From assembly GCA_021234155.1 (NCBI GenBank), contig JAJEKV010000062.1, positions 3,569,305 to 3,633,304 of the forward strand: 64,000 nt of DNA, given 5' to 3'. The position numbers were made by a program, and so were the translations under genes. The notes under the pieces were generated by a model that was not told the origin of the DNA, did not search any database, and was given only the letters and a program-made list of their open reading frames with translations. This document shows, piece after piece, positions 1 through 64,000 of the stretch. Each line of letters starts with the position of its first letter. Within the stretch, counting starts at the first letter, position 1. The stretch comes from Isoetes taiwanensis. Its lineage: Eukaryota > Streptophyta > Lycopodiopsida > Isoetales > Isoetaceae.

Positions 1-298
1 TAGTTTTCCTCATATGAGTTTCTATCCACAACCGAATGAAACATGTAAGCATCTGTACAACGAGGTTCTTCGTGCCCTACTTTTAGCCATTTTCTAATTT
101 TGCATTAATTGCTTACAATTTGGCTAGGAGCTGGTAGTTTAAGAGGATTCAAAATTTTGATCTTGAACAAATCTGGTGTTAGAAGGTGCAATTCTAATGT
201 TGTGGCAGAGTTTGAATGATAGGTTATTTATTTGCTGTCTGCGCTAACATCTTCCTTCTTTTGTTTGGAGTCCATGAGGGACACAAGGACAATAATTG
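1..298. other. Gene-free sequence left of the first LINE
   Basis: I see no open frame of note, RNA gene or repeat structure here. The last bases (AATTGACC at 299-306) are one copy of the target duplication of the LINE that follows. Confidence 0.4.
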
Positions 299-306
299 AA
301 TTGACC

Positions 307-1640
307 AAATCTATTGGTATGCTTCTATACGAAATTTTATGCTACAATTATGTACAGGTGCAATGCATAATAGACATGCTCTGTCTCCACATCTAAGGTC
401 AAATATTCTTCATAGGAATAGCCCCTGGTTTAGCCTGTATAATTTTAGGACAGGCCATAATAGATGGGGCTGTAACTTGAGGCATATATTTTTAGCGGCT
501 TTCTCCAAGCGCTTCTCCATTTTTGCGTGGCTTGTTGGCAGCATGGGAGGCAGTCAAACATCTTTTCTGGCCATGCCCCTCTATCCACACCCTATTGGAG
601 ACTCCGTGGTGGTGGGCACCACTGCCTCCAGACCCCTCAGCACCTCCATTGGCAGCCTCAGTTCATCCCCTTACGCAGAGACGATGGGTTCTTGCAGGTG
701 TTGTCTCTATTCAAGCATGGTATGAGGAGGGTCGCCTACTGTCTTGGCCTGAATTTCAGGCAAAGTTCCTGCTCTCTCATTGGGATGTATCTCTATGGGA
801 GAAGGTCGCAGAAAATTTGCCTTTCATAGTGCAAGTTGGTGTTGCTGAAAGGGTGCCATGGGACTGTCATGAAAATATTCACAAAGGCAAGCAATTTGTC
901 AGATCAGTATATCGCCTTCTTTTAGCACCACAACCCCTCCAGTTGCCAGATGGGTGGCACCTACATGTTCCACAGCCCACTTTGTGTCGTACATGGCGAT
1001 GGCTTTGGGATAGGTTGCTCCACCCTAAAGTCTCTGTACCTGTGGTGGCAGGTTATCCACAGGTGCCTGCGGGTTAATGTCTTTCGACATCGCTATGATC
1101 CTCGCATATCTGCAGTATGCCCGCTCTGTCTCTCCGACGTCGAGACTCTTAAGCATTGTCTCTTTGATTGTCCTGATGTTCAACCAGCGTGGTCCTGGCT
1201 ACAAGGTTTGTTTAACAGTACATTGGACTGCCGATGCATCCTTTTGGCGTCCTATACCAACGCATGGCCTCCAGCTAAACAAAGGGCATTTCATCTTGGT
1301 TCCGGTTGGCTCCTATGGTTGATATGGGATCGTCGCAGACACCACATCTTTCAGGGCATTTATTCATCTGCACACAGTGTTATTACAGTGGCCCAGAAAA
1401 AGATATTGACAGCCTATGAGTGTTCTTCCCTTGACTCAGAACTGGTGGAACGCATCTGGATTCAGTATCTTCGAATTGATTCTTATCATTAATCTCCTAT
1501 TCTGGAGTAAGTACATTGTGCTCCAGGCTCGTGCTCCTGTAGCATCTCTATGTGCTTACACAGTTAGATGAGACATGTAAATTTTATACTTTTTCTCTGA
1601 TTAATAAACTTTTTGGCTTTCGTCCTTCCAAAAAAAAAAA
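307..1640 (+). mobile_element. 5'-truncated LINE with reverse-transcriptase zinc knuckle and poly(A) tail (family A)
   Basis: This is the 3' third of a non-LTR retrotransposon. The translation from about 520 to 1077 resembles the region downstream of the RT palm. After a +1 shift near 1050, the frame to 1492 carries the zf-RVT module VCPLCLSDVETLKHC...C, with the usual CWxW-like follow-on (PAWSWLQGLF), and then the C-terminal tail WLLWLIWDRRRHHIFQG. The element ends in a run of about 13 A at 1629-1641. AATTGACC occurs at 299-306 and again at 1641-1648, directly after the poly(A), which fits a target-site duplication of at least 8 bp and puts the truncated 5' end at about 307. The frame break means it is dead. 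A clearly related copy lies on the minus strand at 12748-13372. Confidence 0.8.
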
Positions 1641-1648
1641 AATTGACC

Positions 1649-3020
1649 TTTAAATTAGGGATTAGAATAATGTTCTTTACAACATCCTTACTGTGTAATT
1701 TGAACTGCATGCCTTTGATTGTTTTGTATTCTCATATTTGCTAGAGTACATTCTGCCATCTTATAGTTGCACTCTTTTATAATTGTTAGATGTATATATA
1801 TTTTTGCATTCTCGTTTCTAATCTCTACAGTATAACCTTGCACGTTAATTTACCTTTTTGAATGCTCTAAAGCATGACATACTGTATTTTGCACCGTATG
1901 CTATAGTTGGCATGGACTGAAAACTCGAGTGTTTTGCATTTATGCACACAAGAAAGTTGACATTTGCAGGTTCATTGAGTTGGGCAAAAGTGTCCACGAG
2001 CAAATAATGGGCAAAGGATTCCATCAACAAGAAACACTTCTATTGACATGCGAAACATGGCACTTAGAATTGGCAAAACTGGTCTGGATTTGTTTCGGTT
2101 TCAACATATTTGCTTGCAAATGATTTCATGTGAAAAAAAGGGTCTTGAAATAATACAGTTCCAATTCATAATAAAGATTGCAAAGATTCTAAGCAGTTTT
2201 TGGTGTTTTGACAAGGCACTTCAAAATAAGAGTGAGGAATTTGTCATCCTTCTCCAATGGCAGCATTCTAATGTGCAAACGGTTACAAACCTTTGTTGTA
2301 GGCCTCTTCTATGAGATTTTCTGTCCCCAATATTAAATTTCATCACTATATATAATGCATATCATCATTCATCCCAGCATGGGCGCATGGGCGAGCAACT
2401 TGCATTCAATTTTTCATGGCATATGAAAATTATAACATTGAACAATTGTTCAAAGAAATGAATGTGAAGTTATATTGTTTAGTTGGAGACTCAAGACAAA
2501 GTAAATTGACTTGCAAAGTTACATGATAATTACATTTTGAACGTGTGCTTGGATTTGGTTGATTTGATTGCTATAGAATATAGCACTTTTGGTGTTGCAA
2601 GTGTGTTGGGGTGGAGTACCATAGGGATAGGGATAGTGAGCTTGACCTACTTTACTATAATAACATGTCATATTTATTTTGCCGAAGTGAGGAAATTTTC
2701 CACCCCATAGCCATGTATACTTTTTGTCCAGTACATATATTTAGCATTGTATACCATTCACCATTTCACAGCACAAAGCAAATAGAGATAATATACAAGA
2801 ACATTTTATGTTGGAGCCTCATAGCATCTTCTCTTCCCATTATCAGATACTAATGTTAGTTGTACAGAGATATTATAATTATTTATCGTCCATCTTCAAT
2901 TTCATTTGCTACATGAAATATCACATGCCACCATTATATTTTACCCAATTCCATTCAACCTACGCATTCCATTCTACTCCACCCTATGCCAACACGAAGC
3001 AAACACACACTCCTACATAT
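1649..3020. other. AT-rich anonymous sequence
   Basis: Only short chance frames are open on either strand and none carries a recognisable domain. The right end must contain the body of the Helitron that terminates at 3049. I could not find its 5' end with confidence. A TC after A near 2827 is possible but unsupported. Confidence 0.35.
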
Positions 3021-3049
3021 GCGCGGCATCGCCGGGCACACGTACCTAG
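3021..3049 (+). mobile_element. Helitron 3' terminus (hairpin plus CTAG)
   Basis: A GC-rich hairpin, GCGCGGC-ATC-GCCGGGC at 3021-3037 with one stem mismatch, is followed by an 8-nt spacer (ACACGTAC) and CTAG, then T. This is the diagnostic 3' end of a plant Helitron: a hairpin 8-12 nt before CTRR, inserted before a T. The same hairpin, spacer length and CTAG occur in reverse at 49159-49187 and in each tandem unit near 27.25, 35.86 and 44.43 kb, so one family is involved. Confidence 0.65.
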
Positions 3050-3087
3050 TGGAATATTACAACTAGTAGTGCTTGACATTGTTTTTG

Positions 3088-3135
3088 GTTAGAGTTAGGG
3101 TTAGGGCTTAGGGTTCACAATTTAGGGTTTTTTTT
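3088..3135 (+). repeat. Short degenerate telomere-like repeat
   Basis: Several copies of TTAGGG and TTTAGGG-like heptamers occur in a row (GTTAGGGTTAGGGCTTAGGG, then ATTTAGGGTTT). The plant telomere unit is TTTAGGG. The tract is under 50 bp and may be an interstitial remnant or chance. Confidence 0.4.
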
Positions 3136-3139
3136 CGTT

Positions 3140-3856
3140 CTTAGGTTTAAAAGTTTATGATTTTCCTCAAAATTCATGTTTTTATCGTCTTATAGAGTTT
3201 TAGGTTCATGTTTGTCTTTGTTTGTTTGTTTGTTTGAGTAACAAAGAAGAAACATCGATGAATTGCATTACGTCTTACATGCATACATGAATACCTTAAT
3301 GGCTATCATTCGAGTGTTACTATCCTTTTAAATTTACTAGACAAGGTAATACAACTTCACACACAAGAACATAGCCACACATTTCTTCCATCTGCTCACA
3401 CAAACGGAATATCCACAATATTTCCATTGCACTTTAATTGCATTTGTGTTGACTATACATTGGATCCGTGGTCTTCAAAACCTTAAACTATGAGATGCAT
3501 TGATTTCAAACTATGGATCCCATGATTCCTACACATTCCACGCGTTATGACTATCCCTTAACCGGCAGGCTTTCAGATCAGCGCATCCCTGGCCGTTGAT
3601 TGCTGCCCTGTGATAGGGCATAACAGGCAAGTGGAAACAGGGAAGAAGAGCAGCAGCGTTGCAACTTTGCCCTGGATTCAGATGCGGGAGGATTTTGTGC
3701 CCTGGATTCAGCTTCGGATGTTGATAATCCAGGCTAGGACTTGATAACCGAGCTCTGGACTCCTGATAACCGATCTTTGGCCCTCCGAAGCTGTGATAAC
3801 CGAGCTATGGAAGCTCAGATCCTAGGTATGGATGAGGCAGCTTGCCTGCCCGGTTA
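3140..3856. other. Gene-free stretch with a small GATAACCGAGCT repeat
   Basis: No gene is visible. At about 3735-3810 the phrase GATAACCGA(G/T)CT recurs at least three times with roughly 25-35 bp spacing, a small degenerate minisatellite. This is downstream of the minus-strand P450 pseudogene, so part of it may be its 3' flank. Confidence 0.35.
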
Positions 3857-3962
3857 AAGGGGATAAACACCCCTGCTTGCCATTACCTCAGATAAATGGG
3901 CTCGCCCCTCCGGGCTCGCCCATTTATCTGAGGTAATGGGCTCTGAGGGGTGTTTATCCCCT
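3857..3962. repeat. Long hairpin downstream of the P450 gene
   Basis: The left arm (AAGGGGATAAACACCCCT ... CATTACCTCAGATAAATGGGC) is followed by a loop of about 15 nt and its near-exact reverse complement ending at 3962. The stem is about 45 bp with one internal mismatch patch. A single-hairpin MITE or an inverted-repeat small-RNA locus would both look like this. No clear target duplication is visible. Confidence 0.6.
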
Positions 3963-4064
3963 TCTTCCACACTTGGCTCTCTTATACATCTGTACAAATT
4001 AATCTTCGAATGAAAGGGGAATGAACCTGGGCTGTTTGACTTCCATTTAATTTATGGAAACACG

Positions 4065-5554
4065 CTATGAAGAGTAGTTGGTGCGGGATTTAGCGATGGC
4101 CTGCAGGGGTTGTGCCAGCGTGAGAGTGCCCCTCAATTTTTCGCTCAAATCGGGGCCATGCCCCTCCGCTACACTCCAATCAAACCTCTGTAGAAGCCGC
4201 GCCAGAGTGAGCTGCATCATGCACAGCGCCAAAGAGTAACCTGGACACATCCTGCGCCCCGATCCGAACGGAATCAGCTCCATATCTCCGGCTCGTCCCA
4301 TATGCTTGGATCTCTCCCAATTGCCCATACATTCACAAATATCGTCGTCCCTTTCGGAATTTGGTACCCGCCCACATCGCACTCCTCTATTGATTCGTGC
4401 GGTAACAGCAGAGGCGCCGCTGGATGTAGCCTTAATGTCTCCTTCACTATCGCCTGCAAATATTTCAGATCCGGCAAATCTTCTTCTTCTACTCTTCGAC
4501 CGAACCCGACCACTCCATCAATTTCCTTCTGCGCTTTTTGCATTATGCTTGGCGATTTAAGCAGCTCTGCCAGAGCCCATTCCGTCGATACTGAATTTGT
4601 ATCAGTCCCTGCTCCTATAAGACCCTGCAACCGGCATGTATTTCAAGTAAAAGGGAAAAGGGGATACAGAGTGAATTAATTTTAAACGCTTACCGTTACA
4701 AAAGCCTTGATTGTTTCGTGGCTATGATCCCCGGCTAACAAGACATCCATCAGATCGCTCTTCTCATCAAGCCCTTTCAGCCCTTTCTTCAGTTTATGCT
4801 CTTGCACTATGCCGTCAAAAAACGAGTCCAGATCCTTGTGCACCGCCTTCATCCTTTTTTCATATCCTTGTAGATCAAACCGAGCCAGAAAGGGCACAAA
4901 ATCCCCTATGTTGAACGCCGCTGATAAGAAAAATGCTTCCTCAATTACCTGCCTGAAGCATTCTGCCCCTTCTGAGTTCCCCTTTCCAAAATATTTCTTG
5001 CCCATTGCCATTCTAGTCACCACATTTATCGCCAGATTAAACAACTTTGCTCTCACATTTATTGCCCTGTTTCCATGGCCCTCTTCTATTATGGATTCAA
5101 TAATGCATGAAATTTCTTCCTGCCTTATATCCTTGCTTCCTTCTAACCTTCCATGGCTGAACAACTCTTGAGTGCAAAGCCTCTTCAACTCCCTCCATCT
5201 AGGCCCATATTCTGCCCATATCATATCCCTATAATCATACATCACTAGCCGTGCAAATGCAAGCTTTGGCCTTGAAGCAAAAGATGCATCATGTGTCTTT
5301 AAGAATTCTCCTGCCATGTCGTGAGAAGAGGCCACCAAGCAATTGACTGCCCCCAGGCGCACTGAGAAAAGGGGTCCATAGCGCTTCGAAAGACGAGCGA
5401 GGGATTGGTGAGGGAGATTCCCTAGCAAATGGAGATGACCAATTATGGGAAGAGCAAGAGGAGAAGGAGGAACCTTGCTTGGCTTGAGAAGAAAGTAGAG
5501 AAGAATGGTTAGAAGGACGAGAGGTAATGAAACAAGTGACAACCAAGTTTCCAT
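4065..5554 (-). pseudogene. Cytochrome P450, CYP71-clan type, with internal deletion and frameshift
   Basis: Membrane-bound haem monooxygenase. The start at 5554 gives METWLSLVSLPLVLL, a hydrophobic N-terminal anchor, then the proline hinge PPSPLALPIIGH. Exon 1 is 5554-4694 (287 codons). A 69-bp GT-AG intron (4693-4625) follows KAFVT, the classic CYP71-clan position just before the I-helix. Exon 2 (from 4624) begins [11 protein letters not shown], the oxygen-activation motif AGTDT, then the K-helix KETLR. The frame reads to WDEPE near 4285 and stops. The haem-binding loop FGSGRRMCPG continues in another frame to 4065. About 18-20 residues that normally join these parts, including the F-x-P-E-R-F motif, are absent, and exon 2 is not a multiple of three. 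I read this as a deletion that disabled the gene. The precise CYP family and substrate cannot be judged from sequence alone. An assembly deletion is the alternative. Confidence 0.8.
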
Positions 5555-5589
5555 GGGATATGGATACTCACTGAGAAGAGGCCACTACA

Positions 5590-5596
5590 ATTTATA
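5590..5596 (-). promoter_or_regulatory. Possible TATA box of the P450 gene
   Basis: TATAAAT on the minus strand lies about 36 bp upstream of the P450 start codon. This allows only a very short 5' leader, so the assignment is tentative. Confidence 0.3.
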
Positions 5597-5736
5597 AGAA
5601 AATCATCATATGCTTTAATTGGACCAAGTCATACTACGTCAAGGCAAGTGGGTCTGTGTTCTTGCCTGATACTCTGATCATTCTTGTCAAGAATGGAAAA
5701 TGGGTCCCCAAAACCTGTAGAATCCGGTTCTTCTTG

Positions 5737-5887
5737 CCTTGACGTTGTACAATGGCATGGGGTCAGCCATTCTTGCTGCCCCCATGACCTGCAGAATCAG
5801 GTCGCCCCTACACGGGGCTCCCTGATTCTGCAGGTCATGGGGGCAGCAAGAATGGCTTCCCCCATGCCATTCTACATAACGTCAAGG
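5737..5887. repeat. Long near-perfect hairpin upstream of the P450 gene
   Basis: Two arms of about 70 bp fold back around a loop of about 10 nt. The core 5767-5801 is an uninterrupted 35-bp reverse complement of 5821-5855, and both outer ends contain CTTGACGTT / AACGTCAAG. The transcript of either strand would form a long stem. Candidates are a small foldback MITE or a young miRNA/inverted-repeat locus. Shorter copies of the phrase CCATTCTTG...AAGAATGG occur on both sides (5670-5700 and 5940-5960). Confidence 0.7.
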
Positions 5888-6024
5888 AAAGTTGGTTTGC
5901 ATTCTTGTTTGAGAGCCAATGGCAAACTGCCCTGTGGCAACCATTCTAGCCAAGAATGGAATGTCACTCCACCATTCTGGCATGACCTGTTGCAGCCGGT
6001 TCGTTGCAGTCGGAATTTTACTCA

Positions 6025-6090
6025 AGACCAATGGAGCAGCCATAGCCGTCTTTGCTAAAAACGGAAGACCAATGGAGCAGCCATAGCCGT
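6025..6090. repeat. 25-bp direct repeat, period 41 bp
   Basis: AGACCAATGGAGCAGCCATA-GCCGT occurs at 6025-6049 and again, identically, at 6066-6090. It is a simple local tandem duplication with no coding content. Confidence 0.7.
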
Positions 6091-6099
6091 ATTCTGCGA

Positions 6100-7080
6100 A
6101 TTGAAATTGAAATGCAAACATTGAATAAATACACGCTTAGGGGGTGCCTTGCTGCCCACTTTTTGCCTTTGCCCCATAAAAGTCCACTTTTGCCCTTTCA
6201 ACACTCTTGATGAACTCAAATGGAATGAGGTATGGAGAAATATTTTCAGCTTTTTATAAGTTTAAGTGCCTAAAATTGACATTTAAGCACTTTGTGTCGA
6301 AGAAAACACAATTTGTTTATTCGCATTAAAGATGATGCACTGAACCTGTAAAAAAAAATGCATATCTTGTCTTATATGGACCTAAAAAGAGCAAAGTAGT
6401 CTTCCCTAGTGAGGAAAATTGGTGGTTGGGTAAGGCTGCTTTCCCATGGATCTCCGACCTCAAGGTTTTCTTGAGGTCCAGGTTAGGGCGTGCAGGTTCC
6501 CGTGGGCGCCTCAACCCCAAAGACTCAGGTTTTTGACCTGAATCAGAAGTAATCACCAAGCATTTCTTAACGCTGAGGTTTTTGACCTGGACCCAGATTT
6601 CCAGGTCGCCAATCTCATGGGAAAGCACCCTAAGACTTGGTTGCAAGGCTTTCATTTTTGCTATGTAAGAATAATTGTGCACATGTATTTTACTTTTGCA
6701 TTAAATTCAGTTTGCCATTCCAATTTCGCATTTGAGATAGCATAAACAGGCCAAATAATGACCGTGGCTTTCAAAGTGTAAATTTAATGCACCATCATCT
6801 AGGAATGATGCAATAGTCAAACAAACAATAGTACTGGGGCCCTAGCAGCTGAAGCTTTGTTGGAAAGAGAAGCACTTTAACTGTCTTACCAAATGGGAGG
6901 TTGAAGAGCAAAATTGTATCCTAGCATCTACGCCAACAGAACTGGAGACAATTGTGTGCCTATCTTGATACTTGTTTCCATCAGAGGCTATGGAATGCAG
7001 ATATCATGGGCAAAAAATTAAAACGAGTCATTATAAGGAGCAGGTCAACCCTTCACTTACACAGAGCCCATAAGCTTACT
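6100..7080. other. Anonymous sequence
   Basis: No gene recognised. Around 6460-6600 the phrase GAGGT(C/T)...GACCTGGACC recurs in both orientations, giving small imperfect palindromes. The right end grades into the next LINE remnant. Confidence 0.35.
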
Positions 7081-7089
7081 TAGTGGCAT

Positions 7090-7603
7090 CTATGGGTCAT
7101 AAAAAGGGAAGAGTAATAGCATCTGTTCGTACAGGGGCTCATCATTTGTGCATAGACATGGCATTGGGATGCTACACCTAGGGAAATCGATTGTGTGTGT
7201 CAATCGAATGAAGTGGAAGATGAGGCAAATACTTTTCAGTTTTGTTCAACTTATTATCATATCAGAGAACAATATTTTGATCTTCCTCTTCATCAATTAC
7301 ATTTGCATTCATTGTTGAATACTTCATTTCTAGCTCGCTTGGGGTCCTACTTGCTTGATGTATTAGCCCATCGAGAAAATCTATTGAAGATACAACATGC
7401 CCTAGTCTCATCATAAATATATTGTATGGCAGTATATATTTTAAGTTTTTTTTCCTCGAAAACACGAAAGGATAGGGGATTTTCAATCCTCCTAGTAAAA
7501 TTGGTATTGGTATGTGCACCTACTATTGTTACACATTGTATTGTGTCCCATAAACCAAATTGATCTCCGAGGACTTAAAAAACCAATTCAATTCAATTCA
7601 CTT
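7090..7603 (+). mobile_element. LINE 3' fragment (family B) with (AATTC)n tail
   Basis: The frame from about 7195 to 7416 reads EVEDEANTFQFCSTYYHIR, matching the zinc-knuckle region of a LINE reverse transcriptase (C-x-C ... VEDExHxxxxCPxYxxIR). In-frame upstream words (HHLCIDMALGCYT) are typical of the segment before that knuckle. The 3' end near 7535-7580 (GTCCCATAAACCAAATTGAT, then CTCCGAGGACTTAAAAAA) is followed by AATTC repeats. That 3' consensus is shared with the elements at 8705, 8840, 10851 and 11725 and with the three array LINEs. The copy is truncated and dead. I could not define its left end or a target duplication. Confidence 0.65.
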
Positions 7604-8704
7604 GGCGGTAGCTCGTTCTAGACCTAGGGCAATAGGTTTCCGCAGTGACCACAATTTGAATGCTTTATCGCAGTTTTGAATGCTTAATTCAAGCAAAATA
7701 AGTCAGAAAACTCTATTGTTGAGTGCTTATCGCCGCTTGTGCTTGAATTCTTACTTGCCCACTCTATTTTTCCCCCAAATACTCTGCTTATAAATGCTTA
7801 ATTGAAACAGAGTACTCTGTTTCCCCCAAAATACTTTGTTTTTTAAGCCTTTTTTGGTCTCTGTTTTGCGTTTGAATGCTAAGCGAAGCAGGCCATCCAT
7901 AAAGTTATCTATCTTGAAGGATCTGGTCGAGTTTGGATCGTTTGTGCCCAGGATAGACTATATGCAAATATCCTGCTGCAATAGCATTTTTGTGCATGAT
8001 TTTGCAAAGTCAGGTGAGCTTTATTATAGAATCTTCTGGTTCTATGTTTAGGTCCTGTAGCACGATTTGCAGAATGCTTCCATGATCTGACCCTAGAACC
8101 ACTGCTATAAAACTACAAGACACAGGTCAGAGCCCTTTTATTGTCGTATTCGTTCCCTTTAATTGACCCACAATAGATTTTTTAGCAAATATCCCCTTCA
8201 GAGACAATCTTAGATGCCTTAGATCCAAATTTGACACTTTAGTTCGGTTCCAGCCTGCTAGAATCTAGCCATAAAACATGGTTTTTGCCACAAAAGAGCG
8301 ATTCTCTGTGGCTTGAGCATGCGAAATTCTACCGACAAAAAAAGGGGGGGACTCCCCAATTTCTATATTGTTACAGAGTGGTAGCTGTTCCCACTGTACT
8401 AATAATCTCAAGCTAATGCACACTGATAATCTCAAGCTAATGCACACAAGTACTAATGATCGACGTGCTCATATGAATGTTTTTGGCATCAATTTATAGA
8501 AATGATGGAGGATAGCAACTTTAGTCTTATATACAAAGGCCCACATAATGATAGGGACCTACTTATATGCGGCATCGGCATTATAAAAATTAACTTCACA
8601 TGCAAAATTATACTTCACAAGATATGGTCTAGTAATTATTTACATGGACAAAAGAATGGAATTATGGTAGAACACAAATAACATTAATTGGGGTGATATT
8701 AGAT
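7604..8704. other. Anonymous sequence
   Basis: Open frames here (for example 7836-8051, 71 codons) show no domain or homologue I recognise and sit in AT-rich DNA. A 24-bp phrase with AATCTCAAGCTAATGCACAC is duplicated at about 8402-8447. Confidence 0.3.
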
Positions 8705-8775
8705 GATTGTATGGGTCCCATGACCCATTGGTCTCCGTGACGTTAAAAAAACTATTCTATTCTATTCTATTCTTC
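8705..8775 (+). mobile_element. LINE 3' tail (family B) with (ATTCT)n microsatellite
   Basis: GGGTCCCATGACCCATTGGT-CTCCGTGACGTTAAAAAAA is followed by ATTCT repeats. This is the family B 3' end with almost no LINE body, as expected from extreme 5' truncation. Confidence 0.6.
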
Positions 8776-8794
8776 ATACCCATAATTAAACAAA

Positions 8795-8942
8795 AGGACA
8801 TAATATTGAATGTGATAAATATATATCTATTTTGTTAATAAGATAAGATAAGATAAATTTTTACGTCCACGGGAACCCAACGGGTTATGGGACAATGAGG
8901 ACATAATATTGAATGTGATAAATGTATATCTATCTTGTTAAT
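8795..8942 (-). mobile_element. 58-bp LINE tail flanked by a 45-bp target duplication
   Basis: A 45-bp sequence beginning AGGACATAATATTGAATGTG is present at 8795-8839 and at 8898-8942 with two mismatches. Between the copies, 8840-8897 in reverse complement reads CCCATAACCCGTTGGGTTCC, then CGTGGACGTAAAAA and (TTATC)n, which is the family B LINE 3' end. This is an almost body-less retrotransposition event with an unusually long target duplication. Confidence 0.75.
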
Positions 8943-10850
8943 TTGGTATTCTCCGATCTGGCGGATAATATTTTTGAAATTTTTGTTTAAGTTACTTTTC
9001 TAAAACTTTAATGGGAGTTTGAGAGCCGAAAAAAATTCCCAATATTCCAAAAATCAGGGAAGATTTTTTTTTTCTATGATTTTGGGCGCCTATCTTCTCG
9101 ATCTGATTCCTCTTTGGCCGATTGCATATGGCATGGAGGATCATGCCTAAATTTCTCAAGCCATGTTCTGTTAATATCCTTTTCTTCACCATATTTTTGT
9201 ATTCCGAAACTTCTTTTGTATGAATTAATAGGTAGGTTCTGCTAATGTTTCTGGACACAAAAATCGAGGCCCTAACCATCATAAGAATGGGCCCCTTGGA
9301 TTGCCAACACACAGGGAAGTTCATCTAATTTGGCTGTAGGTGTGAAAGCATTTAGGATTTACGTTTTCTCTGAAGGGTTAATTTAATTTTATTGTATGCT
9401 AGGCATTCCAAGATTTTCCATTATCTTCACATGATGGTAGACATGCCCGGCAACATTGTAACTTTTCCCAGGTCCATGGGTATTCTGATTGTTTTTCTCA
9501 TGCTTTTTGCAGAGCTAAATGATAGAACACAACATTTTATGGTGATTCTTTGCAAGACAAGCTTGCAGTGATACTTGGCATATTTAAGAGGTATTATAAG
9601 TCATCCTCCTTGTGGTTTTCATTCATACAGTCTCTACATTACAGTTTAGTATGTATCTGATTACAAATACTGTGGATATTGTCTCTATTCTAAATTTTGG
9701 CCTCTATATTGTAGAATAGATCATATTAAATTCATCTTTCTACAATTTGGTGTGTGTCATTCCTTTTTTCCTCGCACGCAAACCCTCAAGCTATGGAAGT
9801 TTGCAATGATTTTAACATTTTAACAACTATTTCTCTAAACAATAATTTGGCAACTTCCTTGTCAAGTTATAGCTATGCGTCATTTTTCAGTTGTTCATGA
9901 TGCATTGTTGATGATGATCCATCGCAAGTAATTTTTCTTCTTGCATTCGACATTGTTTTTCTCTTTAATGCTTTTGTGCAAGATCAATTAGATTTTTTGG
10001 GCTTCATATCTTTAACCCATATGCTTTTCGCGCCCTTCTAGATTACTGCAACACAATTTGCATGATAGACGCACATCCTTGAGTGTTCTAAAGTACAAAA
10101 TGTGATTCTTTTTTGTGCACAACATGCTATTATCTAACATATATAATTATTGGTGGGAAGAATCTTTGGTCCCACAAAATCAGGGGGCTGCTTCGCTATT
10201 ATTTTTTTCCTCTGCCCCCTTTTTTAGGAATTTTGTCCACGAGACGTGGCTGTGGTTGCACTGCGTCTGAAGTCTTTCAGGAACATGTTCAGAAAATGAG
10301 TTTTTCTTTGGTCGATTTCATAGGACCTGCTGCAGCCGATGATCTAAAAGAGCTCTGAAGGCGATGAGCACCGGAGCCAAAATCTCCATTGAAGAACCGG
10401 AGTCATTTTTGTGCATCCACTGAGGCCGCCATTACCATGACTTCCCTTTTACATCATGAATCCGGTTCAGATTAAAGACGTGCAGTATGAAATCGCAAAA
10501 ATGGCAGTTTGAATAGTCAGATTTGATCATGCATTGGCAGAAATTGTGTCGTCGTCCCCTGATTTTTCCTACCCGTGCGTAATATGTTGCAATGAGAATT
10601 TGATGCAGCAGAGAATGGGCAGATTCTGAGAAAAAATCTGTGGCATTCTAAGCAATTTCAACTTGACGTACTTATTATGAATATAAGTTGTGATTTGGCA
10701 CGGAAATGTTAATATTTGTCCTTTTATTTCTTTGAATACTTTTCCTCCTATTTCTTTAGTTAATAAAATTCTCTAGTTAATAAAATTTTGGTTCTTCTAT
10801 ATGCTATAAAGGCAACTATCCTTCTTCAGCCCTTGGATATCCAAAATAGA
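8943..10850. other. Anonymous sequence
   Basis: Scattered short frames only, none with a recognisable domain. No RNA gene or clear repeat seen in this stretch of nearly 2 kb. Confidence 0.35.
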
Positions 10851-11290
10851 ATAGAATAAAGTTTTTATTATCCACGAAGACCAATCCACCTATGAAACCC
10901 AATAAGAGAGGGCAGTAAGATTATTACTATCTGGATTAAAAAACCCCCACACCGAAAGGTTTTTGAGGGAAAACACGTGACAATAATAAGGTGCTATTAA
11001 ACTGTAAATATACATATTGTGTAACATATTAACAAGTCAAACGAGTGGCCGGGGACACAGCTGATCTCGCACATCCATTACCTTCTGATAAACTCAATGT
11101 CACATGTAGCAGCTGGACATGCCTAACCAACTCAGCATAGCATGCCCGAATTTGATCGTATGTCGGACATCTTTGGAGAGTATGGCATTCATCTTCAACG
11201 GCCCATTTGCCAACATCGACAAAGCCTATCCTGTCGTGGCTCCCCAATCTATCTGCCTGCAAATGCATTAATAGGCTATAATTTATTACG
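10851..11290 (-). mobile_element. LINE 3' fragment (family B), minus strand, (ATTCT)n tail
   Basis: On the minus strand, 11268-11029 is open and reads WAVEDECHTLQRCPTYDQIR, the LINE zinc-knuckle signature VEDExHxLxxCPxYxxIR also seen at 7195-7416. About 130 bp further on comes the family B 3' end (ATTGGGTTTCATAGGTGGAT, then TGGTCTTCGTGGATAATAAAAA), followed by ATTCT repeats at 10851-10860. The element is truncated on the 5' side near 11290. Confidence 0.75.
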
Positions 11291-11574
11291 ATGTCTAACT
11301 TCTATTTTGTCATTATGTTTAATGCCCAAAGCACTTTTATAAAGTTGAGCATGTCTTCTAAACATCTTAATCGTGTTAATTTATCAAACTATGTGATTAT
11401 CAAACTGGTTTACATCCAAATGTTAAGTTAGTAAACCACTTGAACCTCATGGCTAATCCAACAAGAAGCCCTTATTTATTACTGGAAATAGGCATAAGCT
11501 AAGAACTATACATGATACATTGGAGCAATTGTTAGATTAATTCACATTACAAATTTACAGAACAAAGAGCAGCT

Positions 11575-11715
11575 ATCCACCTTTCTTCTTTCCCTTCTCT
11601 TTTACCTTTTCTTGCCCTTCTCCACTTTTCTCCTTTTTATTTTCCCCTCTCTCTTTTTTCATTTTTCTATTTCCACTTTTCCTTTTTCTCCCATCTGTCC
11701 ATTTCCCTTTTTTCA
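11575..11715. repeat. Polypyrimidine tract (with a second one at 11970-12105)
   Basis: The plus strand is almost pure C/T from about 11575 to 11715 and again from about 11970 to 12105, including a poly-C run near 12013-12024. Open frames across it encode only low-complexity S/F/P strings and are not genes. Confidence 0.7.
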
Positions 11716-11724
11716 TTCTCCTCT

Positions 11725-11934
11725 TCCGTGGTAAGACCATAAACTGCCACGTCCAAGATCCTATGGTAAAATCCTATACTGCTATGCCCAAGGTCATGGG
11801 TTCAACGTCTCATTGTGGAAGTGACCATAATCATTATAAAGTTAGTGAGCACTTCACCTTTGTGGAGCGGTGGGGGTAAAGTCCCATCTGTGCGTGTGTC
11901 CTGTCAGTTTTGGCTTCTCATGGACATCAAAAAC

Positions 11935-11969
<35 letters not shown>
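11725..11969 (+). mobile_element. SINE with tRNA-like head and LINE family B tail
   Basis: The head contains a box A-like TGGTAAAATCC (11764-11774) and a box B-like GGGTTCAACGTC (11798-11809) spaced as in a tRNA promoter. The body then runs to CTTCTCATGGACATCAAAAA, followed by (CTAT)n to about 11969. That end matches the 3' consensus of the local LINEs (TGGTCTCCGTGGACGATAAAAA split at other loci), so this SINE probably used their reverse transcriptase. Box B deviates by one base from consensus. Confidence 0.55.
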
Positions 11970-11970
<1 letters not shown>

Positions 11971-12105
11971 CCATGATTTTCCTTTTTTCCCTTCCTCTTC
12001 TTTCCTTTTCTCCCCCCCCCCCCCTTCATCTTTTTTTTTTCCTTTCTCCTCCCTTTCCTTTCCTCGTTTTCCCTTCCCTTTTTTGTTTTCTCCTTCGCTC
12101 TTTTA

Positions 12106-12747
12106 GTTGCCAGATTGAGCGAATCTAGGCCATCAGATTGGGTGAATCTGAGCCATTCAACGTTGTTGGTTTTTTATTGTGCAGTCTTTAGATCTATAGA
12201 GCATGGGCATTCGATCAAATGAATGAAGCAATGGTCAAGATGAAATCTTGATTGAAGGCATGCATGCACACGACAATACTTTATAATAAAAAGATTATTT
12301 GGATTACACATATTCAAATGGCCTTCACTGTCCATATTAATTTAATTGTATATGCACTTTAGCATCCATTGTTAAGCGTCAAATGTATTTGATCCCTCCT
12401 TGATCACCATGAGTCAATGTTTTGTCATCCTGCTTTAAAATATACATCCACCATCCTATAGAGAAATGTTTAACTGCTCAAGCCATTCAAATTTCAAAGC
12501 CAACCAATCAATAATAACAAGTGAAAATACTGCATCCCCCCCCCCCCCTCCCCCTTCAACTTAGTTCCCATTTCCTATTGTGCTGCCTTCCTTAGGTGGT
12601 AATAAAAAGGCGTTAGAAAATATTGAAAACAGGGAAAACAAGGTACATTTTTTTAGGGGCCCATGGTGAACAATGTTGCATTTTGTTATCACATGCATTA
12701 GTTAATAATAAAATTTTGCAACCTTATTCCAACGACAAAAGCCCTTC
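12106..12747. other. Anonymous AT-rich sequence with a poly-C run
   Basis: No gene recognised. A homopolymer C run lies at about 12537-12548. The last bases (ACAAAAGCCCTT, 12736-12747) form one side of the target duplication of the following LINE. Confidence 0.35.
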
Positions 12748-13372
12748 CTTTTTTCCTTTTTTTTTTTAAGGATGATAAACTCTAATTCAATATTCCAAAA
12801 GAAGTACACATATAATTGCAGAGACAGGAATAAAATCTCAGCAGACAAAGATAATCCACTGGTTGCAGCCACCTGTCTATGCATAAAATAAGATACCCAA
12901 ATATTCTTCAAAAATCAAATGTTTTTTCTCAGGAGCAAGCTGAGAACATAGGTATGCCTTCACCAATCTGTGTTGCACCTCTTTAAGAACTTGGTCAACA
13001 CTAATTGATAAGCCTTTGAAGATTTATAACCGCCTTCTTTTCCAAACAGACCACACCAACCAGTCTGAAGCTAAGTGGAAAGCCTGTTGCTGCAAGCTGT
13101 TCCAAGTGGAAGGATAAATGGCGAGAGTACCTGCTGGCTAGTCAAGGCCACATGGAAGAGAGATAGTAACCATGACCAAACTGGCTCAACTTGGTCACAT
13201 AGAAAGAAGCAGTGCTCGAGACTCTCAACTTGCCGCTTACATAGTGGGCAGAGTTCTAAAATGCTGGGATAAAACTTATGAACCAACACATTAACTCGCA
13301 GACATGTATGAAGGAGTTGGCACTATAAGGCAGAAATTTTGAGATGAATCAATTTATTCCAGACCCAGGACC
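12748..13372 (-). mobile_element. 5'-truncated LINE (family A), minus strand
   Basis: Read on the minus strand the parts align with the LINE at 307-1640: WSWVWNKLIHLKISA, then LLHTCLRVNV (compare VIHRCLRVNV), then the zinc knuckle LCPLCKRQVESLEHC, then WLVWSVWKRRRL (compare WLLWLIWDRRRH). One in-frame stop and at least two frame changes show it is dead. The 3' end is an A-rich tract (T-rich on plus, 12748-12770). ACAAAAGCCCTTC before the insertion and ACAAAACCCCTTC at 13373-13385 form a target duplication of about 13 bp with one mismatch. Confidence 0.75.
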
Positions 13373-13660
13373 ACAAAACCCCTTCTTCACTTATTGCAAA
13401 TCATTTATAGAATAGAATATGGAAAGGCTTCTTATACTTCCAAACTCATAATTTTGTAGATGTCTTTCCAATCAATGTTGTAATAACACATTGTCCAAAT
13501 AAAAAGGAAAATTTGTAGCCTTATTCTAACAACAAAACCCCTTTTCCACTTATTGCAAATCATTTATAAACACAAAAGGGCTTCCTATGCTTCCGTATTA
13601 CCAAGCTTCAAACTGATAATTTTCTAGATGTCTTTCTACTCAATGTTGTAATGACCTACT
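13373..13660. repeat. Local direct duplication of about 130 bp
   Basis: AACCCCTT(C/T)(T/C)(T/C)CACTTATTGCAAATCATTTATA at about 13378 and again at about 13532 starts two copies that share TTCTAGATGTCTTTC and TCAATGTTGTAATRAC before diverging. LINE insertion at 12748-13372 split the left copy from its own upstream sequence. Confidence 0.55.
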
Positions 13661-14139
13661 CTTCAAGTTGTTTGCTAAAGTCTGACAATGCCAGACAACT
13701 GTTACTAGTATTATTATATTATACATAGCTTATCATGGAAGCATAATCTAGCACTATAAATTATGGTACCAAACTAATAAGAAGAAATCTCGTAATCATG
13801 CTTGTATGCTCCAATAATTTGAACTATTTTCTTCAATTCAGTTAATTCCCTTTCTAACTAGGCAATAGGTATATCAAGATTGTAGACAATTTAGAAATTC
13901 TTTATACTCATATCTTCTAAGACTAATTAATCTACTATTGATGAGGGCTCTATAAGAAAGAAGATGCCATAATAAATGTCATTCCTCACAACCGAATCCA
14001 TTAAAATCCTTGATAATTTGGATCTTGATACATTAAGATCGTTCACGGCAATCCAAACTGAACTACATTTTGGAAAAGCTCATTGGTTCAACTCTACCTT
14101 TTCCATACAAAAACTCTCTCCCACGCCTTTGGGGGGATG
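13661..14139. other. Anonymous AT-rich sequence
   Basis: No gene recognised. If the P450 relic to the right was once longer, its decayed body would lie here, but I cannot see P450 motifs in any frame. Confidence 0.3.
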
Positions 14140-14278
14140 AATCACAACCCTTGCGACATGTAGCGAAAGCAAGAGGAAAAAGGTGCCATTTAGGAAGCTT
14201 GTTTAGCTTGTCAAGGGAGTAGAGAAGAAATGTGAGGATGCAAAGTATTGAAACAAGTGTTGGCAACCAAGACTCCAT
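14140..14278 (-). pseudogene. Relic of a cytochrome P450 N-terminus
   Basis: The minus-strand start at 14278 gives MESWLPTLVSILCILTFLLY, then SLDKLNKLPKWHLFPLAFA. This parallels METWLSLVSLPLVLLTILLY, then FLLKPSKVPPSPLALP of the P450 at 5554, and the DNA aligns base by base (ATGGA..CTTGGTTG, CTTGTTTCA, TTCTTCTCTAC, CAAG). Similarity fades after about 45 codons, in the proline hinge, and no later P450 motif follows. It is a truncated duplicate of the neighbouring gene or of a common relative. Confidence 0.65.
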
Positions 14279-15260
14279 AGGTGATAGATCCTCTAAATGA
14301 AGATTATGAATAGCTCTCTTTTTACAACCCACTATAAAAACATTTTTTAAACGAACCTATAAGAGAGAGGCAGTTTTGAATTGCAACCACACAACACTTA
14401 TCATCTACAATGCGAGTTTGAGACAAGTGGTCTTTGTGCGACCACATCTTAAGAATATCAAGGAAGATGGCTTTAGGTTTAAATGGACTAGTCACCAACC
14501 CATAAAACGACAATGCAATGTGAATTGTATGCTTGAGCTTTAGCAAACGTGTGAATATAGAAATTGTATATTGGTAATGGTCTATGGCATTAACACTATG
14601 TTCAGAGCTGCTCTAATCATTGTGCCAAAATGGTCATTAAAAAGGTATGCCAATTCCTTCATTAGAGAGAGAAAAAAAGGATTTTAACTAGTATCGGGGT
14701 AGCTTCATGAAGAGGGACCCAAAATACCTTTTTTTGGGTTGCCCCTAAGGGGGCAAACCCTTGTTTATGGGGTTTTTGGCATATCCTAGGTATATACTGG
14801 AATATACCTAGAATATGCTCAGTGACCGCTAAAACCCATCATTATCGTAAATGCCGGTCACCTTCCTTGTGGATGGCGGATGCTCCAACCGGGTAATCGG
14901 GTGGCCGGGGCTTTACGGGTCCGATAGATGGTGGGTGCAATGATCCCACCGCATCACCGTAGAAGATCGATGTTCACCCCAAATATAAAAGGAATCCATC
15001 GCCTCGCTTGGAAGAGCATTTTTCGAACATATCTAAAATGCAAATAACACAGATCGAAAAGGGATAATTTAGAAGCAAAGTAATAATCACAAAGCCCTTG
15101 TTTCAAGCAGAACATAACTAATAATCCTTGATTCAAAGAAACCTTGTAGAGATAATGTATTCAGACATGCCTTCCTGAACAGTTGTTTTCCGCCCAAAGT
15201 TTAATCCACTTTCTCTCATCGTAAGATCAGGGCAAGTCTCTTCGTTTTTTACAGTATTCG
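14279..15260. other. Anonymous sequence
   Basis: No gene recognised. A small palindrome (CCTAGGTATATACTGGAATA, then TACCTAG) lies near 14790, inside a GC-richer patch at 14700-14950. Confidence 0.3.
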
Positions 15261-16140
15261 GTGCCTATACAAAGTGGGACTCCATCGTCCATTACACGAT
15301 ATAGAAGTAATGTGCCTGGAATAGATATGTTTAACACAAATCTCGTGGATAGCTCCCAGCCATATTGGGGAAAAAAAGGGAAGATTCTCGGGGCTCAGCT
15401 ACAAAGATCATTTCCGTCCGCTTTGATTTCCGACGCCTACAGCCTACAAATGCAAATTTTTTTGACAAGGCTACCGTAAGTATGATCAAAGCTTCGTGTT
15501 AATGCTGTAGTTTTTCGCCCATAGCTAAAGATCTAAATAATAGGCGGAGTCGAGATCTTCGGGCCAAGAAGGTTAACAGATGAGTAGAAGCAGAATATAC
15601 CTTTATTTGTAAGCCGGGACTCCATCGCCTTAGGTTCAGAGCTCGGCCGCTTAACCTTGCCGGATACAAAGATTCAGATTTATAGGGAAGTCGTTCATGC
15701 ATGAAGACATGCAAAGAGCTGAACGTGCCATGCAAAGATCCAACAAATGCAGATGCATGGATGAATATCATTCGTGAGATAGCCATAGCCGTAAACTTGA
15801 ATCGCCGGAACCAACAAACGCCAAGACATGACTTTCTTTCAAAGAAATGCAAGTAATAAGGCGCCTATATTGTGTAAAATGTAAGAGTCTCATCGGGGAT
15901 ATCCATGCAACAAGAGTTCTTGAAGCGTGAATCTACCTTTTTGAGAGCTACCACTCCATCGAGATATTGCTCAAGAAGAAGCATGACAAAAGGGTTTTAT
16001 CACAATACTTTGCTTGGTAATCCCAAGACCAGGTACAAGAAATGAAAAGGTCTTTATCACTTCATATGAAAAGACTAATAGAAGAGCAAATCTACCTTCG
16101 AAGTAGCCGAACTCACGCCCATAGTCAATGATCTCGCTGG
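15261..16140 (-). repeat. Spaced repeats of a GATGGAGTCCC...AAAG|GTA exon-like phrase
   Basis: On the minus strand the phrase CGATGGAGT followed by about 18 bp and then AAAG|GTAGATT or a close variant occurs near 15952, 15615 and 15285 (weaker), and a related phrase ending TTCGAAG|GTAGATTT near 16105. Each ends in what could be a splice donor. This would fit a degenerate tandem repeat or a series of short duplicated exons. The surrounding frame 15852-15499 (117 codons) resembles nothing I know. Confidence 0.3.
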
Positions 16141-16639
16141 AAAATCAAGCGAGATATGGAGTCCAGATTTATAACTTAGTGTAAGGCATGCATTTACATG
16201 CAAATGGGCCTAATAGTCATGTAAGATCAAGACATGCGCTGCATGGAGGGGATGGGTAATCGAAGATGTCGCCATAGCTGGAGCTTCGCTTGATTGCACA
16301 GAGTGGGCCCGGTCGCCATGCCTATGGCGCCTTCCAGCTAAGGTATAAGAAAAATGCTTAAGGCCCGTGAATCGATCATTACCTTAGATCATTTTAATAG
16401 AACTTTTAGTTTTTTGCTAGAATCGCATCGCTAACCGGTCGTATGTTTTTCGTATGGTCGATTGTAGATAGGTGCAATCAATAACGGGCAAGACTTTATT
16501 GCACATGTGTCTACTTACCCTTTTTTCCCGCTGAAGAAGCCCTTGTCAATTGTGGTGATAACCTTTAAGGTAAGGCTTCCGCTTTGAAACAAGATTAGGT
16601 TTCCATATGAAGTGAAGTATGTTTTGAGCTTAGGGTTGC
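16141..16639. other. Anonymous sequence
   Basis: No gene, RNA or clear repeat recognised in this interval. Confidence 0.3.
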
Positions 16640-17175
16640 CGACGGTATTCTTTGGCAAGGTGGAGGTATGAGCCCCCAGCTGTTTTTTCCAATTTCCTTC
16701 CCTAGTGGTTACCGTGTTGTTAAAAAATCTTTCTTGCCTTGTTGGGTTAGGGATCAATTTTTACATTCAGGATTTAGGGACTTCAAGTTAGTGGTTTGAT
16801 CCCTCGTGAGGTATTGGGTCCCCCCTTGGTGGGGTGGTTAACCTTAATTGTAATTTTTTGTACCCTTTTGTCCATGGTGGTGGTACGAGTTCCCACCATG
16901 ACTGTTTTATCTCTTTTTTCCTTTTTCTTGTTGCCTTGCCTTGGTGGTTATGGTGCTTAGTTTAGGGGTTTGCCTCTAGGCTAGTGATCCTAGGTTCAAT
17001 CCCTTTATATATGATGATTCGCTTAGTGGAGGTGGAGGCTCTTATCTAGCCTTGTTCCTTTGTACCTATCTTGTAGCCCTCTGGGGCATGGTTAAGGGGC
17101 AAGCTCCAAGGCATGTGATCAAGGGTTCAATCCCTTCACATAGTCTTTGCATGTCAGAACCACTTTAGCGGAAGG
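16640..17175 (+). mobile_element. Cluster of three tRNA-like (SINE-type) modules
   Basis: Three box B-like elements lie in the same orientation: GGTTTGATCCC (16793-16803), GGTTCAATCCC (16993-17003) and GGTTCAATCCC (17125-17135). Box A-like TGGTTATGGTGC (from 16945) and TGGTTAAGGGGC (17089-17100) precede the second and third by 48 and 36 bp, close to tRNA spacing. None folds into a full cloverleaf by eye, so these are SINE heads or tRNA relics and not tRNA genes. Confidence 0.4.
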
Positions 17176-19479
17176 AACTCGAATTTAGCCATCCATTACA
17201 TTCCTATTATGACAAAAAAGACAACTCATGATTGCCAACTTTAGAACCACCCACAAAATGTAGTTGCATTCTCAACTATGGACGTTCATACTAGGTTCAA
17301 TCTTTAAATGTTTCAGATTGACAAAAAAATGGCAATAGCAGTTGGACATCTCTACTTGCTATCTTCGAAACCTATGTTATGTACACTTAGAAAGGTAGTG
17401 TTTTGATCGATTTGTTGAAGTAGATCATCATGCCGTAGGATATATCCTGCATGTGAAGACAAACTGATAGAAACATATTTGTTCTTTTTCAGGTATCTTC
17501 AACATAGATAACTTTTTGCACCAAGTATTATATACACGAGTGCCTTTTGACCGGTCAAACAAAGAAATATTCACATGGTCTTGGCCATCGCGATAAATTT
17601 CTTGTAGATTTAAATATTGATTGAGAAAACATGACTTTACGGTTTGATTTAAACCACTTCACCCTCATTAAAATGGAGGGCAACCCTCCGTGCGTAGCAC
17701 CTTGTTCCTGATGATGGCTTGCCATTTCACACTCCATAATGGACCCAATACTAATCTGCTCTTTTTAAGAGAATATTCTTACACCTAAGTACAATAAAGT
17801 GCAACTACAATAGAGATAAAACAATATAAATATCTATTATATGCTCCTTTAGACCATCTCCATGCAGAGAGAAGGCAATAATGAAAGGTGTCAAAGTACA
17901 TTGAAGCTAGTTGACATTTTTCAAACTCAATGTACGTAATTTGTCAATGCAATGGACCCAAAGGCACACTGTAATCATGTAATAGCCAGCTCCTCAGACA
18001 ACTTATGGTGGATAATGAGGACATATCCAACTCTATGTGTTGAATTCTCCGCACCGGCAAGGTATGCAAATGGGCTATTTCAACTGCGGAAGAAAATTAG
18101 CATATGTGTGCAAACCATGCTACAAAACCATGTCTATTCATAATTGATGTGTGATTGTTCCAGAGACATATTAGCAACAATTTGGAAAAGCTAATGAAGT
18201 ATTTAGATTTCATAAGTTGAGTTCAATAGCAGCCATTGTAAGAAACTTCAAAGACGTTTCCACCTCATCTAGAAAAACAATAAGGATAGGAAATTACATC
18301 GAGGATGCTATTGCCAAGCAAAGTTCAAGGAAATGTAGTGTACCTTACATATCGGGCCTGAGCTTTTTAGACTATCTGTTGGAGTAGAATGCTCCACAAA
18401 TGGCGAAGGCCATTGTTCTGCCAGTTGGATCTTCCTCTTACCATGTTAAGCCAGTCACCACAAAAGCTTTGGCGACATAACATCATATCACACTCTACCC
18501 ACTTATAATGTAGTTCCAAACCTAACATGGGGCATATAAAAAAATCGATCCATAGATGCCATTGTTCTTTCAAGTGCAGGATACACTCTAGGAGGCCTCA
18601 AGCCATGGAAATGATAAGTTCGAGAGTAGTGTATTGAACCCAATTCCGTGTCAGGCAAAATGTAGCGCATATAGAAAGAACCTTCGATAATTGTAGAATA
18701 AGAAAGCATCAAAGATTCGGATATCTTGCCTCCCAAATAGCCGCTGATTTAAGCAATAAGTTGTAGCCCCACATATGTGGATGGAGGTATGGCAATGAAG
18801 CATTTGATTGAAATCTTTACAAATGGCAAAGTATTTTCACCTATTACATTTAGTTGAAGTGCTACTGTTCAGGCCTTCTAAACTTTTGTTAGCAAAGCAT
18901 CAACATGTTGGATGCATTTCCGTGTTGTGGCAACAAATGTCGCGTAGAAACAACCTTCAATAATTGTAGAATAATAGTTTTTACAAATTACAAATGATCT
19001 TGATTATGTTCATTTACCTCGCATTGACTTTTTATAAACAAACAATAAGAGCATTAGTTATACGAGTAGATGATGATTGGTATCAACAAACATGATGCAT
19101 TTTTATCAAACCATCGGGGCCAAACCGCTGACTTACCTAGATAGTTTGGTAGCTATAATAGGCAAAGAACTTATGATGGCTTGGATTGAACAAATCTTTG
19201 TGTCTTGATTTAGAGAGTTGCAAGATAAAACCAACCAAAGCTACATGATAATGTTGCTCCGTGACACGTAATAAAAATATTACCTTCCATCGAGCAAATG
19301 ATCCATCGAATAAAGTTTCCTTGAGACGTCAGTTCCAAACAACAATCCACAAATTTATCATCGATTCAATACAATAACCTTAATTGATGCTAAAGAAGAA
19401 ATTATACTATAAGAACGTTCAATGTTCAAGAGTCTAAATTTCTATCGCCGATTCTTAAGATTAAAGGGAGAGAAATGGA
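17176..19479. other. Anonymous AT-rich sequence
   Basis: No gene recognised. A phrase of about 30 bp (AGAAAGAACCTTCGATAATT-GTAGAATAA) near 18670 recurs in diverged form near 18945, suggesting an old local duplication. Confidence 0.35.
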
Positions 19480-22400
19480 GTGTTGCACTACGTCAAAGCG
19501 CGCGGAAGCATCACCGCATTGAGGTTAATCAGCACCGCCTGGCCGGTATGGCGTTGAGATGGAGTCCTCAAGCACCCCATGTGCTCGGCTAAGTAACCGG
19601 TGGTCGAGAAGAACCGCATCACAGTCTCCGGAGACCCGCGACACAAAGACGTAGGAAGATGGCCTTGCGCTCGCACTTGAACGGCAAATGCCGTGAGCTC
19701 GCTGACAGCGGCCAGACCGCAGGTTCAGCAATTGACACCATGACACGTTAGAGAGGGGAGCAAAAGTAATGCATTACGAGACCATGGTCACGGGAGCGCA
19801 AAGGTTGAGAAGCCACCACCATGGCACGGATAGCTGCATTACGCCTTCTATCTTCGTGAGTAATGACGGGAACAGCGAGCAAGCCCTACTCTGGGCGCCA
19901 ATGTTGGAGCTTTCGAAACCCGCCCTCGCTACCCGAGCACAGGTTCGGGGAGGTTGCGGGCATACATCCCAAGCGAGAGCCATGGTCTCCCCAGGGTTCA
20001 TGATCATTTGCGGCGGTCACGGTGGGAGATAGCCAAGCGGCCGGCGTTGCAGGCACTCCCAACTTCACCAGTAGGGGCGGCTGGTGCCCCCACCCGCCTG
20101 GCGGCCTCCGCAGCCGGCGGCCGGGCGAACTGCGCCCGCCTCAAGCACCACCCACGCCATCCCGGCCACCACCACCCGGCCTGGGCCCGGCCCTGCGCCC
20201 TGCCCCATGCGGGTCAGCGAGACTCCAAGGCATGACGGAGGCCTGATAAGTAGTCAGAGGCATGCGAAGAGAAGGGGAGAGTCTGCATGCCTGATATCCC
20301 GGTACACATTACCGATGCGGGGCCAGTTCACGGCGACGCCATGGGGCTGTGCCAGTTAGTGTACTTATTGTCATATTAGCGGTTCTTGGGATCGCGCGGT
20401 GCGTGATACCATATTATGAGAACCAAGATGTTGAGAGGACATCCACGATAGGGCCGGGACACCCCGCACTTGCGCCACCGCGATGGAGCCGCCTTATTGA
20501 GGAGCTTGTCGGTGTTACATCCTGGGGGTTCTGCAGTTGGTTCAGGCCGGGGATGCACATTTTAGCCGGGCCTACCTTTCTGCTTTGGAATAGCAGCTAA
20601 GCGTATTTGAGCATTATTACATACGCTGCTTCTGGCCCACCTTCTCACGCTCTACGCTGCCTCATGACCCGCCCCTCCCGGTACATACTACCTCCGCTCC
20701 CTTCGCTCCCTTCGTGCCAGCCGGGTCTCCCACTGGCGACTCGTTTGGCATCACTTGCAGTGGCGGCAAATGGGATTGTGCCCCTTCAGAAGTGGTCTCA
20801 TGGGGTAATGAGAGCTTCCCTTGGCGAAGGGCGGTCAACTCAGGTGGCCAGTATGGATCTCTGTCTTTCGCTGGAACATGGTGGCATCTTTCGGGCACAT
20901 GCTACGTCTGTAGGGTTACCAACATTTCGTCTTTGATAAATGCGAGGGACAAGGGTGTCATGGTGGGGTTGCTTGTTACCACTCAACAATTTTGGCACAT
21001 TCGGTTACCCTCCCGAGGATAGCGACGACACAACCGGTACTTGTGGGTTAGCGGTGCATAATGCAGGTGGCAACCCTCTTTTCTCGCGCAGTCATATTTC
21101 CCTCACGCAGAGCACCTTCTATCGTTGCCACTCCGAGCGGATAGGATGGACCCTTTATGTCGATCTATGATGACATACAGCAAAGCCTGGTTAAGGTAGG
21201 GTCGTCCTTCTTGGGGATTTCAATGCAGACGGGGAGTAAAGCAGCCCATGAGACTTGACCCCTCGCCGACGACATGTCTGCCATTTCAGCCACGCCCCGC
21301 AGAGGCAACCGCCAATGCAGGATCGGATGAGCTGACCAGGTCACTTCGGGCTTTGTGACAGTTGCTCGCTATGTGGTATTTTTTGACTTGATAATTTGTA
21401 ATGGCCTGTCACGGTGGCCCGCCGGGTGCACATGCGTGCAGGCGGACAATGGGGAGGGTCTGGTGTGGTCGACTATGTGCTTTAGTCAATGCTAGCGATA
21501 TGCATCTCGTCCAGTCGTTTCTAGGTGGGCACCGACGGTCCGGATAGGAGATCGAATCACCTCCCACTTTATTTGGACATGGTTTGGCATGCCGCCAAAC
21601 CCCCACTATGCCTACCGCCATCCTCGGGTTGCGACTCAGATTATGGCGGTGCAGGACTACAAAGATGCTCATGGACGCCACGCCCGGCATTTTATGGACC
21701 CCTCACACTAGAGCAAAGCAGGCGGTAAGTGACCCGGTGGCTGCGGGATGCAGCTGACGGGTGTTTTGCAGCCAACCCCCTCTCCGCCGTGGAGGTGGAA
21801 CATTTCAGTGAATCGATGGTTTGATGTCGAGTGTAAAGAATCGCCAAAGCGCCGGCTGGTCACATTCTAGATTTAGGTACGCTTGCGAGCCCACCACCTG
21901 GTGCAGCATGCTCGCCGAAAGGAGACAAAGGCGCATTCCTTGCCGGGCATCGGGGAGGTGTTCTACCGGCGGACACTCATATCGAACCTTTGGCTAGTGC
22001 TTGAGCCGACCGACCTACAAGGGACATCACACCGGGCAAAGGAGAATAGTACTGCGGCGCTCTATGACCCACCAGGACGCCAGACGCCCATACCCCCACG
22101 GGATGACCCCCATTGGTTTCGCAGAGGAGGATGTTGTGGGAGGGCCCGCAAAGGGCTGGCTAATGGGAAGGCAATGCGACCCTCGATGGTATCACCCGGG
22201 CCAGAGTTACTTTCAAATGGGCGGTGGCAACTTCAGTCTTAGATCCCTCACTACCGCTCAACAGAAAGCATTGCAGAAGGTTTCCTAGCCAATGGACCTC
22301 ACGGGGTTGTTCCTATTCCTGGCGGGTATGACCCACTGTCCGGCCAATTACCGGACGATCATGGTCAGTTGATGATTTGACAAACTCATATCGGGCATTC

Positions 22401-24150
22401 TCGAAAGCAGCCAGTTGATCCGGCCGTGGCGGAGGCGGAGATGTGCGAAGCCCTCACACAGCGGGCTTTAGACCCCCACTCAGCGATTGACCATATCTTT
22501 ACACCTGCGGCACCGAATAAGAAGGCGGAGTATTGTTGCTTCGTGGACTTCGAAGGCTTTTGATCTGATCCCGGTAAAAGCTATGGGCTAGGCGGGCGTC
22601 AACCTGGGGCCGCTGCAATGCGTAATGCCATATATAGGTTGTATGAGAGTTGTTGTTTTGGCAGGGGATGCGTACCGACGGACCAAGCATTCACCCGGAG
22701 GTATCGTGGTCCCGGCTGTGGTTGCCCCTCTCACCAACACTTTTTAGCTCTACATTGATCGCTTAAGAGCCTTGGCTTCTTGAAAGCATGGGGATGGCAT
22801 CGGCTTTTTGCACTGTGTCATCCGGCCAGCTCATCTATCGCGGTTGACCTTGACCGCCCACACCACGGAAGTTATGCGATCTCATCTCGGATGCCCTAGA
22901 CATATTCTCCCTTGCTCTGAGACATTCTTGGCGTGGACGGCCAAGACCGTGGTGGTTCTCATATCCTCTTCACGCCACCCGCCTCCCGCACTCACATATC
23001 GGGGGCTGCTGTGCGGAGGTCACACCACCTACAATGCCACCCTAGGGGTGGGGAGTTCCTCTCTCGCTCGTTGCGGAGGCATCCATCGCTTCGCGAGGTG
23101 ACAGCCAGTGGAAGCGCTTCTGCATGCGAGAACAACGATCCTGAGGCGAGCGCTCTATATGATGATTGGGGCCGCCGGTCACATCTGTTTGGTGGCGGTG
23201 AGCGTCATACGTATGTAAGGGTCGAGTTTAGGGCTGGTGTCTCTTTAAGCGGTATGGGGTAAGCAGCAGGTCTGCAGAGAGCATTTTAGCGCGAACGCAG
23301 GGTGGAAACCTTTAGTCCCCGGATTACTGCTTTGCGAGGCCCGGATTCTTGCCGCCGACGGGTAGCCCGCCAATGAACACATAAGTCTATTTTCATAAAG
23401 TGGTTAATATGGGTGATGCTCGGCTCCACACTTTTTGAAACTTCTGGCTGGCCGAAGCAATGGGCCCTTGGCTGAGGAGGGAGCTTTGTTGGAGGGTAGA
23501 GAATCCGATGGTTCCTGAGGATGGAGCGTCGCGAGAACCGTCGCGGTGGACCGCAGTACGTTAATGACGATCAAAAACGGGCGCACTCATTGACCGACAC
23601 CAAGCGAATCAAAACGACCCATTACAAGGAGCATGACCCGCATGGCGGGGGAGCTACCCGGATTTCGGTGCTCACAAGCGGACTCATTGGGTGCCATTGA
23701 GATGAATCTCACAAGAGCGGGCCCATGGATTGGGGTCAGGGATCCGCTCTGTCGGTGCTATCAAATGGAGTGCCATTGAGGGATGAATCTCCTACATTTG
23801 CCCGATGGACACACGGTCAGGGATGTCACGTCCCTAAAAGGGTCGTGCATATCGATGGACACCACCGTCGGAGGTACCGATCATTCATGAAAGCTTCACC
23901 TTTTGCCCTCACCTGCCGCCTTCGTCCGATCAGTACTACTGGGCGCGTGCATGAGTGTATATATTTGTGTGTTTTTGCATTTTGTATATTGGAACAATTT
24001 ATCGATAGGCCGTTGTCGCCACGGTTTTTCTCTCGAAAACCTTTCAAGTGGGTTTTTATCCCGTAGTAATCCGCTTGTCGCTGGGGCTTTGGTATTGGGT
24101 CCCATACCCATTGGTCCTCGTGAGACGATAAAAATACCTTTCCTTGCTTC
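19480..24150 (+). mobile_element. APE-type LINE, array copy 1
   Basis: The element encodes, in broken frames, a first product with an EVEEATTMA-type coiled-coil stretch (clearer in copy 3), an AP-like endonuclease and a reverse transcriptase. Visible here are LLGDFNA of the endonuclease (about 21207-21227), SNHLPLYLDMVWHA (21553 onwards), the VECKE block near 21825, an RT palm block with FVDFEGF near 22540, and CPSHQHF-type remains of GCPLSPTLFGLYID near 22720. The YADD catalytic box is garbled at 22834-22848. It ends with the family B 3' consensus (ATTGGGTCCCATACCCATTG, 24093 onwards) and ACGATAAAAATACC. The endonuclease start WNCRG is scrambled in this copy. No frame of useful length survives, but many breaks may be consensus errors. 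Confidence 0.85.
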
Positions 24151-27100
24151 CTTCCTACTTACCATTATGTGGAATAGAAATGTAAAAGATCCGCTCATAT
24201 ATTCCCATGGTTGTCAACCTTCCATCTGACCACAAAGCAGAATTCACATAAAACTTATATTTTTACCTGGAACATAATTTTCATGACCCAAAATAATGCA
24301 TTGTATAAGAAGGGATGAGCTCGAAAAAAAAAAAAGGACGACATTTCCAACTTCAACGCTAAACATTGTGTTGATATAAAAATATGTAGAAATGTAGATT
24401 AGAAAACTGACAGTGATTAAATATCAACAGATGTAGATTAGAAAAACAGACAGAGGATTAGGAAAAGAATGTTGGATCCAAGAACTCTTACCTAATTTAT
24501 GAAAGAATTAATACGGACCTGTTTATTCTTCATGAGAGGGACCGGATCATATCTAGCTACTATTGTGGCTTAAAACACACTCTCTTCTATATCACGCATT
24601 ATTTGGGACATTTAGCGGCAGCAAAGGAAAAGAAGATATAAAGACGCTTGTTTTTCTTCACATCGGTAAAGTCAAACTCAAGAACATACACAGTGATTTA
24701 TGCTCTTCAACTCGACGAATTACATCTCTATTACCGTAACCCTCCAAGTCACAAAGACAAAGACAAAGGGAATCCAATAGAGAAATATAAATTGAAAGCA
24801 ATGCATGGAATTGCAATTGAGATCGCAGCTCAAATGCCTATGTATGTGGCATCGATGCCTCTTTGACATCGAGGAAAGCCGGGATTAGAAACAGGATGGA
24901 TAATGCAAAGCCAATGGCACCCAAAACACAAATCATATGAAATTATTTTTTGCGATTTTTAGATGATCGGAATATTTTTCCGGCATCTAAACTCTTTAAA
25001 ATCTTAGGAAATCGGCAAAATAAATTCCAAAACATTTTGGCCGGGATTTAAAAATCTTAAATTTAACAATATTATTTTGATAAAAGCTCTTTTATGATCA
25101 AAAATATGGAAACAAGGGGATAGCCCCTTACATCTTTCTTTGACTTGCAACAACCATGCTATCCACTACAAAAAAGTAATGCTTGTTGCGGCTCAACTTC
25201 AGTACTATATTCTATAAGGACATCAACAATTAAGCCCATGATTTAGGTTTGAACACGATCCTATACACCCAAGACAAATGCCTAACATAAACCCTAACAT
25301 TATAAACCATTTATAATGATTTTTTTTGCTACCTAAATTAAGAGAAACAATAAGAATTAGCGGTAAAAAGCATAATACTATAAAGTGCTAATAATTTTGT
25401 ATTGATGAAATAAACTCATAAATTGATATGGTTGGATAAAAATATATCTACCAATGTGGAAATCACCTAAAATATACTCACAAATTTATAGATATGCGTG
25501 CAAATGTCAAAAATCAGATGCCATTTTTTGCAAAGTGAGAGGACATGCCTTTGTTCCATTTAATCATATGGATTTAGACCTAAGATAAAAGATACAAAGG
25601 CAACATGGCTGCAATATACTACCCCAAAATAAACATCTAATCTTCACCGATTTAGAAATAACAAGATTGAGTTCCATTATAATAGGGGCATCCAATGTGT
25701 AAGAGTTGTATTAAGATCTAACAAGGCACTTCGTCTATTTACGACGTAAAAAGAGAACTATTCTACATATGTATCCGCTTGTGAGGACAAAACAATATTA
25801 ATAATGATGAGCCAATGCTTATAACTCCGAAGTTTCAAAACCAGCATGGGAAACCATTGCTAGCTCGCCTCTGGTTGGCATGGACCTTCTAGAGGGGGGT
25901 GATATTCTCTGCCTTCATCGCAGACCGGGGATGAAAGATGCGAGTAGCCCCCTAGGCTATGCCCCTCGGAACTATGGTCAAGTTCCAAGACTTATCACCG
26001 CAATGCGCAAAGTATGCAATGTGAGGGGCGGATGGATTGGACCATCCAAACGACATCATGTTCCTTATATGCCACCAAATCCATTTATGAATTATGTCCG
26101 CAATGAACTCTTGACACTCCATGGGTCCATCCCCATGAGTCCAGCCTCGGTAGGGCCCGTTTTATTAGTGTTATTGTATATACCTTGACGTGATATTGTT
26201 ATGGTTATCCCTGGCCCTTTGAGATGGTTATATATAACAAATGATATTATATACTTATATTTATGCTTCCAGCAGACTAGGGACGGGGTTCAGGAGATTC
26301 CGGATGAATGACACGCCTATTTCCACATTAGACTCTTCCCCTCACCATCAAGAGCTTGACATCAAATAAATCCATATGTTGAAGCCGTATACAAGAGGGA
26401 ATACCTTGTTGATATACTCATGGGGCATCATATATGAGCAGGGGGCATCGATAACTATCTTTTGAGAATAGGCAAGAAAGAAAGAATCGCTTGATTCTCC
26501 AATTCGCTAGCAAACACCGATAATCACATCGGGTTTCTATCCACATCCTTTGAATCGGATGGCCTTTGTATATGCAAGAAGAGTAAGGCTAAAAATCAAA
26601 AATAATGCAAATCCATGTCTTTATTATAAAGGTTCAGGGTCACATATGCCATTGAATGTCAATCTAATCGGTCGGAAAAGATGAGGAAATGGGGTCGAAG
26701 ATATTAGGTCATACCCTTTTACATATAAGTTCGATCCCCATGATAAGTCTTCTTTGTATGTAAATGCTTTGTCAAAAGGGCACATGTTTATCTATCAGCG
26801 GCATATATTTGGGTCATAGAGAACTCCATGGTTTATTCCGATTAACTCATAATTTTAATATAGATTTATAGTCAAAATCCATAGTCAATCCGAGCATAAA
26901 AATGAAGGCATTAATTCCCTTATGTGAATTGAGCAGTTAAAAGCATCAACCTTTGAAAGCTTCAATATCAAATCAGTTTTAAAATTGCTTAGATGTAATA
27001 GCCCGAATCTAGATTTTACCCTATTTGTTGGATATGAATCCGCTTAGACTAAACAGGTCAAGCCATTCAATGACCTTGAGAGTTGCTTTCTTTAACGTAT

Positions 27101-28070
27101 TAGTAGTACATAAAAAGCGGTTTCCATATCAAGACCGGATATCATGAGCCAAACTTTTAGGGGAGTTTTGGTGGTTGGTTGTGTCTAGCTTTTGCAAGGT
27201 TGGTGATATTGCATATCCACAATGCAACATCCTCTTTTAATGTCACACTAGAAACGTGTGCCCGGCGATGTTGGGCATTGGTCATGGACGCTGCGTACAA
27301 TGTGTTTAGAGTATGCAATTCTTAGTATGTGCAAGGGAATGTTATCCAATATGATTGTTTATGTGATTGCATGTGTAGATGGAAGATGCTAATTGCATCG
27401 GAGGCATGGATGTTCATATTCAAAATGGGTGTAGTTGCGTATGATTTCGCATGTAAGGTTCATGGTGGGAGATGTTTAGGCATGTCTAGTAATATAAAAC
27501 CATTGTGTAGATAGCATTTTTAGTGTTTGTGGATCTTTCTGACAATCTCATATGCAAGTATATTTGTGGTTGCTAGTAAACATGTTTAATTTGTGGAAGT
27601 TAAAGGAATATGTAAACAAATAGAAACATCTACTTCGGTATAGTTTGTAAAACAAACAACTAAAGTAAATTTTTGTCATATGTACATCAAATATGTGGAG
27701 GTGAGAGAATGGGTAGATCAAATACTTAGGTACATTAATGTAGAAACCGACATGCCTGACATTAGTCATGGACGGTGGAATGGGTAGACGCATCAGAATT
27801 TGTAGGTCAAAAAGTCGTGAAATGTAAACGTGATCAATAGGTGTAATGGAGGGCCCGTTCGTGAAGGGTTTAGTGATGCGAGACATTAGTCATAACGATG
27901 GAATGTGAGGAATAATAAAATGCATTGTGTGCAATAGATAGATGTCATAGTTTAAAGTTTTCTTGGGATTTTTGGATATTTGGTATGTGTGGAAAGATGG
28001 AAGAAATGTGTGGGTATGTTCTTGGCGTGTGAACTCTTAACAATCTAGTCTAGTGAATTCAAGAGGATAG
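24151..28070. other. AT-rich half of array unit 1
   Basis: Apart from Helitron 3' ends this is anonymous AT-rich DNA. The longest frame (25880-26188) is not preserved in the other two units, so I do not call it a gene. Confidence 0.5.
27248..27276 (-). mobile_element. Helitron 3' terminus in unit 1
   Basis: Read on the minus strand, hairpin 27276-27260, the 8-nt spacer ACACGTTT, then CTAG (27251-27248) and a T. The stem tolerates two G-T pairs. The 5' end of this element was not found. Confidence 0.6.
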
Positions 28071-31000
28071 TAAGCAAGATCGCACACAACACACAACACG
28101 TAGAAGATGGCCTTGGCCTGCACACACCGGAAACTAAAGCCCGGGCGGGAGCTTCATTGACATGCGGCCCGCTTAGACAATGTTCATCACCCTGACACCA
28201 AACCACGGGAGAGGGGCGGGCAATGCATGAGACGATGGTCACGGTGTCGGCTTGATCGAAGGTTGAGGAAGCCACCACCATGGCAGCACGGGAGCTTGGC
28301 CGCTCTGCAGAACGCATTAACCTTTTCCGGGATCTTCGTATACCTATTCGGCGGCAAGAAGCCCGGGCGACCCCGTCAGGCCGGGCTCGGGCGCCCGCTA
28401 CCCGAGCCCGGAGTTCGGGGGTTGCGGGCGCCCATCCATAGACGTGGCCATGGTCTCCCTAAGGGTTCATAATTAAACCGCGGTCAGCGGTAGGGAGATG
28501 GCCAAGCCGAGGCCAGCCCCGCAAGAGCCGTGCTCCCGACTGCAGGGGCGGCTGGGGCCTACCATAGCGGCCTCCCAGCCGCGGCGACCCGGGCCGAGCC
28601 GCGCCCGCCTCCAAGCCACCCCACGCCACGACCACCACCACCCGGCGGGCCCAAGCTCGCCCACCTTCGCGAATTGGCGGAACTCCAAGAGCATGAAGAC
28701 GGAGGAATACAATCGGTAGTCAGGGCATGCGGAAGGGAAAGGTCATTACGATATCGAACACACATTCTTCGATGGGATGACATTCAGGAACGGTCCACAT
28801 TTCCCAAGTAGCATGCATGGGGCTCGGCGGTGGTGGCCGCGTGTCATATTAGCGGTTAGCGGATCGCCAGTCGTGATATCGGGCAAGATATTTGAAGAGG
28901 ACATCCACATGCATTGGGCCAAGGGACCTCACACCTTGCCGCACAATAGAACCGCGAGAACTTGTAGCGATTACGATACCGCCATAGAAGTTCACCCAGC
29001 AGTTGGTTTGGGCGAGGATGCATTCGCCGACTGCTACTGCATCGCTGCGCAACCGCAGCCCCAACCAAGTGTTGAACATGGCCCTTATGCAGCCTTCTCC
29101 TACCACCCCTTCTCCCTCTCCTCCTTCTGCTCCTCATGACCCACGCCCTCAAACTCACATGCTACCTCCTCAATGACCGCTTCTCCACTTTCGACCTCTG
29201 CTTCCGCCCTCCTCGCTGACTCAGTTTCAGCAGATACCACTCTGCCAGCCGACAAAATGGAATTATTGCCTCCGGTGGTGGTCTCATGGAATTGTCGGGG
29301 CTTCCCTTGACAAAGGGGGCGATCGATCTCAACCCGCGGGCGTACCAATATGGATCTCATCTTTTCATGCTGGAACATGGGAGCATCTTTGGCGGGCACA
29401 TGCTACCCGACCGGGTTACCAACGTTTCTGGGTCTTCCTTTACACATGCGAGGGCGTGGGTGTCATGGTGGGGTTGCTTTTGCTACCACCAACAATTTTG
29501 GCATTCGGTTTACCCTCCGTGGGGATAGACAGACACAACCTGCCTTCTGTGGTTCGTGTGTGCGAAAATACGCGGTGGCAACCCTCTTTTTCTCAGCACT
29601 TTGTTATTTCCCTCAATGCGAAGGCACCTTCTATCGTAGCCACTTTCCGATGCGGATGGGATGGACCCCTGCGTGCTTATCTATGATGACATACAACAAA
29701 GACAAGCGGTTAGGTAGGGTCGCCCTTCTTGGGGATTTCAATGCGGGACAGAGTAAAGCAGCCCATGAGACTTGACCCCTCTCACGATGATGTCCTCGCA
29801 TTAGCCACGCCCCGCAGAGGCACCAGCCCGCGAGGATGGATGACGGTGTCACTTTCGCTTTGGCGCATGCAGGTTGTTCTCGCTATGTGGTATTTTTGAC
29901 TTGATAATTTGCAATGGCTGCGGTGGCGCTTCCTCGCAAGTGCACATGCGCATGTGACAAATCGAGGGGGAGGAATCCAGGTGTGGTCGACTATGTGCTC
30001 GTAGTCACGCAGCAAGATATGCATCTCATCGGGCCGTTTCGGTGGGTACCCCATACGGGATAGGAGAGATGGGCTTCGTATCACCTCCCACTTATTTTGG
30101 ACATGGTTTGGCAAGCTTGAGAACCCCACTATACCGACCATCGCCATCCTGATAAGTGACTAGGATTATGAGTGCAGGATTACGCCAAGATGCTCATGGA
30201 CACCCGGCAATTTTAGGACCCCCACACTAGAGCAAAGGGAGCGGACTAGTTGACCCGGTAGATACGGGATGCGTGAGGCAGTGTTTTAGCCGGACCCCCT
30301 CCCGCGTCGCCAAGTAGTGGACAAAGAACATTTCAGCGTAGAATCATGGTTTGATGTCGAGTGTAAAGAACGCAGTTTCGCCAGCTTCCTCACATTCTAG
30401 ATTTAGGTACCGCTTGCAGGCCACCACGATCGCCCATCGCCATCCGGCGAGACAGCGTACCTTGCCGTGCATCGAGGGGAGGTGTTCTACCGCCGGACAC
30501 TCATCCTCGAACCTTTTGGCGCAGAAAGTGCTTCAAGGCCAGCCCAAAATTTACAAGGGACATCACACCCCGAAAAGGAGAACAACATCTGTGGCAGCTC
30601 TGACCCACCGGGGCGCAGACGCCCATACCCCCTGGGGATGACCCCCATTGGTTCTCGCAGAGGATGTTGTGGAGGGCTCGCAAGGGAGCTGGCTAATGGG
30701 AAGGGCAAATTTGACCCATGGTATGCGCGACCGAAGTTACTCAAATGGGCAGGCGTACCGCTAGTGCCGCATCCTCACTACCCCATTCGGCGAAAGCATT
30801 GCAGAAGGTTTCCCCAGAGCAATGTGGACCCAAGCGAGGTTGTTCCCATTCACAAGGCGGGTGACGACACCGTTGTCCACCACCGGACGATCATGGTCGG
30901 ATTCAAGATTTGACAAACCTGCTAATGGCATTCTCGAAAGCGCCGGTGGATCCACACAAGGTGAGGCGGATAAAGGAAGCCCTCACACTGGCGGGCTTTA

Positions 31001-32745
31001 GACCCCTCCACTCATTGACCATATTACACCGCACCGACATTGAAGACAAATGATTATTGTTGCTTCCATTGGACCCGGCGAAGGCTTTTGATACCTGGCC
31101 TTAAAGCTATGGGCTAGATCAAGCTAACTGGCCGCTACAATCGTGGGTAATGCCATATATAGGTTGTAGGAGAGTTGTTTGCGGGGATGCGGTACCGCGG
31201 ACCAAGCATTCACCGATGATCGTGGTCCTGACAGGTTGCCCCTCTCACCAACACTTTTGGCCTCTACATTGATAGCTTAGAGCCTTGGCTTACCGAGCAT
31301 GGGGATGGCATACTTTTGCACTGTGTCATCGCTACCATCTATGCGGGCGATGTTGACCTTCTCGCCCACACACCCCAGAAGCTATGCGACCATGCGGATG
31401 CCCTAGACATGTGCACTACGTCGGGGCATATGGACATGCGGTCTGCCAAGAGACGGGGTGGTTCTCATATCCTCTTCACGCCACCCCACGCCTCTTGCAC
31501 TCACATATCGGGGGATGACTGTGGAGGTCACACCCACCTACAAGGCCACCAGGGGTGGAGTTCCCCTCCTTCCGGGTTGGGAGGCATCCATCCGCTTATG
31601 GGACATGGCCAGTCGAAAAGCTTTTATGCCATCTTGAGAACATCCCACCGGGCGGAGCTCTATGATTGGGGCCATCGGTCACATCGCTTGTTTTACCGGT
31701 TGGAAGTCCGTCCATTCGTATGGGGTTGAGGTTTGGGGCCGGTCTCTTCGACATGGAATGACTTGGAGCAGTGAGAAGGCATTTTGCTTACGGGCACGCA
31801 GGGTGAAACCTTTAGTCCCCATCGGTCTTGCGCAGAAGCGGATTCTTGCCGCCAGTGGTAGCCCTTGATGACACATGATCTATTTTTCATAAAGTGTTTA
31901 ATATGGTGATGCTCGCCTCACACTTGCTTACGGCGCGGGCAATGGGGCCCTATGGCGCTCGGGGCCGTTGGAGGTGCAAGAGAGAATGATGGTTCTGCAT
32001 GGAACGACGTCGCGAGCACTGCAGTGCGGCAGGGACACGAGCCCGATTAATGGGGATCGCGGAAGTACCGGGCTTTGCTTCCTTGGCAAGACCTCGACCC
32101 CCGATTCTAGAGCGGTCAAAACGACCATTACAAGGAGCACATCACCCCGTGTTAGCCCGGGCCCTTGCCAGCCAGGGTTCGGCTCCCACCGCCTCGAAAA
32201 GCTGCCGGACTCATTGCTCCATTCAAGACGGGTGCCCACCATCTTAGCATCGGTGGACCCGCATGTGGATTGGGGAGCCCGCCGGGACGGGCTACGCCGG
32301 TGCTAATAAAATGGGTGCCATTGAGGATGAATCTCACAAGAGTCGCCCAAAGATTCGATCGGACCGGGCGGATAAACGCCTTAGTATGGCCGGACGTGCC
32401 CTACATTTGCTGATGGACACACCGCCGCGGCACGTGCTCTCTAGGGTCGCATACATTAGAGGTACCGATCTTGCCCGGAAGTTCAGCTCTGCCCCCCTGG
32501 CTGCCCGATTAGTAATACGGGGTCGCGATTGCATGAGTGTATATATTTGTGTGTTTTTGCATTTTGTATATTTGGAGCGGTTTATCCAGGGTGTCGATTG
32601 TCGCCCGCGGTTTTTCCTCAAACCCTTCCGGAGGCCGGGTTTTTAATCCGGTAGTAATCCGGCTTTAACAGCTTTGTATTGGGTCCCATAGACCGATTGG
32701 TCTCCATTAGGCGATAAAAATACCTTCCCTCGGCTTCCTTCCTAC
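28071..32745 (+). mobile_element. APE-type LINE, array copy 2
   Basis: Copy 2 preserves the endonuclease start VVSWNCRG at about 29278-29302 and LLGDFNA at 29724-29744. It also has VVDYVLVVT near 29985 and the catalytic-region words WFDVECKE near 30350. Its reverse-transcriptase words are VPIHKAGD near 30845, the CPSHQ..LFGLYID block at 31234-31275, and YAGD at 31340-31352 in place of the catalytic YADD. YGVEVWG follows near 31720, and the family B 3' end lies at 32667-32722 (ATTGGGTCCCATAGACCGAT, then TGGTCTCCATTAGGCGATAAAAA). Order endonuclease then RT, with no LTRs, defines the class. At least a dozen frameshifts are present. The 5' end is cut by the array junction. Confidence 0.88.
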
Positions 32746-35700
32746 TTTACCATATTGGAATAGAAATGTGTAAAAGATCCTTCTCATATATTCCCATGGT
32801 TGTCAACCTTCCATCTGGACGGCGAGAATTCACGCCAAAACTTATATTTTTTAATTGCGGAGTAACATATTTTTCATGACCCAAAATAATGCATTGTATA
32901 AGAGAGGATAGTATTTCGAAAAAAAAAAAGGACGACATTTCCAACTTCAACGCTTAAACATTGTGTTGCAATTCAAATATAAAGAAATGTAGATTAGAAA
33001 AACAGACGGTGATTAAATATCAACAGATGTAGATTAGAAAAATAGACGTGAGGATTAGGAAAGAATGTTGGATCGAACTCTTCTAACACCTAATTTATGA
33101 AAGAATTAATATTATTTTGCTTTTTATTCTTAGCGGAGTGGACCCGGATCATATCTAGCTACTATTGTGGCTTAAAGCACCGACTTCTATATCATCTCAG
33201 TTATTTGGACATTTAGCGTGAAACAAAGAAAAGAAGATACTAAAGGCGTTGTTTTTCTTCACATCATTGTCGAAACTTCAAGAACATACACGGTGATTTA
33301 TGCTTCAACTTCGGCCATTACATCTCCTATTACCGGAAGCCCTCAAGTCACAAAGGCAAAGACAAAGGAATCCAATAGAGAAATATAAATTGAAAGCAGT
33401 ACGCAAAGAATTACAATTGGAATCTTGGCTCAAATGCCTATGCATGTGGCATCGATGCCTCTTTGACATCGAGGAAAGCCCGGATTAAATCGAGATGGAT
33501 AATACAAAGCCACGAAATTACCCAAAACACAAATCATATGAAATTATTTTTCTGCGATTTTTAGATGATCGGAATATTTTCCCGGCATCAAACTCTTTAA
33601 AATCTTAGGGCTAAAATAAATTCCAAAACATTTTTGGCGGACACTGAAAATCTTAAATTAACAATATTGATTGATAAAAGCTCTTTATGATCAAAAATGG
33701 GGAAACAAGGATGTAGCCCTTTACATCTTTCTTGCGGCTTACAACAACCATGCTATCGCTACAAAAGTAATACTTTGTTTGCTCAACTTCAACTTTATTA
33801 TATTCTATAAGGACATCAACAATTAAGCCATGATTTAGGTTTTGAACGCATCCCTATACACACTGACAAATGCCTAACATAAACCCTAACATTATATAAA
33901 CCATTTATAATGATTTTTTTTCACCTTTACCTAAATTAGAAACAATAAAATTAGTGGTAAAAGCATAATACTATAAAAGTGCGACAATTTTGTATTGGTA
34001 AATAAACTCATAAATTGATATGGGTTGGATAAAATATATCTAGTTTCAATGTGGAATCATTTAAAAATATACTCACAAATTTTATGGGATATCACGGAAT
34101 TGGTCAAAAATCAGATGCCATTTTTTTTTGCAAAGTGAGAGTGACATGCCTTTTGTTCCATTTAATCATATGGATTTAGACCTAAGATAAAGATACAAAG
34201 GAGAACATGGCTACATAATATACTACCCCAAAATAAACATCTAATCTTCACTGATTTAGAATAACAAGATTGAGTTCCATTATGTCTAAGTGCATCAATC
34301 GCTGAGAAGAGTTGTATTAAGATCTAACAAAGCTTGGACTGATCTATTTACGACTGAGAAAAAAGAGAACTATTCTACATATGTATACGCTGTGAGACAA
34401 AAACAATATTAATAATGATGAGCCAATGCTTATAACACGAAGCTAAACACGGCATGGGAAACCATTGCTCTCTAGCTCGCCTCTAGTTGGCATGGACCTT
34501 CTAGAGGGGTGATATTCTCCGCCTCATGAAATTGGGGGGATGAAAGTCTGGAGTAGCCCCCTAGGCTATGCCCCTGGTGAACTATGGTCAAGTTCCAAGA
34601 CTTGCTCGACTGTCATGCGCAAAGTATGCCAAAGTGAGGGAGGATGGATTGACTATCCAAGCGACCATGTTCCCTATACCAAATCCATTTCCCATGAATT
34701 ATGTCCGTGATGAACTCTTGACACCGTAGTGGGTCCATCCCCATGAGTGCGAGCTGGGTAGGATTGCCTTTTTATTAGTGTTATTGTATATACCTTGGCG
34801 TGATATTGTTATGGTTATCCTAAATTCCTTTGAGATGGTTATATATAACAAATGATATTATATGCTTATATTTATCGCCTCCATGACTAGGACGGTCTCG
34901 AGGGATGCGGGATGAATGACACGTCTATTCTTTCCACATTAGACTCTTCCTCACCATCAAGAGCTTGACATCAAAAAATAAACGACATGTTGGCGGCGTG
35001 CTACAAGAGGGAATACCTTGTTGATATACGGTCGAGGGCATCATATATGAGCGGGGGCATCCACGCGATAACTATCTTTTTGAGAATAGGCAAGAAAGAA
35101 AGAATGCGGCTGATTCTCCAATTATAGCACCCGATATCACATCGGTTTTCTATGCTATCCACATCCTGAATCGATGGCCTTGTATATGCAAGAAGATCAT
35201 ACAAAAATCAAAAATAATGCAAATCCATGTCTTTATTATAAAGGTTAGTCACATACTTCGCGTGAATGTCCAATCTAATCGGTCGGAAAAAGATGGGGGG
35301 CGGTCCGAAATTAGGTCATACTCCTTTACATATAAGTTCAGTCTATGATAAGTCTTCTTGTATCTGAAATGCTTTGTCCAAAAGGGCACATGTTTATCTA
35401 TCATGGCATATATTTGGGTCATAGAGAACTCCATGGTTTTATCGGATTAACTTCGCCAATTTCCGATAGATTTATAGTCCAAAATCCATAGTCAATCGAG
35501 CATAAAAATGAAGGCATTAATTCCCTTATGTGAATTGAGCAGGTTAAAAGCATCAACCTTTGAAAGCTTCAATATCAAATCAGGTTTAAAATTGCTTAGA
35601 TGTAATAGCCGAATCTAGATTTTACCCTATTTGTTGGATATGAATCCAGCTAGACTAAATAGGTCAAACCATTCAATGACCTTGAGAGTTGCTTTCTTAA

Positions 35701-36690
35701 TTAGTATTAGTAGTACATAAAAGCTTGGGTTCCATATCAAGACCAGATATCATGAGCCAAACTTTAGAGGGGGAGTTTTGGTGATTTGGGTTTGTAATCT
35801 AGCTTTTGCGGTTGGTGATGTGCATATCAAACAATGCAACATCCTCTTTTAATGTCACACTAGAAGCGTGTGCCCTACTTCGATGTTGGGCATTGGTCAT
35901 GGGCGCGTACAATGTGTTTAGAGTAGTATGATTCTTAGTATGTGCAAGGGAATGTTATCCAATATGATTGTTTATGTGATTGGTAGCATGTGTAGATGGA
36001 AGATGCTAATTGCATCGAGGCATGTGGATGTTCATATTCAAATGGGTGTAGTTCTGGATGATTTTGCATGTAAGGTTCATGGTGGAGATGTTTAGGCATG
36101 TCTAGTGCATTATAAAACCATTGTAGATAGTTTTTTAGTGTTTTGTGGACTATTTGACACCCCATATGCAAGTGATATTTGTGGTTGCTAGTAAACATGT
36201 TTAATTTGTAGGAAGTTAAAGGAATATGTAAACAAAATAGAACATCTACTTCGGTATAGTTTGTAAAACAAACAACCAAAATAAATTTTTGTCATATGTA
36301 CATCAAATAGTGTGGAGGTGAGAATGGGTAGATCAAATACTTGGTACATTTGTCATCGTGTGTCAGGCGATGTGGGACATTAGTCATGGGCGTGTGGAAT
36401 GGGTAGGCGTGCACACTAGAATTTGTAGGTCAAAAGCTGTAAATGTAAGCGTATCAATAGGTGTAATGGAGGGCGGTGTGAAGGTTTAGTGATGGCTGAG
36501 CATTAGTCATAGCGGGATGGAATGCGTGGGAATAATAAAATGCATTGTGTGCAATAGATAGATGTCATAGTTTAAGGTTTTCTTGGGATTTTGGATATTT
36601 GTATTGTGTGTGGAAAGATGGAAGAAATGTGTGGGTATGTTCTTGCGTGTGAACTCTTAACAATCTAGTCTAGTGAATTCAAGAGGATAA
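32746..36690. other. AT-rich half of array unit 2
   Basis: Same content as 24151-28070 with many 1-3 bp indels. No preserved open frame. Includes the Helitron 3' end at 35860-35891. Confidence 0.5.
35860..35891 (-). mobile_element. Helitron 3' terminus in unit 2
   Basis: CTAG at 35860-35863 precedes, on plus, AAGCGTGT and a hairpin whose left arm is disturbed (GCCCTACTTCGATGTTGGGC against GCCCGACGATGTTGGGC in unit 3). The disturbance is a 3-base insertion and may be a consensus error. Confidence 0.5.
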
Positions 36691-39600
36691 TGCCGAATCG
36701 GCACCACGGCACACAACAACGTAGAAGATGGCCTTGGCACGGCACGCCGAGCACAGGGCAAAGCCGGGGAGCTTCGCCGGACATGCGGGCCCGCCAGACT
36801 GTGGTGTTCATCACTCTGGACACCATGACACAGGAGAGGGAGCGGGCAATGCATGAGACGATGGTCACGGTGTCTCAGCTTCAGTCAGAGGTTGAGGAAG
36901 CCACCACCATGGCACGGGGAGCGCAGGCGCCTTCGCATGAAGCAACGCGTATTACGCCGTGATCTGAGTACGATCTCGCCAAGCCTGCGCCTCCTGACGC
37001 CTGGCCGGGGCTCGAGCACTGCCACCCAGAGCCCTGAGTTCAGTTAAGCAGGCAACGCATCCATAGACAGGCCATGGTCCCACCGAGGTTCAGCCACCGC
37101 AGTAGCAGGTGTAGGAGATGCACAAGCAAAGAAGAAGCCCCGCAAGAGTCAGGTGTGGGTTCCGACCATAACAGCCGAGGACGCGGGCCACTGCTGGGCC
37201 CCCTGGCCAGCTCACCCACGCAGCCAGACTGCAGTAATCGCTGCCCCGCACTCAAGCTACCCCATGCCATCCCACCATAAAGATAAAGCCTCGGCTTCAT
37301 CTCAGCAGTGTGTCAAAGTAACCCAAGAGCTGCCAGACGAGAGCGTATAACTGTGGTAGTCCGGGTGGTGGTGCTTGAAGAGAGGGAGAGTCTCGGCCAT
37401 AACATCCGAACACACATTCGGACGGATGATATCTTGGCTACCATATCAAGCAGCCCGCCATAGCCCGGGTAGGCTGTGATTGGCTTACATTCGCGGCCAT
37501 GGATGCGTGAAAGTGATGCTGGGTTATTGCGCCAGTGGCAAGATGTTGAAGGGACATCCTCAGATGGATCGGACCTCACACCCGCACAATAGGGAGTGTA
37601 CGCAGCGTGAGCTCGCCGGTGGTCAAATGTAGCATTCGCCAAACAAGGGGCTGCTGCATTAAGCCCCAGGCAGGATGTGCACATTTTCCGCCTCACTGCA
37701 GTACCAACTGTTCTAACATACCTGCCTCCTTCGCCTCCTGCCACCTCTCCTCCTACTTCCCTCATGACCCTCCCACATACTCCGCCCATCTCGCTTTCTC
37801 ACCACCCTCCAGCCCCTGGGCCCTCCCCGCTGACCAGTCACAGATACCACTACCGACATACAAATAGGGAACTGTGCCTCCCGGTGGTCTCATGGAATTG
37901 TCGAGGCTTCCCTTGACAAAGGGGATACCAACTCCGTGGGCAGCCAATATGGATCTCATCTTTCTCATGGAGACATGGGAGACGCCGGGCACATGCTACC
38001 CGACTGCAGGGTTACCAACATTTCTGCCTTCAATACCGGGCATGGGACCCGGGGGTGTCATGGGTGGGGTTGCTTACACTACCGAACAATTTGGCACATC
38101 TGATTTACCCTCCGAGGATAGGCAGACACAACCTGGCACTTGTGGGGTTATTGCATAATGCCCGTGGCAACCCTCTTTTTCGGCGCTGTTATTTTCACGC
38201 AGAGCACCTTCTATCGTAGCCACTCCGTGATGCGGAGGATGGACCCTTATGTCGATCTATGATGACATACAAAAGCCAAGCAGGTTGGGTAGGGTCGTCC
38301 TTCTTGGGGATTTCAATGCACGGACGTAGAGTAAAGCAGCCCATGAGACTTGACCCTCTCGGGCCGATGATGTCCTCCGCAGCCTACGTCCCGGCAGAGG
38401 CAACCCGCCACGAGGATCGATGACAGCAGGTCTTTCGCTTTGGCATTTTGCGTTCTCGCTATGTGGTATTTTGACTTGATAATTTGCAATGGGTCACAAG
38501 GGTCCGCCGCAAGTGCACATGCACGGTGACAATCGTGGGGAGGGTCTAGTGTGGTCGACTATGTGCTCGTAGTCACGCAAGATATGCATCTTCATCGGGC
38601 CAAGCTGGTGGGCACCGACCGGGATGAGGAGATCGACTCGCATCACCTCCCACTTTATTTGGACATGGTTTGGCAAGCCGTAACCCCCTACTATACCCGA
38701 CCCCTGCGCCATCCTCGCTAAGTATTAGATTATGAGCGTGCGAGGATTACGCCAAGATGCTCATGGCCCTACCGCCAATTTTTGCGGACCCCCACACTAG
38801 AGCAACAGCCAGACTAGTTGACTTCGGTAGATACGGGATGCAGCCAGCATGTGTTTTGTTTTTGAGACCCCCTCCTCTAAGCCGCCGCAGGACAAAGAAT
38901 ATTTCCAGAATCCGATGGTTTGATGTCGAGTGTAAAGAAGCATAGCGCCAGCTGTCACATTCTAGATTTAGGTACGTTTGCGGTGCCACCACCACGTCAT
39001 CGCCCATCCGGAAGGAGACAAAGGCTGCATCTTTGCCGTGCATCGTGGGGAGGTGTTCGCCCGGCCGACACTCATCATCCCTCGAACATTTTGGCCTTGA
39101 GAGAGAGTGCTTCAAGGCCAGCCCAGCCTACAAGGGACATCACACCCGAGTAAAGGAGAATAAGATTTGTGGGCTTATGACCCACCGTGGGACGCCAGAC
39201 GCTTCCATACCCCCGCAGGATGACCCCATTGGTTCTCGCAGAGGAGGATGTTGTGGAGGGCACATGAGCGTAATGGGAAGGCAAATGACCTCGATGGTGT
39301 ATCTTGACAAGGTTACTCAAATGGGCAGGCGTACCGCTAGTCTGCGATCCTTCACTCACGATTCATGAGCGCATTGGGAAGGTTTCCGACAATGGACCAC
39401 TGCTGTGGTTGTTCCCATTCACAAGGCGGGTGACCCACACCGTCCGGCCACCACGGACGATCATGGTCGGCTTCAAGATTTGACAAACCGTTATCGGGCA
39501 TTCTCGAAAGCAGGCAGCTGATTGTCCGGGCAGAGGCGCATAGATGTCGCGAGCCCTCACACAAGCAAAAGTTTTAGACCCTCCACTCAACGATTGACCA

Positions 39601-41340
39601 TATCTTTACACTGCGCAAGTAATGATTGAAGACAAATGAGTATTGTTGCTTCGTGTGGACTTCAAGCTTTTGATATGGTCCCCAGGTAAAAACTATGGGG
39701 CTAGACCGCGTGGGCCAACCGGGCCGTACTGTCGCGCGTAATGCCCATATAGGTTGTATGAGAGTTGTTTTGGCAGATGCGCCTCGGCCGGACCAAGCAT
39801 TCACCAAGTAGTATCGAGGTCCGGTGGTACCCCTCTCACCAACACTTTTGGCCTCTACATTGATCGGCCAGGAGCCTTGGCCGAGCGAGCATGGGGATGG
39901 CATACTGCCTTTTAACTGTGTCATCCGCCACCATCTATGCGACGATGTTGACTTTCCCGCCCACACCCCGAAGCTATGCGGTCTCATCCGATGCCCTAGA
40001 CATATTCACAAGACATGCACATGCGTGGGACCGCCAAGACCGGGGTGGTTCTCATATCCTCTTCACGCCACCCCACGCCTCTTGCACTCACATATCGGGG
40101 GGACACTGGTGGAGGTCACACCCCACCTACAAGTACCTAGGGGTGGGAGTTCCCCTCCTCGCCTGTTGGGAGGCATCCATCCGCTATGGGTGTGGCCAGT
40201 GGAAAAGCTTTATGCCATGCGTAATCATCAGCCACCTGCGTAGCTCTAGTATGATTGGGGCCATCACCACATCTGCTTTCAGCGTTGGTCGAAGCCCGTC
40301 TTCATGGGGTTGGAGGTTTGGGGCCCGGGTCGCCCTCTTTGGCTTATTATGGAATGACTTGGGAGCAAAAAAGCGTAGGCATTTTGGCACCCGCACTGGG
40401 GTGAAACCTTTAGTCCCCATCGATTCTCGCTGCGGAAATCGGATTCTTGCCACTTATTTGTAGCCCTTGATAGACACATCGTCTATTTTTCATAAAGTGG
40501 TTAATATGGTGATGCTCGGGCTCTTTCGCACTGGGCTTGTGGCAATGGGCACCATGGCCGCTCGGGTTGGTTGGAGGGTAAGAGAGATCGTGCTGGTTCA
40601 CCGTGATGGAAGGCGATGGGAACTGTGTCGCGTCTGAGGTGGACACAGAGGCCGGGCCTGTGGCTTGATGCGGGTACTGACGCTGCTTCCTTGGCAAGAC
40701 ACAGGACCCAAAGAGATTAGAAGCGAGGGTCAAAACGACCCACCATAAGGAGCACATCAACCCGTGCCAGTTCGGGCCCGCAAATTTACCCGCGTTCAGT
40801 TGCCTCGAAAAGCGGAACTCATTGCCTCCATTCGCGACAGTGCCCACCATCTTCGCATCGCCGAGGTGGGCATGGATTGATTGGGGAGCTTGAGGCTCAC
40901 GGCTTGCTATCAAATGGGTGCCATTGAGGATGAATCTCACAAGAGTTGCTCAAAGATTCGCCAGACGGGCGATATCACGGCCCTTAGTATTCTGGACGCC
41001 CCCTACATTTGCCGATGGACACACCGTCGACGCGCTCTAGGGTCGCATACATTCGGGAGGTCCGGATCTCAAGGAAGCTCACCTTTGCCCCCGCCCCGTC
41101 GGCCGATTAGGGCACTACTGTGCCGGTGCATGAGTGTATATATTTGTGTGTTTTTGCATTTTGTATATTGGAACGCTTTTATGGCCGATTGTCGCCACGG
41201 TTTTTCCTCGAAACCCTTCTAAGTGTGGGGTTTTTTAATCCGGGTAGTAATCCGCTTGCTGCGCTTTTGTATTGGGTCCCATAGACTGATTGGTCTCCGT
41301 AGACGATAAAAATACCTTCCTTGCTTCCTTCCTACTTACC
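36691..41340 (+). mobile_element. APE-type LINE, array copy 3
   Basis: This is the best-preserved copy at the 5' side. The frame 36690-36962 reads MTQERERAMHETMVTVSQLQ, then SEVEEATTMARG, a coiled-coil-like segment of the first product. The endonuclease starts with VVSWNCRG at 37884-37907, followed by DLIFLMETWE and LLGDFNA at 38299-38319. In the RT, the CPSHQ-type block of GCPLSPTLFGLYID is at about 39828-39866. The catalytic box reads CTATGCGACGATGTTGAC (39935-39952), one base short of a reading YADDVD. The family B 3' end is at 41270-41325. All long frames are interrupted. If CAG were restored where copies disagree, several interruptions would vanish. Confidence 0.88.
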
Positions 41341-44300
41341 ATATTGGAATAGAAATGTGTAAAAGATCCCGTTCATATATTCCCATGGTTGTCAACCTTC
41401 CATCGGACCAGGCGAGAATTCCTGCCAAAACTTATATTTTTTACCTTGCAGAACATAATTTTCATGACCCAAAATAATGCATTGTATAAGAAGAGGATGA
41501 GCTCGAAAAAAAAAGGACGACATTTCCAACTTCAACGCTAAACATTGTGTTGCAATTCAAATATAAAGAAATGTAGATTAGAAAAACAGACGGTGATTAA
41601 ATATCAACAGATGTAGATTAGAAAAATAGACAGAGGATTAGGAAAGAATGTTGGATCCGAACTCTTCTAGCTTACCTAATTTATGAAAGAATTAATACGT
41701 GACCTGTTTATTCTTCGCGGAGTGGACCGGATCATATCTAGCTACTATTGTGGCTTAAAGCACCAGCTTCTATATCATCTCAGATTATTTCGGACATTTA
41801 GCAGAGCAAAGGAAAAGAAGATATAAAGACGTTGTTTTTTCTTCACATCTGTGTCGAAACTCAAGAACATACACAGTGATTTATGCTTCAACTCGACGAA
41901 TTACATCTCCTATTACCAGAAGCCCTCCGAAGTCACAAAGACAGCACAAAGGAATCCAATAGAGAAATATAAATTGAAAGCAATGCATGGAATTGCAATT
42001 GGAGATGCGCTCAAATGCCTATGCATGTGGCATCGATGCCTCTTTGACATCGAGGAAAGCCAGGATTAGAAATCCGAGATGGATAATGCAAAGCCACGAA
42101 GTACCCAAAACACAAATCATATGAAATTATTTTTCTGCGATTTTTAGATGATCGGAATATTTTTCCGGCATCTAAACTCTTTAAAATCTTAGGAAATCAG
42201 GCTAAAATAAATTCCAAAAACATTTTTGGCCAGACCTGAAAATCTTAAATTAACAATATTGATTGATAAAAGCTCTTTATGATCAAAAATATGGGAAACA
42301 AGGATGTAGCCCCTTTACATCTTTCTTGCAGCTTGCAACAACCATGCTATCAGCTACAAAAAGTAATGCTTGTTGCGGCTCAACTTCAGTACTATATTCT
42401 ATAAGGACATCAACAATTAAGCCATGATTTAGGTTTGAACACGCATCCTATACACCCGCACAAATGCCTAACATAAACCCTAACATTATAAACCATTTAT
42501 AATGATTTTTTTTCTGCTACCTAAATTAAGAGAAACAATAAGAATTAGCAGTAAAAGCATAATACTATAAAGTGCGACAATTTTGTATTCAGTAAATAAA
42601 CTCATAAATTGATATGCAGTTGGATAAAATATATCTAGTTTCAATGTGGAATCAACAGAAAATATACTCACAAATTTATAGGATATGCAGGCAACAGTCA
42701 AAATCAGATGCCATTTTTTTGCAAAGTGAGAGTGACATGCCTTTGTTCCATTTAATCATATGGATTTAGACCTAAGATAAAGATACAAAGGAGAACATGG
42801 CTACATAATATACTACCCCAAAATAAACATCTAATCTTCACGGATTTAGAATAACAAGATTGAGTTCCATTATGTCTAAGTGCATCCAATCAGCAGAAGA
42901 GTTGTATTAAGATCTAACAAGCAGACTCGTCTATTTCTGACAGAAAAAGAGAACTATTCTACATATGTATCTGCTATTGAGACAAACAATATTAATAATG
43001 ATGAGCCAATGCTTATAACCTGAAGCCTAAACACGAGCATGGGAAACCATTGCTCTCTAGCTCGCCTCTAGTTGGCATGGACCTTCTAGAGGGGAGTGAT
43101 ATTCTCTTGCCTCATCGAGACTGGGGGGATGAAAGTCTGGAGTAGCCCCCCTAGGCTATGCCCTCGGTGAACTATGGTCAAGTTCCAAGACTTATCAGCC
43201 TGTCTGCAAAGTATGCACAGGAGGGGCGGATGGATTGGACTATGCCAGCCAAATCCATTCCCATGAATTATGTCTGCAATGAACTCTTGACACCCACGCC
43301 GTCAGTCCATCCCCATGAGTCTGAGCCTGGGTAGGATTGCCCCTTGTTATTAGTGTTATTGTATATACCTTGACGTGATATTGTTATGGTTATCCCGTCC
43401 TTTGAGATGGTTATATATAACAAATGATATTATATGCTTATATTTATGCGCCTCCGCAGCTAGGACGGTCTCGAGGGAGACGGGATGAATGACACGTCTA
43501 TTCTTTCCACATTAGACTCTTCCTCACCATCAAGAGCTTGACATCAAATAAACGACATGTTGGCGAGCTGTGCTACAAGAGGGAATACCTTGTTGATATA
43601 CGGTCGGGGCATCATATATGAGCAGGGGGCATCACGATAACTATCTTTTTTGAGAATAGGCAAGAAAGAAAGAATCGGCTTGATTCTCCAATTCCGCAAG
43701 CACCAGTAATCACATCAGTTTCTATGCTATCCACATCCTTTGAATCAGATGGCCTTGTATATGCAAGAAGATCATACAAAATCAAAATAATGCAAATCCA
43801 TGTCTTTATTATAAAGGTTCAGGTCACATACTTCGTGAATGTCCAATCTAATCAGTCGGAAAAGATGAGGGGCCGGTCCGAATATTAGGTCATACTCCTT
43901 TTACATATAAGTTCAGTCTATGATAAGTCTTCTTGTATACAGAAATGCTTTGTCAAAAGGGCACATGTTTATCTATCATGGCATATATTTGGGTCATAGA
44001 GAACTCCATGGTTTATCTGGATTAACTCGCAATTTACTGATAGATTTATAGTCCAAAATCCATAGTCAATCCGAGCATAAAAATGAAGGCATTAATTCCC
44101 TTATGTGAATTGAACAGTTAAAAGCATCAACCTTTGAAAGCTTCAATATCAAATCAGTTTTAAAATTGCTTAGATGTAATAGCCCGAATCTAGATTTTAC
44201 CCTATTTGTTGGATATGAATCCGCTAGACTAAATAGGTCAAGCCATTCAATGACCTTGAGAGTTGCTTTCTTAACGTATTAGTAGTACATAAAAAGCTTC

Positions 44301-44432
44301 GGTTCCATATCAAGACCAGATATCATGAGCCAAACTTTAGAGGGGAGTTTTGGTGGTTGGGTTGTGTCTAGCTTTTTGCAGGTTGACTGATGTGCATATC
44401 CCGACAATGCAACATCCTCTTTTAATGTCACA

Positions 44433-44461
44433 CTAGAAACGTGTGCCCGACGATGTTGGGC
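44433..44461 (-). mobile_element. Helitron 3' terminus in unit 3
   Basis: CTAG (44433-44436), 8-nt spacer AAACGTGT, then hairpin GCCCGAC-GAT-GTTGGGC (44445-44461, one G-T pair). Minus-strand orientation. Confidence 0.65.
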
Positions 44462-44935
44462 ATTGGTCATGGACGCGTACAATGTGTTTAGAGTAATAGA
44501 TTCTTAGTATATGTGCAAGGGAATGTTATCCAATATGATTGTTTATGTGATTGGTAGCATGTGTAGATGGAAGATGCTAATTGCATCGAGGCATGTGGAT
44601 GTTCATGTTCAAATGGGTGTAGTTGCAGATGATGTTGCATGTAAGGTTCATGGTGGAGATGTTTAGGCATGTCTAGTGCATTATAAAACCATTGTGTAGA
44701 TAGCATTTTTAGTGTTTGTGGACTATTTCGACACCCCATATGCAAGTGATATTTGTGGTTGCTAGTAAACATGTTTAATTTGTAGGAAGTTAAAGGAATA
44801 TGTAAACAAAATAGAACATCTACTTCGGTATAGTTTGTAAAACAAACAACTAAAGTAAATTTTTGTCATATGTACATCAAATAGTGTGGAGGTGAGAATG
44901 GGTAGATCAAATACTTAGGTACATTAAATACGTGT

Positions 44936-44952
44936 GTCCGACGATGTCGGAC
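44936..44952 (-). mobile_element. Second, older Helitron 3' hairpin in unit 3
   Basis: GTCCGAC-GAT-GTCGGAC is a perfect 7-bp stem. It is followed on plus by the same ACATTAGTCATGGACGTG context as the copies ending in CTAG, but its CTAG has decayed (TTAAATACGTGT). It lies about 500 bp inside the first terminus, so two related ends are stacked. Confidence 0.5.
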
Positions 44953-45260
44953 ATTAGTCATGGACGTGTGGAATGGGTAGACGTACTAGAATTTGTAGGT
45001 CAAAAGCTGTAAATGTAAACGTATCAATAGGTGTAATGGAGGGCCAGGTGTGAAGGGTTTAGTGATGGCGAGCATTAGTCATAACGGATGGAATGCGTAG
45101 GAATAATAAAATGCATTGTGTGCAATAGATAGATGTCATAGTTTAAGGTTTTCTTGGGATTTTGGATATTTCGTATGTGTGGAAAGATGGAAGAAATGTG
45201 TGGGTATGTTCTTGCGTGTGAACTCTTAACAATCTAGTCTAGTGAATTCAAGAGGATAGT

Positions 45261-46576
45261 AACGAATCCAAGTGGATGCATATGAGAGCTAATGTGATTC
45301 ATTGATGGCTCTTTTTTGTTAGTGAAATGTGTTCTAGAATGGTATTGAAGTCTTATTGGAATTTATAATCTTGCTTAGCAATATTGGTTCTAAAGGTTTT
45401 GCAACATACCTGGGATTGCACATGAAATGCTACAATTCAAACTTGCTTATAAACTCAATCTGCTTACATCTTATAGTAGCAATTCCGACGACTACAGAGC
45501 CATTTTGCAAACATGAATAGACCTACATTCTCTGTCTTGTCTTGCAAGCTTGCAGCAACTCAGAATGAAGCTCCAACTTATGCCATTTAGAATATCACAG
45601 CAGTGAGGATCAATAATCAAAAGCATATTCAACAACTCCAAACCGCCGCAACTCTAGAAGACTATACAACAAAATTTTCCATAATCTTCAAATGGTTGAG
45701 TAGGTCACAGAACATACAAAATCCAAGTTTTACAATGCCCAACCATATATGTACATGATGAGCAAGAATAACCTATGGCTTAACTAGACTTATTTGCTGG
45801 TGGATGCCATAAAGCATATATGCAAAAGCATCAGACCTGCACAACATAGGCAATCCAATTAGCTTAGATTATTTAGCCATGTACCTAATACTATAGCATT
45901 AACCATGGTGCAGTACAATCGATTTCATTTGATCCAGGCATTTCTATGATGCTCGGGGGTTTCACCATTAAAATTCCGTATCAAACATGTGCGTGACTGG
46001 TTAGGGTTTTTTTTTTTTGGCCTCACCCGTTCGCATACGGTCCAAAAATTATACGGGTTCACCACCATTGTTTCGGACGTAGTCGTTTAGGGGTGCTCTT
46101 GGGCGGGAACTCCTCACCCGCTTGATACTGTAGGGGTGCTTGAAGATCCGAAGCTTTGAATCGTAGGGGTCTTTCAAGATTATAGGGGTTTGGAATGAAC
46201 GTTTCTGGTTTTTTGAATGAAGGATTGGGGTAAACAATTTGGACGAAAACCAAGAAAACTATTCTCAAAACTTCTGCCTAATACCTCTTGCTTTAAGTAT
46301 CCAGCTAACAACAATGCAATCATCTCTGTCTATTGCAGCTAAGTGAAGACAAAGGGAATTTTACAAAGTTTCATATTCACGATTTGTTCACGGCAGCTTG
46401 CTTGTTCTTCAAGAAATTGTCTACAGCAATGAAAAGGTACTCTCCTTTGATGTATTTCCGGTTTTAGGCATCCATCTTCCAGACAAAAATGGTTCTCATA
46501 GCAATGCATTTTTGCTGAGATTTTGTTGTCTGGCAGGGACTTTTCATTGCTTCAAAATCACTATCTATTTATCCTT
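45261..46576. other. Anonymous sequence upstream of the transposase-like gene
   Basis: No gene recognised. At 45940-46220 a GC-richer patch repeats GTAGGGGTGCTT and GTAGGGGTCTTT, with a poly-T run near 46007-46018. Either host promoter or transposon end could lie here. Confidence 0.35.
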
Positions 46577-47056
46577 GAAGGTTCTTTAATCTTATGACAA
46601 CAATTAGAAGGTACTAACTGCTATAAATTTGCTGTCTAACAGGGGCTTTAGAACCGGCTTTTGAACCTCCAAAGTTTCTATATTGTATTCTTGAAGCTTC
46701 TTTTCTTGTATGCTACAATAACTAGAAGGTATTAATTTCTGTAATAATTCGAGTTTTAGGGATATGATAATAAGATTTAGGCATAGATATCTCCTCTTGC
46801 ATGCGGGCTTGTATGTGAAGGTTCTTTAATCTTATGACAACAATTAGAAGGTACTAACTGCTGTAAATTTGCTGTCTAACAGGGGCTTTTGAACCGGCTT
46901 TTGAACCTCCAAAGTTTCTATATTGTATTCTTGAAGCTTCTTTTCTTGTATGACAGTTGGCTACAATAACTAGAAGGTACTAATTTCTGAAATAATTCGA
47001 GTTTTAGGCATATGATAATAAGATTTAGGCATAGATATCTCCTCTTGCATGCGGGC
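46577..47056 (+). repeat. 240-bp tandem duplication just upstream of the transposase-like gene
   Basis: Copy 1 (46577-46808) and copy 2 (46817-47056) both run from GAAGGTTCTTTAATCTTATG to CTCCTCTTGCATGCGGGC and are nearly identical. Copy 2 has a short insertion after CTTGTATG. It is in the leader or first intron of the gene that starts at 47151. Confidence 0.85.
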
Positions 47057-47147
47057 AGAGATTATGTAAAAAATGCATTGATACTACTGCTTTAAGGTCT
47101 TTCAAGTAAGGTAATACTTCCTAACTCTCTCTTTCCATGATTTGTAG

Positions 47148-49158
47148 GAAATGGCATTCGAAACAAATATCGTTATATGCACAATTGATGGGAATGAGAA
47201 CTGCTCCGAGGTTGGCTTTGTGAAAGTGGGGCAGAATGCAAATTATGCCGATGTACGAAAAGCCATAGAGTTGGATGAGCTAGAAGGCTTGGAGGGTTAT
47301 GAGTTTGTATTCTTGGGAGAAAGGAAGCTTCCTTTGTCAAAACGACAAGAGGAAAGGTACAAAGTTACGGAAGAGGAAGTGTTTGTTCGAGTCACTGAAT
47401 GTCAAGAAGTTTTTCAGCCCTTGAAGAGGAGACGCCTCGTGATTAATGAGCTGCAAGAAGAGGAGGATATGGCTGCCACTGAGGTTGTAGATCAGACCCG
47501 AGGCAATGAGGAAAAGGCAAGTTTGAGTCTCGAGTGTGAAGGTAGGCTGCACTCCAAGTTTGCATCAAGGGCTCTTACATGTAGGTGGATCCACACTTAT
47601 AGAAAATACAAGACTAAGTTGAAAAGTCAAGGTAAGAAAGACAGGTTTGAGCTCATGTCTTCGGATGTCAATGGAGTGGGAGTGTTTAGCATTTGGTGCG
47701 TAGAATGCCAACTGAAATATGGAAGAGGAGGAGATGGCATGTTGTACAACTTCACCGCATGCCACATGGAATCAAAGGAGCACAAGCTCAATTTGCACCA
47801 GAATTTGCAAAGTAACTCACAAAGTGTTGTTATAAGCGAGGAAAGTGCCTCGAAAGATAAGTTGGAAAGTGAGATTATGGCTGAAAACAGGGCAGCAGTT
47901 GAAGAGTGCATGGCCACGAAAGTTGCTTCTTTTGTGGAGCAAAGTGGTGTCATGTTTGAGTTGTATAGGGACACCCTTAGAAGCTATGCAAACAAGGAGG
48001 AAATTTACATTTTATGTGTGGTTTGTCAGAGGTCTTTACTCCTCTTTCCGTCCAGAGGAGACGTGGTTGATAACATGAAGGAGCATGTAAAGCGTAGTAG
48101 ACATGCTCAAAAATCCATTACCAAAGAAAGGAAAGAGGAGGACAAGATGCATGAACAAAAGAAGCATGGAAGGCCTCGAAAGGAGAATGTGGATTCTTCA
48201 CAAAAGAGCATGCTGTCATTTTTCACGCGAGGTATCACTCAATTTTACATTTTCTAAAATCTTTTTTTGTACTTTCAAGAATCCTTTTATTGCATTCAAT
48301 TCACTATGTCAGGCCCTTATAATCTGATTTTCAGCACATTACTTCATGGCATCTTTTCTTTTGTATAGTGTTGAACTTCCATTTTTAAAGTATAGAGACT
48401 TATGGCATGTTTGCTATGCCGCAGACCAATGTAATGAAGCTGGACCAAGCCACCCAAATGAGACTTCAAGTAAGTAAAGGTCACATGTACCATTAGTTCT
48501 ATTAGTAATTTGCCTGGTTCTTTGTTTGTTGTTAGGCTGTTAGTTTGGATTGTAGTAGTTCATTGTATTTCGCTCTCTTTCTCATTGAAATTTAAATAAA
48601 AAAACAATACACAGGGACTATGCATCTGGGATATCTATGCTGGGGTTATTGGCAACTAACATATAGATATGCATCCAAGACAAGAGATTTGAGACCATTC
48701 TTAGATGAGCAGGCCTAAATTGGTATTGTGAGCCAGATTTGCGTCAAGAGTTCACGGTAGATGGCGAGATACTTAAGATCCAAGGAACAATTAGGCACGT
48801 CAAATGTTTGAGAGTGAGTGCAGGAGCAATGTTTCCAAACTTCCAATGTTCTTTCTGCACTGCCATACCAAAGGAAAGAGACTTCCGTATGAGAGTTTAT
48901 AGACAAAGTGAGGAAAAAGTAGAGCGAGGCTTGAGGAACACAAAATCCAGATTGAGAGTTGATTACTTGACAAGGTTCGAGCTGCGCAACCTTGCCAAGG
49001 AAACATTCCATGAGAATAGAAACTTGAGAATGGAATTGAGATTGAGCAAAGTGAGGACGCTTGCATTGTCAGTAAAGGTAAGATCTCTTCGAGAAACATT
49101 GCTTGAATCTATGAAACGTGGTGATGTGCAGAAGTTTTGCATGGATATTAAAGAGGCA
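47148..49158 (+). pseudogene. Transposase-like protein, N-terminal half (BED-like fingers, AT-hook, PIP box), cut by a Helitron
   Basis: ATG at 47151 follows a TTGTAG acceptor. Exon 1 runs to 48230 and its donor is G|GTATCA. Residues 1-85 resemble a ubiquitin-like fold (VICTIDGN ... YEFVFLGERKLPL ... EEVFVRV). Two zinc fingers share one spacing: C183-x2-C186-x18-H205-x5-H211 and C289-x2-C292-x19-H312-x5-H318, BED-like. GRPRK at 340-344 is an AT-hook and QKSMLSFF at 351-358 is an exact PIP box for PCNA. A probable exon 2 (48425-48469) encodes QCNEAGPSHPNETS in phase. Exon 3 starts near 48615 after ACACAG (LGYLCWGYWQL), shifts frame near 48715 and continues NWYCEPDLRQEF ... GTIRHVKC ... DFRMRVYRQ to DIKEA at 49158. 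There it is interrupted; the gene resumes in frame at 57295. The role as a transposase is inference. Confidence 0.7.
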
Positions 49159-49187
49159 CTAGAAACGTGTGCCCGGCGATGCCGGGC
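49159..49187 (-). mobile_element. 3' terminus of the 8.1-kb Helitron
   Basis: CTAG occupies 49159-49162, the spacer AAACGTGT 49163-49170, and the perfect 7-bp hairpin GCCCGGC-GAT-GCCGGGC 49171-49187 (plus-strand reading). These bases interrupt the host frame, which continues as chance residues ALETCARRC after DIKEA. Confidence 0.85.
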
Positions 49188-49839
49188 ATTAGTCATCGAA
49201 GTGTGGAAGGGACAGATGCAATAGACTTTGAATTATTATTGTTTCTGTCCACTTTCAATGTATCAAACTTGTAGTAAAAGGGTGCTCGATGATCCTGAAC
49301 ATTATTCAAAGAGACAGACATTGATGCACGTGTGATTTGATGTGATTCAATACTATTTTTTTTTGTAACTTAAAAATCCTTCCTGATAAGGTAGAACCTG
49401 ACAACTCAACCCTTTGGGGTCGCCTCCAAGTTTAAGAGCTCTTGATGCAAAGTCATAACATCCATCTTTTGTCCATTCTCTTTGTGTTGGTAATTGTGTC
49501 TTAGTTTGTTAAATCATTAAATAATGGTTAAGGTAGGGGGTGAGGGAAAGTGGCAAATGGTCATTATGAGAAATAAAGCATGGATGTATCTTCTCTTGTT
49601 ATTAAGAATAAGTGTGTATTATCGCTTAAGTGTGTATTATCGCTTCTTAACCGTTAGATTAAGTGTTTTTAAAAAAAAATTCAATGGTGCACAAGTCAAG
49701 ATGCTCTCTCCTGCAATCCTGTGCGTCGATTCTGAGTCTTTTACAGGTCAAACTTGGGGTGTTTGACCTGCACATAAAATACACACAATATACATCAGAC
49801 CATGCTGTATTATGGCAAGAAATACAGTCCTGTGTATTA

Positions 49840-49965
49840 TACATGTTAAAGAGGACCTGGGGAATCGAACCCCAGTTAAACCTGAACCTGAACTCAAATA
49901 CCTGTACAGAAACTAGGAGTCTGAGGAATTGAACCTCAGTTACTAGCCATTACTCAACCAAGCAT
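49840..49965 (-). mobile_element. SINE-like tRNA modules inside the Helitron
   Basis: On the minus strand, box A-like TGGTTGAGTAATGG (49960-49947) is followed by CTGAGGTTCAATTCCTCAG (49939-49921), a T-arm with a paired stem. A second T-arm, CTGGGGTTCGATTCCCCAG, follows at 49875-49857. No complete cloverleaf or acceptor stem is evident and box A to box B is short (about 25 bp). A tRNA-derived SINE or duplicated T-arm module is more likely than a tRNA gene. Confidence 0.45.
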
Positions 49966-50039
49966 AAAGAGGCTTCACAGAGTGGAGCCTCGTTATGCAA
50001 GGGGGCCAAAGCCCTCTAAAGCTGAAAGGTAGCGTCAGT

Positions 50040-51149
50040 AACAAGATACATTTGAATAAAATCAAAAAAGATGTCAATATCATTCATCTACCACAGCTGT
50101 CAAGAAAGAAGAACAGAAAAGTTAACATAAAACTGCAAGTCAAGCGGGCTGCAGGGGATCAGATCCCACAGCTCACACCAAAGAACAGCCCTGACATCTG
50201 ATGGCAAACAAGAGGAAGGATTCAGAAGTACACGCCAAGCAGCCCTTACTCTATGCTCATTAATATGAGCAGAATTAGAAGGGATGATCCAGGAGCTGCT
50301 GAGCGTATATTTAGAAGACCTCAACATCTTACATACAGTATAAGTTAGACTAGGTGTATGCCTCCGTCCGCCATGGTAAAAAACAAAGTGAGCGATTTTA
50401 TTCATCGATTTGTTATCAAGAACACACAATCCTTTAGTATCACACGCCCCCATCTAAGGTATAGATCTTTACCCCTTTCAACCATTCCCTCGGATACATT
50501 GTACGATGACAAGTATAATGCACTTTGCCGATATCCTTCATACAATACCGACCATGCCCTCAAAACAATGGAGCTTGGTGTTTTTAAGGCCTTGCAGATC
50601 AAAAACGCCTGTGGGCTTGGGCTTCCGATTAAAAGCGATTTAATAGCCTCATTCACGCTCTTTGGATTTCTAAAACGACATCTTAAAACGGCTGTACATG
50701 CGGATGGTCTTGAGGACCCTCTTTCTAATGCCCGCCCGACCGGTGCATTTAGAGTTGCGTAACAAAACAAGGCCATCATAAAATGATCTTGGCACATCTT
50801 GGCGAGAAAAGACCCCGTGACGTAAACATCAAGCCAATCGATTCATATTCAAATCCACAAGTGGAACGTATCGGGTTGCACGGCCCGGGCCGATGGGAAG
50901 GAAGCATCACGGGGCTTCTAGCAAGCGACCCATCACTTTCGCTTCGACGCAGGGGACATGGCAACAAGAACAAGGGACCAAGGCGGCCAAAAAAAACAAG
51001 AAGAAACGATGGATAGGGCGCAGCACCTTCAAAGGCCGATGAAGATATGTGAGCAAGATCATCGGCTCCATGCCTATCCTCTGCGCCAAATTTAGAATCG
51101 CCCAGCTGCGCTCTCCTCCAGCAAAATAGGAAGGCAAGAAAGGAACCAT
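50040..51149. other. Coding-like block of unknown family, strand undecided
   Basis: Both strands are unusually open. On minus, 51149-50907, 50973-50776, 50797-50402 and 50453-50100 overlap into one possible protein with two or three frame changes (words such as FEYESIGLMFTSRGLF, FLICKALKTPSSIVLRAW, VRAVLWCELWDLIPC). On plus, 50358-50762 (134 codons) and 50783-51016 (78 codons, basic C-terminus KGPRRPKKTRRND) are open. One strand must be a shadow. I recognise neither. The block is more GC-rich than its surroundings and lies inside the Helitron, so captured coding sequence is a reasonable guess. Confidence 0.3.
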
Positions 51150-51655
51150 CGAAATAAAACTAAACCCTAAAATACCCTTCCTCGGCCAAACTCAGGTATT
51201 TTATCAGTATTTATACGGTTTTAATACAAATACATTCCAAAAACCTTTATAAATCTTATGTAAGAAACATACGACATTTCAACCAGCAGACATTATTAAG
51301 AATAAGTCGCATATTTTGTGCAAATTCTACGTTGGTAGAAGAGCCAACAAAGTACTAAATGTGTGTGAATAGGAAAGGTTAAATGCTTGAATGCCCCGTA
51401 AGAAAGAATAAAATTACTGTAGGGTGTTTAAAAGCAACCATAGCAGTGAGAAGAAACCCTCCGAATATTTATATACAAAGACAATGTTCTTTTTCATCTT
51501 AGCCTGTTATGCAAATCCTCAGTCGTCAACCAAATACAAACTTAATGAAATATTAAGAATCCGTTCACAAACACCATGGTGTTTTCCTAATTCAAGCTTA
51601 CATCTCTTCTGTATCATTCAATGACTTGCATCTGATGAACTCAACTTCTACAGAA

Positions 51656-54329
51656 TCTTCTTTTTTATTTTGGGATGTTGTTGGGTTCCGTGCCAAAGGG
51701 AACGCCGCATCTTACGCCGCATGCGGCGTTCCCTTCCAGTTTGCGTTTTTCCTTGAGTTCCCTCGCGGGATGTTGGTTGCTGGCATTCAATGTGGATTTT
51801 GAATTCTCCAAACAGAGGAGGCAGAGGAGGCATTCAATGCCGATTTTGAAGCAGCGTGTACAAGGTAGTGCGGTGTGGCTATGGCCTTGAGGATATCTCT
51901 GCCTCCTCTACAAATCTAGGGTAGACTTCGTTATTCGGCCCCCCCCATCGGAAATCTGTCGGAATCATTTTTAGCCCCTATTTTTGGTTTCAGACTTATA
52001 GGTTTCAAGACGGGTTTAGGGTGCAGGAGAATCGAATTGCAGCTTTCAGGACGGATTTAGGGTGCAGGGGGAGTCGATGCACAGGTTTCAGGACGGATTT
52101 TAGGGTGCAGGGGAGTCGATTTAGAATCGGAGGACGGATTTTAGGGTGCTTGGGTTCCTCTTTGGGGTTGATCCATTCCCTTTTTTTTTTTTCGTTACAG
52201 TGTAGTTTCTGGTTCAATCCATGGATTTCTGGCTAAATCAGTGGGTTTCTGGTGTAGATTCGTGTGTTTCTGGTTGAATCTGAGTATTCTGGTTGAATCT
52301 GAGTATTTCCGGCAGTATTCTTGGTTTCCGGCCTGTTTTCCGATGAGGGGGGCCGAATAACGAAGGTGTCCCCAAATCTATGGTATTTCTCTTATATTCT
52401 TCTCCAGGCTTCTCTTCTGCCCGCTCATGACTAAGAGAGTTCTTTATTTATCCATGTTTGCACAGGTTATGGTGGAGGTTAGAGCATTTCGGCGTTCTTG
52501 CAACCTATTAATTGATTTTTGGAACGCTACCAGTTAACTTCTCGGGCGGTGCATCTTGGTTTCATGATGGAGGGCTGGGTTTCAATAGACTCGGCTTCCT
52601 TGGTTAAGGTTTTTGTTAGAAAGTAAGACGGGTATGAAGAGGGTTATTTGCATTTGAGTAAATCAAAAGGAGCTTAGAGGTGCGACGGTGCCACATCCTG
52701 TATTTCTCTGATCCTAAATTTTCCACCATTTTCTTTTGCTCATTCCATCTCTTACATTTTTTTCCTCATTCCATCTCTAAGAGGAGTACCTCCTTTCCGG
52801 TTGTGGATTCAAAGGGATAAAATCAAAGATCCTGGCGGCTTATTCTGTCTACATAGGCTCGGTTTTTTTCTGTTAACGTAAGTATTTTCCTTCGGAGGAA
52901 ATCACCAGCTTTTCTGTGCCTTGGAACTGCATCAGAACGTGTGAATCTATCTGCGCCTTCTTATCAAAATGTGTGTCGTTTCTGTGCCTTCTCTCAAAAT
53001 GTGCGAAGCCATTTGCACATCTTTTTCTCAGGTTTTCTACGGGAGGAAACTCAGGTCCTATATTAGCTTATCCAAGGCAGGCATGTCCATCGGCATAGGC
53101 AAGTCCATCGAAAGGTATTTCTTATCCAGTTTTCTAAAGCAGGGAAATTGGGCCCCGTTCTCAGGTTTAGTCTTTATCAGGTTTTCCAGTGTAGATCCAG
53201 GGCAGGCAACACGTGTTGATTACTCCACGTTTCCTGTATTGCTTATTCCGGACCTGTTCTCAGGTAGAAAGCCATTTGTCTAATCCATGTTACAGACCAT
53301 TTTACAGATCGTTTCCATGTTACAGATCGTTTAAGGTAGTCTTTACAATGGTAGTCATTAAAGTCTTGGCTTCATGCACTCCTGCACTGCATAAATCCTG
53401 ATTTTGCAAAGGATGAGATGGCCTGGAATGGTTTGAATGTGGTAAAAATTTGGCTCTTATTCTTATGTTTTTTCGTTTTGGGTTATTTTGTTAGGTTCTA
53501 AGACAGTGTATGAAGCGTGGGCATACAGACTTTGATGCAGGCATCCTCTCAAACTCAGGTAATAATGTGCTACTTCATATTTGCATTTTTCTCATTCAGC
53601 TACCTGAAAATATAAAAATATTATATAAATGGTCAAACATTAAGGAAGCATGCTTTTCTTTTTCCTTTTTTATGTACACTGGGTTTTAGAAAACACGATT
53701 TAGAAGTATGCTGGTTATGTACTATTTTGCCTCCAAAAGCTTCACCATTACACCTTCTTGCTGGACTTAGACTGCTCTTCTTTGTGTCTTGAACTTAAGA
53801 CACCTTCTGTTGCTTAAAAGCTGTACAATTTTTTTGCTGTAAGCAGACAGCTGTGAAAGTAGAATTAGTTTCGGCTTTTTCTTTTGAAACTGGCATTCTG
53901 GAAGGATTTTTATGGATTTCTGGTCATTGAATTGCATTTTCAGGGCTGTGTTTCGATTTGCTGCATCCTTTGATTCCTGTTTATGCAGCTTGCTGCAATA
54001 TCTTGCTCTTCTGATGCACATGTTTGGAATATATGAGGTTCTTACAACTATCAGAAATGGTGGCCCAACGATCTAGGGGGCTGCCAATTCATCTTAGAAC
54101 TGCAAAAGCATGACAACTATATAAAGAGCTTACAAAATAGCTATCAGGTCTTTCATTTGAGGCAGCAATGTTGAAGCAGGTAAGTAAGCTTAGGGTTTTT
54201 AAATCAGTCCAATGTTTTATGGTTCCTTTTGTGGCTAATGCATATATTATGGTTAACCGGTTGTGGCAAGAACAGGACAACAAGATGACTGGAGATAGAA
54301 GAAATAACTGAAGTTCAATAGAGCTCTTG
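51656..54329 (+). repeat. Left palindrome arm: inverted second Helitron 5' end
   Basis: Plus-strand 51656 starts TCTTCTTTTTTATTTTGGGA after an A, exactly as the minus-strand start at 57294. Homology to the reverse complement of 55101-57294 begins precisely at that TC and continues to AATAGAGCTCTTG at 54329. Without the 462-bp MITE plus duplication the arm is about 2.2 kb, equal to the other arm. The copy has no 3' hairpin of its own before the arms meet the spacer. Confidence 0.85.
51919..52372. mobile_element. 454-bp MITE with 33-bp TIRs and 8-bp target duplication
   Basis: TIRs read GGGTAGACTTCGTTATTCGG, then CCCCCCCCATCGG, and inversely GGGACACCTTCGTTATTCGG, then CCCCCCTCATCGG, differing mainly at bases 4-8. 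CAAATCTA flanks both sides (51911-51918 and 52373-52380). The opposite arm near 57030-57040 has a single uninterrupted CAAATCTA (as TAGATTTG), a true empty site. An 8-bp duplication points to the hAT superfamily. The interior has four degenerate copies of a TTTCAGGACGGATTTTAGGG-type minisatellite (about 52000-52150). Confidence 0.88.
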
Positions 54330-55100
54330 ATGACTGAAGTTCAACAGATATGTCTATTCAAACAGTCTGATTTATGATGGTTGTTGGACAGTGACGTAGT
54401 GACGTAGCTTTGGAGGGAGTCAAAGGACGTTTGCAATAAACCTCCTTATCTTTGCTTTCAGCTCTTGATTGTTTTGCAGTAATCAAACAAGTCACCTTAT
54501 TCCCATTTCTGTTTGCTGCAGAACCCACACTCCTAAGTTCCTTCTATCTCTAAATTCATGGTTATTACGACAGGAAACTTTTTAACAGTGTTTGACGCAA
54601 TGGCACAAGTTGATAATGCATTTACGGAGAAGATTTCGGGTTGCCTGTCTTTGTTTATGTCTAAGAAAGCCATTCAACACCACCTGTTGTACTCAGCTTG
54701 GTATGTCTCCACAATCAAACCTTTGTTTCTGTCTAAGAAAGCCACTCAAACACATGTTGTATTTCGTTTGGTATGTCTCGACAATCATGTTCCGAAATGG
54801 CATGTGATTGATCAGGGATTTGATTTGTATTATGGCAATTATATTGATGAATATGATTTCACCCATAGCATATGGAGCACATTCTCCATGGCATATATGG
54901 GGCATGTGATTGATCATTTATTTGATGATGAGCACGTTTCACCTAATGCATGCATGCCACTTCTGATTATAAGGGATTTGAGCAATGGCGCCCACCTCTC
55001 ATTATAATATTAATTCACTTAACTTATCTTTGAAATGAGGGGCCTTGCAAACAAACATGTAATTATGTAAGGTTATAGAGCATAAAGATCAATCTTTACC
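54330..55100. other. Spacer (loop) of the palindrome
   Basis: About 770 bp of unique sequence separates the two Helitron arms. Most of it is covered by the 54558-55007 frame. A GTGACGTA pair near 54390-54410 is a short local duplication. No Helitron 3' hairpin is present. Confidence 0.6.
54558..55007 (+). CDS. Hypothetical 149-residue frame in the palindrome spacer
   Basis: Open from ATG at 54558 to a stop at 55005-55007. It is the longest frame in the Helitron interior. It contains an internal repeat: LSLFMSKKAIQHHLLYSAWY then LFLSKKATQTHVVFRLVC, matching a DNA duplication of about 70 bp (54645-54715 and 54720-54790). HVIDQGFDL and HVIDHLFDD form a second pair. No known domain, signal peptide or membrane segment. 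It could be a decayed captured gene fragment or chance. The translation has a plausible mixed composition but no support beyond openness. Confidence 0.3.
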   Translation: MVITTGNFLTVFDAMAQVDNAFTEKISGCLSLFMSKKAIQHHLLYSAWYVSTIKPLFLSKKATQTHVVFRLVCLDNHVPKWHVIDQGFDLYYGNYIDEYDFTHSIWSTFSMAYMGHVIDHLFDDEHVSPNACMPLLIIRDLSNGAHLSL

Positions 55101-57294
55101 AAGAGCTCTATTGAACTTCAGTTATTTCTTCTATCTCCAGTCATCTTGTTGTCCTGTTCTTGCCACAACCGGTTAACCATAATATATGCATTAGCCACAA
55201 AAGGAACCATAAAATATTGGACTGATTTAAAAACCCTAAGCTTACTTACCTGCTTCAACATTGCTGCCTCAAATGAAAGACCTGATAGCTATTTTGTAAG
55301 CTCTTTATATAGTTGTCATGCTTTTGCAGTTCTAAGATGAATTGGCAGCCCCCTAGATCGTTGGGCCACCATTTCTGATAGTTGTAAGAACCTCATATAT
55401 TCCAAACATGTGCATCGGAAGAGCAAGATATTGCAAAGAAGTCGCATAAACGAGAATCAAAGGATGCGACAAATCGAAACACGTACGAAAATGCAATTCA
55501 ATGACCCGAAATCCATAAAATCCTTCCGAATGCCGGTTTCAAAAGAAAAAGCCGAAACTACTTTCTACTTTGGTATGTCCTTACAAAAAAAAAATTGTCG
55601 GCTTTTAAGCAACAGAAGGTGTCTTAAGTTCAAGACATAAAGAAGAGCCGTCTAAGTCCAAAGAAGAAGGTGTAATGGTGAAGCTTTTGGAGGCAAAATA
55701 GTACATAACCAACATACTTCTAAATCGTGTTTTCTAAAACCCAAAGTGTACATAAAAAAAGGAAAAAGAAAAGCATGCTTCCTTAATGTTTGACCATTTA
55801 TATAATATTTTTATATTTTCAGTGGTGAATGAGAAAAATGCAAATATGAAGTAGCACATTATTACCCGAGTTTGAGAGGATGCTCGCATCAAAGTCTCAG
55901 GTATGCCCACGCTTCATACACTGTCTTAGAACCTAACAAAATAACCCAAAACGAAAAAACATAAGAATAAGAGCCAAATTTTTACCACATTCAAACCATT
56001 CCGGGCCATCTCATCCTTTGCAAAATCGGGATTTATGCGCGCGGGAGTGCATGAAGCCAAGACTTTAATGACTACCATTGTAAAGACTACCTTAAACGAT
56101 TCGTAACATGGAAACGACCAGTAAAATGGTCTGTAACATGGATTAGACAAATGGCTTTCTACACGAGAACAGTCCGGAATAAGCAATACAGGAAACGTGG
56201 AGTAATCAACACGTGTTGCCCCGCCTGGATCTACACTGAAAACTCGATAAAGACTAAACCCGAGAACGGGCCCAATTTCCCTGCTTTAGAAAACCGGATA
56301 AGAAATACCTTTCGATGGACTTACTATGCCGATGGACATGCCTGCCTTGGATAAGCTAATATAGGACCTCGAGTTTCCTCAGAGAAAAAACGAAAAAGAT
56401 GTGCAAATAACCCGCATTATTTTGAGAGAAGGCACGTAAACGACACACATTTTGATAAGAAGGCGCAGATAGATTCACCGTTCGATGCGGTTCAAGGCCT
56501 GAAAAAGCCGGTGATTTCCTCCGAAGGAAAATACTTACGTTAACAGAAAAAACCGAGCCTATGTAGACAGTCAATCGGGATCTTTGATTTTATCCCTTTG
56601 AATCCACAACGGAAAGGAGGTACTCCTCTTAGAGATGGAATGAGGAAAAAAATGTAAGAGATGGAATGAGCAAAAGAAAATGGTGGAAAATTTAGGATCC
56701 CGGAGAAATACGAGGATGTGCACCGCCGCACCTCTAAGCTCCTTTTGATTTACTCAAATGCAAATAACCCTCTTCATATCCAGTCTTACTTTCTAACAAA
56801 ACCTTAACCAAGGAAGCCGAGTCTATTGGAAACCCACCCTCCATCATGAAACCAAGATGCACCTTCCGAAGTTAACCCGGTAGCGTTCCAAAAATCAATT
56901 AATAGGTTGCAAGAACGCGAAATGCTCTAACCTCCACCATAACCTGTGCAAACATGGATAAATAAAGAACTCTCTTAGTCATGAGCGGGCAGAAGAGAAG
57001 CCTGGAGAAGAATATAAGAGAAATACCATAGATTTGTAGAGGAGGCAGAGATATCCTCAAGGCCATAGCCACACCGCACTACCTTGTACACGCTGCTTCA
57101 AAATCGGCATTGAATGCCTCCTCTTGCCTCCCTCTGTTTGGAGAATTCAAAATCCACATTGAATGCCAAAGAACCAACATCCCATGAGGGAACTCAAGGA
57201 AAAACGCATAAGCGGAGGAGGGGCATCTTGATGCGTAAGATGCGGCGTTCCCTTTGGCACAGAACCCAACAACATCCCAAAATAAAAAAGAAGA
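55101..57294 (-). repeat. Right palindrome arm: 5' end of the outer Helitron
   Basis: Reverse complement of 51656-54329, minus the MITE. From about 55410 onwards nearly every CAG or CTG in the left arm appears here as CG, CGG, CCG, CGA or similar, while the bases between are almost unchanged. From 55101 to about 55400 the two arms agree well and CAG/CTG are retained. See the finding on trinucleotide-specific discordance. Confidence 0.88.
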
Positions 57295-59780
57295 TATTCT
57301 TGTGGTAAATTTGAAGGCAAGCCTGCATTGTGGAATTTTCTAACTGACCTTGTGCAGAACATATATATTAAGGCCTGGCCATAATAAGCGGTACAAGCAA
57401 ACAACAAAAGAGTTGTTTGAAACAATAAAAATTTGGGGAGGGAGAAGGATGCACGACTTCTTGTCTATGAACTTTGGAGGTCCAAGTGGCAACAACAAAA
57501 GGCGGTCCCATTGGCAAGACAATTTAGCTACAAGGCTGGAATAAATGAGGAGACATTTGTATACTTGGCAAAGATTTATTCCAATCATGTAGGGAAATGT
57601 GGGTTGATTCATGGAAGTGTACCAACTATCGTGGCCGAAGATGAGACCGTAATCAAGAGGGTAGTCCAATGGTATGCTAGAGATGATAGTTTGGTAGGTT
57701 TTTGTGGTAGAAAAGAAGATCATTCTTGTATCACTGATTTCGTAGTTCATGTTGGGAATGGGGAGGAGGGCTGCAAAACTATTGTTGATGCATTTGAGAT
57801 GAATGTGGTTGCACATTATGCCCGTGTGCTTATCGTGAACCCATTATATTCCACGCTTTGCCCAAGCTCGTTTGTTGTCCATACAATTGACATGTAATAG
57901 GTTTGACCATAAGGCCGTGAGATGCCAATGGGATGAAATAGCTTATTTCTGGAATTTGCATTTAATAAGTGTTTTAGGTCCCCTAATTGGACACTCTTCT
58001 GATGGAGATGCATGTCGGAGGGCTTGTATGTTAGAAGACTACACTACTTGAAAGAAGCGGGAAAAAGTTTGCCATTCCATGGGAAGGATGGGTGTTTTGT
58101 TGCCATGAATAAAGACAAAGATACATGGACTCCATGATCAAGATTTCATCCATAATGGGAAGAAGGCGATCAATCCCGATTAATGCATCTCGGAGGCTTT
58201 ACTTGGGTAAAAGAACTTCGTCACACTTAATGACGTGTGGCACGTTTTCCACTTTTCAAGGTGAACATGGTCTTCAAATCGGTGACATGCAAAAGAAAAG
58301 GCAAAATTGGCGGGCTGCCCAGGATTGCCTCTCAAGAGTTCAAAGCGTGCTTGAAGAGGCTCGTGATCCAAAACATAGTAATCCAATGCGTCACGTTAGG
58401 AATGAGACTTATCTCTACGTGGTTTCCCTCTATATTGACATATTCCTCTCTCCTCACATGGATCTATGGAACCGGATAAGAGCAGCCAGCAACGTGTCTT
58501 TCTTCTTGAGCTAGGCGTGTTGCTATCTATTTAGCTTTATAATTATGGTACCGATTTGCTCTTGTCATATTGCAGGTTATGGAGACTTTGGATATCAAAA
58601 CACGAGACACATTGTTTGAAGACAAACTTCATTAGTCGTGAGACGTTTCTGGACATTCAGCTTTCTTGCCACTTTGTCGACTTACTCATAAAGTTTTTTA
58701 GAGATTACTGTAGGGAGCTTGCTGTCCCATTGGATGCCACAGGGTCAGATGCATGCGAGAATTTCTTCTCAAAGATAGGTGGAATGGTAAGGAACGAGAG
58801 ATCCTACACTGGGGCTGATGTACTTGAAAGTGCAAGTGCTCTTAACCGAGTGGCTGAATTTAAGTCACTTGGAAGCTTGCTATTCCCTGCAACCCAGGTC
58901 AAGCAAGAAAACATTTGGCAAGTACTCGAGAGGAAAGTGGATGGTGAAGACAATGAGTTAAAGTGTGATCTGGCAGATTACACACTTATAGGGACAGATG
59001 CCATGATAGTGGATGCACTAGAGGCAGGACTTAGACATGCAAAAGTTTTATGTGCACAATTAGGCATCACTTGTGAGGAAGGTGGAGAGGAAACTTGGTG
59101 GAGCAAACCTTGGAAGCACGAAGAGTTTTTCAACAAATTTAGAACAAGAGAATGATGGTGTTATAACTATCAATACTGATCTGCCCAATGATGTTACATC
59201 ACAACTCGAGCTAAGGCATACCTTAGACTCCATGGTGGACGAGGTAGAAGCACCATCTCTCAGAAAGATTGAAAGAAATGTCACCATTGATAATAAACCT
59301 GTTTGCAAAGGCACTTTGGTCAGCCAACTAAATGGTAATCCATGGCTGTCCAAAGACAGATTGACAAAGGTCAAGCTGCAGTCTATTACAAGCGTGGAAA
59401 ACAAGTTAATAAATGCAGCCACCTCTCTTGGAATTGGATCAGACTGTGCCATCTACTTTGAGATGGATTCCAGAAGCAAGAAAGGGCAAACCCGTGACAG
59501 AAATAAGGACAGAAATAAGGAGGACGTGATGCAAGTGTGGTATTTGGGAAGGGTACTTAGTATGCGCAGGAAACATGGTAGGGCATGGAAAGAAACTAGA
59601 GAGCCGGTAGACCTGGTTAACAGACCCCCATACTCCATAGAGCATAATTTGGCCTGGTATAATGAACATAAAGCAGGTAGGAGGACGTGGTTCACTTTTG
59701 ACCTATCAGATAGTCAGTCAATCTCACTAGACTCTGTAATAGCACTAGCATGTTTTAACGTACAACCCAGACAATGGTAG
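57295..59780 (+). pseudogene. Transposase-like protein, C-terminal half with a D-D-E-like core
   Basis: Host sequence resumes in frame at 57295 (YSCGKFEGKPALWNFLTDLV) and stops at 57382. In the next frame it reads RYKQTTKELFETIKIWGG, then after a further shift FSYKAGINEETFVYLAKIY and VAEDETVIKR (57631-57660), GFCGRKED and VVHVGNGEEG. A shift near 57890 gives LTCNRFDHKAV and GPLIGHSSDGDACRR (57977-58021). Broken frames follow with LQIGDMQKK and NETYLYVVSLYIDIF. A likely intron ends ATTGCAG at 58575, then FISRETFLDIQLSCHF and TGSDACENFFSKIGG (58738-58782). A shift near 59130 leads to VWYLGRVLSMRRKH and TWFTFDLSDSQSISLD, ending at 59780. EDET, SSDGD and SDACENFF occupy the places of the D, D and E blocks of P-element/hAT-like transposases, with about 120 and about 230 residues between them. 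Five or more frameshifts make this copy inactive unless they are consensus errors. Confidence 0.65.
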
Positions 59781-60951
59781 ATACCAGCTTCATGAGCATG
59801 ATATGATGCAATTTCAAAACTTTTTGGCTGATCAGAAAAAAGGTCTCTATATTATGTTGTTTTTGGCTTCGTTGCATTGCTGAAATTTCTGCTCACAAAT
59901 CATGTTTTTCATTGCAGGAAATAAAGGCAAGGCAAAGATTGTTTGAAGATCATTAGTCATGAGACGTTAGTCTGAAACATGGGATGGAAAACAGATTGCA
60001 TTTGAGATACATAGTTATAGGTATTTCTAGTTTCATATTATGGAGGTTCATATTTCTAGTTCTTTGGGTTCTTTGGGCTACACATGTCTATGGAGTATTT
60101 TGGAAATGGATTGCAGGCTGAACATTCTGCAAACATGAAACTTTTCACATCTTTTTCAAACTGACAGTACTAGTTTCCTTTTTCCAAAAAACTAAGTGAA
60201 GCATTTTGTTCTGTTAATGGTACACGTTGGTGACACAAGGCTTCAGATTTCTAACATGACCATAGTTTCTGGAATTCAGCCAGCCTATTTTTGTTTACTA
60301 TCTTGATCTATTGTTTAAGAGGTTGTATATCAGAAAAGAAAAATGAAAAAACAATTTTGGAAATGAAGGTCTTGTTTTAAGAAGTGCATTTCCTTTAATT
60401 GATTATGCTCATTTGCTTTGCTTAGGTTTCTTTAGCCTAAACGTGTAATGGAGCTATCCCCTTAAAAACAATGGTTTAGTTAGCAAAGGTTTAGTTTGCA
60501 AAGGTTTAGTTTATTCGATGGTTTATTCAATGCTTTAGTTTGCAATGCTTTTGTTTGCAATGGTTTAGTTTGCAGGTAGTTTAGTTTGCAATGATTTGTT
60601 TGAAGTGCTTTTGAAATGGTTTGTGAAATGGTTCTTATCTTCCATCATTCTAATTTCTAGCTGACTGTATATCTGCTTGGGATTTGCTTGTAGCAGATAA
60701 ATAGGAAGTACATAGAAGACATGACAAGACAAAACGATCTGATATTGCAAACATGTAGGTCTGATACAATAAACTATCTGTTAACAACGAGTTTCAGTGT
60801 TACATAAACCTTGTATTTCAGATAAAACCAGAAACTGTATTTCAGAATTACCATGTCATATTGACAATAAAGCATGTTAACAAAAGACCTTGTACAGAAA
60901 ACTTCGGCCTTTTTACAAAAAACTGATTTCTGTGCATCCTTAATATCCGAT
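59781..60951. other. Gene-free flank with a small minisatellite
   Basis: No gene recognised. At about 60470-60600 GGTTTAGTTTGCAA(A/T) recurs seven or more times with 13-17 bp periods. A TTCATTGCAG|GAAATAAAGG near 59918 looks like a splice acceptor and might belong to the end of the preceding gene. Confidence 0.4.
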
Positions 60952-61272
60952 CTAACATAAAATAACATAAAAAAGCTTAGTACTCAAAGGATTCATAGCG
61001 TTTTCAGCGTTAAAAGTGGGCATTTTCAGAAGAACACGAAGGAGAATCCCATCAGCTTCCATATTCAGTTGCAACAGACGCTTTTCTTCGGGACCAACAC
61101 GATCGACCCACTTCTGAACTTTATCTGAAACTTTGGCTCCTTGTTCCTGCAATCGAACCACCTCCAAGGCAGAGAATTTTGCAACAACAGTCATTTTCCT
61201 GCCCGGATGGCTGGAAGAAGAGGACTCTTCCTCAACTTTGGGCTTCCGGGCAGTATATTTCAGCCTGGCCAT
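60952..61272 (-). CDS. Small hypothetical protein with a histone H3-like N-terminus
   Basis: 106 codons from ATG at 61272; an upstream in-frame ATG at 61293 would add seven residues. The start MARLKYTARKPK resembles the H3 tail (MARTKQTARKS pattern), followed by an acidic/serine stretch EEESSSSS, then a predicted helical region FSALEVVRLQEQGAKVSDKV and EEKRLLQLNMEADGILLRVL. There is no histone fold after the tail-like segment. The G-x-KVSDK and LL-x-LL words faintly recall plant BAG domains, but I would not assign it. Codon use looks normal, and a plausible TATA box and CCAAT lie upstream. No introns are needed. Confidence 0.45.
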   Translation of the reverse strand: MARLKYTARKPKVEEESSSSSHPGRKMTVVAKFSALEVVRLQEQGAKVSDKVQKWVDRVGPEEKRLLQLNMEADGILLRVLLKMPTFNAENAMNPLSTKLFYVILC

Positions 61273-61367
61273 GGAGGAAGATAGGAAGATCAAACCGGGA
61301 AATAGGCGCTTGAAATCTCAGAGGAAGGGATGAAGCCGGAATGAAGAATCTGGAGACAAGTTCTTCT

Positions 61368-61393
61368 CTTATAGGAGCGTCCAAGCGTCCAAT
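61368..61393 (-). promoter_or_regulatory. Candidate promoter of the small minus-strand gene
   Basis: TATAAG at 61373-61368 (minus) lies about 96 bp upstream of the start codon at 61272, and an inverted CCAAT box (CCAAT on plus at 61389-61393) is 16 bp further up. A 5' leader of roughly 65 nt would result. Confidence 0.4.
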
Positions 61394-64000
61394 CAAAGGG
61401 CTTCATGAATGCCAATTATGACCATAATGTTGCATGCAAAATTGGGGCTCGAAACCCGAGCCCCCCTAGCCATGCAATAATAAGATTCTCATAGATTTAA
61501 TTTTTTGTTTCATAGATCTAAATATCCCGAGGCATATTCTTGCCCATATTCTAATATGCCATAATTCTAATATAGCCATATATGCCCATAATACATATAC
61601 CTCAATACGTATAGGTATACCATATGTTGGGTGTATTATGCCCAATATACCCCAAATATAACATTGAGGTATACCATACGTATTCTTTAACGTATACCCT
61701 GGGTATATCCTACCCATTAACACTAGAGTTGTCCCGGGGACCATTCCTGATCCATGGACCAGAACTGATCCAGTTGACCCACTGCCACTTAAACCATTAT
61801 ATATGAGAATAGAAGTTTCAATTTGACAATATATCACTGCCATATCAATCTTTACTTGGTTCTTAATGATCTTGGAGAATCTCACGACTAATGAACTCAC
61901 CTATATGTTGTGGTGATTGTCCAAATTTTAGAGAATTTGGCAGTTTCGCATCCGGTTTAACGCATTCTTGAGTTTTCCTACCATAAGCAGACCTAAACCT
62001 TGTTAACATTGGAAGTGCTTGCCTATATATGATAGAACACATTGATTTGTATGTTTTTAGCTTTGGTTGCTATCATCTAACATCCGTGGAAGTCGCCAAA
62101 GCCCATTTTATTAAAAAATGCTGCTTACGTTTTAGGAATTATTTCTCTCTTATTATTACGAGTTTTGACTTAATTCTTGTGGCTATGAGTTGCTAACTAT
62201 ATGAAGTACAATGTCATGTTTTTTTGGAGTGTTCATAAGTTATATCAACTTCCAAATTTAAAAGAAAATTTCTTATGCAGAATTTTGGACAAAATTATAT
62301 GTTAAAATCCTCCAAAATCACCATCTATAAGTATTACGAGGGTAATGAATGATGCATTCTACTTATATCTACATAGAAAATTACTCTATCAACTTGCATA
62401 TAGTGTAATTAGGGTTTGACCATGCAATTAACTAGATTTAAAGATGATGTACAGCCACAGGATTAACACATTAGAGGTTAAAAAGTTGAGTTAATTCCAA
62501 AATTATAGGCTGAAGATTGAGCATTTACATAGCTAATGATATTTATTGATGAATGAAAGTGAAGATCTTGAAGTTTAACTATGAGAATCAATAGATAGAT
62601 CACATGACATTTGATGCGTCTTGCTCAGCTTTGTAGAAAACACGCTACATTTCTCCAAATAAGCCTTCCAAATGATTGAATAATATGACAAGGGACATAT
62701 ATATAGGTCCACTATGTAGGTTATGTGGCCTTCTTGCAAAAAAATAAGGAGAAACATAGTTATTTCTTACTAGAATAAAACTGGTATATCTATTGCTGCT
62801 ACAAAGCATTGAAGTTTTACTAAGATAATGTTACATGTAGGTCATCTTTCATATACACTATATTTTTCACGAATGCGGGCCTTCCTTTGTAATATAACTC
62901 TGAATTTTCACGTTGAAATAACATATTATTTGGAAGATGCGAATATAATTAAGCATGGACCATTTATGGTCCATAACTATGCCAATTGTATAAAGCATAT
63001 ATCTCTCTCTAGCCTTATCCATTTTGTCCCTATAATGATACCATAGTTTCTTACATTTAATAATATAATTTTTGAAAGGTTTGAGTGGAAGTCCATATAG
63101 ATTCAATTGGTGAATAAGTACCCCATAAATTCACAGTTGTTTGTGCTTAAACATTGCCCTCAAATTATGCAAGCTCGTCTAACTAATCAATTTTATCCTA
63201 TAGAGAACCGTACGCATAATCTCTATTCCAAAGTTGGGATCAAAATTGATTAAGATGTTGTCTCTATTAATTTTTAAACTTCCAGTCCTGTGGACCAATA
63301 ATGGTCTGTAGTGGAATTGCACATGGCAGTCTAACTTGACTTTTTATGGTCATAAACTTTCATATTTTTCTTTAAACTTTTTTGCATTGATTTTATAACA
63401 TGGGACATTTTGAAAGTGTGACTTTTCAAAGTCACATCTCGAGGCATAAATCTAGAATAAACATAGAAGACATATTTGAAGCTAATGCTGTGAAGATAAA
63501 TCCAAATCTCAAGGTTATGCTCAACAAATATTTTCATTACTCAAGGTAATCAGAAGCTATTCATATCCCAAAATTCAACTTGAGATCGATTAACATAAGG
63601 AAGTTATTTATTTAAATGGACCTATGAACCAGTAATGGGCTCAGGTACAGAAACCTTTCTTGATTTCTTGTGACTATGTCTTTTGCGTTTTTAATGAGTT
63701 TGTTTTTCCATTGGTTTCATACCATTTTGAACTTTCATATTATGATTTTTTGGAGGACATCATAGAGTAATTTTTGCTCTATATGCGAAAATATTAATCA
63801 TTATTACAGCTTCCCTCAAATTGAAATAAAAAATGATAACTCAAATATCAAATCCAAGGCCAGCCAATATTTTTATGGGATGGAGGAACTTGTCAACTGC
63901 TTATATATCAAATATTAGCTCAAAATGCATTTCCTTGTAAAAGTTGTTGTATTTAAACTACAACTGCCTTCTGGGAACCATAATTGGTTCAAGAGCGTAA
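61394..64000. other. AT-rich anonymous sequence
   Basis: No gene recognised. At 61540-61720 the words GGTATACC, CCTCAAT and ATTGAGG recur in both orientations, giving a TATACC-rich imperfect palindrome. The rest contains only short chance frames. Confidence 0.4.

Follow-up and report, generated by a model that had tools for sequence, protein, structure and literature searches.

Results

The window, a 64,000-nucleotide stretch of the Isoetes taiwanensis genome, harbors a forward-strand transposase gene in several coding pieces, a large insertion within it and a second, antisense gene downstream (Table 1). The first exon was defined by its open frame and by the relatives P0003, P0005 and P0007, with splice ends set by eye. 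The second coding segment matches relatives in two frames that join at 48709 (tblastn to P0001). The motifs named in the first-pass annotation, namely the fingers, GRPRK, QKSMLSFF, AEDET, GHSSDGD and SDACENFF, are all found at their given positions. The element is larger than the interval described there (47148..59780), since it starts at 45952 and extends past 61272. The 5' end of the window copy is 74% identical over 66 bp to that of copy C1040, and from 45954 it is 94.4% identical over 881 bp to copy C1044, whose terminal inverted repeat (TIR) begins at the corresponding position. C1044 extends 297 bp beyond the base matching window position 61720, up to its 3' TIR. A search for the 3' TIR of the window copy gave nothing above control. 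An early search for TIRs and target duplications around the window gene, when the ends were not yet located, returned four weak candidates; these were discarded because three shuffles gave 1, 0 and 1 candidates with an equal best score (11/15). Rfam at gathering thresholds had no match in the window.

Table 1. Features of the transposon copy (window coordinates).
Feature	Position	Strand	Remarks
5' TIR, CTCGGGGGTTTCACC	45952..45966	+	basis: matches to copies C1040 and C1044
Tandem pair, ~240 bp each	46576..47056		in the 5' part of the element
Transposase coding exon 1	47151..48231	+	ubiquitin-like domain, two C2H2 fingers, AT-hook, PIP box
Ubiquitin-like fold, residues 1-85 (predicted)	47151..47405	+	
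Finger 1, C-x2-C-x18-H-x5-H (CVEC)	47697..47783	+	present in the sequence
Finger 2, C-x2-C-x19-H-x5-H (CVVC)	48015..48104	+	present in the sequence
AT-hook-like GRPRK	48168..48182	+	GRP present in many relatives
Putative PIP box QKSMLSFF	48201..48224	+	matches Qxx[ILM]xxF[FY]
Coding segment 2	48627..49158	+	Cys-rich module, coiled coil, beginning of helical part
Helitron-like insertion, 8,136 bp	49159..57294	-	5' TC at 57294; 3' hairpin and CTAG at 49159
Large inverted repeat	51655..57295		inside the insertion
MITE-like element, 454 bp	51919..52372		nested; 8-bp duplication CAAATCTA
Predicted RNase H core (helical insertion included) plus C-terminal region	57295..59780	+	several frameshifts in the window assembly
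Putative catalytic D1, D57640 in AEDET, beta-1	57640..57642	+	aligns with P0002 D269, strand 264-272
Putative catalytic D2, D58001 in GHSSDGD, after beta-4	58001..58003	+	aligns with P0002 D388, following strand 382-387
D-x-x-E block, putative catalytic E58757 in SDACENFF	58748..58759	+	aligns with P0002 D618-E621, helix 618-631
Candidate BAH-like domain	59424..59762	+	
Second gene (ORF2, gene 2), 106 aa	60952..61272	-	begins MARLKYTARK, resembling the tail of histone H3
Final base similar to C1044	61720..61720		

The window copy is defective: the Helitron-like insertion interrupts the core and the 3' end was not found. The insertion sits between a host A and T without duplication and shows structural hallmarks of a Helitron (5' TC, 3' hairpin with CTRR, A/T target, no duplication). 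We reject its reading as an ancestral intron because C1044, which shares 96.6% DNA identity with window positions 47058-49158 just upstream, lacks it and represents the empty site. The nested MITE-like element is missing from the other arm of the inverted repeat. C1044 also stays open in one frame for 518 codons, spanning the insertion site and most of the core.

The first-pass annotation had called the gene decayed. This holds for the inserted Helitron-like DNA and for the 3' end that was not found, whereas a second assembly of the same locus lacks some of the frameshifts. Positions 57295-58540 hold six or seven frameshifts; three are absent from the second assembly and three or four are common to both. 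That the shifts across 57295-59780 are mostly genuine decay of an old copy, and not assembly error, we consider somewhat less than evenly probable. For decay speak about eight shifts relative to relatives in this region, the presence of those near 57364, 58050, 58250 and 58535 in the second contig as well, the stops in many other genome copies, and the fact that only 20 of 115 differences between the contigs lie within 3 nt of CAG/CTG in C113. Against it, the two contigs differ at 114 positions in 57295-59780 and at one in 59781-61745; the shifts near 57515, 57865 and 58110 do not occur in the second contig, and shifts private to that contig lie in the C-terminal part, where the window frame stays open. 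In the adjacent arm, moreover, CAG/CTG sites are affected far more often (49/78) than other triplets (324/2,141), and the long open frame of C1044 also weighs against old decay.

A first protein search found 19 relatives at E<=0.01 and a family profile found 100 at E<=0.001, ten of them already among the 19, for a total of 109; the N-terminal alignment as query gave five matches, two of them new. Since all the motifs belong to this one protein family, they exceed chance. Hosts include liverworts, a fern and animals. Pattern matches in viral contigs (21) and prokaryote genome contigs (52) contained no confirmed relative.

Fold matches of the exon model are confined to residues 1-87; modest yet consistent, they support the proposed ubiquitin-like start. 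Among 14 relatives, finger 1 has three invariant ligands and one almost invariant, while finger 2 retains its first Cys and both His and varies at the second Cys. Their spacing agrees with the possible BED assignment made earlier, but no Pfam zf-BED match was obtained in the window pieces or in 19 relatives. An N-terminal THAP domain was likewise not detected in the window pieces (E<=1) or in the 19 relatives (E<=10). Judged by sequence pattern, a PIP-like octapeptide (Qxx[IL]xx followed by two aromatic residues) is common among relatives whose sequence extends 40 residues or more ahead of the CWG landmark: 19 of these 22 have it, the exceptions being P0001, P0023 and P0106; the 16,172 residues downstream of the landmark contain none. 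Five of the 19 match the strict Qxx[ILM]xxF[FY] and the other 14 have W at position 7. Within I. taiwanensis the motif is found in 10 of 12 sequences (11 genome copies and the window), ending in FF in the window, C1044 and C907 and in YF in the remaining seven.

The columns AEDET, SDGD and DQDxxH and their neighbors are invariant or almost so in a 19-sequence alignment. The predicted structure of the relative P0002 has an RNase H fold, which supports the earlier assignment to DDE-type transposases, and it places the three putative catalytic residues as in the P element: one D in beta-1, one D after beta-4 and the E in a subsequent helix. A helical insertion had been proposed ahead of the E, and in the model helices 435-604 do precede helix 618-631, inserted between beta-5 and the E helix, again as in the P element. 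The structural alignment to 6p5a covers residues 142-655. With regard to GTP binding by the P-element insertion, the comparison covered the D-x-x-E spacing. Because the core is thus predicted to have the fold of P-element transposases, the distinct DDE superfamily that had been suggested is not supported. Among the TNP-like domains of Pfam, PF21787 is precomputed on the Nymphon proteins P0086 and P0107; in P0013 it scores 20.8 bits, under the cut-off of 24.6. Searches against PDB sequences gave no match for the C-terminal core piece, a sole match to the GCN4 coiled coil (E 1.5) for the family profile, and 15 matches (best E 0.13), none named as a BAH protein, for the BAH-like part. The viral fold library had nothing at E<=0.001. 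A hAT-type transposon would also combine fingers with 8-bp duplications, and the helical insertion would then be the hAT one. This reading is disfavoured, no hAT family (core and C-terminal dimerisation domain) turned up at E<=10 for the 19 family members compared, and we regard it as very improbable.

The genome contains at least 73 matches. The first-pass annotation had called for a search for repeated homologues flanked by TIRs and target duplications, and such elements were found. Eleven copies were taken with flanks, and all seven in which both ends were located have a TIR of about 15 bp and an 8-bp target duplication, perfect in six and with one mismatch in one. A host gene domesticated from such a transposon could explain why several copies keep long open core frames, and why the transposase has additional chromatin-type domains. 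We nevertheless hold domestication to be highly unlikely, as the copies are many and dispersed, all seven elements have both TIRs and duplications, and the window copy is interrupted and lacks a recognizable 3' end.

The antisense gene 2 is a new finding. The first-pass annotation had mentioned neither it nor the BAH-like domain nor the Helitron-like insertion. Many elements of the family carry gene 2, which has 150 matches across the genome and is apparently under purifying selection (dN/dS). Pfam gave no match to it, and comparison with PDB sequences gave one match at E 2.3 in one search and none in another. Its start, MARLKYTARK in the window and MARTKVTARKS in two copies, resembles ARTKQTARKS of H3. 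There is close to an even chance that this is simply a basic, nuclear-import or DNA-binding N-terminus that converged on H3 and does not engage histone readers or enzymes. The resemblance spans just 9-10 residues and received no score from phmmer against PDB chains, positions 3 and 5 (T and Q in H3) are mostly L/I and Y/V/F (T3 in 7/40, Q5 in 0/40), and the starts of C952, C1040, C907 and C1061 diverge more. On the other side, 40 N-termini retain K4 (40/40), A1 (39/40), R2, T6 and A7 (38/40 each), and these retained residues overlie synonymous changes. L062 and L063 are identical to H3 1-10 at 9 of 10 positions, and among 3,931 ATG-led frames a single one besides gene 2 reaches 5/9, with none higher.

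Discussion

The protein family, the predicted folds, the copies, the TIRs and 8-bp duplications, the PIP-like motif, gene 2 with its N-terminus and the insertion were all computed here. They very probably represent a P-element-type DNA transposon that has two genes, moves by cut and paste and is present in the window as a defective copy. Gene 1 encodes the transposase. From fold and position, its zinc modules and AT-hook may bind the element ends, the coiled coil may pair transposase subunits, and DNA cutting and rejoining, which gives the 8-bp duplications, would fall to the P-type RNase H core (D57640, D58001, E58757) with its helical insertion. By the same reasoning the PIP box might bring the protein to PCNA where DNA is being replicated, and chromatin might be read by the BAH-like domain. 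The second gene, which lies antisense close to the 3' end, encodes a small protein with an H3-like N-terminus.

Among known systems the closest are THAP9 and the P element transposase of Drosophila (6P5A, 6PE2), at 14% identity. Unlike these, the new family has no detected THAP domain and adds a ubiquitin-like domain, C2H2 fingers, an AT-hook, a PIP-like motif and a candidate BAH-like domain; it has a second gene, its TIR is about 15 bp compared to 31 in the P element, and its hosts include liverworts and a fern. P elements are known chiefly from animals. Since no THAP match was found and the THAP domain is restricted to animals according to PMC7776569, we classify the element as a THAP-less P-like group and not as a classical P element. 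The top-ranked matches of literature searches over largely open-access journals included neither a plant P-type transposase of such make-up nor a transposon-encoded H3 mimic.

The cores of Pogo, Tigger and Lemi1 are of the Tc1/mariner type and unrelated to the core described here. The feature common to these transposases and the new one is a PIP box within a transposase, which in Pogo, Tigger and Lemi1 has the form Qxx[ILM]xxF[FY] and binds PCNA (PMC5371812). RAG1/RAG2-like and Transib transposons match the fold of the new core much more weakly, and differ from a system with a candidate BAH-like reader in the transposase and an H3-like tail in its partner. The plant BAH readers EBS, AIPP3 and ORC1b gave no sequence-profile match to the BAH-like part.

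A role of gene 2 as an H3 mimic is speculative. Tentatively, and with a probability a little short of even, the element carries a chromatin-code pair, one half being the transposase, equipped with a BAH-like reader and a motif for docking on PCNA, and the other a partner protein whose free N-terminus imitates the H3 tail (A1, R2, K4, T6, A7, R8, K9). Host enzymes may methylate this tail at K4 or K9. Recognition of the tail by the BAH-like domain that the same element encodes could serve to assemble or control the complex; alternatively, the tail could divert host silencing enzymes.

The presence in a plant genome of a P-type family that lacks THAP, is rich in copies and includes several with open core frames and perfect duplications, together with its relatives in animals, liverworts and a fern, would revise the picture of the superfamily's age, and also the view of what P-type end binding requires. 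Through the PIP box, the connection reported between replication origins and the insertion of P elements can be examined directly. If functional, a transposon-encoded, selectively maintained H3-like tail beside a BAH-like reader would be a new route by which mobile elements handle chromatin.

Copies, ends and target duplications

The family to which the gene belongs is a transposon. The assembly containing the window (1.66 Gb, 1,110 contigs) holds at least 73 matches to P0001, a relative from the protein searches, with 68 of 1,229 candidates scored and a few matches being pieces of a single copy. Several are stop-free within the matched core. We inspected the flanks of ten copies with about 10 kb per side and of copy C1044, eleven in all. 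Three of them (C952, C1059, C1095) share 94-95% identity across about 7.0 kb, and their similarity ends at identical points. The termini read CCCGGGGACTTCACC, the inverted end being CCCGGGGGCTTCACC. Both ends were located in 7 of the 11 copies (all but C1052, C1073, C1029 and C907). In these seven, 11-15 of the 15 positions of the terminal inverted repeats (TIRs) match, and all carry 8-bp duplications, six perfect and one (C1059) with one mismatch. Random octamers from the same sequences agreed in 14 of 200,000 draws. The first-pass annotation had named the flanks of multi-copy homologues as the place to look, and it is there that these repeats and duplications were found.

Relatives of the transposase

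Re-inspection of the window sequence located all the motifs of that annotation at the positions claimed. Searches of the window pieces against Pfam gave zero matches above threshold. A protein search with the window's translated pieces joined in order (994 residues, of which 360-990 were scored) returned 19 relatives at E<=0.01, the top one 52% identical over 74%. With the alignment of these 19 as a new query, the yield at E<=0.001 rose to 100 proteins, including 10 from the first search. Named sources include the liverworts Calypogeia fissa, Riccia sorocarpa and R. fluitans, the fern Adiantum nelumboides and the sea spider Nymphon striatum, together with 'Seg' genes that we take to be from Aurelia. 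Zero confirmed relatives came from the viral and prokaryote contigs searched. The N. striatum proteins P0086 and P0107 carry a precomputed Pfam label, PF21787. Core fragments recur within P0086, whose gene model may be a fusion or a misassembly.

Structure of the window copy

Features of the element and its surroundings (window positions unless a contig is named)
Feature	Position	Remarks
Element 5' end	45952	starts CTCGGGGGTTTCACC
Short dispersed repeat around ACGTGTGCCCGGCGATGCCGGGC	49157, 44431, 44922, 27246, 3051	3' hairpin end of Helitron-like family
5.6-kb inverted repeat	51655-57295	inside Helitron-like insertion
454-bp MITE-like element	51919-52372	single arm of inverted repeat; 8-bp duplication CAAATCTA
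Gene 2	61272-60952	antisense, near 3' end; 106 codons
Second assembly of window locus (haplotig or duplicate)	C113:412400-416900 (L078)	

An 8,136-bp segment separates 49158 from 57295. On the minus strand it has a TC start and a GC hairpin plus CTAG end, it is flanked by A and T without duplication, and the reading frame is continuous from one flank to the other. C1044 is uninterrupted at this site and 96.6% identical to the window over 47058-49158. The last window base similar to C1044 is 61720, and C1044 has 297 bp more before its 3' TIR; a 3' TIR of the window copy was not found in the window. Within the insertion, each arm of the inverted repeat starts with an identical Helitron-type 5' TC end, in opposite orientations, which suggests one Helitron within or against another. 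The MITE-like element has imperfect TIRs with CTTCGTTATTCGGCCCCCC inside, and its ends are unlike those of the P-like element.

Elsewhere in the window a repeat of about 1.27 kb occurs three times (44000-45269, 35425-36699, 26820-28073), the first copy being 93.3% and 92.0% identical to the other two. Minus-strand frames at 4065-5584 presumably resemble plant cytochrome P450, judging by motifs.

Frame changes

The window copy shows about eight frame changes between 57295 and 59780. The window and C113 show 1 difference in 59781-61745, against 114 in the transposase part at 57295-59780 (79 substitutions, 35 gap columns). So uneven a spread of differences within one locus assembled twice would point to consensus error. 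Of six frame changes in 57295-58540, C113 is without three (near 57515, 57865 and 58110). The other three (near 57364, 58050 and 58250) and a further one near 58535 are common to both contigs and may be real. C113 also has frame changes absent from the window, which is open over the C-terminal part where they fall.

The adjacent repeat arm is affected at 49 of 78 CAG/CTG triplets compared with 324 of 2,141 other triplets, as might result from base-calling errors where CHG sites are methylated. Systematic between-arm differences at CAG/CTG sites occupy 55100-57294. In 57295-58540 these triplets are scarce (observed/expected 0.42, with equally low values elsewhere in the window), and just 20 of 115 window-C113 differences lie within 3 nt of one.

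The second gene

Gene 2 was found by tblastn in 12 of the 18 copy sequences searched, broken in some. It was unmatched in C908 and C1029 (20 kb each searched) and in 2.3-kb stretches of C1055, C1066, C1042 and C1007, possibly too short to include it. Genome-wide there are at least 150 matches (150 of 788 candidates scored), including the window and its C113 duplicate, and 138 of the 150 begin at residue 1, as judged by eye. Among the window and five copies picked for a long open gene 2, dN/dS was 0.125-0.39 (11 of 15 pairs computable, four saturated), the 11 including a separate value of 0.555 for the near-identical pair C996/C907.

The N-terminus resembles that of histone H3: two genome matches (L062, L063) start MARTKVTARKS, where H3 has ARTKQTARKS. 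In forty N-termini taken from rows starting at residue 1, and so biased toward kept starts, A1 is present in 39, R2 in 38, K4 in 40, T6 in 38 and A7 in 38, with R/K at position 8 in 34 and K/R at 9 in 38, while T3 occurs in 7 and Q5 in 0. The codons beneath the kept residues differ synonymously. C952, C1040, C907 and C1061 each deviate at one or more H3-like positions. Among 3,931 ATG-led open frames in the sequences analysed, one outside gene 2 reached 5 of 9 H3 identities and none exceeded 5. HMMER placed no histone chain among the matches listed for gene 2, which is unsurprising given the shortness of the motif. The initial methionine, since it precedes alanine, should be cleaved off in cells, leaving the H3-like end free. 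The tail is a candidate H3 mimic, and the chances that it would meet H3 readers or enzymes are somewhat under even.

Architecture of the family

The catalytic core is P-type, hence there is no new catalytic superfamily, and the distinct DDE-type superfamily proposed in the first-pass annotation is not supported. What looks new is the transposon architecture: THAP is absent, and there are a ubiquitin-like start, fingers, an AT-hook, a PIP-like motif and a BAH-like end, together with gene 2 and its H3-like tail. P elements are described as inserting near replication origins (PMC7776569), and the putative PIP box is a testable candidate mechanism for such insertion.
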